A stretch of DNA of 64,000 nucleotides from Talaromyces rugulosus. Taxonomy: Eukaryota > Ascomycota > Eurotiomycetes > Eurotiales > Trichocomaceae. A model generated the notes under the pieces. The model made no database searches. It had not been told where the DNA came from and was given only the letters and a program-made list of their open reading frames with translations. The translations under genes were made by a program, and so were the position numbers. The stretch spans positions 3,472,001-3,536,000 of the forward strand of contig NC_049565.1 of the NCBI RefSeq assembly GCF_013368755.1, written 5' to 3'. Below are positions 1 through 64,000 of this stretch, in pieces (positions within the stretch are counted from its first letter, which is position 1; each line of letters starts with the position of its first letter).

Positions 1-1
1 T

Positions 2-2407
2 CTAGGAGATATTGTTGGGTCAATACGCCGACTTCGTGCAAACTTTCTGCATCTAACACCTACGGTAGCACGAATTCTTGACCCGTCAGCCCTATCTAGT
101 CTAGAGCATGTCCTATTCATTGGCGAGCCACTCAGGCACACGGATACAGTGCGATGGAAAGGCAGACCTCATATATACAATACCTATGGCCCCGCCGAAT
201 GCACAGTGACAAGCACCATTGAGCCCATCAGTCCGAATGAGACCAATGACCCTAGTATTGGCCGAGCTCTCGGCGGTGTGGCTTGGATTGTGCAACCAGA
301 CAATCCCGACCGTCTCACCCCTGTTGGGTTGATCGGTGAGCTCTGGCTTGAGGGTCCTATTGTGGGCGCTGGCTATTTTGGTGACTATGAAAAAACCGCA
401 GCTAGCTTTATCGAAAATCCGTCATGGCTTCTCCAGGGAGCTCCTGGAATACCGGGACGCCGTGGACGGCTGTACAGAACGGGCGACTTGGTCCGCTACA
501 ACGCGAATGGTTCACTGATATTCGTTGGTCGCACGGACACACAGGTTAAGATCCACGGCCAACGAATCGAGTTGGGAGAAATTGAGTATCATGTCCGTCA
601 ATTACTTAGTATTCAATATGTCCAGCATGTTGTTGCTGAAATAATTTCCTCACATTCGACAGGCCGTCAAAAGTTGGCAGTCTTCTTCACAATTTTGGAT
701 GCAAAAGGGAATGAGGACGCGCAGCAGAAAGCCAGACCATTCATAGCGGAACTTGAAAAAGAGTTGCCGCGACGACTACCGTTATATATGATCCCTTCGA
801 CCTATATACCTATCGCCCAGCTTCCCATGACAGCGTCCGGTAAGACAGATCGGAAAGTTCTACGCCATATTGGGGCGTTATATGACTCTCAATATGTTGA
901 GACTCCTTTATCACTCGATTCCCCTCCAACAACAGAAACAGAACTTCGCCTGTCTAATTTATGTGCCAGTATTCTGAATATCGATTATGCAACTATCGAT
1001 TTTAGAAAGAGCTTCCCCGATATTGGTGGAGATTCAATCACGATAATGTCGTTGGCCATAGCGATTCAAACTCAATGGAACCTTAAAATCCCGATAACAA
1101 TATTAGCCGAACCAGGAAATTCGCTTCGCGACTTGTCATTTCTGATTGATAACTTTCAGGAGGGTCATTTAACACATAAGAAATCTGCACTTGACATAGA
1201 TCGTGAGATGAGAGCACTGAGCGACAAGCTGTTCTCGCCTTCGGGTAACGTTCTGTGTGCCGCCCAACGAACGACTGTCTTCGTAACAGGATCTACCGGT
1301 TACTTGGGAACGCAAATCCTCCGGTCACTCCTCGTCAATAGAACCTTTGATAGAGTTGTTTTGCTTGTTCGCCCGATGGATAATCAAGGAGGCCTCGAAA
1401 GAGTCAAAAAGTCAGCAGAATTAGCAGGGTGGTGGGATGATATGTTCGCTTCAACGATCGATGTCTGGCAAGGCGACCTCTCCAAAGAGAAATTTGATTT
1501 AACCGATTCTCAATGGCTATCATTGAGTGGCTCACAGACGGCGGATGGTCCTATTAATGCCATAATTCATAATGGCGCCGTTGTACACTGGACAAGTAGT
1601 TACGATAAATTGAAGAAGGTCAATGTTGAATCGACCTTGCAGTTATTGAGAGTCGCTTTGGCATCGCCTTGCATGAATCGGTTCATATACATATCCGGAG
1701 GTGAAATTTCTGCAAACAGGGATGCGATATTATCGAATAGCGAGACGAACCAGATGACAGGTTATGATCTGACTAAGTATATCTCAGAAAGGCTTGTCGG
1801 TGCGGTGGTATCCAAATATCCCAACTCCCGATGTAAATTCATGACCATCAAACCGGCTCTCATTATTGGTGACGCTAGCGCAGGTATCGCAAACCCGGAC
1901 GATTTTCTGTGGAGGCTCGTTATCACTACGGTGCGCTTAAAAGCACGCCCGATTGAAACCAGGCGGTCATGGCTCGCAATCTCTGATGCAAGGCATATAT
2001 CGGAAATTATCCTGCAGCAAATGACAGCGTCCAATACAGAGTACCGTATTGAGATTAAACGAGGCATATGGCTCGACAACTTCTGGAGTGCTATAGAGGA
2101 TCACCTTAGAGTTGATCTGAGACCTCTCGCTTGGAAGGACTGGGTCGAGTTAGCAAAAGAGGAAATGGCACTAGAGCGGGAGCTTCACCCGTTGTGGCCC
2201 GTACAGCAATTTTTAGGCGACTTAGGAACTGTGCTTCAGGACCACGATGAATCTTTTGCAAGGGATGGGGACATGCTCGAGATCGAACTCGCTGTGAGAC
2301 GCAATCTTGAATACCTCAAAGACATAGGTTTGTTACACATTCAAGATAGCAACCACGGCCAGCTGCGTGGTGGGAGAGACTTGATGAAAACGAGGAGGTG
2401 TGGCTAA
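2..2407 (+). CDS. NRPS-like enzyme, 3' part: adenylation (partial) - carrier - thioester reductase
   Basis: The frame is open from base 2, so the gene continues upstream of the window; no start is visible. Seen in order: adenylation core motifs (NTYGPAE near 180-200, YRTGDLV near 472, VKIHGQRIELGEIE near 547-590, and an A10-like SGKTDRK near 838), a phosphopantetheine carrier site (GGDSI near 1026-1040), then a reductase domain with the Rossmann GSTGYLG near 1288 and a YxxxK pair (YDLTK near 1763-1777). The A-T-R order is that of NRPS-like carboxylic-acid reductases and Lys2-type enzymes: the acid is adenylated, loaded on the carrier and released reductively as an aldehyde or alcohol. There is no thioesterase. 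Whether condensation domains precede it cannot be seen. No intron is needed in this part. The substrate is unknown. Confidence 0.9.
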   Translation, partial: LGDIVGSIRRLRANFLHLTPTVARILDPSALSSLEHVLFIGEPLRHTDTVRWKGRPHIYNTYGPAECTVTSTIEPISPNETNDPSIGRALGGVAWIVQPDNPDRLTPVGLIGELWLEGPIVGAGYFGDYEKTAASFIENPSWLLQGAPGIPGRRGRLYRTGDLVRYNANGSLIFVGRTDTQVKIHGQRIELGEIEYHVRQLLSIQYVQHVVAEIISSHSTGRQKLAVFFTILDAKGNEDAQQKARPFIAELEKELPRRLPLYMIPSTYIPIAQLPMTASGKTDRKVLRHIGALYDSQYVETPLSLDSPPTTETELRLSNLCASILNIDYATIDFRKSFPDIGGDSITIMSLAIAIQTQWNLKIPITILAEPGNSLRDLSFLIDNFQEGHLTHKKSALDIDREMRALSDKLFSPSGNVLCAAQRTTVFVTGSTGYLGTQILRSLLVNRTFDRVVLLVRPMDNQGGLERVKKSAELAGWWDDMFASTIDVWQGDLSKEKFDLTDSQWLSLSGSQTADGPINAIIHNGAVVHWTSSYDKLKKVNVESTLQLLRVALASPCMNRFIYISGGEISANRDAILSNSETNQMTGYDLTKYISERLVGAVVSKYPNSRCKFMTIKPALIIGDASAGIANPDDFLWRLVITTVRLKARPIETRRSWLAISDARHISEIILQQMTASNTEYRIEIKRGIWLDNFWSAIEDHLRVDLRPLAWKDWVELAKEEMALERELHPLWPVQQFLGDLGTVLQDHDESFARDGDMLEIELAVRRNLEYLKDIGLLHIQDSNHGQLRGGRDLMKTRRCG

Positions 2408-2775
2408 GTTGTCATGGCTTTCAGTTGAGAGCAACTATGAGTAGGTAGCGCTAGTTGCAAAGACTCTGAATTGCCGAGTCGAGAATTGAGTGAGCAGATT
2501 CCATATTCGAGAATTCTACTTCATGTTTCATTCGGTCTTTTGCTTGTTTCCGTAGTTTCACCCCTTGCAGCCCATTCTACAGAAATGAAGTTTAACCCTC
2601 TGCAGAAATTCGGGAAGCTCACTTAGTCAACAAACCCCCTTATACTGTAGTATGAAGTCTAAATACAACTGATTATGATTTGCTTGTCTTACACCTAAAA
2701 CTATTGCACTCTGTCAGTTATTGTCGATACACCCAGATTCAAAACCGGCTTCACCTTTTTATGGGGTAGACCAAG
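2408..2775. other. intergenic, nothing recognised
   Basis: 3' flank of the NRPS-like gene and 5' flank of the GRF relic. I see no convincing ORF, RNA gene or repeat. Confidence 0.5.
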
Positions 2776-3288
2776 ATGACCAATCGGAATTTTCTATACA
2801 CCGTCCCAGCCAATCATTATCCATTTCAAGACGTTCCAATCGACGAGATCTTGGACTTCTTAAGTCAGCCGCTACGGCCTCAATTTCCACTTACTCCTGC
2901 CTGCCGTTACTGTGGCCGGAGACCTCGACCTGAACATCAACGTACCGTGAAACCAACCAATCAAAATGGCAATATCGGCCGAAAGTACTATATTTGTTTC
3001 CCCTGCCGAAACCGGAGTCGCAGCCAAAGGCCACGGGATCACTACAGAGGATGAATTACATGGAACGATGGCCGTGGCATACGTGATAGTAACCCACCAT
3101 GCTATTGTGGTGGCGTCAGTCGTCAGGATCGAGCTGGTGTTGACACCGGCATCCCGGGTTTAGGATTTTGGACTTGTGCGATAGGGAATTGTGACTACTT
3201 TTCTCAGTTTCGGAATGGTTGGACTAATGAGATAGCATCAACTATGCGTGATCCCAAATGTGTGGAATTTATTTCGTGGTTGTTGTAA
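2776..3288 (+). pseudogene. tandem GRF-type zinc-finger protein with one premature stop
   Basis: One frame runs from ATG 2776 to TAA 3286-3288 and is interrupted only by TGA at 3052-3054. Before the stop there is a zinc-ribbon-like unit: CRYCGRRP, then NGNIGRKYYICFPC. After the stop the same frame gives a second unit: NPPCYCGGVSRQDRAG, then GLGFWTCAIGNCDYF. Both fit the GRF pattern (C-x-C-G ... GRxFxxC ... C), a nucleic-acid-binding zinc finger found in eukaryotic DNA-repair and helicase proteins and in many short fungal proteins. No GT...AG pair of normal intron length brackets the TGA, so I read it as a single inactivating mutation. The remaining frame is well preserved, which suggests recent loss. 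Full length would be about 170 residues. Confidence 0.6.
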
Positions 3289-3643
3289 AATGTCACCGGA
3301 AGTTAACCTGAACATATGCATAGAAGTCTATACATAATAAATACACCATCATTCTTTAAACTTTTAAGCGTTTTCCTTTACGGTACGTACAGTACTTTGT
3401 TTTAAAGAATGATCCGTAACTTGATTCTTTTATGTAAATTGCAGTCTATAGTTTCAAATATTTGAAGAAATCACTACGTCAGCTGCGTACTGACGGCTCA
3501 TAGACAAAGACTTGCTACATCCGAAAGATGTAGCTAGACTATTTCGAAGTAATAAGTTTTTCAACAGACTATTGCATAATAAGTTGCATAAAATAGGTAG
3601 GTTAAATATTTTCTGTTCGTTATTTTGAATAACTAATATAGTA
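3289..3643. other. AT-rich intergenic
   Basis: AT-rich stretch with no coherent coding frame. It ends in ATATCACAG at about 3648-3656, which could be a 3' splice site for the following ankyrin fragment. Confidence 0.4.
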
Positions 3644-4161
3644 TTGAATATCACAGGAGCAAAAATAGAAATTGAGGAGAAAGATCGGAAACATTATAGG
3701 AATGGCACGTGGCTTTCAGACGCTGCTTGTCGCGGCCATATACAAACAGTAAAGAATTTAATCGCTGCAGGCGCTGATTCTCGCCATGACTCGATCTGGT
3801 GTGCAGTTTGTCATGGGCATAGAGAGATTGTTCTTGAGCTAGGTCCAACAGAGTGGGACGTACGCCAGCGGGACGGTGTTTGGCGCTTCTTGACATTGCC
3901 GTTGGTGCCGAAAACGTCGAAATCATGCGCATAATCCTCGACCTCGGAGCCGATGTGAATGGTCAAGATTTGAAGGGAACCACGCCTCTTCATCGGGCTG
4001 CTAGGCGAGGGTTTGTTGATGATGTCCGCCTTTTAATTGATCGTGGGGCAAACGTTAACGCCACTGATGGTTTTGGCTCTCTCAAAATCAAACCGATTGA
4101 TTTAACCAAAAATACGGAGGTCAAAGAGATATTGAAAGGAGCCATGGGGAAGAGTTTGTAA
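3644..4161 (+). pseudogene. ankyrin-repeat protein fragment, frameshifted
   Basis: Ankyrin-repeat text is spread over two frames. The first frame (about 3644-3850) has DAACRGHIQTVKNLIAAGAD and HGHREIVLELG. The second (about 3850-4161) has ENVEIMRIILDLGADVNGQD, TTPLHRAARRG and DDVRLLIDRGANVNATDG. These are repeat units of the form G-x-TPLHxAA...LLxxGAdvn, which mediate protein-protein contacts. The frame change falls near 3845-3870 within one repeat, with no good intron there, so a frameshift is likely. No initiator ATG is clear. This is either a broken short gene or the remnant of a larger ankyrin protein. Confidence 0.6.
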
Positions 4162-5791
4162 GATTATTCAACATCGCCATGGTTACGCGTAGGACAGTCC
4201 GGTAGAGCTTAATGTTGTTATTGCTAATACATTGCTGTAACTGTAGATGATATTTATTAAATACGTTCAGCTTAGATACAGACAGTCTGAAGTGCATCTC
4301 TCTAGAGATTTGTGCCCATATGGCCCATTTAAATATTCATTGAATTGAAACCACGGGTTTTATTCTCTCGCACGCCGTATCCTATCACACCTCTATGATT
4401 TAAAATGTCAGTTGGAAGAGACCAGGACCTCTTATTAGAATTTCATCCCACGTTTGATACTGTACGTGGGATTTATTCGTTAAATCCACAGTAGTCTCCA
4501 TCATATCCTCTGACTCGGATCCCACTTTATTTCCCATTTTTCACCCGACTCAGAATCTTGTAATAAGCCGCTAGACAGGATGGTACTGAAAATCCACGAG
4601 GCAGTTGTTAATATCGCTATGAATATCAGAAGCTGGCCGATTATATTCGAGATTATTCTCCATAGAATCAAGGAGGACAATGCGATAATGACCATCTGTT
4701 TCAGTGTTATTCTTTTCAGAGGTTGAATAAAAACCCCAGTGACGTAGTTGACAATGTTGTAGAAGGAGGACTAATAAATTATCAGTACAATTATCCTTCA
4801 TATGATAGCAGGTATGGTACTATACCGGCAATTCTGTTGAAGCAAAACTTTCACCAAGCATATTTGCGGTCGTAGGATGAGATAAATAGAGTGAAACAAA
4901 ATAGTCAGATATAGTGATGACGTATTTAGCACTTGATAAGCCTAAATAAATAAAGTACGGTTGAGTTTTAATTGTTGCAATCAGTTGCTATTTATAGAGG
5001 GAATCATGGAAACTGCGTCAGCATAATTGCTCTGTGATAATTCTCGAAAAGACGTAGGGTTCCATTTATCTATCCATAGGCATTCAATTAAACAATGTGA
5101 CACTTCCACATATGTACTGTAATACAGTATCATATCTCCAAGGGAACTATGGCTTCTGGGACCCTTCCCTTAACCATTTATGCCTACAATTATGTCCGTG
5201 ATAGAGATCGTGTAGCCTTGGAGGAATAACGTGCGCAACTTTCAGAATCGAATTTCCAAGCAGTTAAGCTGACTTGATTACGCGTTAGTTGGCATGCTAA
5301 CGATGATCAAATTTAGATAACAATAACCCCTATCGAGGCTATGCTCAAATAGGTGATTACATGTAATCAAGCGACATGCCATTAGAGGAACAATAAGGGA
5401 AAGAATTTCACACTTTCCGTCTTTTTATTCGTAACCTGTTTATTACTGTAACAGTAAATTCAACGCATCATTACCTTGTAGTAACGGGCATTTCTAGAAA
5501 AACATCTGTCCCTTATATTGTTGTGTCTTTTGTTGGTTCAAATGTTCCGTGTCATAAAAGATAAAGTGGGGTTGATATATACTATAATTAGCACTTATCA
5601 CCCAAATTTTTTAAATAGCATACCTCGAAATACAACCCTCATGGTATTTGGGGGGAAGAAAACTTGATTTCAGACGATATCTCACGGCTGAGTTTACGAT
5701 CAGTTTCCTTCCTACTTTCTACCCAGTTTATATTTTGGAATCGTGAGTATTTTCACGTGAAGTTGGAGAATTTAGTGAATGAAATTGCGTC
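4162..5791. other. AT-rich intergenic, 1.6 kb
   Basis: Low-GC sequence with only short random ORFs on either strand. I recognise no gene, tRNA or repeat. Confidence 0.5.
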
Positions 5792-7209
5792 ATGATTGGC
5801 TTGAAGAGACGATGGGCCCAGGCATGCATTGGCACAGAGAAGTGCGGGAAGGCGATTCACCAAATCAGGATACAACTTTTAATTGGACTCCTATCCTCAC
5901 TCCTGTTGTTCTCGGCGACGTTGGTATTCTATTTTACCGCCAAGAACGGCCTAGGCCAATTTTTCTTATCTATCCTCACTGTTATTCCGCTCTCTATTCT
6001 GATTCGGATCGCAAGGGAAGACCTCGTCGTGAGGTTCCAGCTTGATAATCACGAGGTAGCGGCGGGGCTCACAAATGCAATCTTCGGGTACTCTTAATAC
6101 CTACATTATTCTTTTCTTTATGAATATTGCTGATGTCTGACCAGTAATTCCATTGAAATATGTTTTGCTATCGTTGCGGTTGCGCAGAATGAGGCCTTGG
6201 TCGCGCAGACTTCTCTAACAGGCGCGGTTCTGAGCAATTGTCTCCTAATTCTGGGCACCTGCTTTCTTTGCGGAGGTTTCCAGAATGGAGTGCGGACGTA
6301 CCCGGTGGTCATGGCGAGAGACAAAGCACAGTTGCTTGTTCTTAGTTTGGCTAGTATTGTTCTACCCACGGTTTTCAAGTTATCTGCACAAGCAAAAACA
6401 GGTAAGTGTTGAGAGTCCACATATATCTGTCTTGAGTCTAATGGTGAGCCAAGAGTCTGGTTTACCGGAAGTTTCACGAAGCTCCGCAATTGTGCTCTTC
6501 CTTGTTTTTTCTTTCTATGTCGTATATGAGTACCGGAGGCATGCTATCTCAACACCGCCATCAGTCATGTTAGGACTGGCGTCTGCTGGCGCTGTTTCCT
6601 CTGCCCCCGTCTTGGATGCATTCAAAGATGTCAATTTGCAAGAACTTCGCAGCCAAAGCCTAGAGCATAGCGGAAAGGAAGCCAAGTTACCCATAGTGGT
6701 AAACCTCTGTATTTTGTTCGTATCTCTTGCACTGACTGCTTTTGTCTCGCTTCTTGTTGTGCAGTCGATCGAAGCGCCTCATACGGCTATTGGTATGTCA
6801 AAGAGCTTTGTGGGACTAGTGGTCATTCCAAGCATCTATGGCTGTGCTGAACAAACCGTGACTGCTGCCCGATCTCGGGCCGAGAACATTGATTGGATCA
6901 TTGAGATTGCAATAGACTCCAGTATTCGTGTCACGCTCTTTGTGTTGCCATTGGCCGTATTGGTTGGCTGGGTTGCTGGAGACGACTCAATGAGCTTATT
7001 TTTTGATGCCTTCCAGGTGACCATTCTGGGGCTGGTCGTACTATTAGTAAATTATATCATGCATACCGGCTCTTCTCACTGGTACGGAAAGATGTTGCTT
7101 CTCCGATTCAGCTGATGCTAACTTGTTGTCAAGGATCCAGGGGGTAATTCTCACCTCATCATTTATACTATTTGCGATAGCTGCATGGTATTATCCCAAC
7201 GAAGCATAA
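5792..7209 (+). CDS. Ca2+/H+ exchanger-like (CAX/VCX family) membrane protein, four exons
   Basis: Exons inferred: 5792-6087, 6145-6401, 6454-7081 and 7134-7209, joined by 52-57 bp introns with GT...AG ends (branch-like TGCTAAC at about 7116). This yields 418 residues, close to fungal vacuolar exchangers. Members swap cytosolic Ca2+ (or Mn2+) for vacuolar H+. The first alpha-repeat is well conserved: AREDLV, then FGNSIEICFAIVA (GNxxE with its Glu) and GAVLSNCLLILGTCF. The second repeat is divergent: where the family has VGNAAEH this protein has IYGCAEQ, keeping Glu but losing Asn and His, and AIGSS is AIDSS. The C-terminus ends AIAAWYYPNEA, as expected. Start: ATG 5792 is in frame with the first membrane segment; ATG 5779 is in another frame. 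It may be active with altered selectivity, or decaying. Confidence 0.85.
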
Positions 7210-9053
7210 CTGGAAGGAGTCGCGGGTCTCCATCTCTCTTGGCACAGCTATTTAACGTACATTCTGCATAATCCTGCTTGTAACATATCTTTGAGTCTGT
7301 ATACATATTTAAGGGTTATTCTTTATTATCTCATTATATTTATTGTTATTTAAATTAGTGAGAAGTGATAGTCTTCAAACCACTAAGTCGAAACTTATCT
7401 AAGGCATGCTTTGCTCAGCAAGCCCAGCAGTTCTGCCTGAAGGTCTCTGGTCGACACGAGATCGATGTAGTATATTGCACATCGTCCTATGAGGATGATT
7501 TGAAATACCAATTCTTTATCGAGCGGAAGGATTGAGCGATTATCCTAGTATCAAAGGTTTCTTACAGCAGTTTTCAGAGAATAGATATAAATTTTTACAT
7601 GTTTATAATTGTTCCACTACAGATCCTTCTCAGAGTATAAGACACCGGTTTGGTTTTTAATGTCGAGGAAATTGAGGGGAATTAGGCTTTCATGGAAAAC
7701 ACTGCAGCGTACACTTAATAGCCATGATATATGCATAAGGACATATATATCAGTCGTCTCAATCATGTCTTGATTTGTACATTCTGCCCTATTGTTGAAA
7801 TGTTACTTTCCTGATGTCAACATGGTCAGCCCGCCTGTCAGTTATGAAACCTTTATCAAAGAACCACTCACGACATTCCTCGAGAGATTTGGTCATCTAC
7901 AATGGGCTCCACAGTGTGCGCAAGAGTTCTGCTCCGAACCCTTTGCGGGTCGGCAATTCATGAACTAAGAATTGATCAAAATAACTGAATTGAATGTGTG
8001 TAAAGATAATTACAGGATTTATACATGATTCGCTAATAAAGCCGATTTCCTTTGTTTGCTTGCACGTGACCGTAGGTTGGAATGGCGGCAGGACACACCG
8101 TACTTCCTTCGACGATCTCCGATCATCTTCTTTTGATCCCTGATCGTCTTCTTTTGATCCCTGATCGTCTTTTTTTGATCCCTGATCGTCTTTTTTTGAT
8201 CCCCGATCGTCTTTCGAAGATCTCTTGTGTAATCTGAAACTATCTTATTCATAGATTGGCACGCGGATTCAATAATTCTTTCCTACATAGTGTCAGCCAT
8301 GACAAAGAATATACGTGGTTGGAGCATAAGGTGTGATACATACGGCGTAGGCTGGTAGATTTGGTGCGGCAACTTCATTCATTGTGTTTTTTGTACATGC
8401 GTGATCTTCAGGTGCCGAGTTTGGAGCTTGTGGGGATGGTTTTTCCATGTTGATGGAGGGGTTCAATTTCAATGTGTCGGCCGAAGAAGTTTCAGGAAGT
8501 GAATGTGGTGGGAACAGGATGCGGTTTATATGCTGTCCATTATGCCTCTACGCTAGTCTATCTCCAGTGTAGCGCTAGTAGCTAGTTTCGAAATTGATTA
8601 AAAATAAGTGTAGATAACGAAACCAGCTTTACCTGTACGGAGTAATGCTCCTTCTCTTATATTCGGCCCCACTCTTATGGTTGAAAATATTCACTAGAAC
8701 ATATAGAGTTAGCGTTAAAATTAATATAATATATTAGTTGCTTAGAGAAAGGAGGGAGAAGCCTCAACCGACCTATCTAATATGTGTGCGGTCACATGAT
8801 ACACGGGCCTCACCGCCTTCAACATAATATGTAGGTATTGTTTATTTTGTGTTTTATTTAGAAACTATTGATATAATACTGCATATCTGATAAGAATGTT
8901 ATCTTTAAACAGACAAAAGTTGTTATTTACATTTTTTGAACAAAACATAGCAATACTGAATAAGACAGCACTAACTTTATACATACAACGGTAAAAGCAA
9001 GTACCTTGGCAGTGGGACAGCGAGTATCGTTGGAGAGCCCGCGGATCGTCTTT
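7210..9053. other. intergenic 1.8 kb with a short tandem repeat
   Basis: No supportable gene. It contains the 21-bp tandem repeat listed separately and AT-rich sequence before the 3' end of the recombinase gene. A minus-strand 35-codon reading frame around 7800-7900 looks protein-like by eye but cannot be assigned. Confidence 0.45.
8118..8222. repeat. 21-bp tandem repeat, five units
   Basis: Five head-to-tail 21-bp units (8118-8138, 8139-8159, 8160-8180, 8181-8201, 8202-8222) of the form CCTGATCGTCTTTTTTGATC; units differ at a few positions and the outer two are most divergent. On the minus strand the repeat falls inside a 77-codon ORF (8252-8019) and reads as a seven-residue unit (IRDQKKT), since 21 bp is exactly seven codons. 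No other evidence of a gene here, so minisatellite is the default call. Confidence 0.75.
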
Positions 9054-12000
9054 TCAGGCTAGCCATTGATCAAGAGCTTTTGTATCGTCGAGGAGACGAG
9101 CGACAGTCCATGTCGGCTGTTGGTATCCTCTCCACTTTACCAGGTACTGCTTTGAAAACCCACGGCCTCTCGGTACTATACGTTCATCGAGGATACGGTC
9201 GACCAGATACTCTTCTTGGCCGTCGATGAGTTCAGGTGGTGGCCCCTTGTGGGCAACGTGCTGGGACGAGGAAGACTGCTCGCGCCGTGAAGGCTTCGCC
9301 CTTTCTGAGACTCTCCGACACTTCTGTGTGGTATCGGGGTGTGGAGACCGTTTTCTTTTACGGACCACAGGCCCTTGGGCGTCTCCGCCATGCGTTGGAC
9401 AGCTGAAGCAGCGACTCTGTGCTCGCCCGTCACTGTTGTTCGAAGCGGGGCTGCGGGACCTGCTACGGTGGTGTACCAGGCCCTGACAATCAAGCTCAAT
9501 CACACTGGACGGAGCCCCCCGTAGAGGTCGAAGCCGGCCGTCTGCGTCGCGTCGCGCCCTCATCTTCACGTCCGCTTCTTTTGTCACTTCGAGCGAGGCG
9601 GCGCTCCCAGCCGCTTCATTCAGGAGCCACGGGTCGATCAGAGCCTCCATACCCGGAGAAGATCGGTGGGGGGGAGGCGAGACCCCCGCCTGAGTGTCTA
9701 ATTCAATTAGATCGCCACATCCGGGTGCAGTCAGATCTGAGGAAGTAGGTGCTTTCTGGTAGCAGTCTAGTTTGATATCCACGGGAGGGACGTTTCCCGA
9801 AGAAGGATTCGGCCGTTCATAAACGAAGGTGAACGGTTCCACGTCCCCCTTTGCTGGGTCTGACACACCTTTTGGTGCTGATCTGGAGAGTGGATAACCG
9901 TGCCAGTCAATCATGTGAAAACGCAGGTCGTAATCTGTCGCATAGTCGCCTTGACAGCGCGGATCACAGCATGAGACTGCTTTTCGGCTCGAGAGGCTTG
10001 CCGCCCAATATTCCCGGAGACATCGGTCGACGTGCTCCTTCCACCGGTTTGGGTACTCCCAGGAGCGCAAACGTTCGTCCGCATTCTTCTGGCTGAATAT
10101 ACACGTGATACAGTAACCTGGCCAAGCCACCGTCAGGCGAAAATTGACCGGTTCGCAGCGAATGGGGAGGGTTTCGGGTTGTTCGAGATGGCCCGTGCAG
10201 TGCTCGATCCACGGAGGTCTTCCCAAGATCCATTCATCGCAGATATAACATAGCTGAGCAAATCCATGCTGGCGTATGAGATCCTCCCGGTAGCATTTGT
10301 ACACGTGAGGCCACCTTTGGTCGGGGCGAAGCCTGTCCAAACGAGGCGAATTAGACATTCCCAGTAGTCAATGGCCACCGATCGCATCACGTACCTCTCC
10401 ATATTCTCCCCGCAATCCTCTACAAGGCATTGTCCCTTGTCCGTGGGCCTGCAACTTGGACGGTAAGCAACCTCCGGTGCCCCCTTGCAGAGCCGAATCA
10501 TGTCCTCGATCACCATATCACCGGTCTCGCTGCGAAGAGGAACATCCAGAAAGAGGTTTTCCGCAAGCCGGTCCCGCACCGGATCGAGTCGCCGGGTTCT
10601 CTCAAAGAATATGGTCTGCGGATCCATCACGCCGGTCTTATTTCCCGGCGGCATGCTTTGTGGATCCTCTTGCCACGCCTTAAGCGCCATTTGGATCAAT
10701 TGACGTTTCTCTTCGTAGAGCCGGCCTTGTCGTGCGGTCAAGTTGCAGACCTCCTGGCCAGTCAAGCCCTCCTGCTGTTTCTCATGCTGCAGATCCGCGA
10801 GTTCCTGGGCAATACTCACGAACTCCGGTCCGTGTTCGAGGTCGTACCGTTGCTTGGCCGGCAGCCAATGTAGTAGCTGCGGCTTGTACTTCAGGTTGCT
10901 CGCCCGTATCTCCTGCAGGTGGTCTTCCCTCCGCGGCCGGCCCCAGTAGCTGTCGACGCCACTTACTCGGTTTTTGTGGTTGTATGATTTGTTAAAGATC
11001 TTCGGGTCCCGCTGTCCCGCGAACTGCATCCGTGCGTCAATCGAATAGCCGTTCTCTACGGGCCGGATCAGCACTGCAGGAACGGAATCGTACCGGGGAC
11101 ATCCAGCCTACCGTCAGCCTTGACAAGCGCCTCCCGTCGCATATCGTGGACCTTGATGTTCCCGTCAAATCCGGCATGACGCCCTCGCATGGCCAGCCGC
11201 TTGGCATAGCTGCCTGCTGTCCGAATCTTCCCCTGCGGCCCGTCCCCGTCGACCTCCTGCAGAACCGGACAATCCAATTTCTCCGGATGGATTTCTAGCT
11301 CTATCGGGAACCCCTTCAAGGGCACGGGGATCTCTTTGATCTCGCTCCAGGACTTGTAGCGAACAAAGGACCCATCTGCAAGTGCCTGGGATAAGAAAGG
11401 CAGCACTGGGTTCGCGTACAGTGGCTGCATGTCCTCGTAGAGGTTTCCCTCGGGTCTACGCCGTGAATCCACGGGTCAGTCAGGCGCCTCATGCCTCCTA
11501 TCATCCATGGCGAGGCTTACCTGTCGCTAGGACACAAGGTCGCTCCCTTCGGGTCTCTCGTGGGACAAACGATCAACTCCGCGTTCCCTTTCGCATTTCG
11601 AATCACATGAAAGACGATGTCCTGCCAGGGGAGTCAGCCCGCCGTCCGCAACGACTACAGCCTGGGATTGCACTGACCCGATACAGCAGGCCACGCCCGC
11701 TGCCGCGCCGGGCAGAGGATTCATGGTGCTCACCAACGCGGCCGGAGGTGTAGCACGCGAGAAGGTCGCCCGCATGGTCATTGACCAGGGTTCTGGTATG
11801 GCGGCTGAGCGACCATTCCCTGCGCCACGTATGCTCTTGTAGGACGATGAATCGTTCCAGTGTGAACCAGTAGATCGGTCTGGTTGCCAGGGAGAGAGGG
11901 ATCTCCCTCCGGAGCACGTCCCTGATATACTGGTCCCGCGTCAGCACATCGTGAATTCGGGTGGGACTGGGGTGGGGACGGTCTGCCGTACGTGGTATAC

Positions 12001-12444
12001 CGACTCTGTCAAGTCGCCGGCCAGCTTCTCGTTGCCCTTCTGCCGCGGCCACATCGCGATGAACTGCTGCCATCGGAGCTGGATGTAGGCCAACGTCGGG
12101 GCCCGCACCCGCTCTCCCGCGGGATTCACAATCATCGGCGATTCTTTGAGATTGCCTCGACTGGTCTCAGCGACCTGTTTCATGAACCGTTTTGCCGTGG
12201 CCAGGTCATGGATGCTCGCGCCCGGATTTCGATTTTGATACCTGCCGACATGGTCAGACACGCGACGAAGTCGAAGGGAAGGGTACCAGGGCGGAGGTTC
12301 TCACTCGGCCCATAACTCCAGCATGTCCTTGTAAGGCTTGTCGCAAGCGAGGGAACGAAAGATGCGGTTCCCATTGATCTCAAACCGGCCGTCGTCATCT
12401 CCGGCACCGTCTAAGACCTCAGCTGCCGTCCTCCGGCGCGGCAT
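9054..12444 (-). CDS. DUF3435-type (Starship captain-like) tyrosine recombinase with C-terminal chromodomain, seven exons
   Basis: Exons inferred on minus: 12444-12305, 12241-11992, 11929-11678, 11621-11521, 11455-11112, 11055-10395, 10332-9054. Each of the six introns is 56-65 bp with GT...AG, most with a CTGAC-like branch site, and removing them gives one open frame of 1008 residues. Tyrosine-recombinase landmarks: box I TSGRVGE (Arg194), HDMRRE (His351, Arg354), and GQRDPKIFNKSY (Tyr387, with Gln where many have His). The region around YIRDVLRREIPLSL and the Cys/His-rich part after residue 583 match the DUF3435/FluG-like family as I know it. A basic linker then leads to residues ~956-1008, a chromodomain (EEYLVDRILDER ... 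KQYLVKW ... PTW). The family cuts and pastes large fungal elements, and the captain sits at the element's 5' end. The chromodomain resembles that of gypsy element A here. GC-rich, unlike its flanks. No stop or frameshift seen. Confidence 0.85.
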
Positions 12445-12931
12445 CGTGGCACGTTTCTTTTTTTTTGGTTTTGTTTTCTTTTTTGTAAGGTATCGAAGAC
12501 AACAGATAGACCCTAAGAGTGCCCCCGATGATGCCCAGATCCCGCATCCAGGGAGGACATCATCGCCCTATATACACACGCCTCTCGGTTCCTAACAAGA
12601 TTGGCCCATGTCCGCCGTGCGTGTCAGACCGCCTGACAGCCCCAATGCGGTGATATCTCCGGCCTGCCCTGCCAGGTGGTCCCCGTTCTTACCCCCCTCC
12701 CCCCTGGAAGTCCAGGGCTGCCGGGGAAGGGAGCCCGCCCATCCAGCGATATCGGCGGGGCGGTGCAGGCTTGTATGGCTTGCAGAGCTGCGTTGGGTCC
12801 CCTGGGGCAGCCCTGGAGCAGCACGCCCCAGCCGACGCCAGCCGGCGGCAGCGGGGCGGCAGCCGGGGGTGGTGGCCGCCGCCGACGGCCGCGTCGGATG
12901 GGGGAGGGCGGCGCGTTCAGATCCGGGGCGG
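12445..12931. other. GC-rich 5' flank of the recombinase gene
   Basis: Strongly GC-rich, especially 12660-12925, with no RIP signature. It then changes within a few bases to very AT-rich sequence at about 12932. Contains a TATA element and a TGTCAG...CTGACA inverted repeat (12622-12638). ORFs here are low-complexity by-products of GC richness. It may be the terminal segment of a captain-bearing element. Confidence 0.5.
12569..12574 (-). promoter_or_regulatory. TATA-like element upstream of the recombinase gene
   Basis: TATATA on the minus strand, about 125 bp upstream of the inferred ATG at 12444, followed by pyrimidine/purine-rich leader sequence. Position fits a core promoter; unproven. 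Confidence 0.35.
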
Positions 12932-15900
12932 ACTATATAGTTATTTCTGTTTTCATTCTTATATTTAGTAAGTCTACTCTATAGAAGTTTTAAACAGCTT
13001 GCTTATGTAAGTAGCGTTTACTATTTATTAATTAGCTAAATATTTATAATTCTTATAATAATCCTTTTCTTTGAAGACTAGTGTCCTGACAGTTATATAA
13101 ATAGTTATAGGTTCCCTATTATATAGATAGGCTAATTTCTTTCTTATTAACATTTTTGGTGATGATATTCTAACTATATTATTAAAGCAAAATATAAATA
13201 TAAAAAATCTTTAGCTATGTATTAAATAGTCTAGTATTATTCTACTGATTCTTTGTTATTGTTATATAGTCTAAAGAAAGATTTATATTAAATCTGAAAT
13301 TTCAAGTTATTATAGTAAGTGTATTGGTTTTGATCATTATAAGTATTATAATATAGCCTTGTCTAATCTAATATAGAAAAAGCTTATTAAAACTTAAAAG
13401 AAGATTAAAGCTAATAATAATTAGTTAAATACTAAGCTTAAGGCTCTCTTTACTAAATAGGCTTATTTATATAAATAAAGAAAACTTCTTTAAAAGTATA
13501 CTAAAGAATTTATTTAAATAGATATAAAGGATATAGAGAAGTTAAAGCGTTTAGAAAAAAAAGAAAAGAAAGAATAGAAATAAAAAGTTAAGCTGTAAAA
13601 ATTAAATAAGATAATTATAGCTACTATCTAAAAATTTCCTGTATTATCTAATAATAAATTTGACTATATCCTTTTTAAGTTTTTTTTTAGTGAAATACTT
13701 AAATCTTTTTAGAGCAGTTTAAATGTCTAACTAGTTTCTATAAATTATATTTAGATCTATATTCTTTCTAGTTAACTAAGTAAAAGATTTTTTTTTTTAT
13801 TAATTTTTTCTTTAGAATATTTTTAATTTTATATTTATTCTTAGTTGCTTTGTTGTTACTATTTTCTAAATTTTTAGTTAATTTTAATAATAAAATATGA
13901 AATACTAGATGTACTTTTATTCTTACTAATAATTAAAGTTTATAATTATTATTAATAAGTTTTTTTTAAATTATAAAAAGTCTGTATTTAATAATATTAA
14001 ATTTATTATTTAATCTCTTACTTAGAATATTAAATTTTTTTTATTTAATTATTTATTGTAATAAATAAACTTTTTTTCTTTTTTTAAAGATTAACGCGTC
14101 TTTATACTTTTTATTATAATAGATCTTTATTTAGTTTTTAACCTATTTAATGTTTTTTGATATTATTTAATAGAGTGTCTGTAGTTTATTGGCTTATATT
14201 ATTATAGCTTTAGATAATTTTTCTTATAGTACTTTAGACCATGTTATTCTTAGATATCATCTAAGATTTATAAAATATAGAACTTATTTTATTATAGCGT
14301 TTTCTATATTATTTAATATAAACTATACTAATAGTAATAGTTCTATCTAATTATCTTATTCCTAGTCTAAATAGTGTTAAAAATACTATTTAACTATTTA
14401 AATTATTCTTTTAGACTAGCTATCAGTCTATTAGTAATTTATAGTTAATAACTTGTGATATATTCTACATACTTTTATAATTATCTGCTAATATTTAGAT
14501 ATAAATAACTTATCTTAGTCTATAATAAATTTATTTAGTAATCTAGTCTTTATAAAAACTTTTTATAATATAAATTTTATATATTATTCTACTATTATAT
14601 TCTTTAATATTGGTTCTAAGATAATATATTTCGTAAGTTGGTTAACTGTTATTATAGCATTAATATAAATAACTCCTATTACTAGGTCCTTAGACTATAA
14701 TAATCCTTAAATAAAGTCAATAATAATATTTTTCTATACTTCTTCTAATACTTCTAGTATTTATATTTTTTTAAAGAGTTTATAGTGTACTACTTTATTT
14801 CTATTATATTTATTACAGTTTCTAATATAATTCTCAACCCTTTTTTGGATATAAAGAAAGTAGAATATTTGGATAATTATTTTAATTATTCTTTCAACTC
14901 TTTGATGTCTTTTTATTAAAGGATTATAGTAGTACTGAATAACTTCTATAGTTATATTCTATAGTACTCTAATTATTCTATTCTATATCACTAAGCCTTT
15001 CTGAATATTTTTTATAACTTATCTAGCTTGTAATTCTTCTTATATTTTTTAATCTTTATTAGTTTCCTAATGTATTTACTTATAGAATAAATTATTATTA
15101 ATAACTCTTATTACAGTCACAATAATTATATTATAATTATAATATAGAACTCCTAATTCTTCTTGCAGAATGTTTATCTTAAAGAATTCTATTCTAATTA
15201 TGTAATCTGGTTGTCTGCTTAATATGTCTGTAGCTGTATTTTATTTTTCTAGAATATATTTAATTCTGTAATTAAATTTAGCTAATTCTTTAGTCTATTA
15301 TATTTATCTTCTAGATAATTCTTTTATTATTATAAAGTATTTTAAATTATAATAATTACTTTTAATAATTACTTTATATTTTACTTCTTAAAGATAGTAT
15401 CGCTATTATTAAAATACTTAAACTATTACGAGTAATTTTTAGTTATAAATATTATAGTTAACTTCTACTAATATAAACTTTCTTAAGTAGAATACAATAA
15501 TCTATATTTCTCTCTTTTTATTGATTTGTTTATAGATTACTCTAAAAATATATCTAAATACGTCTATTCATAGAATACTTTATAATTCTAGGTTAAATAA
15601 TTATAATATTAGCACAATTTTAATAAGTTCTTTAATATTTTCAAAAGACTATTGTCTTCTTATTATCCAATTAAATAGTTTATTTTTTTTTAGTAATTCT
15701 GTTATTAGTATTATAATGTCTAAGTATTTCTCAAAATATCATTAAACATATTTACTAGCTCCAAGAAAAGATTGTATATTATAGATATTTATTAAAATTA
15801 GCTATTCAAAAATAATATCTAATTTTTCTTTTAGTATTTCTAGTCTATTTGTTTTATATACTATTCTTAGATAATTAACTTGTATAGTATTAAATTCATA

Positions 15901-18900
15901 TTTCTTGATTTTAAAAGTCAATCCTGCTTCTATAAGTTTTATTATAACCAGTTATATATAGTTATTGTGTTCTTTAGGGTCCTTTAAATAGACTATAATA
16001 TTATTAAAGTATACTGCAACAAAGGGATTAAAATATTCTTATAGAATATAGATTATAAACCTTGTGAATTCTACTAGTAGCTATTTAAATCCTATAGGCG
16101 CTACTAGCCATTTATATAGTCCTAAATCCATAAAGAATGCTATTTTCCAAATGTCGTCATTTTTCATTTGTAGGTTATAGTATCCCTATTCAATATCAAA
16201 TATTATTATGATTTTTATGCCTTATAATAAATCTCTTTTCTATTCCTAGTATAGTGCTTTATTTGTGTCGTCTTTGGTTATATTATTTAATTTTCAGTAA
16301 TCAATGACCATTTATAGTGATTTATTACGTTTTGATATAAATATTGCTTATACAGAAGTCTTTGCTTTTGATTCTCTAATATAACTAGCTGCTAAGAATT
16401 TCTTAATGAATTTCTTAATAGTTTGGAGTTCATCTTATGAGATTTGTCATTGCTTCATTTATAGTACCTATACTCTTTCTTTAAGCAGTATCTTTGCTTT
16501 GTATTCTTTTTTATATTATAATAGTTAGTATTCTTTTTTTATAAATAATTTGGTAAAGTTTTGATATTTCTCTAATAGCTTGTTAAACACTTTTTTTAAT
16601 TCCTTTTCATAGATTTCTTTTAGTTTCCTTTATGTTTCAATTTGTTAGTCTATTTTATTTATTTCTTTAGTATATTTCATCTTTAACTACTAGTCCAGTT
16701 TAATCCTTATTTGCTCTGTTTGTAGTATTTTTAAATCTATTAATACTATCTTATATTTCTAGTTAATAACAGGATTATATTTCTATAGCTATATTATTCT
16801 AAATATAATATTAAAATCCTTTCATTTAAACAGACTTAAATCTAGTTAGATACTTTTTTCATATTCTCCTGATTTAATTATAATATTTTTAGTTTATCAT
16901 ATAAATCCTTTGATTATAATTTGTTCTTTAAAATTTTGTATAGTATATCATAGATTTATCTTATATATTTAGATCCTGTTTTTCTTAATATATACTTTGC
17001 TAATATAATTCATCAATACTCCTGAATTAAAGAATAATTTAGCTTCATATCTATTAATTATTCCTTTGATAATAATTATAGTTTCTCTTATCTTGATAGT
17101 TATGGCAATAAGATAATATCTCTTCCTGTGCTTCTTAAGGTATCATTTCTGTAATAAAACAATTTCAGTCTAATCTTTATCAGTATAGATGACTCGTCCT
17201 TTATAGTATAGATATTTTTTCGCGTAGTATTAATCAGTTTTAATACTATTATAGAAAAGATGCCAAATTTCTTCTATATAGCATCAACATTTATTCCAGT
17301 CCTTTAGACAGTCTAAAATAGATTAATAGATAATCATCAATACTATTAGCTTCTATTTATTCTTTTCCTTTTCTTCAAGGTGAATTAGATATCTTGACTC
17401 ATAGTATTGCATCCAATATATCTTCTTATAATAGTGTCTTCTATATTATAGATAATATATATATGAACATTTTTTAGTATATCTAAACATCAGATAGCAT
17501 AACCATGTTCCTTTAATAAGTAAAATATATTTAAATTCATTTATAAATACAATGTTTTTTTTCCTATATATATTGTATTTATAAAATATCCACTTATAAC
17601 ATTTTTTGTATTCAAGGATATATTATTAGTATATCTGAATAGAGTCTTTCTAATATACTGGTTTAGGTGGTTTATAACTACATTCTTGTTTTAGTTCTTC
17701 ATAGTCAATTTCAGAGAATTTCTCTGTTATTTCGGAGTCTTCACTGTTTATTTCCAGAATCTTAATTCTTGTTCTTAGAACTGTTGTGCTGGTTCTTAGG
17801 ACTAAATTCTATTCTTTCTTTGTGATTGGTAGTTGTTTTTAGAATAGTCTAATTATTTTATTTACTTGGTTAATCACCCTTACAGTATCTTCTCTAAGAT
17901 TGGTTATTTTTGCTAACTACAATTATTACAAAATATCTAATTCTTGATCTAAGTCCTTATAGTCAACTTCCTTATCTTTTCCACTATCTTGAAATATTAA
18001 AGAATATTAACTTTCACTTTTTAATAAAAGGTTATTAATATACCATCTAACAGTTTTACTATATTAGTCTTCTCTGTAAGGTTCTCTGATCAGTCCTTTC
18101 TCTTAATCTTGTTATAGATGAGATTACACTTCTTTTAGATTAGCATCTTCTTTCTAAGATGGTTCTCTTTCTAAACTCTATCTAAGACATCCCTTAGATT
18201 ACCTAGAGCTATCTTTTTGCTTAAAATTCTTAAGTAATTTATATATTTTTTTTTCTAATATTAGTTCCTAAAAGTCCTTAACTTTATTAATCTATTCATT
18301 TTCTAACTCCTCCTCCTCACTATCTAAAGAGATCATAATTATCTAATATATAGCCACAACTTATTAATAGACTATTATTATTTTCTAAAGACTAATATTA
18401 CTATTCTATTTATTTTATCCTGATTAACACTATTATATAAAGTATTCTTTTTATCTACATTTATAATAAGCTTTATTTTCTTTATACTTAGCCATTTTTT
18501 CTTTACTGATCATATTATTAAGCTATATCTTAATATCACCATTCTTATCATATTGGGTTCCTCACTTTACTGATGTGTTAGTATATTAAAGGAATCTTCT
18601 AACTTTCTTCTATCTCTAAAACTCTTATTACTTCTGTTTGATCTTGAATAGTTTATTGTCAATCTTGACCATCATCTTAATAAATCTGTCAATATTGTTA
18701 GGTTGATCAAGTTTAATAAATTCTATCTAGACTTCTTTCTTAAGTATATTCTCAAAGGTTACAATTTAAATAGTATTATTATAGTATAGTGATATTACTA
18801 TTTATTAGAATTTAGTTGCCAACTACTGAGTGGATCTAGTCTATTATAGATATCTTAGTTATCTTTCTATAGTCTATAGCTTATTGATATTTCTAAACAT

Positions 18901-19391
18901 TTCTCTAAGTTTTTATTTGAATATGCTATAGTTTAAAAACAGTTCTCTGATAATAGTTCCCTAATTACTTCTATTAATAGTATACAATTTACTTAGCATA
19001 GATTATATTCATTCTGCTGCTATATTAGTAAAACATGATGCTATAAAGATTATTTTCTTTTTATTATAAGTAATCTAGTTGGTTTCAATATATATTTCTA
19101 TATTGACTAAAAATATCTTCAACTTGGATTTAGTTCCATCAAAGGTTATAGGTTTTGATAGTTTAATTTTGTTACTGGCTGTTCTAGCTTTACCAGGTAG
19201 TATAGCTATAACTTGAGCTTTAAGTTAATTAACATAATTATCTTTTTCAACAACTGTAGCTTGCAGTCTTTAAATATGTTTATTTATTTGATTAATGACT
19301 CTTTCTAATATAGTGAATCTTTACTGGGTTTGCTTATCAGGTTCATTGTTACTGTCTTAATCAACTAGTCTTACTTGTCTTACAGATAAAC
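12932..19391 (-). mobile_element. RIP-degraded E-family gypsy element, first part (left end missing)
   Basis: Aligns by eye and collinearly with the clean element E: 12932 onward corresponds to about 56072 and 19390 to about 62525. Differences are almost all C-to-T and G-to-A, converting CpG, CpA and TpG to TpA. For example ATGTTCTGACC in E is ATATTCTAACT here. All ORFs are destroyed. Only the last ~115 bp of the left LTR remain (12932-13046); about 545 bp are missing where the GC-rich flank starts. The gag-pol direction was minus. The element resumes at 32094 after an inserted C-family copy. Confidence 0.85.
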
Positions 19392-19602
19392 TGTGAGGAT
19401 ATTATATAGAGAGCAGGCAAGAGTTGGATTCGATAGTAAAGCTATGGTTTGCTAGGTAGTCAAACTGATTGCTGACCTTCGGCAATCCCTGTGTGAAGGT
19501 TAGAATATATATACCGCTTCATTAGTGGCTTAGTAACCTTCTGTAAGGCTAGTGTAGCAAGGTATGGCATCTAGTGTATCCTGAAGGTCTTATAACTTTA
19601 TA
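19392..19602 (-). repeat. 3' LTR of degraded C-family element
   Basis: 211 bp, same length as the LTRs of clean C. The outer ~100 bp are nearly unmutated, whereas the inner half is clearly RIP-mutated (final TATA in place of CACA). Confidence 0.85.
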
Positions 19603-22600
19603 TTATCTCCTCTTTTCTTAGAAGCTGCACTGATGTTCTTCATATAGGTTCTTATAGAAGATATAAATAAGCTTAGACACTGTTATTATAGGGACTAGTA
19701 TATATAGTATATAGATCTACCTACACATATTATTGATATATTGTTTATAGATTAGACTGTTATTTATTTTTTTTTCCTTACTATTAAATAGTTTATTATA
19801 TTGTTGCTAATTCTGTGCTTATTCTCTCTACTCTTTTGTTTATTTATGCTGTCTGAATGTAAATGATATATCCTTTACTAGTTATCTCATATCAATTACA
19901 ATACCTGTTCAAACGTTTGCTCAGTTTGTTATTTATTAATAGTTTGTAGAATAGTTCTAAAAAAGAAGATCTCCCATTATTTTTTAGCTACTTTACTGAT
20001 TATCTCGTCCTCTAACAAGGATATCTCTATGTTGGGCTATACCTAGTTAACACGTACTGCTGGTGGTGTGGCCACTAGTATACTATAATCTGTAGTGTAG
20101 AAGAAATCATTAAAGAAGTTATCTTTAAAAAAGGGTAAGTCTGCTGCTGCTCCTCTCTCTATAAAGAAGTATATGCGCTCCCCTTTCTCTGCTAATACTG
20201 ATAGAGACGATGTCGAGGACAAAGATAATGATGATAATAAAGATAATAAAGCCAATACTGCGCTGTCTAGTATACCGACCTCCTCGCCTTATTATAAGCC
20301 TCGTGTGTATTTCCTAGAGACATATTTCCTATCTTACCAGTAGTGTCTATGGTTATTAGGCCATGACCCTAATTTGGAATACCCTGGCCTTAGTAACAAA
20401 CCCTGCCCCCAATATAAAAGGTTGAAAAAGTCTATAGCTAAGTACTACCTGGTAAGTTCTTCTTTCATTTATATATTTCTATAGATATTAATATTTATTA
20501 GATTCCTGTAGAGCAGCTTGACCAGGCTGTTACAACTATAGAACTAGTAATGACCTGTGCTGCTAATTAGAAGGATACCGTCAAGATATTAGATATAGTA
20601 ATATATTATTGATCTAATCCTTATTCAGCTAAGTCCTTAATTGATATAGGTAGTTCTGCTTCTGTTATGGTGATATAAGATAATTCATCTGTTATTATGA
20701 CAGTAGATCCTCTAGCTGCTGCTTAGTAGTCTATAAGCTAATATTTTATCTCTTTTAGTGGTCTTATATTGGGTATTACTGTCCTGTATAGGCCAACTAT
20801 GTTATCCTATATGCAGCGCGGATTACCTATCTCTAGTTATAGGGAATCTTTTAGTAGTTATAGTGCTAGGTTTAATCCTAAACTTATGTGTTTACTGGCT
20901 GGGGTGCACGAAGCAACTTGTGTTTTTGATAACTATTTCTACTATCAGGGGTATATCTGAAAAATTCTTTCTTATATAGTAATACTGCAGCCTTCAGGCC
21001 TGAATTGAAATGTATTTACTTGCCCTTTAGAGCTTTTTATGAATATCCTGGTGTTCTAATATAATACCCTGTAGGGTTTATATTTAGATACCCCTAGGTG
21101 GTTCAGGTTTATTTTGTTTTTTGTTTTTTTTATGTAGCATGCGCGGCCTTAAATATTTTTTTTTTTTGAATAATTTGTAGACTTTTAATAGAAAGTCTTT
21201 TTTGTTTCTCTTTTCTTTAGTTCACTAGTATAGTTTTAATATAGTTTGCTTTTTGGTTTTCTTTTATAGATAGACGTCAAGAGCTTTAGTTTCTTTAATA
21301 ATTTCTTCTAGTTCCTAGATAGCTTCTTTAATCAGCTATCCTTTCTATTGGACTATATATTCTATTCCCCTGTCTCTCTTCTGGTCCTAAACTATTCCTT
21401 GAATAGTATACTTAGGTTTGCTATCTACTAGTACCGGTTCTGGGGAAGTATAGTTCCCAGTGTTGATGTAGTGCAGCTTCAGTAGAAAAACATAGAAAAC
21501 TGGATAGATTCCTCTATATCTTGGAATAAGGTCAAGTTTATATATATTTAATCCCTATGTATCTACTATTCAGAATAGGCCTAGATATCTATCAGCTAAT
21601 TTTTCATTATATTGGAGTGAAGCTATATTCTTTGTTTAAAGCATGACTTATTCTCTGATTTTGAATTCCCAATAGATCTTTTCCTAGTTATAATACTTCG
21701 CTTATGCTTCCTTAGCTTCTTCCAAGCATTTCTAAATATTTGTCTATTTGGTACAGAGCTCTTTTATCTAGTTTATAGCATATAGCTCTCAATCCTTCAG
21801 ACTTAAGAGAGTATCTTTAGGAACATCTATTCTCAGGTCTCCCTAGAATCCTATAAGGATTTCTATTGAAGATTACCCTATAATATTATACTGACTATTA
21901 TTATATATATTCTACGCTAGTAGAATCCACTATAACTAGTCCATCTACTCATAGTTCGTGTAGTATTAAAGAAAGTGTTTTACTATCTAATTCTAGCACT
22001 CTGTCTGTCTATCTGTTTATGGATAGGCTATTGTCAACAGTTTCTAGGTTATCTCTAGATAGAAGTATATAGTTTGCTAGAATTTACTGGTGAACAGCTT
22101 ATCCTGATCTGAGACGATATACTGTAGGAAGATAATCTACTGCACTAGATTCTCTAGAAGTAGCTTCGCTAGTCTTTCAGCTAATAATACTTTCTATGTC
22201 AACAAGTAGATAATGTATTTTAAGAATAGGTTGATAATGACTAATATAGTGTCAACCATTGCTCCCTACTATTCTATAGATGGTAATCCTGTTATAAAAT
22301 CTATAGTTATTGTTTCAAATAGTTCTAATAGAACTGGTAATAGCTTAAGTAGCTTATACTACTGGTGTCTGTGTATCTTAACCCATTAGCAGGTAGAATA
22401 GGTTTGGATATAGTAGTCTATATCGGCTTCTAATGCTGGCTAATAGTATTTCTGATAGATAGCTACTATAGTGCAGGCTTTTCTAAAATGGCCTTTTTAT
22501 GTATTATTATAGTTATTCTTTATAATTTCCAACTATAAGGTTTTATTAGGTGGCACATATGTGGCTTTTTTATACTAGAGAAGATCACACTTCCTAATAC

Positions 22601-23986
22601 TTTATACCAAATCCTCGGCCTGTCCCGCATGGAGTTCTTTCAACTTCTTCTATATAAAGGCATTCTCTTGTTGGTATGTTCGAAGGAGACTCTCTATGTT
22701 GGGTTTTATTTCTAAATAGGCTGTCTCAGTCCTTATAGCTTTGGTCATTAGGGACCGTGGCATTAGAAGTTCTAGATCCCTTATATCACCAGCAGTGATG
22801 TTCTTATCCATAGAGATATTCCTTTTTTCGGGCCTATGGGCATTTTCTTTATTGACAGTAAAAGATATTCTTTAAGCCTTTTATACTTGTGCCAGTATAT
22901 TCGTAGATAATTCTTAGTTATATGGGGAGATTAGATTTTGTTTTTATTTCTTAAAGTAACCTCTTCGCAGCTTTTCTTATAGGGTTGGGAGCGTCGTTAT
23001 ATCTTCTTCAATATTGTCTATATAGTCCAGACAACAACTTAGCGTATCTATGGGGTTCTTTGAATCTAGGCGGTATTCTATATTAAAATTAAATATTAAT
23101 AGATATTTTACCTATCAGGCTTAACATCTGCTGAGTTTTTTAGTAATAATAAAGTATTATAGGTTATTATAATCTATTAGGACTCTAATTATATATTAAC
23201 TATCTTCTAGATATTACTACCAGTGCTTGAAAGCTTTTACTACTACTAGAAATTCTAAATTATATACTTTATAGTGTACCTTTAGTCTCTTAAGCTTCTA
23301 GGACCAGAAGGCTATTAGATATTATTAGAAATCTTTAAATAGCTGAGTAATTACCACTCCTAGGGCTCTGCTTGAAGTATTTATTTCTATGCAAATTAGA
23401 AGCGCTAGGTTATAATATCTTAGTATAGATTTATATTAAAACGCTTACTTTAAGCTTAAAAAAGATTCTCTAGCTTTTAAGATTATATTAAATCTTTAGA
23501 TAGTGCTGCCTTTTTGGCTATTATACTTTGTTCTCTCTATAGGACTCTTAGTTATCTTAGATAGTGACGCTAATATACATGAGAACTAATATATAAAATT
23601 ACAATAGAAATTTATAAATCCTAAAAATAACTAGACCTCTTTAACTGTCCGCGGTTCAGGCTATTCTATGATAGTACAAATCTAGTCTAGGTCTATTATT
23701 ATTCCTTGTAGGCTTATAATAAATCTAAAATATTCTATGATATTTATTCTAAAGCTATACTTGCTTCGCTTATAGTATAAACTATAGCTTCTTAATTAGC
23801 TTATAACTTTCTATACCTGGGCTTTATGTACCTGTAGATTAGCTAAATATATAACTATATTATCTAGATATACTACTATATAGATGTCTAATAGATTTAA
23901 TATTACCTTATTGATATATATCTAGAATGTGGCCGATATATTTACAAAGCTAAATAGCATTATCTGGTATTTAAAGTAGTTATAAT
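19392..23986 (-). mobile_element. RIP-degraded C-family gypsy element, first part
   Basis: Collinear with the clean element C (39219 onward), inserted into the degraded E-family copy with a 5-bp duplication TAAAC (19387-19391 and 32089-32093). Contains the left (3') LTR, the remains of the antisense zinc-cluster gene (about 19950-20965, with its GTAAGT...TAG intron still recognisable near 20453-20505) and the 3' part of pol. Interrupted at 23986 by clean element A. Mutations are RIP-type and ORFs are broken. Confidence 0.85.
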
Positions 23987-24243
23987 TGTTACGGGCTAGG
24001 TCCCGTCTTACTGGCCTTATGTAGGTCCAGGAATTGAGTAGATTCGAACGTGAGAAAGAGAAGGAAAAGGTTCGCAGGGGTTCGCATTGTCGAATGTCGA
24101 TACAGGCGAGTGTGGGTCCCGGGGGCGCCCTAGCGAATCTGGTGTAGCGTCAGGGGGTTCTTCTATGGCGAACCAGGTGCGGACCAGGTGCGGTTATTCT
24201 ACGAGAGCGAAGCCTGAGTATCCCAGGGGCTAAGACCCTAACA
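23987..24243 (-). repeat. 3' LTR of element A
   Basis: 257 bp. Identical to the other LTR except for one G fewer in a homopolymer near 24152. Contains an 11-bp tandem duplication (ACCAGGTGCGG) near 24176-24192. Confidence 0.95.
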
Positions 24244-27200
24244 TTACTCCCCCCCTTCGGCAAGGGCGTTGTGGTGTTGGAGCCAGTGGTCGAGTGCTTC
24301 GGTGTCTTCCATGGACCGGGCAGGTTCCCATGTAGGTCGCGCATATCCGGTCCAACGGACAAGGTATTGCTTCATATGTCCGCGGCCCCGACGTATGGTC
24401 CGTTCGTCGAGTATGCTATCGACTAGGTACTCTTCATTGCCTTCTACTAGGTGCGCTGGTGGCTGGTAATCGTGTCGGGTCTGTGAAGGGAGCGGACGTG
24501 TGCCCGCAGGGCGGAGGAGCGTCGTATGAAAAACATCATGAATAGTTCCGGGGACATCGAGTCGGTACGCATGGGATCCCACTTTCTCTAGTATAGTATA
24601 TTTCGCATGTCGGGCGTCCAGCTTCTTCGAAGGTCGTTCGGTCCGAATGTTCCGAAGGTCTAACCATACCTTCTGTCCTACTTTATACTCCAGAGGAGTC
24701 TCTCGGCGACGGTTCGCACTATCTTCCATTCGCTGCTGCGCTGAGACAAGCTCAGTCTGCGCTATATCAAAGGCCTGCCGTAGCTTAGTAACTATATCGT
24801 TTGCACGTTCGGCGGCGGGTCTTTGCTGCTCAGATGTGGGGATAGCTTCATCTAACTGGAGTGGTTCGACGTTGTATCCATGGGTCAGGAAGAAGGGGCT
24901 GATACCAGTTGCAGTAGCGTCGCGCCCGTTTATTGCGAGTTGCGCAATTGCGGTTAGTGGGCTCCAGTCGGTTTGGAGGTAGGTACAGAAGTTCCGCAGG
25001 TATTCTTCCACCACAGAGTTAGCACGTTCCGTCTGTCCATCAGTTTGGGGGTGATGCGCGGTTGACAATCGTCTCATGATCTTTAGACGTTCGCACACGC
25101 CTTTCCAAAGGTCATTAACAAATTGCGTGCCCCGATCCGATATAATGCTGCTAGGCGGCCCATGTTCGCGTATGAATCGGTCAACGAACTTCGATATCAC
25201 TGTCTCAGTATCTATGTGTTTGCATGGTACCAATATAATCCCTTTTCCCAGTCGGTCAACGATTACCATGAGATTCGTATTCCCGTCGGACATTGGGAGT
25301 TTCTCTATAAAATCCATACTAATATCTCGCCACATTCGCGAGGGAACAGGGAGCGGTTTTAATAACCCTTGTCGGCGTTGTCTCCATACGGTGTTCGCAC
25401 CACATTTGTCGCAGTTATTCACGAACCTTCGGACATCCTCAGATAGGTTCGGCCAATATAGTTGTCGGGCCACGATGGCATAGGTCATGTTTCGGCCTGG
25501 GTGTCCGGTGAGATAGGAGTCGTGCGTATCTTGTATAATACGAGTGCGGAGTGGTTCGCTGTTTGGTACCCATTGTCGGTTTCGAAATAGTAACCGGTCC
25601 GCTGCATCGATCGTGCATTCGGATACCATGGTGCGAAGTTGTAGGTCTTGAGGGAACCGCGGGAGCTTCTGGCGTACGGCCTCTTTGATTCGTTCATAAT
25701 TCTTATCCTCGGCTTCGGCTAGTCGCCACTGTTCTCCAATTGACGTTAAGTGCTCTATGTGGGTAGCGTGGACATGGGGTTCAGGTGCGGTGTTCGATAA
25801 GCGACCCTGGGGAGGTTGTTCTGGATAGTCTCTCCGTACCTTGTTAGGGTTGATAAGACGCTTATTTCGGTATGCTAGGCGTTCATCGTCAATCCCATCG
25901 GGCATATCTTGCGAGCGTCGCGATAGTGCATCAGGTCTGGCAGCTAGTCGCCCTGGCCGGTATTGGAGCTTATAGTTGAAGCGTGAGAGTATACCGGCCC
26001 ATCTCATTTGCCTTTCATTCAACCGTCGGAGCTGCATGAAGTATTTAAGATTCCGGTGGTCGGTCAGGATAGTAAACTCCTTAGTGCCAATTAGTTCAGG
26101 TTCCCATTGCTTCAGACACGCTATTATCGCCAATAGCTCCTTATCGTGGATCTCGTAATTGCACTCCGCGGGCGTGCACTTTCGGGAGAAGTAGGCGCAG
26201 GTTCGTAGGAGTCCTTTGTTATCGTACTGTGATAATGTCCCCCCTACGACATATCCCGAAGAGTCGGCTTCCACGATTGTATCCTGCTCGGGGTCGAATT
26301 GCACTAGTATTGGGTCGCTCACAAACATTTGCTTTAGTTGTTCGAAGGCTTCATTGGCGGCCTTGGTCCAAACGAAGGTAGTTCCCTTTTTAGTCAGTTC
26401 TGTCAGCGGACGGATTATGTCGGAATACCCTCGGATAAACTGTCGGTAGAAATTTGCGAACCCTAGGAACGATCGCACGTCTTTCACACACGTTGGGGCT
26501 TTCCATTCCAAAATGGCAGAGACTTTCGCGGGGTCCATTCGGATCCCTTTTCCAGCTTCTAATATGAATCCGAGGTATTTTGTTGTCTGCACCTCGAACT
26601 CGCATTTATTGATATCTAGCTGTAGTCCCGCAGTGCGCAGGCGTTCTAGCACCCTCATTACCTGTTTCCGATGGTGCGCGCGGCTGCCTTCCGTAAAGAT
26701 AAGCACGTCGTCCAGATAGGCAGATACAAAGTCGTCCAGGAACTCGCGAAGGGTCCAATTGATGTATCGTTGAAACGTGCTCGGCGCATTGGTAAGGCCG
26801 AAAGGTGTTACTAACCATTCATAGAGTCCAAACCTGGTTCGGAAAGCTGTCTTCCACTCGTCTCCTTCGGCGATGCGTATCTTATGGAAGGCCGCTGTAA
26901 CGTCAAGCTTTGTAAACCATCGGGCTTTAGATATTCGTTGTAGGGTCTCATGTATTAACGGTAGTGGATATCGGTCCCTTTTTGTCATAGCGTTGAGCGC
27001 CCGATAATCGACGCAGAAGCGCAGTCCTCCTCCGGGTTTCCTTACAAACAGTACCGGCGCTGCAGCGGGCGAGTTGCTCACACGTATGAAGTCCTTCGAC
27101 AGTAAGTCGTGGAGAGTTTTCCGTAGGACCAGCAGTTCTTCCCGTGACATGTTATAGAGAGGGCCCCATGGTATCTCTGGCTTGCGCCCCTTCGCGTCGG

Positions 27201-27858
27201 CGTCAATTAGTTCAATCTGATGGTCGATATTCGGACGTGACGGTGGTAGCTTGTCAGCTTCCTTCGGGTCAAATAGTTCCAGGAACTCGTGGTAATGCTT
27301 AGGTAGCTTGTTCCCTGGGTCTGTCTGTGGTTTCGGGGCCAGAGCTTTCTCAATATCCCGCATGGAGACTGCAAATATGTCGACCTCCTTTTTCCTGCTT
27401 CGCATCCTTTTCAAAGCGTTCACCGCAGCTGCACCGATCTGTCGGGGGGCGTACTCAGGTCGTAACAGGTTCTTTTTATCGACGGATATTCCGTTCCCGA
27501 ATTCCAGTCGGCCTCCAGCGGCGTCAATTCTTACATGTTGGTGTTCCATCCATGGGAGACCCAATATCATATCGTATTCGCACTTCGGAACCACATAGAA
27601 GTAGGCTTTCTCCTGTATATTTCCCCCGATATCTAATGTCACGCATGCAATTTCTTTGATGTATTGAGGTGCCGAACCATCATATCCCTTAATAGGTCGA
27701 GGTTTAATAGCGCTACAATTCAGCTTTTTCTTTCGAGCGAAGGTCTCTTTGATGATCCCATAGGTGAGGCACCCACTATCAATTAAAGCATTGGCATTGG
27801 TTCTACGGTCTAACCATGCGTCTATATTGAATGGGGGTCCGTCAAACCTTCCAACCAT
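24244..27858 (-). CDS. pol: element A pol: protease, reverse transcriptase, RNase H, integrase, chromodomain
   Basis: 1204 residues. Seen in order: aspartic protease LIDSG (Asp27); reverse transcriptase with CVDYRALN near 282 and the catalytic YLDD at 381-384; RNase H EADSSG; an integrase HHCC zinc module (HPGRNM ... NCDKCG) with the DDE core (MDFIEKLP, SDRGTQFV, TDGQTER); and a C-terminal chromodomain (EEYLVDSILDER ... KQYLVRW ... PTWEPAR). The chromodomain class targets heterochromatin marks in related elements. The stop TAA abuts the LTR, so the polypurine tract overlaps the last codons (GAAGGGGGGGAGTAA). No stop or frameshift. The pol frame is open for some 30 codons upstream of this ATG, up to the gag end. 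Confidence 0.95.
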   Translation of the reverse strand: MVGRFDGPPFNIDAWLDRRTNANALIDSGCLTYGIIKETFARKKKLNCSAIKPRPIKGYDGSAPQYIKEIACVTLDIGGNIQEKAYFYVVPKCEYDMILGLPWMEHQHVRIDAAGGRLEFGNGISVDKKNLLRPEYAPRQIGAAAVNALKRMRSRKKEVDIFAVSMRDIEKALAPKPQTDPGNKLPKHYHEFLELFDPKEADKLPPSRPNIDHQIELIDADAKGRKPEIPWGPLYNMSREELLVLRKTLHDLLSKDFIRVSNSPAAAPVLFVRKPGGGLRFCVDYRALNAMTKRDRYPLPLIHETLQRISKARWFTKLDVTAAFHKIRIAEGDEWKTAFRTRFGLYEWLVTPFGLTNAPSTFQRYINWTLREFLDDFVSAYLDDVLIFTEGSRAHHRKQVMRVLERLRTAGLQLDINKCEFEVQTTKYLGFILEAGKGIRMDPAKVSAILEWKAPTCVKDVRSFLGFANFYRQFIRGYSDIIRPLTELTKKGTTFVWTKAANEAFEQLKQMFVSDPILVQFDPEQDTIVEADSSGYVVGGTLSQYDNKGLLRTCAYFSRKCTPAECNYEIHDKELLAIIACLKQWEPELIGTKEFTILTDHRNLKYFMQLRRLNERQMRWAGILSRFNYKLQYRPGRLAARPDALSRRSQDMPDGIDDERLAYRNKRLINPNKVRRDYPEQPPQGRLSNTAPEPHVHATHIEHLTSIGEQWRLAEAEDKNYERIKEAVRQKLPRFPQDLQLRTMVSECTIDAADRLLFRNRQWVPNSEPLRTRIIQDTHDSYLTGHPGRNMTYAIVARQLYWPNLSEDVRRFVNNCDKCGANTVWRQRRQGLLKPLPVPSRMWRDISMDFIEKLPMSDGNTNLMVIVDRLGKGIILVPCKHIDTETVISKFVDRFIREHGPPSSIISDRGTQFVNDLWKGVCERLKIMRRLSTAHHPQTDGQTERANSVVEEYLRNFCTYLQTDWSPLTAIAQLAINGRDATATGISPFFLTHGYNVEPLQLDEAIPTSEQQRPAAERANDIVTKLRQAFDIAQTELVSAQQRMEDSANRRRETPLEYKVGQKVWLDLRNIRTERPSKKLDARHAKYTILEKVGSHAYRLDVPGTIHDVFHTTLLRPAGTRPLPSQTRHDYQPPAHLVEGNEEYLVDSILDERTIRRGRGHMKQYLVRWTGYARPTWEPARSMEDTEALDHWLQHHNALAEGGE

Positions 27859-27926
27859 CTTCTTAAAATTCTCGAAGTCACGAGCTGTTTTGCATTTTGG
27901 CTCCTGCGGGCGACTTTGCGCAGGAG

Positions 27927-29021
27927 CTACTCTTTTGACTCTGATGTGCTATCTGAGCCTGTATCAGATTCGGTTTCATTCTCCTTTACTCCGGTGTTGG
28001 ATATTCTCGTGAACGTATCGTGTTTCTTCTTGCCACGGTTCCTCGGAGATGGCGCCCGACGGAGCGGCGCAGGTTCGGGGCAGTATTGGGCAATATGACC
28101 CGGTTTTCCGCATCGAAAACAGTTGTCCGTTCTGACAGTATTAATTGGCAGGCCCGCAGGTGTCCAGTCCATGACTTGGGGCTGTCCTCTGTCGGGGGAG
28201 GTTCCTTTTGTGAGCGGACGGGAAGTGTTCCGCTTGTATCGGGACTGGATGTTGTCAATCCTTTTCAGCTCTTCAAGGTCGTTCGCTACTCGGTGTAAGC
28301 GTTCGCAGAAAGCTTCGTACTGCTTCGGCATGTCGCTCCCGACAGTCGCACGCCTCATTTCTTGGTTAATCGCGGTTTTCAGTCGTGAGATTTTTACGTC
28401 GTCGGTCCATGATTGACCTCCTGCAAGAAGTAATATCCGTTCAAATTCGCTGATAAAGTCCTGGAAAGGGGTGCGCCCCTGTCGTATACGGTTAAGTTCA
28501 AGGTTCGCCTTCTCCACAAGTTGATGATCTTCGAACAGCACGTTAAGGTGCGCAAAGAAAGCTTCTAGTGTAGCGGGGGTGACCGTATTTACGTTCCCAT
28601 GAAGCCGCATCCAGGGGTAGACCTTCGTCTGGGCCTTTCCTGCCAACCGTCCATAGGCGTACCACAGTTGCTCGTACGGTCCTCCGATCGCTGGTGCATC
28701 GACCGTCAATTTTGCATATAGGATTGCCACGAACTGCATATATCGTGAACGATCAGAGTCGTCATATTTATCGGGATGGTCAAGGGAGTGGCGCGGTTTG
28801 TTCGCACTGTACATAGGGGTTACCGATGGTGTGGCATCAGTAGGGACCTCGGGCATAGGTGGTTCGGTCGTATTGTTAACTTGTCCTTCGACATGCGATA
28901 GGCGAGCGGACATATTCGTCAGAAGGAGTTCCATTCGTTGCATTTGTTCCAATAACAGCTGGTTCGGTTCCAAAGGTATGCCCCTTCGGTCCGGGCCGTC
29001 CCTCGGTGGGCTATTCGTCAT
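27927..29021 (-). CDS. gag: element A gag with CCHC zinc knuckle
   Basis: 364 residues from the first ATG (29021). Coiled N-terminal segment, a capsid-like central region, and a nucleocapsid zinc knuckle CFRCGKPGHIAQYC (CX2CX4HX4C) near the C-terminus, followed by a basic, then acidic Ser-rich tail. Gag packages element RNA into virus-like particles. gag ends in TAG 69 bp before the pol ATG, and pol is in the -1 frame relative to gag, with a 22-nt open overlap. No canonical slippery heptamer is obvious (TCAAAAGAG precedes the stop), so frameshift and re-initiation are both possible. Confidence 0.93.
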   Translation of the reverse strand: MTNSPPRDGPDRRGIPLEPNQLLLEQMQRMELLLTNMSARLSHVEGQVNNTTEPPMPEVPTDATPSVTPMYSANKPRHSLDHPDKYDDSDRSRYMQFVAILYAKLTVDAPAIGGPYEQLWYAYGRLAGKAQTKVYPWMRLHGNVNTVTPATLEAFFAHLNVLFEDHQLVEKANLELNRIRQGRTPFQDFISEFERILLLAGGQSWTDDVKISRLKTAINQEMRRATVGSDMPKQYEAFCERLHRVANDLEELKRIDNIQSRYKRNTSRPLTKGTSPDRGQPQVMDWTPAGLPINTVRTDNCFRCGKPGHIAQYCPEPAPLRRAPSPRNRGKKKHDTFTRISNTGVKENETESDTGSDSTSESKE

Positions 29022-29214
29022 AATGGGGAAATTTCTCAATGCTCAACTCGGTCGTCGAGGAGCGGCGATATAATAATTCAATCCTCCGAATGAGGAGAGT
29101 TGGTACGGTTCTCAGGGGCTCGACTCGAACGAACGAGGAGCGATCGTATAGCTCAACCCTTCGGGTGAGGGGAGTGGCGCGTTCTCGACCCTTTAAATAG
29201 GGGAGGGGGGCGAG

Positions 29215-29227
29215 ACGTTCGAATCTA
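29215..29227 (-). promoter_or_regulatory. self-priming primer-binding site of element A
   Basis: One base after the 5' LTR, the sense strand reads TAGATTCGAACGT. This is perfectly complementary over 13 nt to ACGTTCGAATCTA inside the element's own LTR (29281-29293), next to a CT-rich stretch typical of fungal start sites. This is the Tf1 arrangement, in which the mRNA 5' end primes its own cDNA. It does not start with TGG as tRNA 3'-end sites do. Confidence 0.6.
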
Positions 29228-29228
29228 A

Positions 29229-29486
29229 TGTTACGGGCTAGGTCCCGTCTTACTGGCCTTATGTAGGTCCAGGAATTGAGTAGATTCGAACGTGAGAAAG
29301 AGAAGGAAAAGGTTCGCAGGGGTTCGCATTGTCGAATGTCGATACAGGCGAGTGTGGGTCCCGGGGGCGCCCTAGCGAATCTGGTGTAGCGTCAGGGGGG
29401 TTCTTCTATGGCGAACCAGGTGCGGACCAGGTGCGGTTATTCTACGAGAGCGAAGCCTGAGTATCCCAGGGGCTAAGACCCTAACA
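29229..29486 (-). repeat. 5' LTR of element A
   Basis: 258 bp with TGTTA/TAACA ends. Differs from the 3' LTR by one extra G in the homopolymer near 29393. Confidence 0.95.
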
Positions 29487-29491
29487 ATAAT

Positions 29492-32088
29492 AGGTTCAGA
29501 AAACAGTCTTCTACTCATCTTCTATTTAGATTCTAATATGATAATATGCATCTTTTAGATCTAGCTTAGTAAAATACTTCGCGCTAGCAAAGTAGTCCAA
29601 CGTCTCTTGGACTAAGGGAATTAAGTAATAGTTCTTTACTATGATTATATTAAGTCTCTGATAGTCTATGTACAGTTAGAGCTCATTATCTTTTTTTAAT
29701 ATAAAAAGAATAGAGACTCTTATTGGACTTTTGAATGATTTAATCTAATTTTTTTCTTATATTTTACTTAGGTAGTTCTTTAGGATCTTATATTCAGTTT
29801 CCGTAAGCCTGTATATAGATTTATAAAGGGAAGCTGTTCTTAGTTTTAAGTCTATAGTATAGTTATACTCTATATATTTAGATAGTATACTGGCAGCTCT
29901 CTCTAAGAATATATCTATATAGTTGGATAGATAATCTAGTAGTTGAAGCTTATCTATTTTAGATATCTCTATGTCCAACGATGCTTCCTAAATACGCGTC
30001 CCATCATTCTTTTGCAGGATATGAGTGGTATATAAGCGCAAGCCTAAGTCTGGTGCGTTTTGAGGGTCTATCTAGTATGCTGTGTACCCAGCTATTAAGC
30101 TTTTATATGCTTTATGGAAAGATATAGTCTCTATTCCTTTAATTAATGTACGGTCCTGGTATCTAAACTGCCCTATGACCTAATCTATATTAGGATTTAT
30201 TTTTTTTAACTAGGGTATATCAAGGATTATATTATATCTATTGATATCTACTGTATAAAGAAGGTGCCTGTTTATTTAGATTAGTTTCTCAGAGTCTATG
30301 ACTTTTATATCTATATAGTGTTGCCCGTATATTCAGATAACTTGTCTGTTAATAGCTTTTACTAGTTTAGGAGCTTTTCTAGTAGTCCTAATAAATTTTT
30401 TAATAAGTTTCTAGCTTATGAAATTGCTCTAGGCACCATTATTAATAAAAGTCTGTATCTTTGTAGTTTTCAGTAGCTTAAAGAGTTCTATTTCTATTAT
30501 TAATAGTTACTTTTTCTCTATATCCTTTTTATAAGCTATCTCTAGCGTAGCTGCTACATGTAAATATCAGAGTTCTAGTTTTTTAATAGTTTAGACATCT
30601 TTTGTGTTTCATCAAACTTCTTTTTATAGTATTCCCTTTTTTAGTGTCCTACCTTACTATAATAATTGTAGATAGATCTAGTCTAATCCTTTTTAGGCTT
30701 CCCATATTCCTTTCTTTTTAGGTTTCCACTATTATTTTTGTCTATAGTGGCCTTGTCTCTTTAGGAGAATTAATCATTCTTTCTATATTTATCTATAGGG
30801 GATCTCGCTCCAGCATAGTGATGGTTTAGGGCTATCTGGTATTTATTATCACTGCTATTATAATCATCCTATTATTAAGAATTTCTTGTCTTTTAATATT
30901 TAGGTATAGCATTTTCTAGCTTCTATAGGAATTGCATAGTGTTCTTGTATGTTTAGGATTTCTCTGAATACTTCTACGACTTATCTTGGATAGGCTGTAG
31001 GACCTTTACTATAAGAAGCTTTATATACTGTTTCTTGCTATATTATATGTCTATCTAGTCTTTGAGGATTTATAGATAGCAGATAAATTCTTATATTAAT
31101 TAATCCTCTAACTGCCTGGCATCATTATGATCTTATATAGCAGTAATATGAAGGAGCTTAAGATTATGAAATAGTTGCTACAGGTATGTTTTGAAGTCTT
31201 TTTAAGTAATAGGTTCTGGTTTTTTCTCCTTCTGATATATATTGAAGTTAAGAAATTGTTTAGAGCTTAGGTTGTCTGAAGCTTTACCAACTTTATAGTG
31301 TAGATATTAGCTATACCACTCTGGATATCTACTGAACTATGATTCTATATGTTCTATGAATGTCTTGAGTTTGGTTAGGGATTTCCCACTATAGGGGTCC
31401 TTTATTTTAAATCTTGAGGGATACTTCTCTGTAGAAATTATATTAGTTTGGGGTCTTTTTTCTCTATGAGCGCTGTTGTTGAAGATTCTAGTATCTTGGT
31501 TTTTGTGTGCTGGTACGCCATGTAGCTGTGTTTAGATTTATAGGATCTACTGTTTTAGATTTGCGATATAGAGTTCTTAGTCTAGTTGGATTTTCATGGC
31601 TTTAAGTTTTTCTATTGATATATCCTTCAGTTTCTATTCTAAGGATAGCTGTACTATCCCTAGGTCCAGGTCTTTATTAATAGGGTGATTTCTTTCTAGT
31701 TTTACTGCTGGTTCTTCTCTATTACTATGTCTATCTAGTGTTTCCAATATGCTGAGTTGGATTTCTGCTGCTGGTATGGAACGTTCAGTGTTATCAGTGG
31801 GAATAGAGGTGCTCTTGATAGTAACTATAATTCTGATACTTACTAGTCCTCTTTCTGAAGGTAAAGAGCAATTAGAATATGAGGATATTATATAAAGAGC
31901 AGGCAAGAGTTAGATTTAATAGTAAAGCTATGGTTTGCTAGGTAATTAAACTGATTGCTGACCTTTGGTAACTCCTATGTGAAGGTCAGAATATATATGC
32001 CGCTTTATTAGTGGTTTGGCAACTCTCTGTGAGGCTAGTATAGCAAGGTGCGGCATCTGGTGCGTCCCGAAGGTCTCACGGCCTCACA
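29492..32088 (-). mobile_element. RIP-degraded C-family gypsy element, second part
   Basis: Continues the degraded C-family copy after element A. Short surviving ORFs match clean C proteins despite RIP: 29978-29757 resembles the pol region before the reverse transcriptase (KNYLS and TETE motifs retained), and 31906-31634 resembles the gag N-terminus (SIPTDNTERS against PIPTDTTERS). Ends with the 5' LTR at 32088, followed by TSD TAAAC. Confidence 0.85.
31878..32088 (-). repeat. 5' LTR of degraded C-family element
   Basis: 211 bp. RIP-mutated except for the outermost ~45 bp (about 32043-32088), which match clean C. Confidence 0.85.
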
Positions 32089-32093
32089 TAAAC

Positions 32094-32865
32094 ATGGGGT
32101 TACCAGTCCTGCTATTAGTATGTTGCTATTTCCTGCTATGATTAGCTTGTTAGTAAGAGTTAATTGCTTATTTAGTTCTTAAAACTTTGTGTTATAAGGG
32201 TGTTTTATTATTAATTAGTTTAATAACTCGTCACCAAGATGTGAATTAAAGTGGATATTCTGCTAATAGAAGACAAAATAAGGATATTATATAAAGTAAT
32301 CCTAGGATAAATAGAGTACTATTGCAATGATAGACTGTAAAGTATATTAAAGAGTAATAGTAGTATACTATTTACTTAAAAGAATAAAACATAATAAGCT
32401 AGATATATAATAGTAAATGAGTATCTTTATATAGCTGATCCTAAATATAGTGAATATAGTTGATGCTTTATTAGCTATGTTGTTAATATATCCAAATATA
32501 GTCTAGCTATATTTAGCTATGTTCTCTGTATAATCATGTGCTATAGTGCACTTTCACTAATATAGTACATACGCACCATTAAGGTGCATCCACACTGGAT
32601 ATACTTGCATAGGGTAGGTGGTTCTGTACTAAATATATTTACACAGAAATGATACAGCTATACCATTTAAGGTATCTGTCCACTTAGTATATCTTCACTA
32701 AACTAATATATCTGTATTATCCAGATCATATAAGTTCCTATATAGTCATTTCTATCTTCGTTCCTACATTTAGCAAGTCTACTCTATAGGAGTTTCAGGC
32801 AGCTTGCTTATGTAAGTAGCGTCCGCTACTTATCGATTGGCTGAGCGTTCACGATTCTTATGACA
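32094..32865 (-). mobile_element. RIP-degraded E-family gypsy element, second part with 5' LTR
   Basis: Resumes the E-family copy after the nested insertion. The start of gag (near 32137) and the leader are recognisable against E 62530-62650. The E-family primer-site sequence GTGTTTTAT is conserved directly before the LTR at 32209. Confidence 0.85.
32209..32865 (-). repeat. 5' LTR of degraded E-family element
   Basis: Exactly 657 bp, like the LTRs of clean E. Heavily RIP-mutated through about 32758; the outer ~105 bp are almost unmutated. Confidence 0.85.
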
Positions 32866-33439
32866 TTTAGAACCTTCTATCTAAAGCTGACTAGGAGCTA
32901 TAAAGGCTCTAATTCAGAGCTAATTCAGAATCATCCTAGTATATAAATATGATCTTCTCACCCTCTATTACACTCCTTAGCATTACTAACAAAGATTACT
33001 ACTTAGTCATAAGAGGGAGCTGGTTGTGTTTTAGAATTACTCTTCTTGTTTTTTCCACCAGGTTTTAGGTTTAATGAGGATTCTATAAGGAAATTATATA
33101 ATAAGAAAAAAGATTTTATTATTCAAAAAATAAAAGAAAACCAACTATTAAGATTAAACTATTGTCCTGAAGGATTATTCTATGTAGAAGGACTCTATAA
33201 AATATTACCATAGCGGTAGGTGATAGAGAAAGCAGGAGTAGCAAGGGCAGTAACAGATATAATACCAAAATATTTATTCTATTACTATTAGTACTAGACT
33301 AGGTAAAAGCTCTATTAAAAGTAATATTAAAAGAGATTACACTTACTTACTGATTTAAGATTTAAAGAATCTAGTCTATAATATCTTTAATCTAGTCAAG
33401 GTGGGCTTTTAATGCTGCGACTTGGTCTGACTCAGATAA
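32866..33439. other. AT-rich decayed repeat, unassigned
   Basis: Between the degraded E-family LTR and element B. It continues at 38945 after B. TA-rich with stop-laden short frames; a few protein-like stretches near 33150-33300 suggest an old mobile element, but I cannot assign a family. Ends in the TSD GATAA (33435-33439). Confidence 0.4.
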
Positions 33440-33697
33440 TGTTAGGGTCTTAGCCCCTGGGATACTCAGGCTTCGCTCTCGTAGAATAACCGCACCTGGT
33501 CCGCACCTGGTTCGCCATAGAAGAACCCCCCTGACGCTACACCAGATTCGCTAGGGCGCCCCCGGGACCCACACTCGCCTGTATCGACATTCGACAATGC
33601 GAACCCCTGCGAACCTTTTCCTTCTCTTTCTCACGTTCGAATCTACTCAATTCCTGGACCTACATAAGGCCAGTAAGACGGGACCTAGCCCGTAACA
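33440..33697 (+). repeat. 5' LTR of element B
   Basis: 258 bp, with six C in the homopolymer near 33526-33531, the same length state as the 5' LTR of A. Confidence 0.95.
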
Positions 33698-33698
33698 T

Positions 33699-33711
33699 TA
33701 GATTCGAACGT
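33699..33711 (+). promoter_or_regulatory. self-priming primer-binding site of element B
   Basis: TAGATTCGAACGT, complementary over 13 nt to ACGTTCGAATCTA at 33633-33645 in the 5' LTR, as in element A. If the transcript starts at about 33633, R-U5 is about 65 nt. Confidence 0.6.
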
Positions 33712-33904
33712 CTCGCCCCCCTCCCCTATTTAAAGGGTCGAGAACGCGCCACTCCCCTCACCCGAAGGGTTGAGCTATACGATCGCTCCTCGTTCGTTCG
33801 AGTCGAGCCCCTGAGAACCGTACCAACTCTCCTCATTCGGAGGATTGAATTATTATATCGCCGCTCCTCGACGACCGAGTTGAGCATTGAGAAATTTCCC
33901 CATT

Positions 33905-34999
33905 ATGACGAATAGCCCACCGAGGGACGGCCCGGACCGAAGGGGCATACCTTTGGAACCGAACCAGCTGTTATTGGAACAAATGCAACGAATGGAACTC
34001 CTTCTGACGAATATGTCCGCTCGCCTATCGCATGTCGAAGGACAAGTTAACAATACGACCGAACCACCTATGCCCGAGGTCCCTACTGATGCCACACCAT
34101 CGGTAACCCCTATGTACAGTGCGAACAAACCGCGCCACTCCCTTGACCATCCCGATAAATATGACGACTCTGATCGTTCACGATATATGCAGTTCGTGGC
34201 AATCCTATATGCAAAATTGACGGTCGATGCACCAGCGATCGGAGGACCGTACGAGCAACTGTGGTACGCCTATGGACGGTTGGCAGGAAAGGCCCAGACG
34301 AAGGTCTACCCCTGGATGCGGCTTCATGGGAACGTAAATACGGTCACCCCCGCTACACTAGAAGCTTTCTTTGCGCACCTTAACGTGCTGTTCGAAGATC
34401 ATCAACTTGTGGAGAAGGCGAACCTTGAACTTAACCGTATACGACAGGGGCGCACCCCTTTCCAGGACTTTATCAGCGAATTTGAACGGATATTACTTCT
34501 TGCAGGAGGTCAATCATGGACCGACGACGTAAAAATCTCACGACTGAAAACCGCGATTAACCAAGAAATGAGGCGTGCGACTGTCGGGAGCGACATGCCG
34601 AAGCAGTACGAAGCTTTCTGCGAACGCTTACACCGAGTAGCGAACGACCTTGAAGAGCTGAAAAGGATTGACAACATCCAGTCCCGATACAAGCGGAACA
34701 CTTCCCGTCCGCTCACAAAAGGAACCTCCCCCGACAGAGGACAGCCCCAAGTCATGGACTGGACACCTGCGGGCCTGCCAATTAATACTGTCAGAACGGA
34801 CAACTGTTTTCGATGCGGAAAACCGGGTCATATTGCCCAATACTGCCCCGAACCTGCGCCGCTCCGTCGGGCGCCATCTCCGAGGAACCGTGGCAAGAAG
34901 AAACACGATACGTTCACGAGAATATCCAACACCGGAGTAAAGGAGAATGAAACCGAATCTGATACAGGCTCAGATAGCACATCAGAGTCAAAAGAGTAG
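33905..34999 (+). CDS. gag: element B gag with CCHC zinc knuckle
   Basis: Same 364-residue protein as element A gag from ATG 33905, with the CX2CX4HX4C knuckle near nt 34805. Intact. It ends with TAG 34997-34999; the pol frame is open from 34978, giving a 22-nt overlap in the -1 frame. Confidence 0.93.
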   Translation: MTNSPPRDGPDRRGIPLEPNQLLLEQMQRMELLLTNMSARLSHVEGQVNNTTEPPMPEVPTDATPSVTPMYSANKPRHSLDHPDKYDDSDRSRYMQFVAILYAKLTVDAPAIGGPYEQLWYAYGRLAGKAQTKVYPWMRLHGNVNTVTPATLEAFFAHLNVLFEDHQLVEKANLELNRIRQGRTPFQDFISEFERILLLAGGQSWTDDVKISRLKTAINQEMRRATVGSDMPKQYEAFCERLHRVANDLEELKRIDNIQSRYKRNTSRPLTKGTSPDRGQPQVMDWTPAGLPINTVRTDNCFRCGKPGHIAQYCPEPAPLRRAPSPRNRGKKKHDTFTRISNTGVKENETESDTGSDSTSESKE

Positions 35000-35067
35000 C
35001 TCCTGCGCAAAGTCGCCCGCAGGAGCCAAAATGCAAAACAGCTCGTGACTTCGAGAATTTTAAGAAG

Positions 35068-38000
35068 ATGGTTGGAAGGTTTGACGGACCCCCATTCAAT
35101 ATAGACGCATGGTTAGACCGTAGAACCAATGCCAATGCTTTAATTGATAGTGGGTGCCTCACCTATGGGATCATCAAAGAGACCTTCGCTCGAAAGAAAA
35201 AGCTGAATTGTAGCGCTATTAAACCTCGACCTATTAAGGGATATGATGGTTCGGCACCTCAATACATCAAAGAAATTGCATGCGTGACATTAGATATCGG
35301 GGGAAATATACAGGAGAAAGCCTACTTCTATGTGGTTCCGAAGTGCGAATACGATATGATATTGGGTCTCCCATGGATGGAACACCAACATGTAAGAATT
35401 GACGCCGCTGGAGGCCGACTGGAATTCGGGAACGGAATATCCGTCGATAAAAAGAACCTGTTACGACCTGAGTACGCCCCCCGACAGATCGGTGCAGCTG
35501 CGGTGAACGCTTTGAAAAGGATGCGAAGCAGGAAAAAGGAGGTCGACATATTTGCAGTCTCCATGCGGGATATTGAGAAAGCTCTGGCCCCGAAACCACA
35601 GACAGACCCAGGGAACAAGCTACCTAAGCATTACCACGAGTTCCTGGAACTATTTGACCCGAAGGAAGCTGACAAGCTACCACCGTCACGTCCGAATATC
35701 GACCATCAGATTGAACTAATTGACGCCGACGCGAAGGGGCGCAAGCCAGAGATACCATGGGGCCCTCTCTATAACATGTCACGGGAAGAACTGCTGGTCC
35801 TACGGAAAACTCTCCACGACTTACTGTCGAAGGACTTCATACGTGTGAGCAACTCGCCCGCTGCAGCGCCGGTACTGTTTGTAAGGAAACCCGGAGGAGG
35901 ACTGCGCTTCTGCGTCGATTATCGGGCGCTCAACGCTATGACAAAAAGGGACCGATATCCACTACCGTTAATACATGAGACCCTACAACGAATATCTAAA
36001 GCCCGATGGTTTACAAAGCTTGACGTTACAGCGGCCTTCCATAAGATACGCATCGCCGAAGGAGACGAGTGGAAGACAGCTTTCCGAACCAGGTTTGGAC
36101 TCTATGAATGGTTAGTAACACCTTTCGGCCTTACCAATGCGCCGAGCACGTTTCAACGATACATCAATTGGACCCTTCGCGAGTTCCTGGACGACTTTGT
36201 ATCTGCCTATCTGGACGACGTGCTTATCTTTACGGAAGGCAGCCGCGCGCACCATCGGAAACAGGTAATGAGGGTGCTAGAACGCCTGCGCACTGCGGGA
36301 CTACAGCTAGATATCAATAAATGCGAGTTCGAGGTGCAGACAACAAAATACCTCGGATTCATATTAGAAGCTGGAAAAGGGATCCGAATGGACCCCGCGA
36401 AAGTCTCTGCCATTTTGGAATGGAAAGCCCCAACGTGTGTGAAAGACGTGCGATCGTTCCTAGGGTTCGCAAATTTCTACCGACAGTTTATCCGAGGGTA
36501 TTCCGACATAATCCGTCCGCTGACAGAACTGACTAAAAAGGGAACTACCTTCGTTTGGACCAAGGCCGCCAATGAAGCCTTCGAACAACTAAAGCAAATG
36601 TTTGTGAGCGACCCAATACTAGTGCAATTCGACCCCGAGCAGGATACAATCGTGGAAGCCGACTCTTCGGGATATGTCGTAGGGGGGACATTATCACAGT
36701 ACGATAACAAAGGACTCCTACGAACCTGCGCCTACTTCTCCCGAAAGTGCACGCCCGCGGAGTGCAATTACGAGATCCACGATAAGGAGCTATTGGCGAT
36801 AATAGCGTGTCTGAAGCAATGGGAACCTGAACTAATTGGCACTAAGGAGTTTACTATCCTGACCGACCACCGGAATCTTAAATACTTCATGCAGCTCCGA
36901 CGGTTGAATGAAAGGCAAATGAGATGGGCCGGTATACTCTCACGCTTCAACTATAAGCTCCAATACCGGCCAGGGCGACTAGCTGCCAGACCTGATGCAC
37001 TATCGCGACGCTCGCAAGATATGCCCGATGGGATTGACGATGAACGCCTAGCATACCGAAATAAGCGTCTTATCAACCCTAACAAGGTACGGAGAGACTA
37101 TCCAGAACAACCTCCCCAGGGTCGCTTATCGAACACCGCACCTGAACCCCATGTCCACGCTACCCACATAGAGCACTTAACGTCAATTGGAGAACAGTGG
37201 CGACTAGCCGAAGCCGAGGATAAGAATTATGAACGAATCAAAGAGGCCGTACGCCAGAAGCTCCCGCGGTTCCCTCAAGACCTACAACTTCGCACCATGG
37301 TATCCGAATGCACGATCGATGCAGCGGACCGGTTACTATTTCGAAACCGACAATGGGTACCAAACAGCGAACCACTCCGCACTCGTATTATACAAGATAC
37401 GCACGACTCCTATCTCACCGGACACCCAGGCCGAAACATGACCTATGCCATCGTGGCCCGACAACTATATTGGCCGAACCTATCTGAGGATGTCCGAAGG
37501 TTCGTGAATAACTGCGACAAATGTGGTGCGAACACCGTATGGAGACAACGCCGACAAGGGTTATTAAAACCGCTCCCTGTTCCCTCGCGAATGTGGCGAG
37601 ATATTAGTATGGATTTTATAGAGAAACTCCCAATGTCCGACGGGAATACGAATCTCATGGTAATCGTTGACCGACTGGGAAAAGGGATTATATTGGTACC
37701 ATGCAAACACATAGATACTGAGACAGTGATATCGAAGTTCGTTGACCGATTCATACGCGAACATGGGCCGCCTAGCAGCATTATATCGGATCGGGGCACG
37801 CAATTTGTTAATGACCTTTGGAAAGGCGTGTGCGAACGTCTAAAGATCATGAGACGATTGTCAACCGCGCATCACCCCCAAACTGATGGACAGACGGAAC
37901 GTGCTAACTCTGTGGTGGAAGAATACCTGCGGAACTTCTGTACCTACCTCCAAACCGACTGGAGCCCACTAACCGCAATTGCGCAACTCGCAATAAACGG

Positions 38001-38682
38001 GCGCGACGCTACTGCAACTGGTATCAGCCCCTTCTTCCTGACCCATGGATACAACGTCGAACCACTCCAGTTAGATGAAGCTATCCCCACATCTGAGCAG
38101 CAAAGACCCGCCGCCGAACGTGCAAACGATATAGTTACTAAGCTACGGCAGGCCTTTGATATAGCGCAGACTGAGCTTGTCTCAGCGCAGCAGCGAATGG
38201 AAGATAGTGCGAACCGTCGCCGAGAGACTCCTCTGGAGTATAAAGTAGGACAGAAGGTATGGTTAGACCTTCGGAACATTCGGACCGAACGACCTTCGAA
38301 GAAGCTGGACGCCCGACATGCGAAATATACTATACTAGAGAAAGTGGGATCCCATGCGTACCGACTCGATGTCCCCGGAACTATTCATGATGTTTTTCAT
38401 ACGACGCTCCTCCGCCCTGCGGGCACACGTCCGCTCCCTTCACAGACCCGACACGATTACCAGCCACCAGCGCACCTAGTAGAAGGCAATGAAGAGTACC
38501 TAGTCGATAGCATACTCGACGAACGGACCATACGTCGGGGCCGCGGACATATGAAGCAATACCTTGTCCGTTGGACCGGATATGCGCGACCTACATGGGA
38601 ACCTGCCCGGTCCATGGAAGACACCGAAGCACTCGACCACTGGCTCCAACACCACAACGCCCTTGCCGAAGGGGGGGAGTAA
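35068..38682 (+). CDS. pol: element B pol: protease, reverse transcriptase, RNase H, integrase, chromodomain
   Basis: 1204 residues, identical to element A pol: protease LIDSG, reverse transcriptase YLDD (381-384), RNase H, integrase HHCC and DDE, and chromodomain at the C-terminus. Its last codons form the polypurine tract GAAGGGGGGGAGTAA, which abuts the 3' LTR. Intact and therefore probably capable of mobility. No stop or frameshift is seen; expression level cannot be judged. Confidence 0.95.
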   Translation: MVGRFDGPPFNIDAWLDRRTNANALIDSGCLTYGIIKETFARKKKLNCSAIKPRPIKGYDGSAPQYIKEIACVTLDIGGNIQEKAYFYVVPKCEYDMILGLPWMEHQHVRIDAAGGRLEFGNGISVDKKNLLRPEYAPRQIGAAAVNALKRMRSRKKEVDIFAVSMRDIEKALAPKPQTDPGNKLPKHYHEFLELFDPKEADKLPPSRPNIDHQIELIDADAKGRKPEIPWGPLYNMSREELLVLRKTLHDLLSKDFIRVSNSPAAAPVLFVRKPGGGLRFCVDYRALNAMTKRDRYPLPLIHETLQRISKARWFTKLDVTAAFHKIRIAEGDEWKTAFRTRFGLYEWLVTPFGLTNAPSTFQRYINWTLREFLDDFVSAYLDDVLIFTEGSRAHHRKQVMRVLERLRTAGLQLDINKCEFEVQTTKYLGFILEAGKGIRMDPAKVSAILEWKAPTCVKDVRSFLGFANFYRQFIRGYSDIIRPLTELTKKGTTFVWTKAANEAFEQLKQMFVSDPILVQFDPEQDTIVEADSSGYVVGGTLSQYDNKGLLRTCAYFSRKCTPAECNYEIHDKELLAIIACLKQWEPELIGTKEFTILTDHRNLKYFMQLRRLNERQMRWAGILSRFNYKLQYRPGRLAARPDALSRRSQDMPDGIDDERLAYRNKRLINPNKVRRDYPEQPPQGRLSNTAPEPHVHATHIEHLTSIGEQWRLAEAEDKNYERIKEAVRQKLPRFPQDLQLRTMVSECTIDAADRLLFRNRQWVPNSEPLRTRIIQDTHDSYLTGHPGRNMTYAIVARQLYWPNLSEDVRRFVNNCDKCGANTVWRQRRQGLLKPLPVPSRMWRDISMDFIEKLPMSDGNTNLMVIVDRLGKGIILVPCKHIDTETVISKFVDRFIREHGPPSSIISDRGTQFVNDLWKGVCERLKIMRRLSTAHHPQTDGQTERANSVVEEYLRNFCTYLQTDWSPLTAIAQLAINGRDATATGISPFFLTHGYNVEPLQLDEAIPTSEQQRPAAERANDIVTKLRQAFDIAQTELVSAQQRMEDSANRRRETPLEYKVGQKVWLDLRNIRTERPSKKLDARHAKYTILEKVGSHAYRLDVPGTIHDVFHTTLLRPAGTRPLPSQTRHDYQPPAHLVEGNEEYLVDSILDERTIRRGRGHMKQYLVRWTGYARPTWEPARSMEDTEALDHWLQHHNALAEGGE

Positions 38683-38939
38683 TGTTAGGGTCTTAGCCCC
38701 TGGGATACTCAGGCTTCGCTCTCGTAGAATAACCGCACCTGGTCCGCACCTGGTTCGCCATAGAAGAACCCCCTGACGCTACACCAGATTCGCTAGGGCG
38801 CCCCCGGGACCCACACTCGCCTGTATCGACATTCGACAATGCGAACCCCTGCGAACCTTTTCCTTCTCTTTCTCACGTTCGAATCTACTCAATTCCTGGA
38901 CCTACATAAGGCCAGTAAGACGGGACCTAGCCCGTAACA
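38683..38939 (+). repeat. 3' LTR of element B
   Basis: 257 bp, with five C in the homopolymer, the same length state as the 3' LTR of A. Confidence 0.95.
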
Positions 38940-38944
38940 GATAA

Positions 38945-39218
38945 CCCTAACAAGCAAATTTATAATTAAGAGGGCAACAAGAATGGCTCTTTATAGAGCA
39001 TCCCCTTAATAACCTAAATCTAATTAGTGGCTGTCTAAATAGCCTCTAGAGATATACCCAAGCAGAATATTGTTTATATAATATAGAATAAGGCTAACTA
39101 CGAGTCTAGTATAGAATTGTATTTTATTTTTAAATAGAAACAGCGACAATACTTTTCTATTAGTAGATACTACACACAGAAATTCTAGTGATAGCCCATC
39201 AGTTTTGTATAATATAAA
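38945..39218. other. AT-rich decayed repeat (continuation of 32866-33439)
   Basis: AT-rich remnant following the right TSD of B and running to the left LTR of C. No coding frame recognised. Confidence 0.4.
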
Positions 39219-39429
39219 TGTGAGGATATTATATAGAGAGCAGGCAAGAGTTGGATTCGATAGTAAAGCTATGGTTCGCTAGGTAGTCAAACTGATTGCT
39301 GACCTTCGGCAACCCCTGTGCGAAGGTCAGTATATATATGCCGCTTCATTAGTGGCTTGGCAACCCTCTGTGAGGCTAGTGTAGCGAGGTGCGGCATCTG
39401 GTGCGTCCCGAAGGTCTCACGGCCTCACA
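39219..39429 (-). repeat. 3' LTR of element C
   Basis: 211 bp, identical to the other LTR, which implies recent insertion or gene conversion. Confidence 0.95.
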
Positions 39430-39446
39430 TTACCCCCCCTTTTCTT
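39430..39446 (-). promoter_or_regulatory. polypurine tract of element C
   Basis: Sense strand AAGAAAAGGGGGGGTAA ends directly at the 3' LTR, the expected plus-strand primer site. Confidence 0.7.
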
Positions 39447-39777
39447 AGAAGCTGCGCCGGTGTTCTTCGCGCAGGTTCTTGTAGGAGGTGTAAATAAGCT
39501 CAGGCGCCGTTGTTACGGGGACCAGCGCGTGTGGTGTGTGGACCCACCCACGCGTGTTGTTGATATATCGTTTGTGGGTCGGGCCGTCGTTTGTTTCTTC
39601 TTCCTCACCACCAAACAGTCTATCGCGCTGCTGCCGACCCTGTGCTTGTCCCCCCTGCTCTCTCGTTCGTTTGTGCTGTCCGAACGTAAGTGATATGTCC
39701 TCTGCTGGTTGTCTCATGTCGATTGCGATGCCTGTTCGAACGTTTGCTCGGTTCGTTGTTCGCTGACGGTTTGCAGA

Positions 39778-40787
39778 ATGGCTCCAAAAAAGAAGACCCC
39801 CCGCCGCCTCCCAGCTACTTCGCTGATCACCTCGTCCTCTGGCGGGGATATCTCTGCGTCGGGCCGTACCCGGCCAACACGTACTGCTGGTGGTGTGGCC
39901 GCTGGTGCGCTGCGGTCTGCAGTGCAGAAGAAATCGTCGAAGAAGTCACCCTCGAAGAAGGGCAAGTCCGCCGCTGCTCCCCCCTCTGCGAAGAAGCGCG
40001 TGCGCTCCCCCTCCCCTGCCAATGCCGATGGGGACGACGTCGAGGACGAAGACGACGACGATGATGAAGACGACGAAGCCGATGCTGCGCCGCCCAGCAC
40101 GCCGACCCCCTCGCCCCGTCGCAGGCCTCGTGCGCGTCTCCTGGAGGCGCATTTCCTGCCTTGCCAGCGGTGCCTGCGGTCGTTGGGCCGCGACCCTGAC
40201 CTGGAGTGCCCCGGCCCCGGCGACGAACCCTGCCCCCGGTGCAAGGGGTTGAAAAAGTCTGCGGCCGAGTGCTGCCCGGTGAGTTCCCCTTTCGCCTATG
40301 TGTTTCCGCAGGTGTTGACGTTCGCTAGGTTCCCGCGGAGCAGCTCGACCAGGCTGCCGCGACCGTGGAACTGGTGGCGACCCGTGCTGCCGGTTGGGAG
40401 GATGCCGTCAAGGCATTGGACATGGCGATGCGTCGTCGGTCTGATCCTCGTTCGGCTAAGCCCCCAACCGGTGTGGGTAGTTCTGCTCCTGCTGCGGCGA
40501 CGCAGGGTGATTCGCCCGCCGTTATGACGGCGGATCCCCCGGCTGCTGCCCAGCAGTCCATGAGCCGATACCCTGCCCCCTTCGGCGGCCCCATGTTGGG
40601 TGTTGCTGCCCCGTATGGGCCGACTATGTCGCCCTACATGCAGCGCGGGTTACCCGCCCCTGGTTACAGGGAACCCTTTGGTGGTTATGGCGCCGGGTTC
40701 GATCCCGAACTCGCGCGCCTGCTGGCTGGGGTGCACGAGGCAACTCGCGCCCTTGGTGACTACCTCCACTATCGGGGGTATGTCTGA
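39778..40787 (+). CDS. element C antisense gene: basic/acidic protein with a zinc-cluster-like Cys motif
   Basis: Exons 39778-40278 and 40329-40787 with a 50-bp intron (GTGAGT...GCTAG, branch-like TTGAC) give 319 residues. The N-terminus is Lys/Arg/Ser-rich (MAPKKKTPRR), followed by a run of Asp/Glu. A Cys motif CX2CX11CX7CX2CX9C encoded at about 40150-40275 resembles a binuclear zinc cluster. The C-terminal exon is Pro/Gly/Ala-rich, ending HYRGYV. It is encoded on the strand opposite to gag-pol, just inside the 3' LTR. The intron orientation and the preserved frame on plus support a real gene. The RIP-degraded copy still shows the same layout and intron. Function unknown; DNA-binding or regulation is a guess from the zinc-cluster pattern and charge. 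Confidence 0.7.
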
Positions 40788-40910
40788 AAAATTCCTTCTT
40801 GTGCGGCGATGCCGCGGCCTTCGGGCCTGAATTGAAATGTGTTTGCTTGCCCTTCGGGGCTTTTTATGAATATCCTGGTGTTCTGGTGCGGTGCCCTGCG
40901 GGGCTTATGT

Positions 40911-43900
40911 TTAGATACCCCTGGGTGGTTCGGGTTCGTTTTGTTCTTTGTCTTTTTTGCGCAGCATGCGCGGCCTTCGGGCCCTCAATGGAAAGTCCCT
41001 TTCGTTCCTCTTCCCTTTAGTTCGCTGGCGTAGTTCCAACGTAGTTTGCCCTTCGGCTTTCTTTTGCAGATAGACGTCAAGGGCTTCGGTTTCTCCGACA
41101 GTTTCTTCTGGTTCCCAGGTGGCTTCCTCAATCGGCCACCCTTTCCATTGGACCATATATTCCGTTCCCCTGCCTCTCTTCCGGTCCCGAACTATTCCTT
41201 GAATAGTATACTCAGGTTCGCCATCTACTAGTACCGGTCCTGGAGAAGTATGGTTCCCAGCGTTGGTGTAGTGCGGCTCCAGTAGAGAGACATGGAAAAC
41301 TGGATGGATTCCTCTATATCTTGGAGTAAGGTCAAGTTTGTATGCGTTTGACCCCCATGTATCTACTATTCGGAATGGGCCTAGATATCTATCGGCTAGT
41401 TTTTCATTATATCGGAGCGAAGCTATATTCTTTGCCCGAAGCATGACTTGTTCTCCGATTTTGAATTCCCGATGAATCTTTCCCCGGTTATAGTACTTCG
41501 CTTGTGCTTCCTTAGCTTCTTCCAAGCGTTCCCGAATGTTTGCCCGTTTGGTACGGAGCTCTTCTATCCGGTTTATGGCACGTGGCTCCCAATCCTTCGG
41601 ACTTGAGGGAGCGTCCTTGGGAACATCTATTCTCAGGTCTCCCTGGAATCCCATGAGGGTTTCCATTGGAGATTGCCCTGTGACACTATGCCGACTGTTG
41701 TTGTACACATTCTGCGCCAGTGGGATCCACCGTGGCCAGTCCGTCTGCTCATAGTTCGCGTAGCATCGGAGGAAGTGTTCCACCGTCTGGTTCTGGCGCT
41801 CCGTCTGTCCATCCGTTTGTGGATGGGCTGTCGTCGACAGTTTCCGGGTTATCCCCAGGTAGAAGCACATGGTTTGCCAGAATTCGCTGGTGAACAGCTT
41901 ATCCCGATCTGAGACGATATACTGCGGGAAGGTAATCCACTGCACTAGGTTCTCTAGGAGTAGCTTCGCTAGTCCTTCGGCCGATAACGCTTTCTGCGTC
42001 GGCAAGTAGATAGTGTATTTTGAGAATGGGTCGACGATGACCAGTATAGCGTCAACCGTCGCTCCCTGCCATCCCGCAGGTGGCAATCCTGTTATAAAGT
42101 CCATGGTTACCGTTTCAAACGGTTCTGATGGAACTGGCAACGGCTTGAGTAGCCCATACTGCCGGTGCCTGTGTACCTTGACCCGTTGGCAGGTAGAACA
42201 GGTTCGGATGTAGTAGTCTACGTCGGCTTCTAATGCCGGCCAATAGTATTTCCGACGGATAGCCGCTACAGTGCGGGCTTTTCCGAAATGGCCTCCCTGC
42301 GCATCGTCATGGTTATTCTTCATGATTTCCGACTGCAAGGCCTTATCGGGTGGCACATATGCGGCCCCCTTGTACCGGAGAAGATCACGCTCCCCGATAC
42401 TCCATACCGAACCCTCGGCCTGTCCCGCACGGAGTTCTTTCGACTTCTTCCATACAAAGGCGTCCCCTTGTTGGCATGTTCGAAGGAGACTCTCCATGTC
42501 GGGTTTCATTTCTGAATAGGCCGTCTCAGTCCTCATAGCTTCGGTCGCTAGGGACCGTGGCACCAGGAGTTCTAGACCCCCTGTATCGCCAGCGGTGGTG
42601 TTCTCATCCGCAGGGGCATTCCCCTCTTCGGGCCTGCGGGCATTTTCTTCGTCGACGGTAAAAGACGTCCCCTGAGCCTTCCGTACTTGCGCCAGCACAT
42701 TCGCAGATAATTCTTGGTTATGTGGGGAGATTAGGTTTTGTTCTTGTTTCCCAAAGTAACCCCTTCGCAGCTTTTCCTGCAGGGTCGGGAGCGTCGTTGT
42801 GTCTTCTTCAACACTGTCCATATAGTCCGGACGACGACTTGGCGCATCTGCGGGGTTCTTTGAACCCGGGCGGTATTCTATATTAAAATCAAATGCCGAT
42901 AGATATTCTGCCCATCGGGCCTGACGCCTGCTGAGTTCCTTAGTGGTAGCGAAGTACCGCAGGTTACTGTGATCTGTCAGGACCCTAATTGTATGTCGGC
43001 TACCTTCTAGGTATTGCCGCCAGTGCTTGAAAGCTTCTACTACCGCTAGAAGTTCCGAATCATGCACTTCATAGCGCACCTCTGGTCCCTTGAGCTTCCG
43101 GGACCAGAAGGCTATCGGATGCCATTGGGAATCCTCAAACAGCTGAGTGATTACCGCTCCTAGGGCTCCGCCCGAAGCATCTGTTTCTATGCGAATCGGG
43201 AGCGCTGGGTCATAATGTCTTAGCACAGGTTCGCACTGGAACGCTTGCTTCAAGCTCAAGAAGGATTCTCTGGCTTCCGAGGTTATATTAAATCCTTGGA
43301 TGGCGCTGCCCTTTCGGCTATTGCGCTTTGTTCTCCCCGCAGGACCCTTGGTCACCTCGGATAGCGGCGCTGACATGCGCGAGAACTGATGTATGAAATT
43401 ACGGTAGAAATTTGCAAACCCCAAGAACGACTGGACCTCCTTAACCGTCCGCGGTTCGGGCCATTCTGCGATGGTACGAACCCGGTCCGGGTCCATCGTT
43501 ATTCCTTGTGGGCTTATAATGAACCCAAGATATTCTATGGTGTCCACTCCGAAGCTACACTTGCTTCGCTTGCAGTATAAGCTATGGCTTCTCAATCGGC
43601 TCATAACTTCCCGCACCTGGGCTTCATGTACCTGCAGGTCGGCTGAATATATGACTATATCGTCTAGATATACTACCACACAGGTGTCCAATAGGTTCGA
43701 CATTGCCTTATTGACATATGCCTGGAATGTGGCCGGTGCATTTGCAAGGCCGAATGGCATCACCTGGTATTCGAAGTGGCCATAACGGGTTCGGAAAGCG
43801 GTCTTCCACTCGTCCCCCGTTCGGATTCTGATACGATGGTATGCATCTTTCAGATCCAGCTTGGTAAAATACTTCGCGCCAGCAAAGCGGTCCAACGTCT

Positions 43901-44881
43901 CTCGGACCAGGGGAATTGGGTAACGGTTCTTTACCGTGATTGCATTAAGTCCCCGATAGTCTACGCACAGTCGGAGCTCACCATCTTTTTTCGGTACGAA
44001 AAGGATAGGGGCTCCTGCTGGGCTTTTGGATGGTTTAATCCAACCTTTTTCCTGTGCTTTACTCAGGTAGTTCTTTAGGACCTCACGTTCGGTTTCCGTG
44101 AGCCCGTATATAGGTTTGTAAGGGGGAGCTGTCCCCGGTTCTAAGTCTATAGCATGGTCATGCTCCGCATGTTCGGGCAGCATACCGGCAGCTCTCTCTG
44201 AGAATACATCCGCATAGTCGGATAGATAATCTGGCAGTCGAAGCTCATCCGTTCCAGACATCTCTGTGTCCGACGGTGCTTCCCAGATGCGCGCCCCGTC
44301 ATCCCCTTGCGGGATACGAGCGGCATATAAGCGCAAGCCCAATTCTGGTGCGTCTTGGGGGTCTATCCAGTATGCCGCGCACCCGGCTACCAGGCTTTCA
44401 TATGCTTCATGGGGAGACATAGTCTCTATCCCTTCGGCCAACGCACGGTCCCGGTATCTAAACCGCCCTGCGACCCAATCTATGTCGGGATTTGTCTTTT
44501 TTAACCAGGGCATACCGAGGATTATGTCATATCCATCGATATCCACTGTATAAAGGGGGTGCCCGCTCATTCGGGTCAGCCCCTCGGAGTCCGTGACTCT
44601 TATATCTGTGTGGCGTTGCCCGTACGTTCGGACAACTCGCCCGTCAATGGCTTTTACTAGCCTGGGGGCTTTTCCAGTAGTCCCGGTGAACTTCTCAGCG
44701 AGTTCCCGGCTTACGAAATTGCCCTGGGCACCACTATCAATAAGGGTCCGCACCTTCGCGGTTCCCAGTAGCTTGGGGAGTTCTGTTTCTATTATCAACA
44801 GTTGCTCTTCCCCCATATCCCCCTCATGGGCTATCCCCAGCGCGGCCGCTACATGCAAGCACCGGGGTCCTAGTTTTTTGA
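40911..44881 (-). CDS. pol: element C pol, entered by -1 frameshift: protease, RT, RNase H, integrase, chromodomain
   Basis: Pol lies in the -1 frame relative to gag and is open back to the slippery site at 44879-44873, so it is probably made as a Gag-Pol fusion. Numbered from codon 44858: protease LIDSG (Asp41), reverse transcriptase YLDD at 397-400, RNase H ETDASG (~560), integrase HHCC (His850, His857, Cys887, Cys890), DDE at Asp920, Asp984 and Glu1020, and a chromodomain near 1220-1275 (YMVQWKGW ... ATWEPEE). About 1315 residues after the shift, intact. No ATG near the start of the frame, consistent with frameshift entry. Confidence 0.93.
44835..44881 (-). promoter_or_regulatory. -1 programmed ribosomal frameshift signal between gag and pol of element C
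   Basis: On the minus strand the last gag codons are TCA AAA AAC TAG. A_AAA_AAC (44879-44873) is a canonical -1 slippery heptamer directly before the gag stop. After a 5-nt spacer comes a stem: CCCCGGTGC (44867-44859) pairs with GCGCTGGGG (44843-44835), nine pairs including two G-U, with a 15-nt loop. Slippage gives exactly the pol frame. Confidence 0.85.
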
Positions 44882-46123
44882 CGGTTCGGACGCCTTTCGC
44901 GCTTCATCGAACCCCTTTTTGTAGCATTCCCTTTCCCAGTGTCCTACCTTGCCACAATAGTTGCAGGTGGACCCGGTCCGATCCCCTTTAGGCTTCCCAC
45001 GTTCCTTTCCCTTCGGGTTTCCGCCACTGCTTCTGCCCGCAGCGGCCTCGTCCCTTCGGGGGAACTGGTCATCCTTCCCACGTTTGTCCATGGGGGGTCT
45101 CGCTCCAGCGCGGCGATGGTTCGGGGCTGCCCGGTATTCGTTACCGCTGCTGCCGTGACCATCCCGCCGTCGGGAATTTCTTGTCTTTTGACGTTCGGGC
45201 ATGGCATCTTCCAGCTTCTGCAGGAATTGCACGGTGCCCTCGTACGTTCGGGGTTTCTCTGGATACTTCTGCGACTCATCTTGGATGGGCCGCAGGACCT
45301 TTACCATGAGAAGCTTCATACGCTGTTCCTCGCTATACTGCATGTCCATCTGGTCTTCGAGGGTTCGCAGGTAGCGGGCAAATTCCCATACCGATTGACC
45401 CTCCAACTGCCTGGCATCATTATGATCTCGTGTGGCAGCAATGCGAAGGAGCTCAGGATCATGAAACAGTCGCCGCAGGTGCGCTTTGAAGTCTTCCCAA
45501 GTGATAGGTTCTGGTTCCTTCTCCTTCCGGTACATATTGAAGTTGAGAAATTGCTTGGAGCTCAGGTTGTCCGAAGCTTCGCCAACTTTATGGTGTGGAT
45601 ATTGGCTATACCACTCTGGATATCTACCGAACCATGATTCCGCACGTCCTATGAATGTCTCGAGTTCGGTCAGGGATTTCCCACTGTAGGGGTCCTTCAT
45701 TTTGAATCTCGAGGGGCGCTTCTCCGCAGGAATCGTATCGGTTCGGGGTCTCTTTTCCCCATGAGCGCTGCTGTCGGGGGTTCCGGTGTCTTGGTTCTCG
45801 TGCGCCGGTGCGCCACGTAGCTGCGCTCGGGTTTGTAGGATCTGCCGTTTCAGGTTCGCGATATGGAGCTCTTGGTCTAGCTGGGTTTTCATGGCTTCGA
45901 GTTCTTCCATCGACATGTCCTCCAGTTCCTGTTCCGGGGGTGGCCGCACCATCCCTAGGTCCAGGTCTTCACTGGTGGGGTGATTCCCTTCCAGTTCTAC
46001 CGCCGGTTCTTCCCTATTACCATGTCCATCCAGTGTTTCCGACATGCTGGGTTGGATTTCTGCCGCCGGTACGGAACGTTCGGTGGTATCAGTGGGAATA
46101 GGGGTGCTCCTGGTAGTAACCAT
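44870..46123 (-). CDS. gag: element C gag with CCHC zinc knuckle
   Basis: 417 residues from the first ATG outside the LTR (46123); the frame is open further, into the LTR, but without another supportable start. N-terminal acidic region with a predicted coiled segment (MEELEAMKTQLDQELH), a capsid-like centre, a basic stretch and the nucleocapsid knuckle CNYCGKVGHWEREC near the C-terminus. The terminal Ser-Lys-Asn codons form the frameshift site leading into pol. It assembles particles and packages RNA. Confidence 0.92.
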   Translation of the reverse strand: MVTTRSTPIPTDTTERSVPAAEIQPSMSETLDGHGNREEPAVELEGNHPTSEDLDLGMVRPPPEQELEDMSMEELEAMKTQLDQELHIANLKRQILQTRAQLRGAPAHENQDTGTPDSSAHGEKRPRTDTIPAEKRPSRFKMKDPYSGKSLTELETFIGRAESWFGRYPEWYSQYPHHKVGEASDNLSSKQFLNFNMYRKEKEPEPITWEDFKAHLRRLFHDPELLRIAATRDHNDARQLEGQSVWEFARYLRTLEDQMDMQYSEEQRMKLLMVKVLRPIQDESQKYPEKPRTYEGTVQFLQKLEDAMPERQKTRNSRRRDGHGSSGNEYRAAPNHRRAGARPPMDKRGKDDQFPRRDEAAAGRSSGGNPKGKERGKPKGDRTGSTCNYCGKVGHWERECYKKGFDEARKASEPSKN

Positions 46124-46161
46124 AATTCCGAAACTTGCTAGCCCTCTTCCCGAAGGTAAAG

Positions 46162-46170
46162 AGCAATCAG
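46162..46170 (-). promoter_or_regulatory. self-priming primer-binding site of element C
   Basis: Sense strand CTGATTGCT lies 2 nt after the 5' LTR and is complementary over 9 nt to AGCAATCAG in the LTR (46254-46246). That site lies about 38 nt downstream of a TATATATA box (46285-46292), so it would be the transcript 5' end. Fits Tf1-type priming. Confidence 0.55.
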
Positions 46171-46172
46171 AA

Positions 46173-46383
46173 TGTGAGGATATTATATAGAGAGCAGGCA
46201 AGAGTTGGATTCGATAGTAAAGCTATGGTTCGCTAGGTAGTCAAACTGATTGCTGACCTTCGGCAACCCCTGTGCGAAGGTCAGTATATATATGCCGCTT
46301 CATTAGTGGCTTGGCAACCCTCTGTGAGGCTAGTGTAGCGAGGTGCGGCATCTGGTGCGTCCCGAAGGTCTCACGGCCTCACA
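46173..46383 (-). repeat. 5' LTR of element C
   Basis: 211 bp, TGTGAGG...CCTCACA, with a TATATATA box at 46285-46292 for minus-strand transcription. Confidence 0.95.
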
Positions 46384-46819
46384 AGTAGCTCCAATGTAGA
46401 AAACCTCATATAGACGCGTTTTTGGGGTGGTAATGGCACAGGCTATGTAACCAAGTTAGAATATACCAGTGGTCCAGCTAGAACTAAATATCATAGAGAT
46501 GCCATCCATTGTGCCGATATAAGATTGCCTATTGTATTTGCCTTCCAGTGAACCCACTATCGAAAAGTTTTTATTCACGCCGAGGTGTGTTTATTTTCTA
46601 TTTGTCATATGACAAATAGATAGTGAGAGTTTGCTCATCGAGAAAGGCTAGGAACTGAGAAAGGAGTATTATCCAAGGACTACCATACCATGTGAATTAA
46701 CTTTTTCCATTGAAATTATATGATATAGAGATTTGAGAAAGGAAGGTACTCATCACAAAAAGCTTCAGCCTTCTCTATATGCTTATGGCCAGTCTACTCT
46801 ATGGAGTGAGCTAACACGT
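46384..46819. other. intergenic between element C and the laccase 3' end
   Basis: 436 bp of non-RIP sequence without a gene; it should hold the laccase terminator. Its first bases do not match the left flank of element C. Confidence 0.5.
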
Positions 46820-48729
46820 TCAAAACCCATTGGAATGCAAATAGCTGGCTGGCACGGCGGGCCACTTATTTATCCCATCCAGTAAATCGATCGCCATTCC
46901 GCCATCAAGATGAGACTGAATATGGCAGTGCAGGAGAAATGCCCCCGGATTAACAACTTGATAGCGCAGAACAAGCCACGATCCGTTCCCAGCCGCCGCC
47001 GGAGTGGAGTACGTGTCTCGCATCGGCGGATTGACGAGGTTGAAACTTGATGGCTGGGCGGAAATTGCGTCTGCAACGGACGAATAATTCCATAGCCCGG
47101 TTCCCTTACCAATAACAAAGTATTTATTAGAATGTTTGTGAATCGGGTGTGGCGATGCGACGCCTTCGGTGACAATAACCAGATCAACCCATGATCCATT
47201 CTGGGTGCGGATTTCCCACGGGCTGGAGGAGCCCTGCGCGTTGAGATTAAACAGTAACGGCTCATCTCCCCCCGCCTGGAAGGTTGGGTATTGGGTAATG
47301 CCCAGTGTCCAATTGTATGAAGCTTTGTACCGAGCGATAGGCAAGATATACGTCTCATCCGACGTCAGAGAAGGGGCAACAGGCGGGAAAGGTATTGCTG
47401 CAGTCTCTTCCCAGAACACGGTCTCCGAGGTCAAGGCAGTTCCATTCAACGTGATGTACGGCTGTGAGGAGGAATTTGGCTTTAATCTTCCAGCATATGA
47501 TAAATAAGAGGTAGCCTCCATAATTTGGTTGAGTCCACTGACAACCGTGCGGATATTATACAATGCGGCTGGTTTATCCAGCTTGACCAGGATCGAAAAT
47601 CGCTGACCGTTGCTTATCGTGAATGCATCAGCTAAAGTCGGCGTAACGTATCGGCCATCAACCGCATACACCCACACTGGGTGTTCGTCGATGGAGAAGA
47701 TAAAAGTGGATGTACTAGCCGCGGAGATCACGTCGTAGCTCACATACTGTGTTTTAGCATCAACATTCAGGACTTCAGCGAATCCTGTGGAGGCCTGGCA
47801 GCCAAACCACAATCCTTGCGGCGCAGCACTGAGATTGTGCGGAAAGTTGCCTTGGCCAACAGCCAGCTGCGGAGGTAGACATCTGGTACAGTGAGCAATC
47901 ATGTCCATACCATATCGGGTCCCTGAATTCAACGCAAGGAAAATCTTACGCCATATCTGTATACGGGACCCCGCCAGTCACGGTCCACATTCTTGGAGTC
48001 ATGCTGGAATTGATCTCGGCCTGGCTCAAGCAGACGGCGGAGCCCTTTCCGTTGATGAGAATCGAATTGGTGCAGGGGGAATCACGGCCAGCGGCCACTT
48101 CAGCTTTCCAGCGCTGTGTCGACGTCAAGTGCGTCCAGTCAGACAAAATAATGGGACTACTTCTTTTCTCCGCTTTAGTGATGGAAGCCATTTCCTGCGA
48201 ATCGTTCGTGATAAGGCTAAAGGGACGGGCGACCTCCTCTAAAGCTCGGACGTGGATTGCCCCATAGCAGCCATCATCGACCTGTCCCTGTGCATGGCAA
48301 TGGTAGAAATAACTTCCATATTCATTCGCATTCCATTCATACAGAAATCCCGCACCAGGTTGAATTGGACGCTGTGCGAGCCCGGGGACACCGTCTGACC
48401 AAGGTGTGTTGACTTGTTCAATTCCTAAGAAACAAATCAGTACACGAGTCCACCGGCCAGCTCGGCGGCGAACTGCCCACAAGCGAGGGAAGATTCCAAA
48501 TACCGTGAAAGTGGATAGTAGTGTTGAACGGCATCAGGTTCCAGACAACGAAGTAGATTTGATCACCTTGATCGACGTAAAGCGGCGGACCCGGGATCAA
48601 GTCATTGACTAAGATGGCCTCTCGCGCATATCCATCAGGACTCGACGTGTTCCAGGTGAGTGTAATTTCAAACAGTACGTCTTTAGCCTGGGCTAGAACA
48701 GCGAGACCGACAAACAGGAGAGCCAACAT
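46820..48729 (-). CDS. secreted multicopper oxidase (ascomycete laccase), three exons
   Basis: Exons 48729-48504, 48424-47950 and 47882-46820, with introns of 79 and 67 bp, give 587 residues. A signal peptide (MLALLFVGLAVLAQA) indicates secretion. Copper sites: HFHG (IHFHGIEQ, spanning exons 1-2), YFYHCHAQGQVDDG, HPIHKH and the Cys-containing HCHIQSHLDGGM, with Met at the axial position. EQVNTPWSDGVPG and QRPIQPG are typical of ascomycete laccases related to conidial-pigment enzymes. It oxidises phenolics with O2 reduction to water; in clusters, laccases often couple or polymerise polyketide phenols. The second intron acceptor was chosen because it restores the CLPPQ...NFPHNLSAAP frame. No defect seen. 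It stands 437 bp from element C. Confidence 0.93.
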
Positions 48730-49659
48730 CGTGGGCCGTATTGCGTGATTGATCAGGATAATGCTTAAAGCTTGAAGAATCTCTAGCCCCTTTCCGAGTT
48801 AATCTTCAACTATATAGATGGAGATTTCGAAAGGTCCTACCCGCTCTTCAGCAGGAAAAATAACCAATGCTCACTCGAAACAGGCTAACGTAATTCCACT
48901 GCTACGGCGAGGCTTGTGAAAGAAAAAACCAGTTTTTAATAAAAATCAAAGATGGAATCATTTAAATTTTTGCATAAGAAAGTTCAGCATCCTACTAGTA
49001 ATAAAATTTGATAGTGAACGTGCTCGTTCATTGTTATGTAATCTTACTGGCCAAGGATATAGAGCGGCTCAGGGATCGTCCCAGCCTAGCCGGCACTGTC
49101 AAAGTGGCAACCCCCCTTCATAACAGGAGGCCAATCGACGCGGGTCCGACGTTGTTGGTCGGTACTCGGCAGACAGAATCACTGATTGTCAATGCACCAG
49201 ATGTAATTTCCCGAGGTTGGGTCTGGCATGGCATACATTGGATCGTGCCGATTCTCGGTGTTCGGAGTAAAGCAGACACAGCCTCATCCGTTTACCGACC
49301 ACGGTAACAAGGCATTTGCATCGATACCATCTAATGAAAGAGCGGTGGCAAGTAGCAAGCCAGCAAAGCTCTAGTCTCGGTGTAAACGTCTGTGGGCACA
49401 TAGGACGGTATGGATGCATAAGCGGATAGCAGCAGAAAACGAATATGAGGAGTATACGGTGGGTTTGCCTGCGTGTCTGATGACCCGATAAGAGCATCTA
49501 GAAGCTGATGGAGTAAATGGAGCACGATGGTTGCTGCGTGCTTATATATGGGGTAAAACGTAGTGGCTGCGAAGCAATCGCGCCTAAACCCAACTCTATC
49601 CTTTGTCCATACTGCGGCTTGCAACAAGATGCCCTCCGCTCTAGCAAAGGTAGATTTGT
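48730..49659. other. intergenic, laccase promoter side
   Basis: 930 bp. The short ORFs here show no recognisable domain. Contains the presumed laccase promoter. Confidence 0.5.
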
Positions 49660-50133
49660 CAGTATGGACTGACTATCTGGAAGCCTAGAACAGCCATATT
49701 CACAGAAGCCGAACTCTCTAAATTTGTTGAGGTTGTCTCAGGCATAAAAGGCAAAATGATCTGGGTTACCCAAGCGTCCAGATCTATTGCAAGCATCCTA
49801 ATGATACTCGGCCAAGGACATTACTAACTTACGGTGGAACTGGATCCGAAGCGCACGATGAATGTCAGCTTGAGCAAATCGCTCCTCAAAATATACGAAG
49901 GCCTCAGCCATCGCCCCAAATCGAAAGACGTTGACCATGACTACGAATACGCGATTTTTTATGGGGAGATCAAGATACCGAGGCTCTAATGGACAACAGC
50001 TGAAGCAGAGTATGCTAATCTAGCCACCCGCCCTGCTGAACACGATTTTGGCTCTCAAAACTTTAGCCCTATAACCACTATAGTCCCTGCATCTATCCGG
50101 TTTCAACCCAACTGGGGGGACTCGGTCGGATGA
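49660..50133 (+). pseudogene. relic of a highly reducing polyketide synthase (pre-ketoreductase region)
   Basis: A single frame of about 157 codons with two TAA stops inside (near 49825 and 49990). It reads like the structural part before the KR/ER domains of [14 protein letters not shown] (family LWVT), a position where the family has GLxRTxRSE, LTVELDP (family xxLDL), then [16 protein letters not shown], which matches the EefxxxdGxixIPR pattern. No flanking ketosynthase or acyltransferase is present in this stretch. It lies between the laccase and the monooxygenase, suggesting an old polyketide cluster. The assignment rests on pattern memory, not on a search. Confidence 0.5.
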
Positions 50134-50522
50134 TCTCAACATGAATAGTAAAGAATGGGGCTCGGAACATCATGTTCTTTTCTCGCTCTGCAAAGGAAGG
50201 GTCTGAGACTACGCCTTTTTATGACGGACTTCAAGCCCAACGTTGTACGGTCATACCATTTGTGGGCAGTGTCACAAATCTGCCAGATGTAGAAAAGCCA
50301 TTAAGTAAGCGACGACTCCAATCGCTAGCGTCATTCCGATGTCGGCTGTTATGCGGGTACGTATCTGACCTTTGATGTGAAATTTTGCTAACAACAATAC
50401 TCTATCACTTACGGCCATAAAGCACAGAAAGAGAGCCAGGTCAGAAAGAGTCTTTAGTTCCAGATACATAACCGCCAAACCACCGAATTTCATATAACCT
50501 CACTCTTTCAGAGTGATGTTTG
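50134..50522. other. intergenic, possibly more PKS debris
   Basis: No clear gene. Frames after the PKS relic break up quickly. A hydrophobic minus-strand ORF (50493-50272) has no recognised family. Confidence 0.35.
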
Positions 50523-51879
50523 TCACTCACCAGCACTGTAGTATTGAGTAAAGTCATGAAGAATCCCGTAAATGTGCTGCGATGAGTGAGACCAAGTTGA
50601 CAGATGTATTTTAATGTAAACATACCTTGTCAAAATCATCCCTAACTTTAGAATCATCGTTCATACGAGCAAAAGTAGCCAGAACTGGGTCCTTCTCAAG
50701 GATCGTCTCCGGATCCGAAGTTGAGACTCGCATGAAGTTGCTGGTTGAGACCGGGTCCGTGAAATTCCTGTAAATGGATCTACGCACCTCGTCGTACTTG
50801 TCCAAAATGCTCTGATCCGCCCGACCCATATGAACACCTATTAGGCACTCGGATAATCCTATGGCATCTGCAAAGCCTCCTGTCAGGCCTAAGCCACCCC
50901 ACGGACTGCAGAGATGTGCAGCATCGGCTACCAGACAGATACGGCCAACTCGATATTTCTCCGCGGATCGTTGATGTAGTCGATATGGACTTATGTTGAG
51001 AATAGTGTAATCCTTAGGTTTGGGGTGGCCGGGAAGCAATTCCTCTAAACGGGCTGGGTAATCATCAAGAACTTCACGCAAAGTTTTGCTACCGTCTTCT
51101 CGGTATGAGAAACGCCAAAGTCCATCCTTCGTCAGGCGAGCAGCAATACGCCAGTCCTTGGGGTCAATGAAGGTGTTGAGATCATCGTAACCCCATTCGT
51201 CGAATGGATAGTAGATCTAGGTGCGTTTAGCGAGAAATTCGAGTTCTCAAGTCTCCACCTACGTTAGTTGCAACCATCTGGTCGTTCCAGGTCTTCCCGT
51301 GAAAATCCCCTCCAAAGAGCGACTTGCGTACTTGGCTAGTCGCTCCATCACAGCCACACACAAAGTCTGCTTTGATCGTCTTCTCAGTTCCACCATTCTC
51401 GCGGACTGATACCCATGCAGAGTCTTCGTCTTGCCCAACGTCCAGAACCTGACAACCCCATCTCACAGATATATTGTCATTTTTCTGCGCATGCGACCAT
51501 AGAATCTTTCCCAGAGTGTCTATTGGCAGTACAGTCGTAGCATCTGGACCCTTCGACAGTGCAAAGTCCTCAATTGTCACGATCGGCGTGCCATCAGGCT
51601 TGCGAAACGTCGAATTCTTGGGGACAAAACCAGCACGCCGAACGTCTCCCAAGGCTCCAGCACGCCTGAGTAATTGTATGCCAGGAGCAAAGATGTGTGC
51701 AGCCCGTGGCTGAGAATCTACCCCGTCTGCTTTGTCGAGCAGTGTCACGCGTATACCAGCCCGGGCCAGGACCAAGCTCAAGGAAAAGCCACAGGGGCCG
51801 GCTCCAACGACGATGACCTTGTTACAAAAAGGTCATTACTGCCTATGTATGTAAGGGGGGAAAAGTGACTTACATGCAT
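50523..51879 (-). CDS. FAD-dependent aromatic monooxygenase (PHBH/phenol hydroxylase-like fold), four exons
   Basis: Exons 51879-51874, 51817-51263, 51216-50626 and 50576-50523; introns 56, 46 and 49 bp; product 401 residues. The dinucleotide site [10 protein letters not shown] follows a six-base first exon (ATGCAT). Then come the DG motif [14 protein letters not shown] and the second FAD motif [19 protein letters not shown] (Ala in place of the usual Gly in GD). Splicing at 51262/51217 restores [16 protein letters not shown], a typical segment of the FAD_binding_3 family. These enzymes hydroxylate aromatic substrates with NAD(P)H and O2, often in polyketide pathways. The protein is single-domain, without the thioredoxin-like tail of longer phenol hydroxylases. 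The last exon ends QYYSAGE. The tiny first exon is inferred and is the least certain part. Confidence 0.85.
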
Positions 51880-53028
51880 GGCAAGTAGCAGTTTGATATC
51901 AGATGATTGGTGCGTACAGCGTCACACGAACTGATTGCTCTACTTAACGAGTTGGAGGATGGATCATCACCATGGTCTGCAGTTTCGATTTATGCGCTTT
52001 GTGAACGCAGCTCCCCGATGTAAACGCGGAAACCTCAGGCAAACCGCAAGCGTCATACTCTGCCGTTATGCAACTATTGGCTAGCGTCACGGATAACAGG
52101 CATTTCATGTACTCCGTGATATTCGCATATACAATTATACCGACAAAAACCTCGGGTTCATTGGTTCGCTGACCAGCGAGTACGCCAGATCCCATTGACC
52201 TCTTCGGCAATACGGACTCGGGAATGCACGTCATCATCGACTAGCCCTACTTTGAACGGCATCGGGGATCCTCAAACCCATTGGCGGGCCTAGTCTTGAG
52301 TTATGTCAACGAGAGGGGCTAAAAGCAACGAAGTTGTTGCAAACGACCTATGACCCCTGAATCATCGATCTTGGCTGGATCTGTACGATTTATGAAATGA
52401 TCAAAACACGAGTGCCGTCAGCATGCGCGCGGGTGTCAGAATCCCTCACCGCCTTCGGAACTCCTGACACCCTAATTTAAGCTTCCCGAAACGCCGACGT
52501 TTAGGTCCGATGCCAAAGGTCGGACTACGTAATATCTAGAGAGTCACTCTAACTTACCTGTGGTTATAAGTCTGCTCTAAATCATAATAGAACCTCGGCC
52601 GTGCAATCTCTTTCTCTCTTAAGTTTTCTGCTATAAAGAATTGTAGATAGAAGGTTCCAACATGTTTCATATCTAGGGTTTATATAAGCAGGAATTTGTA
52701 TGTGTTATAGAATGGGTTACCCGTGGTTAGTATATAGGTTATATAAGATGTTAGTAACCGAAACCAACTATATACACGCTTTAACGATGATAGGAAAGTG
52801 TTGGTGCGCACTCTTTCTGCCGGCTGTTTTCCCTTTTGGGACTAGTACTCCCGTCTGCTCACCGCCTGATCCTCAACCTCATATTGAGGTCGGCCGGCAG
52901 CGATTAGCATAGCATCTTCGTTACAACCAATATATGCCCATATCTGCATAACAGAAAGATATTGAAAAAAGATTAGAGTAATAAGATTCTATAGTTTATA
53001 GAAATATAATAAGACTATTAGATTAGTA
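51880..53028. other. intergenic with a long-arm hairpin and decayed repeats
   Basis: No convincing gene; ORF 52237-51944 (minus) has no recognised domain. A 9-bp inverted repeat lies at 52431-52472. From about 52620 the sequence becomes AT-rich and repeat-like. Confidence 0.4.
52431..52472. repeat. inverted repeat GGGTGTCAG / CTGACACCC
   Basis: Perfect 9-bp arms (52431-52439 and 52464-52472) around a 24-nt loop. Could be a transposon-end or LTR-related remnant, or a hairpin. Confidence 0.5.
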
Positions 53029-53076
53029 TGTGAGGATTATTCTCAGAGAGCAGGCAAACGTTCAGAATAATAGTAA
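53029..53076. repeat. truncated LTR start related to the C family
   Basis: Begins TGTGAGGATTATTCTCAGAG and continues with GAGCAGGCAA...AATAGTAA, clearly related to the first ~48 bp of the C LTR but not identical. It then breaks off into unrelated sequence. Confidence 0.5.
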
Positions 53077-53518
53077 TTGTGACGGTCCTGACCCAGGCCT
53101 CGGGAACCAGCAGTGGCGGCCTGAGGCACCACCAAGGAAAGAAAGCCGAGAGTGGTACTAAGATAGGAATAATCTTATATAGAACTATAAAGAAAATAGA
53201 TTAGTATATATAAAAAAATATTTTTTATATAACTAGTAAAAAAGATTTATTTTTTTATTTTTTTTTTTTTATATTTAGTTTTTGTCAAAACGTATCAACT
53301 GTTCTTTACCAGAATGGGTGTTCATTGGTAGTATTCTGCTGAATAAGATAGAGATGTTAGTAACTAAGGTTGGATAAAAAAATATCTTTTATAAACAAAA
53401 AAATATTTAAAAATAACTTATTAATAAGCTAAATAAATCAAGTTGGAAAACCCGCCGGGAAAATCAAAAATCAACCTTTTGAAATTTAATGCCTTTTGAC
53501 AGTGTCCAGGGCCTCGCT
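53077..53518. other. decayed repeat sequence
   Basis: A short GC-rich piece (GGTCCTGACCCAGGCCTCGG at about 53084) followed by AT-rich sequence with a poly-T run near 53250. No gene seen. Confidence 0.35.
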
Positions 53519-55526
53519 ATGGCCCAAGGACCCCCCAATATCGACAACACCCCCCTAGACCCAGGGAGGCAGGCGCTAGGCCCAGTAAACCCTAAGGGTG
53601 CCTATATAGACACCCTAGTAGAGATAGCACTGCCAGCGCCCTCTAAGGCCAGTATAATAATCCTTTAGAGCAAGGGCTTCATATCTAACCTAGAAATTAA
53701 ATCTAAAGAATTGTTCCCTTTCCTATATCTTTAGAAAGCCCCTAAAACTCTAAAAAAGAGATAACAGGATTATAGCCCTAATAGAGCTAATAAAGTCTCT
53801 ATAAAAACTTTACTTAATCTAGCCTATAAAGATATAGAATAAGCTTTATTAGATTACTTTACAAATAGTAATAGCACGCTATATATAGAGATAGCTGTTA
53901 TAAAAATCTATATAACCTCTCTAATAAAGACTATAAAGTAGTATTTTATAGGCTAATTAGATATTTTAAAGTATTATTTCTTAATTTTAGAAGCTCAATA
54001 GATCTCTCTAAATATCCTAAACTATCTCTTAAAGCCTTTATTATTAGAAAGCAACTGCTAAGGCTTATAATAGCCTCTGCTATCCTAAAGAATGATGTTT
54101 ATAGAGGTTATCTATAGTTCTTAAGCTAACCTAAATAGGGCCACTAAGTCTATAAAGCTATGTAAAGCTTTACCCTTAATATTAAAACTATTTTCTAGAA
54201 TAAAGCCTATAGCAGATCTTTAGTAGACTAATATAGTAGCTAATAATATCTAAAAATAGTAAATTATTATAAAAAAATAGGTTTACTCCCTAAATCAGCC
54301 TTTAAAAGTCTAAATAGATCTAAAGAGTCTAAAGCCTATTTATAAAAGTAATAAAAAAGACTGTAGACTTATATTTAAATATAAAAATAGCTATATTACT
54401 TTTAGAAAGTCTAAAGTCAATATTATTTTATAGTTTAACTATTACTTAGCCTAGACAGGCTTTCTAAACTTTATTAGAATAATAGACGTTAATTACACTA
54501 AATTAGAAGCTATTTTAGCTTTATTAAACTAAGGAAACACTATAGACTCATTATTACTAGTCTATAAAAACTTATTAATAGCTGTCTACCACTAGGTTGA
54601 CCCTATAGTTATCTTAGTAAAAGCAGACCAACAGTAGCATAAAATTAAAATATATATAGTGTTAATAGTTTGTTATAGTATCTCAAAGCTAGGCCTAGCT
54701 AGAGAAAAAATTAAATTAAGAGGCACATGCACTCTAATAAGAAACTTTATCTAGATTAAGCTAATAATAGCTATTTAAACTAATAAACAACATTTCTTTA
54801 TTATCATTATAACAGTAGAAAGCCTAGATAATATCTATAGACTATTAATCTGAAGCATATGCTTCAAAAATAATAAATATCCTATTAGCCCCTATTATAA
54901 AGTAAATAAAGACATTATTTATACTTAATACTATAGCATTAATTACTAAACTTATAAAGGCTATAGTACTTAATTACTATTCTATACTATATATACTGAT
55001 GCCTATAAAGCCTAAAAACATATTTATAATGTGCTAAACTATAAGATCTAAATAAGCTATCTATATCTATATGTATCTATTAAATATAATAACTATAGAA
55101 AGAAGCACTAGGCTGATTCTTTAAGATATCTTAAGCTTTAAAAAGCCTGTTAATAACTCTATAAGCGCTTCCTTAGCATAGAGGTTATTATGTCTCTTCC
55201 TTTCCCTAAATAGATTGAATAAGAAAATGTTGCTAAGGAGACTTTTTCTCTAACTATTACCCAGGATATTTTTCAAGCCCTAGAGCTTAGAGAGATCAAT
55301 AATACTATAAAAAATGCTCTAGGGATATTATCTTTACTATACTCATCCTTATATTTAATATTAATATCTAGAGCTGCAGCTTTTATTAATATTAATTATT
55401 TAATATAATTATAGCTATATCTACTCTATAATCTTAAAGACTTTAAAAATAGAGATAGAATAGTAAATAGATATTATATATTTATAAGAACTTTATATTA
55501 TCTATAACTTTTTTTATCTAAGCTAT
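53519..55526 (+). mobile_element. RIP-degraded repeat with a gag/ORF1-like relic
   Basis: From ATG 53519 about 150 bp are GC-rich and open (MAQGPPNIDNTPLDPGRQAL), then the sequence turns AT-rich with many TAG/TAA stops where CAG or CAA codons would fit, the RIP pattern. Near 54860-54890 a decayed CX2CX4(H)X4C-like stretch (SICFKNNKYP) suggests a nucleocapsid-type knuckle. Perhaps ORF1 of a LINE (Tad-like) or a gag; the family is not established. Split by clean element E at TSD GCTAT; continues at 63308. Confidence 0.5.
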
Positions 55527-56183
55527 TGTCAATCGGTTCAACAACTCGTCACCAAGATGTGAATCGGGGTGGGTATTCTGCTAACAGAAGACAAGATGAG
55601 AACGTTGTGTAAGGCAATCCTAGGATAAGTAGAGTACTATCGCAATGATAGGCTGCAAAGTATGTTGAAGAGTAATAGTAATATGCTATTTGCTTGAGAG
55701 AATAAAACACAATGAGCTAGATACATGATGGTAAATGAGTGTCCTTATATAGCTGATCCTAAACATAGCGAGCATAGTCGATGCTCTGTTGGCTATGTTG
55801 TTGACATATCCAAACATAGTCTGGCTATGTTTGGCTATGTTCCCTGCATAGTCACGTGCCATGGTGCACTTCCACTGACATGGTGCATGCGCACCGCTGG
55901 GGTGCATCCGCACCGGGTGTACTCGCACAGGGTAGGTGGTTCTGCACTAAGTGTATTTGCACGGAAATGGTGCAGCCGCACCATTTAGGGTGTATGTCCA
56001 CCTGGTGTGTCTTCACTAAACCAGTGCATCTGCACTGTCCAGATCACGTGAGTTCTCGTGTAGTCACTTCCGTCTTCGTTCCTACAATTAGCAAGTCTAC
56101 TCCATAGGAGTTTCAGGCAGCTTGCTTATGTAAGTAGCGTCCGCTACTTATCGATTGGCTGAGCGTTCACGATTCTTATGACA
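55527..56183 (-). repeat. 3' LTR of element E
   Basis: 657 bp; contains the GGTGCA...GCACC array at 55863-56036. Confidence 0.95.
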
Positions 56184-56196
56184 ATCCCCTCCTTCG
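56184..56196 (-). promoter_or_regulatory. polypurine tract of element E
   Basis: Sense strand GAAGGAGGGGAT directly abuts the 3' LTR. Confidence 0.6.
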
Positions 56197-56298
56197 AAGG
56201 CTGGCGTCCCGACAGTCACATAAATAGTCGCAGGCCCCCCGTCGCATAGGTAGGCGAATTTCTTTCTTGTTAACATTCTTGGTGGTGATGTTCTGACC

Positions 56299-56853
56299 AT
56301 GTCGTCAAAGCAAAACATAAATACGAAAAACCTTCGGCTGCGTATCGAACAGTCTGGTATTATTCTGCCGATTCCTTGTCATCGTTGTGCAGTCCAAGGG
56401 AAGGTTTGCATTAAATCTGAAATTTCGAGTCGCTGTAGCGAGTGCGTTGGTTTTGGTCGCTGCAAGTGTCGCGATATGGCCTCGTCTGACCTGGCGTGGA
56501 AAAAGCTCATCAAGGCTCAAGAGAAGATTGAGGCCGATGACGATCGGTTGAATGCTGAGCTTGAGGCTCTCCTTGCCAAACGGGCTCGTTTGCATAAACA
56601 AAGGAAACTTCTCCGAAAGCGTGCTGGAGAATTTATTCAAACGGATATAAAGGATGTGGAGGAGTTGGAGCGTTTGGAGGAAAAGGAGGAGGAGGAACGG
56701 AAACGAGAGGCCGAGCTGCAAAAATCAAACGAGATGATTGCGGCTGCCATCCAGGAGTTTCCCGTGTCGTCTAACAACGAGTTCGACCACGTCCTCTCCG
56801 AGTTTCTTTCTGGCGAAACGCTCGAATCTTTTCGGGGCAGTTCAAGTGCCTAA
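56299..56853 (+). CDS. element E antisense ORF: Zn2Cys6-like motif plus coiled coil
   Basis: 184 residues from ATG 56299, intact, on the strand opposite to gag-pol. Near residues 27-57 the cysteines follow CX2CX6CX8CX2CX7C (first half CHRCAVQGKVC), which fits the fungal Zn2Cys6 binuclear cluster spacing. This is followed by a long charged coiled coil (from about residue 70, rich in Glu/Lys/Arg/Leu, including EELERLEEKEEEERKRE), as in dimerising zinc-cluster proteins, and a short acidic tail. It sits between the 3' LTR and the pol stop and overlaps the pol 3' end by 83 nt (56771-56853). The same position is used by a different zinc-cluster-like gene in element C. The role is unknown; a DNA-binding regulator is plausible. 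Confidence 0.7.
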   Translation: MSSKQNINTKNLRLRIEQSGIILPIPCHRCAVQGKVCIKSEISSRCSECVGFGRCKCRDMASSDLAWKKLIKAQEKIEADDDRLNAELEALLAKRARLHKQRKLLRKRAGEFIQTDIKDVEELERLEEKEEEERKREAELQKSNEMIAAAIQEFPVSSNNEFDHVLSEFLSGETLESFRGSSSA

Positions 56854-59800
56854 CTGGTTCCCATGAGTTGTGTTCCGGTCCGTATCCTTTCCAGCTGACT
56901 AAGTAAAAGATTCTTCCTTCCACTAACTTTCTCTTTAGAATGTTTTCAACTTCATATTCATCCTCGGTTGCTTCGTCGTTACTGTTTTCTGGGTTTTCGG
57001 TTGGTTCCAATAATGAGATGTGAAATACTGGGTGCACTTTCATTCTTGCTGGTAGTCGGAGTTTGTAATTGTCGTTAGCGAGTTTTTCTTGAATTGTGAA
57101 AGGTCCGTATTTGATAGCGTCAAGTTTGTTGCTTGGTCTCTTGCTTGGAATGTTGAATTTTTTCTGTCCAATTGTTCGTCGTAGTAAGTAAACTTTCTCC
57201 CCCTTTTTGAGGATTGGCGCGTCCTCGCGCTTCTTGTCGTAGTAGGTCTTCATTCGGTTTTCAGCCCACTTGATGTCTTTCGATATTGTCTGATGGAGTG
57301 CCTGTAGTTTGTTGGCTTGTATTATCGCGGCTTCGGATAATCCTTCTCGTGGTACTTCAGACCATGTCATTCTTGGGTGTCGTCCAAGATTCGCAAAATG
57401 TGGAACTTGTTTTGTCGTAGCGTTTTCTGCATTGTTTAATGCGAACTGTGCTAATGGTAGTAGTTCTACCCAATTGTCTTGTTCCCAATCTAAATAGTGT
57501 CGAAAATACTGTTCAACTGTTTGAATCATTCTCTCGGACTGGCCATCAGTCTGTTGGTGATTCGCGGTTGATAACTTGTGATGCATTCCGCATGCCTTTG
57601 CAATTGTCTGCCAATATTTGGATGTAAACAACTTGTCTCGGTCTGTGATAAGTTCGTTTGGTAATCCGGTCCATACAAAAACTTTTCGTAACATAAGTTT
57701 TGCACATTGTTCTGCTGTCATATCCTTTGGTGTTGGTTCTAAGATAACATATTTCGTAAGTCGGTCGACTGTTATCATGGCATCGGTGTAGGTAATTCCT
57801 GTTACTGGGTCCTTGGACTGCGGTAGTCCTTGGATAAAGTCAACAGTGATACTTTTCCATGCTTCTTCTGGTACTTCCGGTATTTGCATTTTTCCAAAGG
57901 GTTTGTGGTGTACTGCTTTGTTTCTGTTGCATTCGTCGCAGTTTCTGATGTAATTCTCAACCCTTTTTCGGACATAAGGAAAGTAGAATGTTCGGGTAAT
58001 CATTTCGATTGTCCTTTCAACTCCTTGGTGTCCTTTTGTTGGAGGATCGTGGTATCGCTGAATGACTTCCGTAGTCATATTCTGCGGTACTCTGATCATT
58101 CCATTCCATATCGCTAAGCCTTTCTGAACATTTTTCGTAACTTGTCCGGCTTGTAATTCTTCTTGTATTTTTTGATCCTTGTTGGTTTCCCGATACATTC
58201 GTTCGTAGAACGGATCATCGTCAACAACTCTTATTGCGGTCGCAATGATCGCATTGTGATTGTGGCGTAGAACTCCTGATTCTTCTTGCAGAATGTTTGT
58301 CTTGGGGGGTTCTATCCCGATTGCGTAATCTGGTCGTCTGCTTAATGCGTCTGCTGCTGCATTTTGTTTTCCTGGAATATGTTCAATCCTGTAATTGAAT
58401 TTGGCTAGTTCTTCGGCCCATCGTATTTGTCTTCCAGATAATTCTTTTGTTGTCGTGAAGTACTTCAAATTGTGATGATCGCTTTTGACGATTACTTCAT
58501 GTTTTGCTCCTTGGAGATAGTGCCGCCATTGTCGAAATGCTTGAACTATCGCGAGTAATTCTCGGTCGTGGACGTCGTAGTTAACTTCCGCCGATGTAAA
58601 CTTTCTCGAGTAGAATGCGACAATCTGCGTTTCTCCTTTTTCATTGATTTGTTCATGGATTGCTCCAAGAGCATATCCAGATGCGTCTGTTCGTAGAATG
58701 CTTTGTAATTCTGGGTTAAACAGTTGTAATATTGGCGCAATTTTAACGAGTTCTTTAACGTTTTCAAAAGATCGTTGTCTTCTTGCTGTCCAATCGAATG
58801 GTTCGTCTTTTTTCAGCAATTCTGTCATTGGTGTTGTAACGTCTGAGTATTTCTCAAGATATCGTCGAACGTATCCGCTGGCTCCAAGAAAAGATTGTAC
58901 GTCGTGGACGTTCGTTGGAGTTGGCCATTCGAGGATAGCGTCTAATTTCTCTTTCGGTATTTCTAGTCCGTTTGTTGTATATACCATTCCTAGGTAGTTG
59001 ACTCGTGTGGTGTCGAATTCACACTTCTTGATTTTGAGAGTTAATCCTGCTTCCATGAGTTTTGTCATAACCAGTCGTACATGGTTATCGTGTTCCTTGG
59101 GGTCTTTTGAGTAGACTATAACATCATCGAAGTATACTGCAACGAAGAGGTTAAGGTATTCCCGTAGGATGTGGGTCATAAACCTCGCGAATTCTGCTGG
59201 TAGCCGTTTGAGTCCCATAGGCGCTACTAGCCATTCGTACAGTCCCAAGTCTGTAAGGAATGCTGTTTTCCAGATGTCGTCATTTTTCATTCGTAGGTTG
59301 TAGTATCCCCATTCAACGTCGAACATTGTCATGATTTTTGCGCCTTGCAATAAATCTCTCTTCTGTTCCTGGTGTGGTGCTTTGTTTGCGTCGTCTTCGG
59401 TCATATTGTTTAATTTTCGGTAGTCGATGACCATTCGTGGTGATCCGTCGCGTTTTGGTACAAACATTGCTTGTGCAGAAGCCTTTGCTTTTGATTCTCT
59501 GATGTAACCGGCTGCTAAGAATTTCTCAATGAATTCCTTAGTAGTTCGGAGTTCATCTTGTGAGATTTGTCGTTGCTTCACTTGTGGTACTTGTGCTCCT
59601 TCCTTGAGCGGTATCTCTGCTTCGTATTCTGTTTCGTGTTGTGGTAGTCGATATTCTTTCTTCACAAATAATTCGGTAAAGTCCCGATATTTTTCTGGTA
59701 GCTTGTCGAGCACTTCCTTTAGTTCTTTTTCGTAGATTTCTTTTGGTTTCTTTCGTGTTTCAATTTGTCGGCCTATTTCGTTTATTTCTTCAGCATGTTT

Positions 59801-62581
59801 CACCTTCAACTGCTGGTTCGGCTTGATCCCCATCTGCTCTGTTTGCAGCGTTTTCAGGTCTATTGACACCGTCTCGTGTTTCCAGTCAATGACAGGATTA
59901 TGTTTCCGTAGCCACGTCATTCCGAGTATAATGTCGAAATCCTTTCGCTCGAACGGACTTAAATCCAGTTGGATGCTTTCTTCGTGTTCTCCTGATTTGA
60001 GTGTGATGTTTCCAGTTCGTCGTACGAATCCTTCGATCGTGATTTGTCCTTCAAAATTTTGTACAGTATGCCATAGGTTTGTCTCGTGCGTTTGGATCCT
60101 GTTTTTCTTGACGTATGCTTCGCTAATGTAGTTCGTTGATGCTCCCGAGTCGAGGAGTAGTTTGGCTTCGTGTCCGTTGATTGTTCCCTTGATAATGATC
60201 ACAGTTTCTCCTGTCTTGATAGTTGTGGCAATAAGGTGGTGTCCCTTTCTGTGCCTCTCAAGGTATCGTTTCTGTGATAGAACAATTTCGGTCCAGTCTT
60301 CATCGGTGTAGATGACTCGTCCTTCGTGGTATGGACATTTTTTCGCGTAGCACTGGTCAGTTTCGATGCTATTATGGAAAGGGTGCCAAATTTCTTCTGC
60401 GTAGCACCAACATTCGTTCCAGCCCTTCGGGCAGTCCGGGATGGGTTGATAGATGATCATCGGTGCCGTTGGCTTCCATTTGTTCTTTTCCTTTTCTTCG
60501 AGGTGAGTCGGACATTTTGACTCATAGCATTGCGTCCAGTGTATTTTCTTGTGATGGTGTCCTCCATATTGTGGGTAGTACATGCATGAACATCTTTCGG
60601 TATGCCCAAGCATCGGGTGGCACAACCGTGTTCCTTTGGTGAGTGAGACGTATTCGAATTCGTTTGCGAGTGCGATGTTCTTTTTTCCGTGCATATCGCA
60701 TTTGTGAAATGTCCACTCGTGGCATTTTTCGCATTCGAGGATGTGTTGTCGGTATGTCTGAATAGAGTCTTCCCAACATACTGGTTTGGGTGGTTTGCAA
60801 CTGCATTCTCGTTTTGGTTCTTCGTAGTCGATTTCAGGGAATTCTTCTGTTGTTTCGGAGTCTTCGCTGTCTGTTTTCAGTTCTTCTTTGCTTGTTTCTG
60901 GAATCTCAATTTTTATTCCTGGAACCGTCGTGCTGGTTCCTAGGACTGAATCCCATTCTTTCTTTGTGATTGGTGGTCGTTTCTGGAACAGTCTGATTGT
61001 TTCATTTGCTTGGTCGATCGCCCTTGCGGCGTCTCTTCTGAGGTTTGTTGTTCTTGTTAACTGTGAATGTTGCGGGGTGTCTGATTCTCGATCCGAGTCC
61101 TCGTGGTCAACTTCTCTGTCTTTTCCACCGTCTCGAAACGTCAGGGGGTGTCGGCTTTCACTTCCTGATGAAAGGTCATCAATACGCCGTCCAGCGGTTT
61201 TGCTGTATTGGTCTTCTCTGCGAGGTTCTCTGATCGGTCCTTTCTCTTGACCTCGTCGTAGGTGAGGTTGCGCTTCTTCCGGGTTAGCGTCTTCTTCCTG
61301 GGGTGGTTCCCTTTCTGAACTCTGTCTGAGGCGTCCCTTAGATTGCCCAGGGCTATCTTCTTGCTCGAATTTCTTGAGCGATTCGTATATTTCCTTTTCT
61401 AGTATCGGTCCCCAGAAGTCCTTGACTTCGTCGACCTGTTCATTTTCTGACTCCTCCTCCTCACTGTCCGAGGGGGTCACAATTGTCTGGTGTATGGCCG
61501 CAACTTGTTGATGGACTGTTGTTATTTTTTGAGGGCTGACGTTACCGTTCTGTTTGTTTTGCCCTGATCGACACTGTCGTGCAAAGTGTCCTTTTCGTCC
61601 GCACTTGTAACAAGCTTTGTTTTCCTTGCGCTTGGCCATTTCTTCCTTACTGATCACGTTGTTGAGCTGCATCTTGACATCGCCGTCCTTGTCGTATTGG
61701 GTTCCTCGCTTTGCCGATGTGTTGGCATACTGAGGGAATCCTCCAACTTTCTTCCATCTCTGAAACTCCTGTCGCTTCTGTTTGATCTCGAACAGTTTGT
61801 TGTCAATCTTGACCGCCATCTCAATGAATCTGTCAATGTTGTCGGGTCGGTCGAGTTTGATGAGTTCCGTCTGGACTTCTTCCTTGAGCATGTTCTCAAA
61901 GGTTGCGATTTGAATAGCATCATCATAGTGTAGTGGTGTTACTATCTGTCGGAATTTGGTTGCCAACTGCTGAGCGGATCCGGTCTGTCGTAGGTATCTT
62001 AGTTGTCTTTCCGCGGTCCGTAGCTCGTCGATGTTTCCGAACGCTTCTCCAAGTTTCTGTTTGAACATGCCGTAGTTCGAAAACAGTTCCCTGGTGATAG
62101 TCCCCCAACTACTTCTGTCGGTAGTGTACAATTCACTTAGCATGGGTTGTATCCATTCTGCTGCTGCATCGGTAAAGCATGATGCCACAAAGATCATTTT
62201 CTTTTTGTCATGGGTGATCTGGTTGGCTTCGATATGCATTTCCATGTTGACCAAAAATGTCTTCAACTTAGATCTAGTTCCGTCGAAGGTCATGGGTTTT
62301 GGTAGTTTGACCCTGTTGCCGGCTGTTCCAGCTTCGCCAGGTGGTATAGCCATGACTTGAGCTTCGAGTTGGTTGACATGATCGTCTCTTTCAGCGATTG
62401 CAGCTTGCAGTCTTTGAATGTGTTCATTCATTTGATCGATGACTCTTTCCAACGTGGTGAATCTTTGCTGGGTTTGCTCGTCGGGTTCATCGTCACTGTC
62501 TTGATCGACTGGTCTTGCTTGTCTTGCAGGTGGGCGCGGAGTTGCCGGTCCTGCTGCTGGTGCATTGCTATTTCCTGCCAT
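56771..62581 (-). CDS. gag-pol: element E gag-pol polyprotein with an extra Cys/His-rich region and chromodomain
   Basis: 1936 residues in one frame. Gag: capsid-like region ~90-300, CCHC knuckle CYKCGRKGHFARQC (Cys324). Then an acidic/basic linker and an unusual Cys/His-rich stretch (~593-753) made of three related units of the form CxC...CX4CX2H (for example CYESKCPTH and CYAKKCPYH). Protease LLLDSGAS (Asp811); reverse transcriptase with YFDD at 1150-1153 in place of YLDD; RNase H DASGYALGA; integrase HHCC (HQGVER ... NCDECN) and DDE (VDFIQGLP, TDRDKLFTS, TDGQSER); C-terminal chromodomain (FYLVSWKGYG ... SWEPVRHL). No internal stop, so Gag and Pol are made as one chain, as in Tf1. Confidence 0.95.
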   Translation of the reverse strand: MAGNSNAPAAGPATPRPPARQARPVDQDSDDEPDEQTQQRFTTLERVIDQMNEHIQRLQAAIAERDDHVNQLEAQVMAIPPGEAGTAGNRVKLPKPMTFDGTRSKLKTFLVNMEMHIEANQITHDKKKMIFVASCFTDAAAEWIQPMLSELYTTDRSSWGTITRELFSNYGMFKQKLGEAFGNIDELRTAERQLRYLRQTGSAQQLATKFRQIVTPLHYDDAIQIATFENMLKEEVQTELIKLDRPDNIDRFIEMAVKIDNKLFEIKQKRQEFQRWKKVGGFPQYANTSAKRGTQYDKDGDVKMQLNNVISKEEMAKRKENKACYKCGRKGHFARQCRSGQNKQNGNVSPQKITTVHQQVAAIHQTIVTPSDSEEEESENEQVDEVKDFWGPILEKEIYESLKKFEQEDSPGQSKGRLRQSSEREPPQEEDANPEEAQPHLRRGQEKGPIREPRREDQYSKTAGRRIDDLSSGSESRHPLTFRDGGKDREVDHEDSDRESDTPQHSQLTRTTNLRRDAARAIDQANETIRLFQKRPPITKKEWDSVLGTSTTVPGIKIEIPETSKEELKTDSEDSETTEEFPEIDYEEPKRECSCKPPKPVCWEDSIQTYRQHILECEKCHEWTFHKCDMHGKKNIALANEFEYVSLTKGTRLCHPMLGHTERCSCMYYPQYGGHHHKKIHWTQCYESKCPTHLEEKEKNKWKPTAPMIIYQPIPDCPKGWNECWCYAEEIWHPFHNSIETDQCYAKKCPYHEGRVIYTDEDWTEIVLSQKRYLERHRKGHHLIATTIKTGETVIIIKGTINGHEAKLLLDSGASTNYISEAYVKKNRIQTHETNLWHTVQNFEGQITIEGFVRRTGNITLKSGEHEESIQLDLSPFERKDFDIILGMTWLRKHNPVIDWKHETVSIDLKTLQTEQMGIKPNQQLKVKHAEEINEIGRQIETRKKPKEIYEKELKEVLDKLPEKYRDFTELFVKKEYRLPQHETEYEAEIPLKEGAQVPQVKQRQISQDELRTTKEFIEKFLAAGYIRESKAKASAQAMFVPKRDGSPRMVIDYRKLNNMTEDDANKAPHQEQKRDLLQGAKIMTMFDVEWGYYNLRMKNDDIWKTAFLTDLGLYEWLVAPMGLKRLPAEFARFMTHILREYLNLFVAVYFDDVIVYSKDPKEHDNHVRLVMTKLMEAGLTLKIKKCEFDTTRVNYLGMVYTTNGLEIPKEKLDAILEWPTPTNVHDVQSFLGASGYVRRYLEKYSDVTTPMTELLKKDEPFDWTARRQRSFENVKELVKIAPILQLFNPELQSILRTDASGYALGAIHEQINEKGETQIVAFYSRKFTSAEVNYDVHDRELLAIVQAFRQWRHYLQGAKHEVIVKSDHHNLKYFTTTKELSGRQIRWAEELAKFNYRIEHIPGKQNAAADALSRRPDYAIGIEPPKTNILQEESGVLRHNHNAIIATAIRVVDDDPFYERMYRETNKDQKIQEELQAGQVTKNVQKGLAIWNGMIRVPQNMTTEVIQRYHDPPTKGHQGVERTIEMITRTFYFPYVRKRVENYIRNCDECNRNKAVHHKPFGKMQIPEVPEEAWKSITVDFIQGLPQSKDPVTGITYTDAMITVDRLTKYVILEPTPKDMTAEQCAKLMLRKVFVWTGLPNELITDRDKLFTSKYWQTIAKACGMHHKLSTANHQQTDGQSERMIQTVEQYFRHYLDWEQDNWVELLPLAQFALNNAENATTKQVPHFANLGRHPRMTWSEVPREGLSEAAIIQANKLQALHQTISKDIKWAENRMKTYYDKKREDAPILKKGEKVYLLRRTIGQKKFNIPSKRPSNKLDAIKYGPFTIQEKLANDNYKLRLPARMKVHPVFHISLLEPTENPENSNDEATEDEYEVENILKRKLVEGRIFYLVSWKGYGPEHNSWEPVRHLNCPEKIRAFRQKETRRGRGRTRC

Positions 62582-62641
62582 GATTAGCTCGTTAGTAAGG
62601 TTTGATTGCTTACCTAGTTCTCAAAACTTCGTGTTATGAGG

Positions 62642-62650
62642 GTGTTTTAT
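62642..62650 (-). promoter_or_regulatory. self-priming primer-binding site of element E
   Basis: Sense strand ATAAAACAC lies immediately after the 5' LTR and is complementary over 9 nt to GTGTTTTAT within the LTR (62834-62826). That site is about 40 nt downstream of a CTATATAAG box (62876-62868), where the transcript would start. R-U5 would be about 184 nt. Confidence 0.6.
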
Positions 62651-63307
62651 TGTCAATCGGTTCAACAACTCGTCACCAAGATGTGAATCGGGGTGGGTAT
62701 TCTGCTAACAGAAGACAAGATGAGAACGTTGTGTAAGGCAATCCTAGGATAAGTAGAGTACTATCGCAATGATAGGCTGCAAAGTATGTTGAAGAGTAAT
62801 AGTAATATGCTATTTGCTTGAGAGAATAAAACACAATGAGCTAGATACATGATGGTAAATGAGTGTCCTTATATAGCTGATCCTAAACATAGCGAGCATA
62901 GTCGATGCTCTGTTGGCTATGTTGTTGACATATCCAAACATAGTCTGGCTATGTTTGGCTATGTTCCCTGCATAGTCACGTGCCATGGTGCACTTCCACT
63001 GACATGGTGCATGCGCACCGCTGGGGTGCATCCGCACCGGGTGTACTCGCACAGGGTAGGTGGTTCTGCACTAAGTGTATTTGCACGGAAATGGTGCAGC
63101 CGCACCATTTAGGGTGTATGTCCACCTGGTGTGTCTTCACTAAACCAGTGCATCTGCACTGTCCAGATCACGTGAGTTCTCGTGTAGTCACTTCCGTCTT
63201 CGTTCCTACAATTAGCAAGTCTACTCCATAGGAGTTTCAGGCAGCTTGCTTATGTAAGTAGCGTCCGCTACTTATCGATTGGCTGAGCGTTCACGATTCT
63301 TATGACA
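62651..63307 (-). repeat. 5' LTR of element E
   Basis: 657 bp with TGTCA/TGACA ends, a TATA box at 62868-62876, repeated CATAG/CTATG words at about 62884-62976 and the GGTGCA...GCACC array at 62987-63160. Confidence 0.95.
62987..63160. repeat. array of degenerate GGTGCANNNGCACC units in the E LTR
   Basis: About ten imperfect, near-palindromic 12-14 bp units (GGTGCATGCGCACC, GGTGCATCCGCACC, GGTGCAGCCGCACC, AGTGCATCTGCACT and weaker forms) in under 180 bp, upstream of the TATA box in the U3 part. The other LTR has the same array. Confidence 0.7.
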
Positions 63308-64000
63308 GCTATCTACTGTACTAGTTAAGAAAAGAAAAGTAAGATTAATAGATACTTATAGCTATCTATAAAGATTTTATAAAGATAGTTAAGATTAAGA
63401 ACTATATTAATTTAATAGACCATCTCTATTTATAGATTTTAAATATATAGAAAATACTAATAATTAATAGATATACTTTTTAATATACTAGAATAGTTAA
63501 TTATTATAATATATAGATTAAAGCTAGTTACTAGTAGTAAAAGGCTTTCTTTAAATAATATTAAATTATTAAAGATATAGACTAGGATCTACTTATAATA
63601 GATAGATATCTATTAATAGATAATTTTAATATCTATAGCTTTTTATAAAATCTATTAGCTAAGGACTAGGTTAATATTAAGCCTTTAGAACAGTTTATAA
63701 AACAGCACTTATTATATATTAATAATCTATTAAAAGAGGCCACACGCTATAAAAAGACTAAAGAGATATTAATTATTAATTTAATATTATTTTTATTAGC
63801 TCTAGAATCTCTATAAGCCTAAGAGATAGATAAAAATAAGCTTATAATATCTAACCATAAACTTATTGTCTTAGCCTAGAAAGCCTTAGAAGAACTCCTT
63901 CTAGAAAAAATCTTTAGAAAGATTATTAGATAGTAGATAAAAGCTCTATAAATAAATAAAAAAGCTCTAAAGCTAGCTATAGCAGCTTAGGCTTTAGAAG
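63308..64000 (+). mobile_element. RIP-degraded repeat, continuation beyond element E
   Basis: TA-rich with dense stops, joining 55526 after removal of E and one TSD copy. No protein domain is recognisable. It runs off the window. Confidence 0.5.

Follow-up and report, generated by a model that had tools for sequence, protein, structure and literature searches.

The recombinase gene described here lies on contig 5 of Talaromyces rugulosus, the genome that was searched (35.8 Mb, six contigs). The window, meaning the whole stretch of DNA analysed, spans 64,000 nucleotides (contig 5, positions 3472001–3536000), and coordinates below refer to it unless a contig is named. In-silico splicing of 9054–12444 on the minus strand gave seven exons and six GT-AG introns of 56–65 nt in one frame. 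The spliced product of 1008 residues was letter for letter the deposited T. rugulosus protein TRUGW13939_09743 (P0001), whose stored domains are PF00385 and PF11917, bearing out the six introns and the single joined frame that an initial annotation had proposed from the DNA alone. All exons are on the minus strand. Exon 1 carries the start codon (12305–12444), and exon 2 (11992–12241) follows the deposited model, which uses 11992; were intron 2 to start from an earlier alternative donor, with the exon closing at 12001, the product would have 1005 aa. Exon 3 (11678–11929), placed like exon 1 by splicing and the deposited model, contains Arg194. Splicing and alignment put the RDxKG motif with Lys239 in exon 4 (11521–11621), His351 and Arg354 in exon 5 (11112–11455), and Tyr387 in exon 6 (10395–11055). 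The open reading frame and the deposited model agree on exon 7 (9054–10332), an uninterrupted frame of 437 codons that runs from the Cys/His-rich region through a linker and a chromodomain to the stop codon. It holds most of the Cys/His-rich, C2H2-like region that alignments show to be common to relatives (residues ~584–727; 9900–10332 on the minus strand, computed via the exon table), the linker past the IDPWLL motif at residues 815–820 (residues 821–945; 9246–9620, minus strand, placed by alignment with the C-termini of P0002 and P0003) and the chromodomain region (residues 946–1008; 9057–9245, minus strand, placed by alignments and Pfam). At the level of sequence, the fusion of DUF3435 to a chromodomain is almost certainly real.

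Both domains expected in the 1008-residue product scored above their Pfam cut-offs. DUF3435 (PF11917) matched residues 211–491 with 39.1 bits (cut-off 25.8, E 5.9e-10) and Chromo (PF00385) matched residues 958–1006 with 30.8 bits (cut-off 25.1, E 2.7e-7). The chromodomain reported at about 956–1008 is therefore present, the Pfam match beginning at 958 instead of 956, a trivial difference. The window gene did not appear when the genome was scanned with PF11917 in six frames, one exon at a time, probably because the family is divergent and its exons score apart. Two protein searches, each scoring about 8000 candidates, supplied eight DUF3435 relatives besides the query, from Glutinoglossum, Geoglossum, Exophiala, Roridomyces and Termitomyces. 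Arg194, Lys239, His351, Arg354 and Tyr387 were invariant in all nine aligned proteins, query included, so that Arg194, His351-x-x-Arg354 and Tyr387 stood exactly where they had been named; we take these five residues to be the active site, from the R...K...HxxR...Y motif of tyrosine recombinases. The Cys/His-rich middle was also confirmed, with 21 Cys/His within residues 562–760. Phage_integrase matches fell below the cut-off in four of the eight relatives (E 0.0046 to 0.25). None of the eight had a chromodomain match in Pfam at E up to 1, a count drawn from searches of a size at which chromodomain-bearing relatives could be missed. The AlphaFold model of the protein, with a mean pLDDT of 40.4, gives no information on the fold.

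The tail fits a group I (chromoviral) chromodomain, the type of the MAGGY element, as judged by alignment. Residues Y958, W983 and Y986 align with the Y, W and Y/F of the cage of HP1-type chains, all three being retained. Group I retrotransposon chromodomains are described as resembling classical ones, with cage residues Y24, W45 and Y48, and the MAGGY chromodomain is described as binding H3K9me2/3 and reportedly acts in integration targeting (retrieved parts of PMC3350952). The Glu of the WEP motif, present in gypsy A, is missing from the recombinase and from the gypsy-type polyprotein P0011. When four proteins were aligned, an IDPxL motif formed the C-terminal end of P0002 and P0003; P0001 has this motif at 815–820 and goes on for 188 further residues. 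In a nine-protein alignment the IDPxL ends fall out of register and the other relatives differ in length and end, so the exact point at which the tail was added is uncertain. Third-position GC is 0.66 over residues 1–868 and 0.48 in the chromodomain.

The closest chromodomain found was that of gypsy A, represented in the window by copy A1 with an ORF of 1234 aa (24244–27948, minus strand; genome search and alignment). The two share 39 of 62 residues, and the genome search gave 61% identity over residues 940–1007, making the initial estimate of about two-thirds a fair one. With the recombinase as query, the match list gave gypsy A at 77.7 bits and gypsy B at 26.5, and included neither gypsy C nor a CHD-like locus. 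Searching with the tail returned two gypsy-type polyproteins, P0010 and P0011, at 61 bits each, and the best solved chain for the chromodomain was Swi6 at 21 bits, with Swi6/HP1 chains at 21 or less. Among eight aligned chromodomains, those of the recombinase, gypsy A, P0010 and P0011 had a first loop that was longer, and a loop preceding the TW motif that was shorter, than in the other four. A tree of these eight short sequences was poorly supported, and the top rank of the recombinase and gypsy A in a chromodomain profile search is meaningless, the profile having been built from both. By these comparisons the tail is closer to gypsy integrase tails than to host chromodomains, which supports the claim that a chromodomain of gypsy-integrase type sits inside the same open reading frame as the DUF3435 recombinase. 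Codon by codon against gypsy A, identity was 45/62 at first, 50/62 at second and 20/62 at third positions (dN 0.31, dS not computable). The low third-position identity means that the capture was old or came from another element; the tail stems from the gypsy A lineage, but hardly from the window's own copy.

The stretch of 73 kb to the left of the 5' junction, in which the gene lies, held no match to gypsy A, B or C beyond 63 bp of the chromodomain itself; the case of retrotransposon debris, which the initial annotation had raised against the fusion, thus finds no support. The stop codon is followed by 450 bp of AT-rich sequence (RIP-like index 1.18), within which 8934–9020 is 71% like a stretch of locus L048. 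No LTR remnant was evident there: the gypsy A and B LTRs scored like shuffles, and for the gypsy C LTR 10 of 300 shuffles did at least as well in the plain comparison and 83 of 300 in the RIP-tolerant one. On these shuffle tests, a gypsy LTR remnant after the stop codon was rejected as unsupported.

Upstream, the gene is preceded by a GC-rich flank (12445–12932, minus strand, 65% GC) with a probable element 5' end at 12932/12933; no second copy of this flank was found in the genome. Alignment of genome copies identified the adjoining sequence as RIP-mutated gypsy C (12933–32865), with its 5' LTR complete at 32206–32865 and its 3' LTR cut at 12933, only the inner 124 bp being left. The gene segment, present in one copy only, therefore abuts the interior of a gypsy C LTR on its 5' side, and 488 bp separate this junction from the start codon. 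In six aligned genome copies and in the window's intact copy, the LTR continues for about 530 bp past the cut point, ruling out 12933 as a natural LTR end. The LTR half at 32206–32738 was likewise ruled out as the missing piece, since it belongs to the 5' LTR of this very gypsy C. To the right of the gene, the RIP-mutated gypsy C is split by a RIP-mutated gypsy B, in turn split by gypsy A1, and an inverted gypsy A2 lies beyond this nest. The TpA/ApT ratio is 1.21 in the gypsy C block versus 0.56 in the gene. Across the genome, the gypsy C LTR matches listed form one main cluster per contig plus scattered copies, some near contig ends, and the window gene lies at the left edge of the contig 5 cluster, which may perhaps be a pericentromere. 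DUF3435 genes without an adjacent chromodomain match also lie within such clusters (C6:3572k, C4:3253k), so the location agrees with targeting but is no argument for it.

Related recombinases with no chromodomain seen in their frames occur at two loci, L026 (contig 5) and L027 (contig 6). From a common 5' end, AAACTTGTCACAG, the two loci share 96% identity across 3.9 kb, and the likeness extends past the gene, with >6 kb shared, downstream genes included. A Crypton-like compact element, which the GC-rich island of ~3.9 kb with only the gene in it had suggested, was rejected on account of this extent. The two loci adjoin RIP-mutated gypsy C in different positions and opposite orientations; reference gypsy C reads AAACTT at the L026 junction and AAACTC at the L027 junction, and such words occur in gypsy C at about 0.0005–0.001 per position. 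Judged from the sequence, the two junctions look like insertion at a short motif that the target has in common with the element end. A search that allowed up to 4 mismatches did not find the 5' terminal motif of L026 and L027 (the AAACTT end) upstream of the window gene. The distance from the L026 5' end (2953) to an in-frame ATG (~3443, a start otherwise unconfirmed) is ~490 bp, close to the 488 bp in the window. Three of the five family loci examined (the window and L025–L028) adjoin gypsy C, and no gypsy A, B or C was found in the stretch examined around each of L025 and L028. Since the chromodomain-free L026 and L027 are also joined to gypsy C, the chromodomain does not explain the silent-repeat location.

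Downstream of the gene, in its orientation, we found ankyrin and exchanger-like frames, a flavin monooxygenase, an NRPS with a terminal reductase, a transporter and a DUF3723 gene, together with a ferric reductase, an ankyrin frame, another transporter and two NLR-type gene sets. The end of the NRPS open frame (2–2404, plus strand; domain matches to AMP-binding, PP-binding and the terminal reductase) is candidate cargo. The part of PMC12506042 retrieved counts NLRs, ferric reductases and DUF3723 among the gene families of Starships, and here the DUF3723, ferric reductase and NLR accessory genes lie in an undelimited element body. For DUF3723, 27 rows merged into 10 loci (weak C5:437k included), which were compared with 18 DUF3435 or family loci (weak C6:170k and C5:587k included). 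Six of the 10 followed a DUF3435 gene on its downstream side at no more than 40 kb, and none lay upstream of one; the downstream count was five of 10 at 20 kb and six of 10 at 60 kb. At least four such loci at 40 kb arose in 0 of 20000 uniform placements, a null that ignores repeat clustering, with a limit chosen post hoc. The DUF3723 locus of the window gene is the farthest of the six, at 35 kb, and that of the sister-family member C4:2445k is at 16 kb. A downstream sequence at 7445–8592 is 79–81% identical in two pieces to C5:636859-638100 (genome comparison), which lies ~55 kb downstream of the sister-family captain of L026 in the same relative orientation. Neither an element 3' end nor the missing gypsy C LTR half was found within 73 kb left of the 5' junction, and for this reason we do not file the segment as a proven Starship; Starship elements of up to ~700 kb are known (PMC12134995, parts retrieved). 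A RIP-tolerant pattern for the LTR half had 68 genome matches versus 21 for a reversed control pattern, and its one match left of the gene on contig 5 (C5:524333) had two mismatches and was on the other strand.

In a tree of 19 recombinases, five of the six included canonical DUF3435 genes formed a separate branch (97/89). The sixth had a very long branch, P0001 itself had a long one (1.01), and the tree program warns that long branches make placements unsure. As captains are described as scattered among solo DUF3435 genes (PMC12134995, parts retrieved), the tree cannot decide captain status. We consider it probable that the window gene is the captain of a Starship-like element. It shares with Starship captains DUF3435 above the cut-off, the R-K-HxxR-Y residues, a probable 5' position, a repeat junction, and NLR, ferric reductase and DUF3723 genes downstream; it differs in bearing a chromodomain and in belonging to a family that stands apart from five of the six canonical captains here and extends to Basidiomycota (P0008, P0009). 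Cryptons are likewise tyrosine recombinase DNA transposons, first found in fungi, but are described as very distant from captains, which, in contrast to Cryptons, can carry sizeable cargo (PMC12134995, parts retrieved), and the window protein matches DUF3435 in Pfam instead. Chromoviral gypsy integrases such as those of MAGGY and gypsy A, the latter the closest found, have the same C-terminal group I chromodomain, but on the DDE integrase of an LTR retrotransposon rather than on a tyrosine recombinase. Among the matches listed in the open-licence literature, no published DUF3435-chromodomain fusion was found, in line with the initial annotation, which knew of no described captain with this tail, and only the Sanctuary and Frontier Starships, in the parts of their reports retrieved, join Starships or DUF3435 with chromodomains as one system. 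Both combine a captain and a chromodomain protein in one element, but as a separate gene at the opposite end, whereas here the chromodomain is fused to the recombinase; the Sanctuary authors speculated on heterochromatin targeting (PMC12506042 and PMC11857905, parts retrieved).

The explanation that we favour, with confidence evenly divided between it and all others, is a Starship-type captain with a gypsy-derived group I chromodomain tail that biases insertion to silent repeats. The gene would encode the captain tyrosine recombinase of a Starship-type giant transposon, to whose C-terminus a chromoviral gypsy integrase would have contributed a group I chromodomain. The sequence shows an unbroken frame, the R-K-HxxR-Y residues and aromatic cage intact, a tail lying beyond the ends of the closest relatives, and gene families typical of Starships downstream. 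The recombinase would cut and join at short target motifs, while the tail would bind H3K9-methylated nucleosomes. By keeping the complex on repeats that are silent and RIP-mutated, the tail would bias insertion away from genes. Targeting to silent chromatin through the chromodomain is plausible, though chromodomain-free sister loci occupy such repeats as well. Against this explanation stand the undelimited element, with neither its 3' end nor the LTR half located in 73 kb, the position of the family apart from five of the six canonical DUF3435 genes, the junctions of L026 and L027 with gypsy C despite their lack of a chromodomain, the single-copy state of the gene, with no second insertion, and the missing AAACTT end.

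Other explanations take the fusion as real but read the tail or the gene differently. The tail could be in use for something other than site choice, such as keeping the recombinase on the silenced element to which it belongs until excision, or allowing the protein to associate with itself. Since RIP-mutated repeats adjoin the resident segment, a reader of methylated histones could there recognise the chromatin of its own element, and the sister captains, which insert into gypsy C without a chromodomain, show the tail to be unnecessary for entry; the nearest functional precedent, the MAGGY chromodomain, is nevertheless reported in integration targeting (PMC3350952, parts retrieved), and we regard a role of this other kind as unlikely. 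We think it rather unlikely that the fusion was passive, the frame having run into an old gypsy 3' end and a functionless tail having been tolerated. Its single occurrence, the long P0001 branch and the drop in third-position GC, which indicates a history unlike that of the rest of the gene, would suit such an origin. The pattern against gypsy A, in which first and second positions were kept while third positions diverged, speaks against it, as do the intact frame and three cage residues, although part of this constraint accrued on the gypsy branch.

The gene could also be no element's captain but a DUF3435 recombinase of the solo kind, bordering a centromere-like block of repeats, with the NLR, DUF3723 and ferric reductase genes as ordinary neighbours. 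DUF3435 genes are more usually solo, according to the retrieved part of PMC12134995, no element 3' end turned up within 73 kb, and the DUF3723 gene here is the most distant of its set. The recurrence of DUF3723 downstream of DUF3435 genes, including the nearer one at C4:2445k, and the break of the flank inside an LTR at a distance from the start codon similar to that at L026 weigh in the other direction, leaving a solo gene somewhat unlikely. Very improbable is an annotation artefact, with the chromodomain being part of another gene or a piece of retrotransposon debris. The AT-rich, RIP-like sequence after the stop codon could speak for it, but the uninterrupted frame of exon 7 joins the Cys/His region to the stop codon, the 73 kb hold no other gypsy A, B or C match, and in the sequence after the stop codon the LTRs of gypsy A and gypsy B do no better than shuffles, while gypsy C gives a weak score.

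If the captain explanation holds, a captain may have captured the targeting module of a gypsy integrase in cis, making a cargo-carrying DNA transposon with integration guided by a histone mark, a proposal that we put forward tentatively. The chromatin reader would then be built into the recombinase, where Sanctuary and Frontier, from the parts of their reports retrieved, appear to supply it as a separate gene. The idea that a chromodomain aids Starship site choice has been called speculative in print (PMC12506042, part retrieved). The fusion bears on the question of what makes a Starship insert at one rather than another of the many copies of its short target motif. As a natural union of reader and recombinase in one protein, it offers a direct test through tail deletion and cage mutants. 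If true, the module would have passed from a DDE integrase to an unrelated recombinase.

Directly past the stop codon of the captain, the DUF3435 recombinase with a C-terminal chromodomain, lies an AT-rich stretch (window 8600-9053) with a RIP-like index (TpA/ApT = 1.18), within which positions 8934-9020 are 71% alike to L048:6165-6251, in another genomic stretch. A large NRPS frame (L029:2616-9998 and window 2-2404) carries condensation domains and a terminal reductase, and is a candidate for biosynthetic cargo. A flavin monooxygenase and a transporter are found close to this frame. Roughly 51-63 kb downstream of the captain stop codon are two NLR-like gene sets pointing in opposite directions, one on the minus strand (L062:5666-9434 with L061:1008-2183) and one on the plus strand (L061:3757-7628), both of which (2/2) contain phosphorylase-superfamily, NACHT and WD40 frames.

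The family of this captain also includes a second captain-type unit, present in two copies, from L026:2953 onward (contig 5) and from L027:2868 onward (contig 6), with identical 5' ends and with F-box-like and ankyrin frames common to both. Its two halves are separated in L026 by a long C homopolymer (6834-6900), either a polymorphic repeat or an assembly error; the L027 counterpart is short. Among relatives of the captain, P0008 from Roridomyces is annotated as a DUF6534 domain fused with DUF3435, possibly an annotation merge.

Two mutually inverted gypsy A retrotransposon copies (window 23987-29489 and 33437-38939) share 99.98% identity. The first sits inside a RIP-mutated gypsy B, itself inside a RIP-mutated gypsy C, while the second lies outside this nest, further on. 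Among the matches listed, gypsy C LTRs form one main cluster on every contig (C1, 3.05-3.24 Mb; C2, 3.0-3.14 Mb; C3, 3.55-3.78 Mb; C4, 3.23-3.49 Mb; C5, 3.48-3.66 Mb; C6, 3.34-3.70 Mb), an arrangement that is centromere-like.
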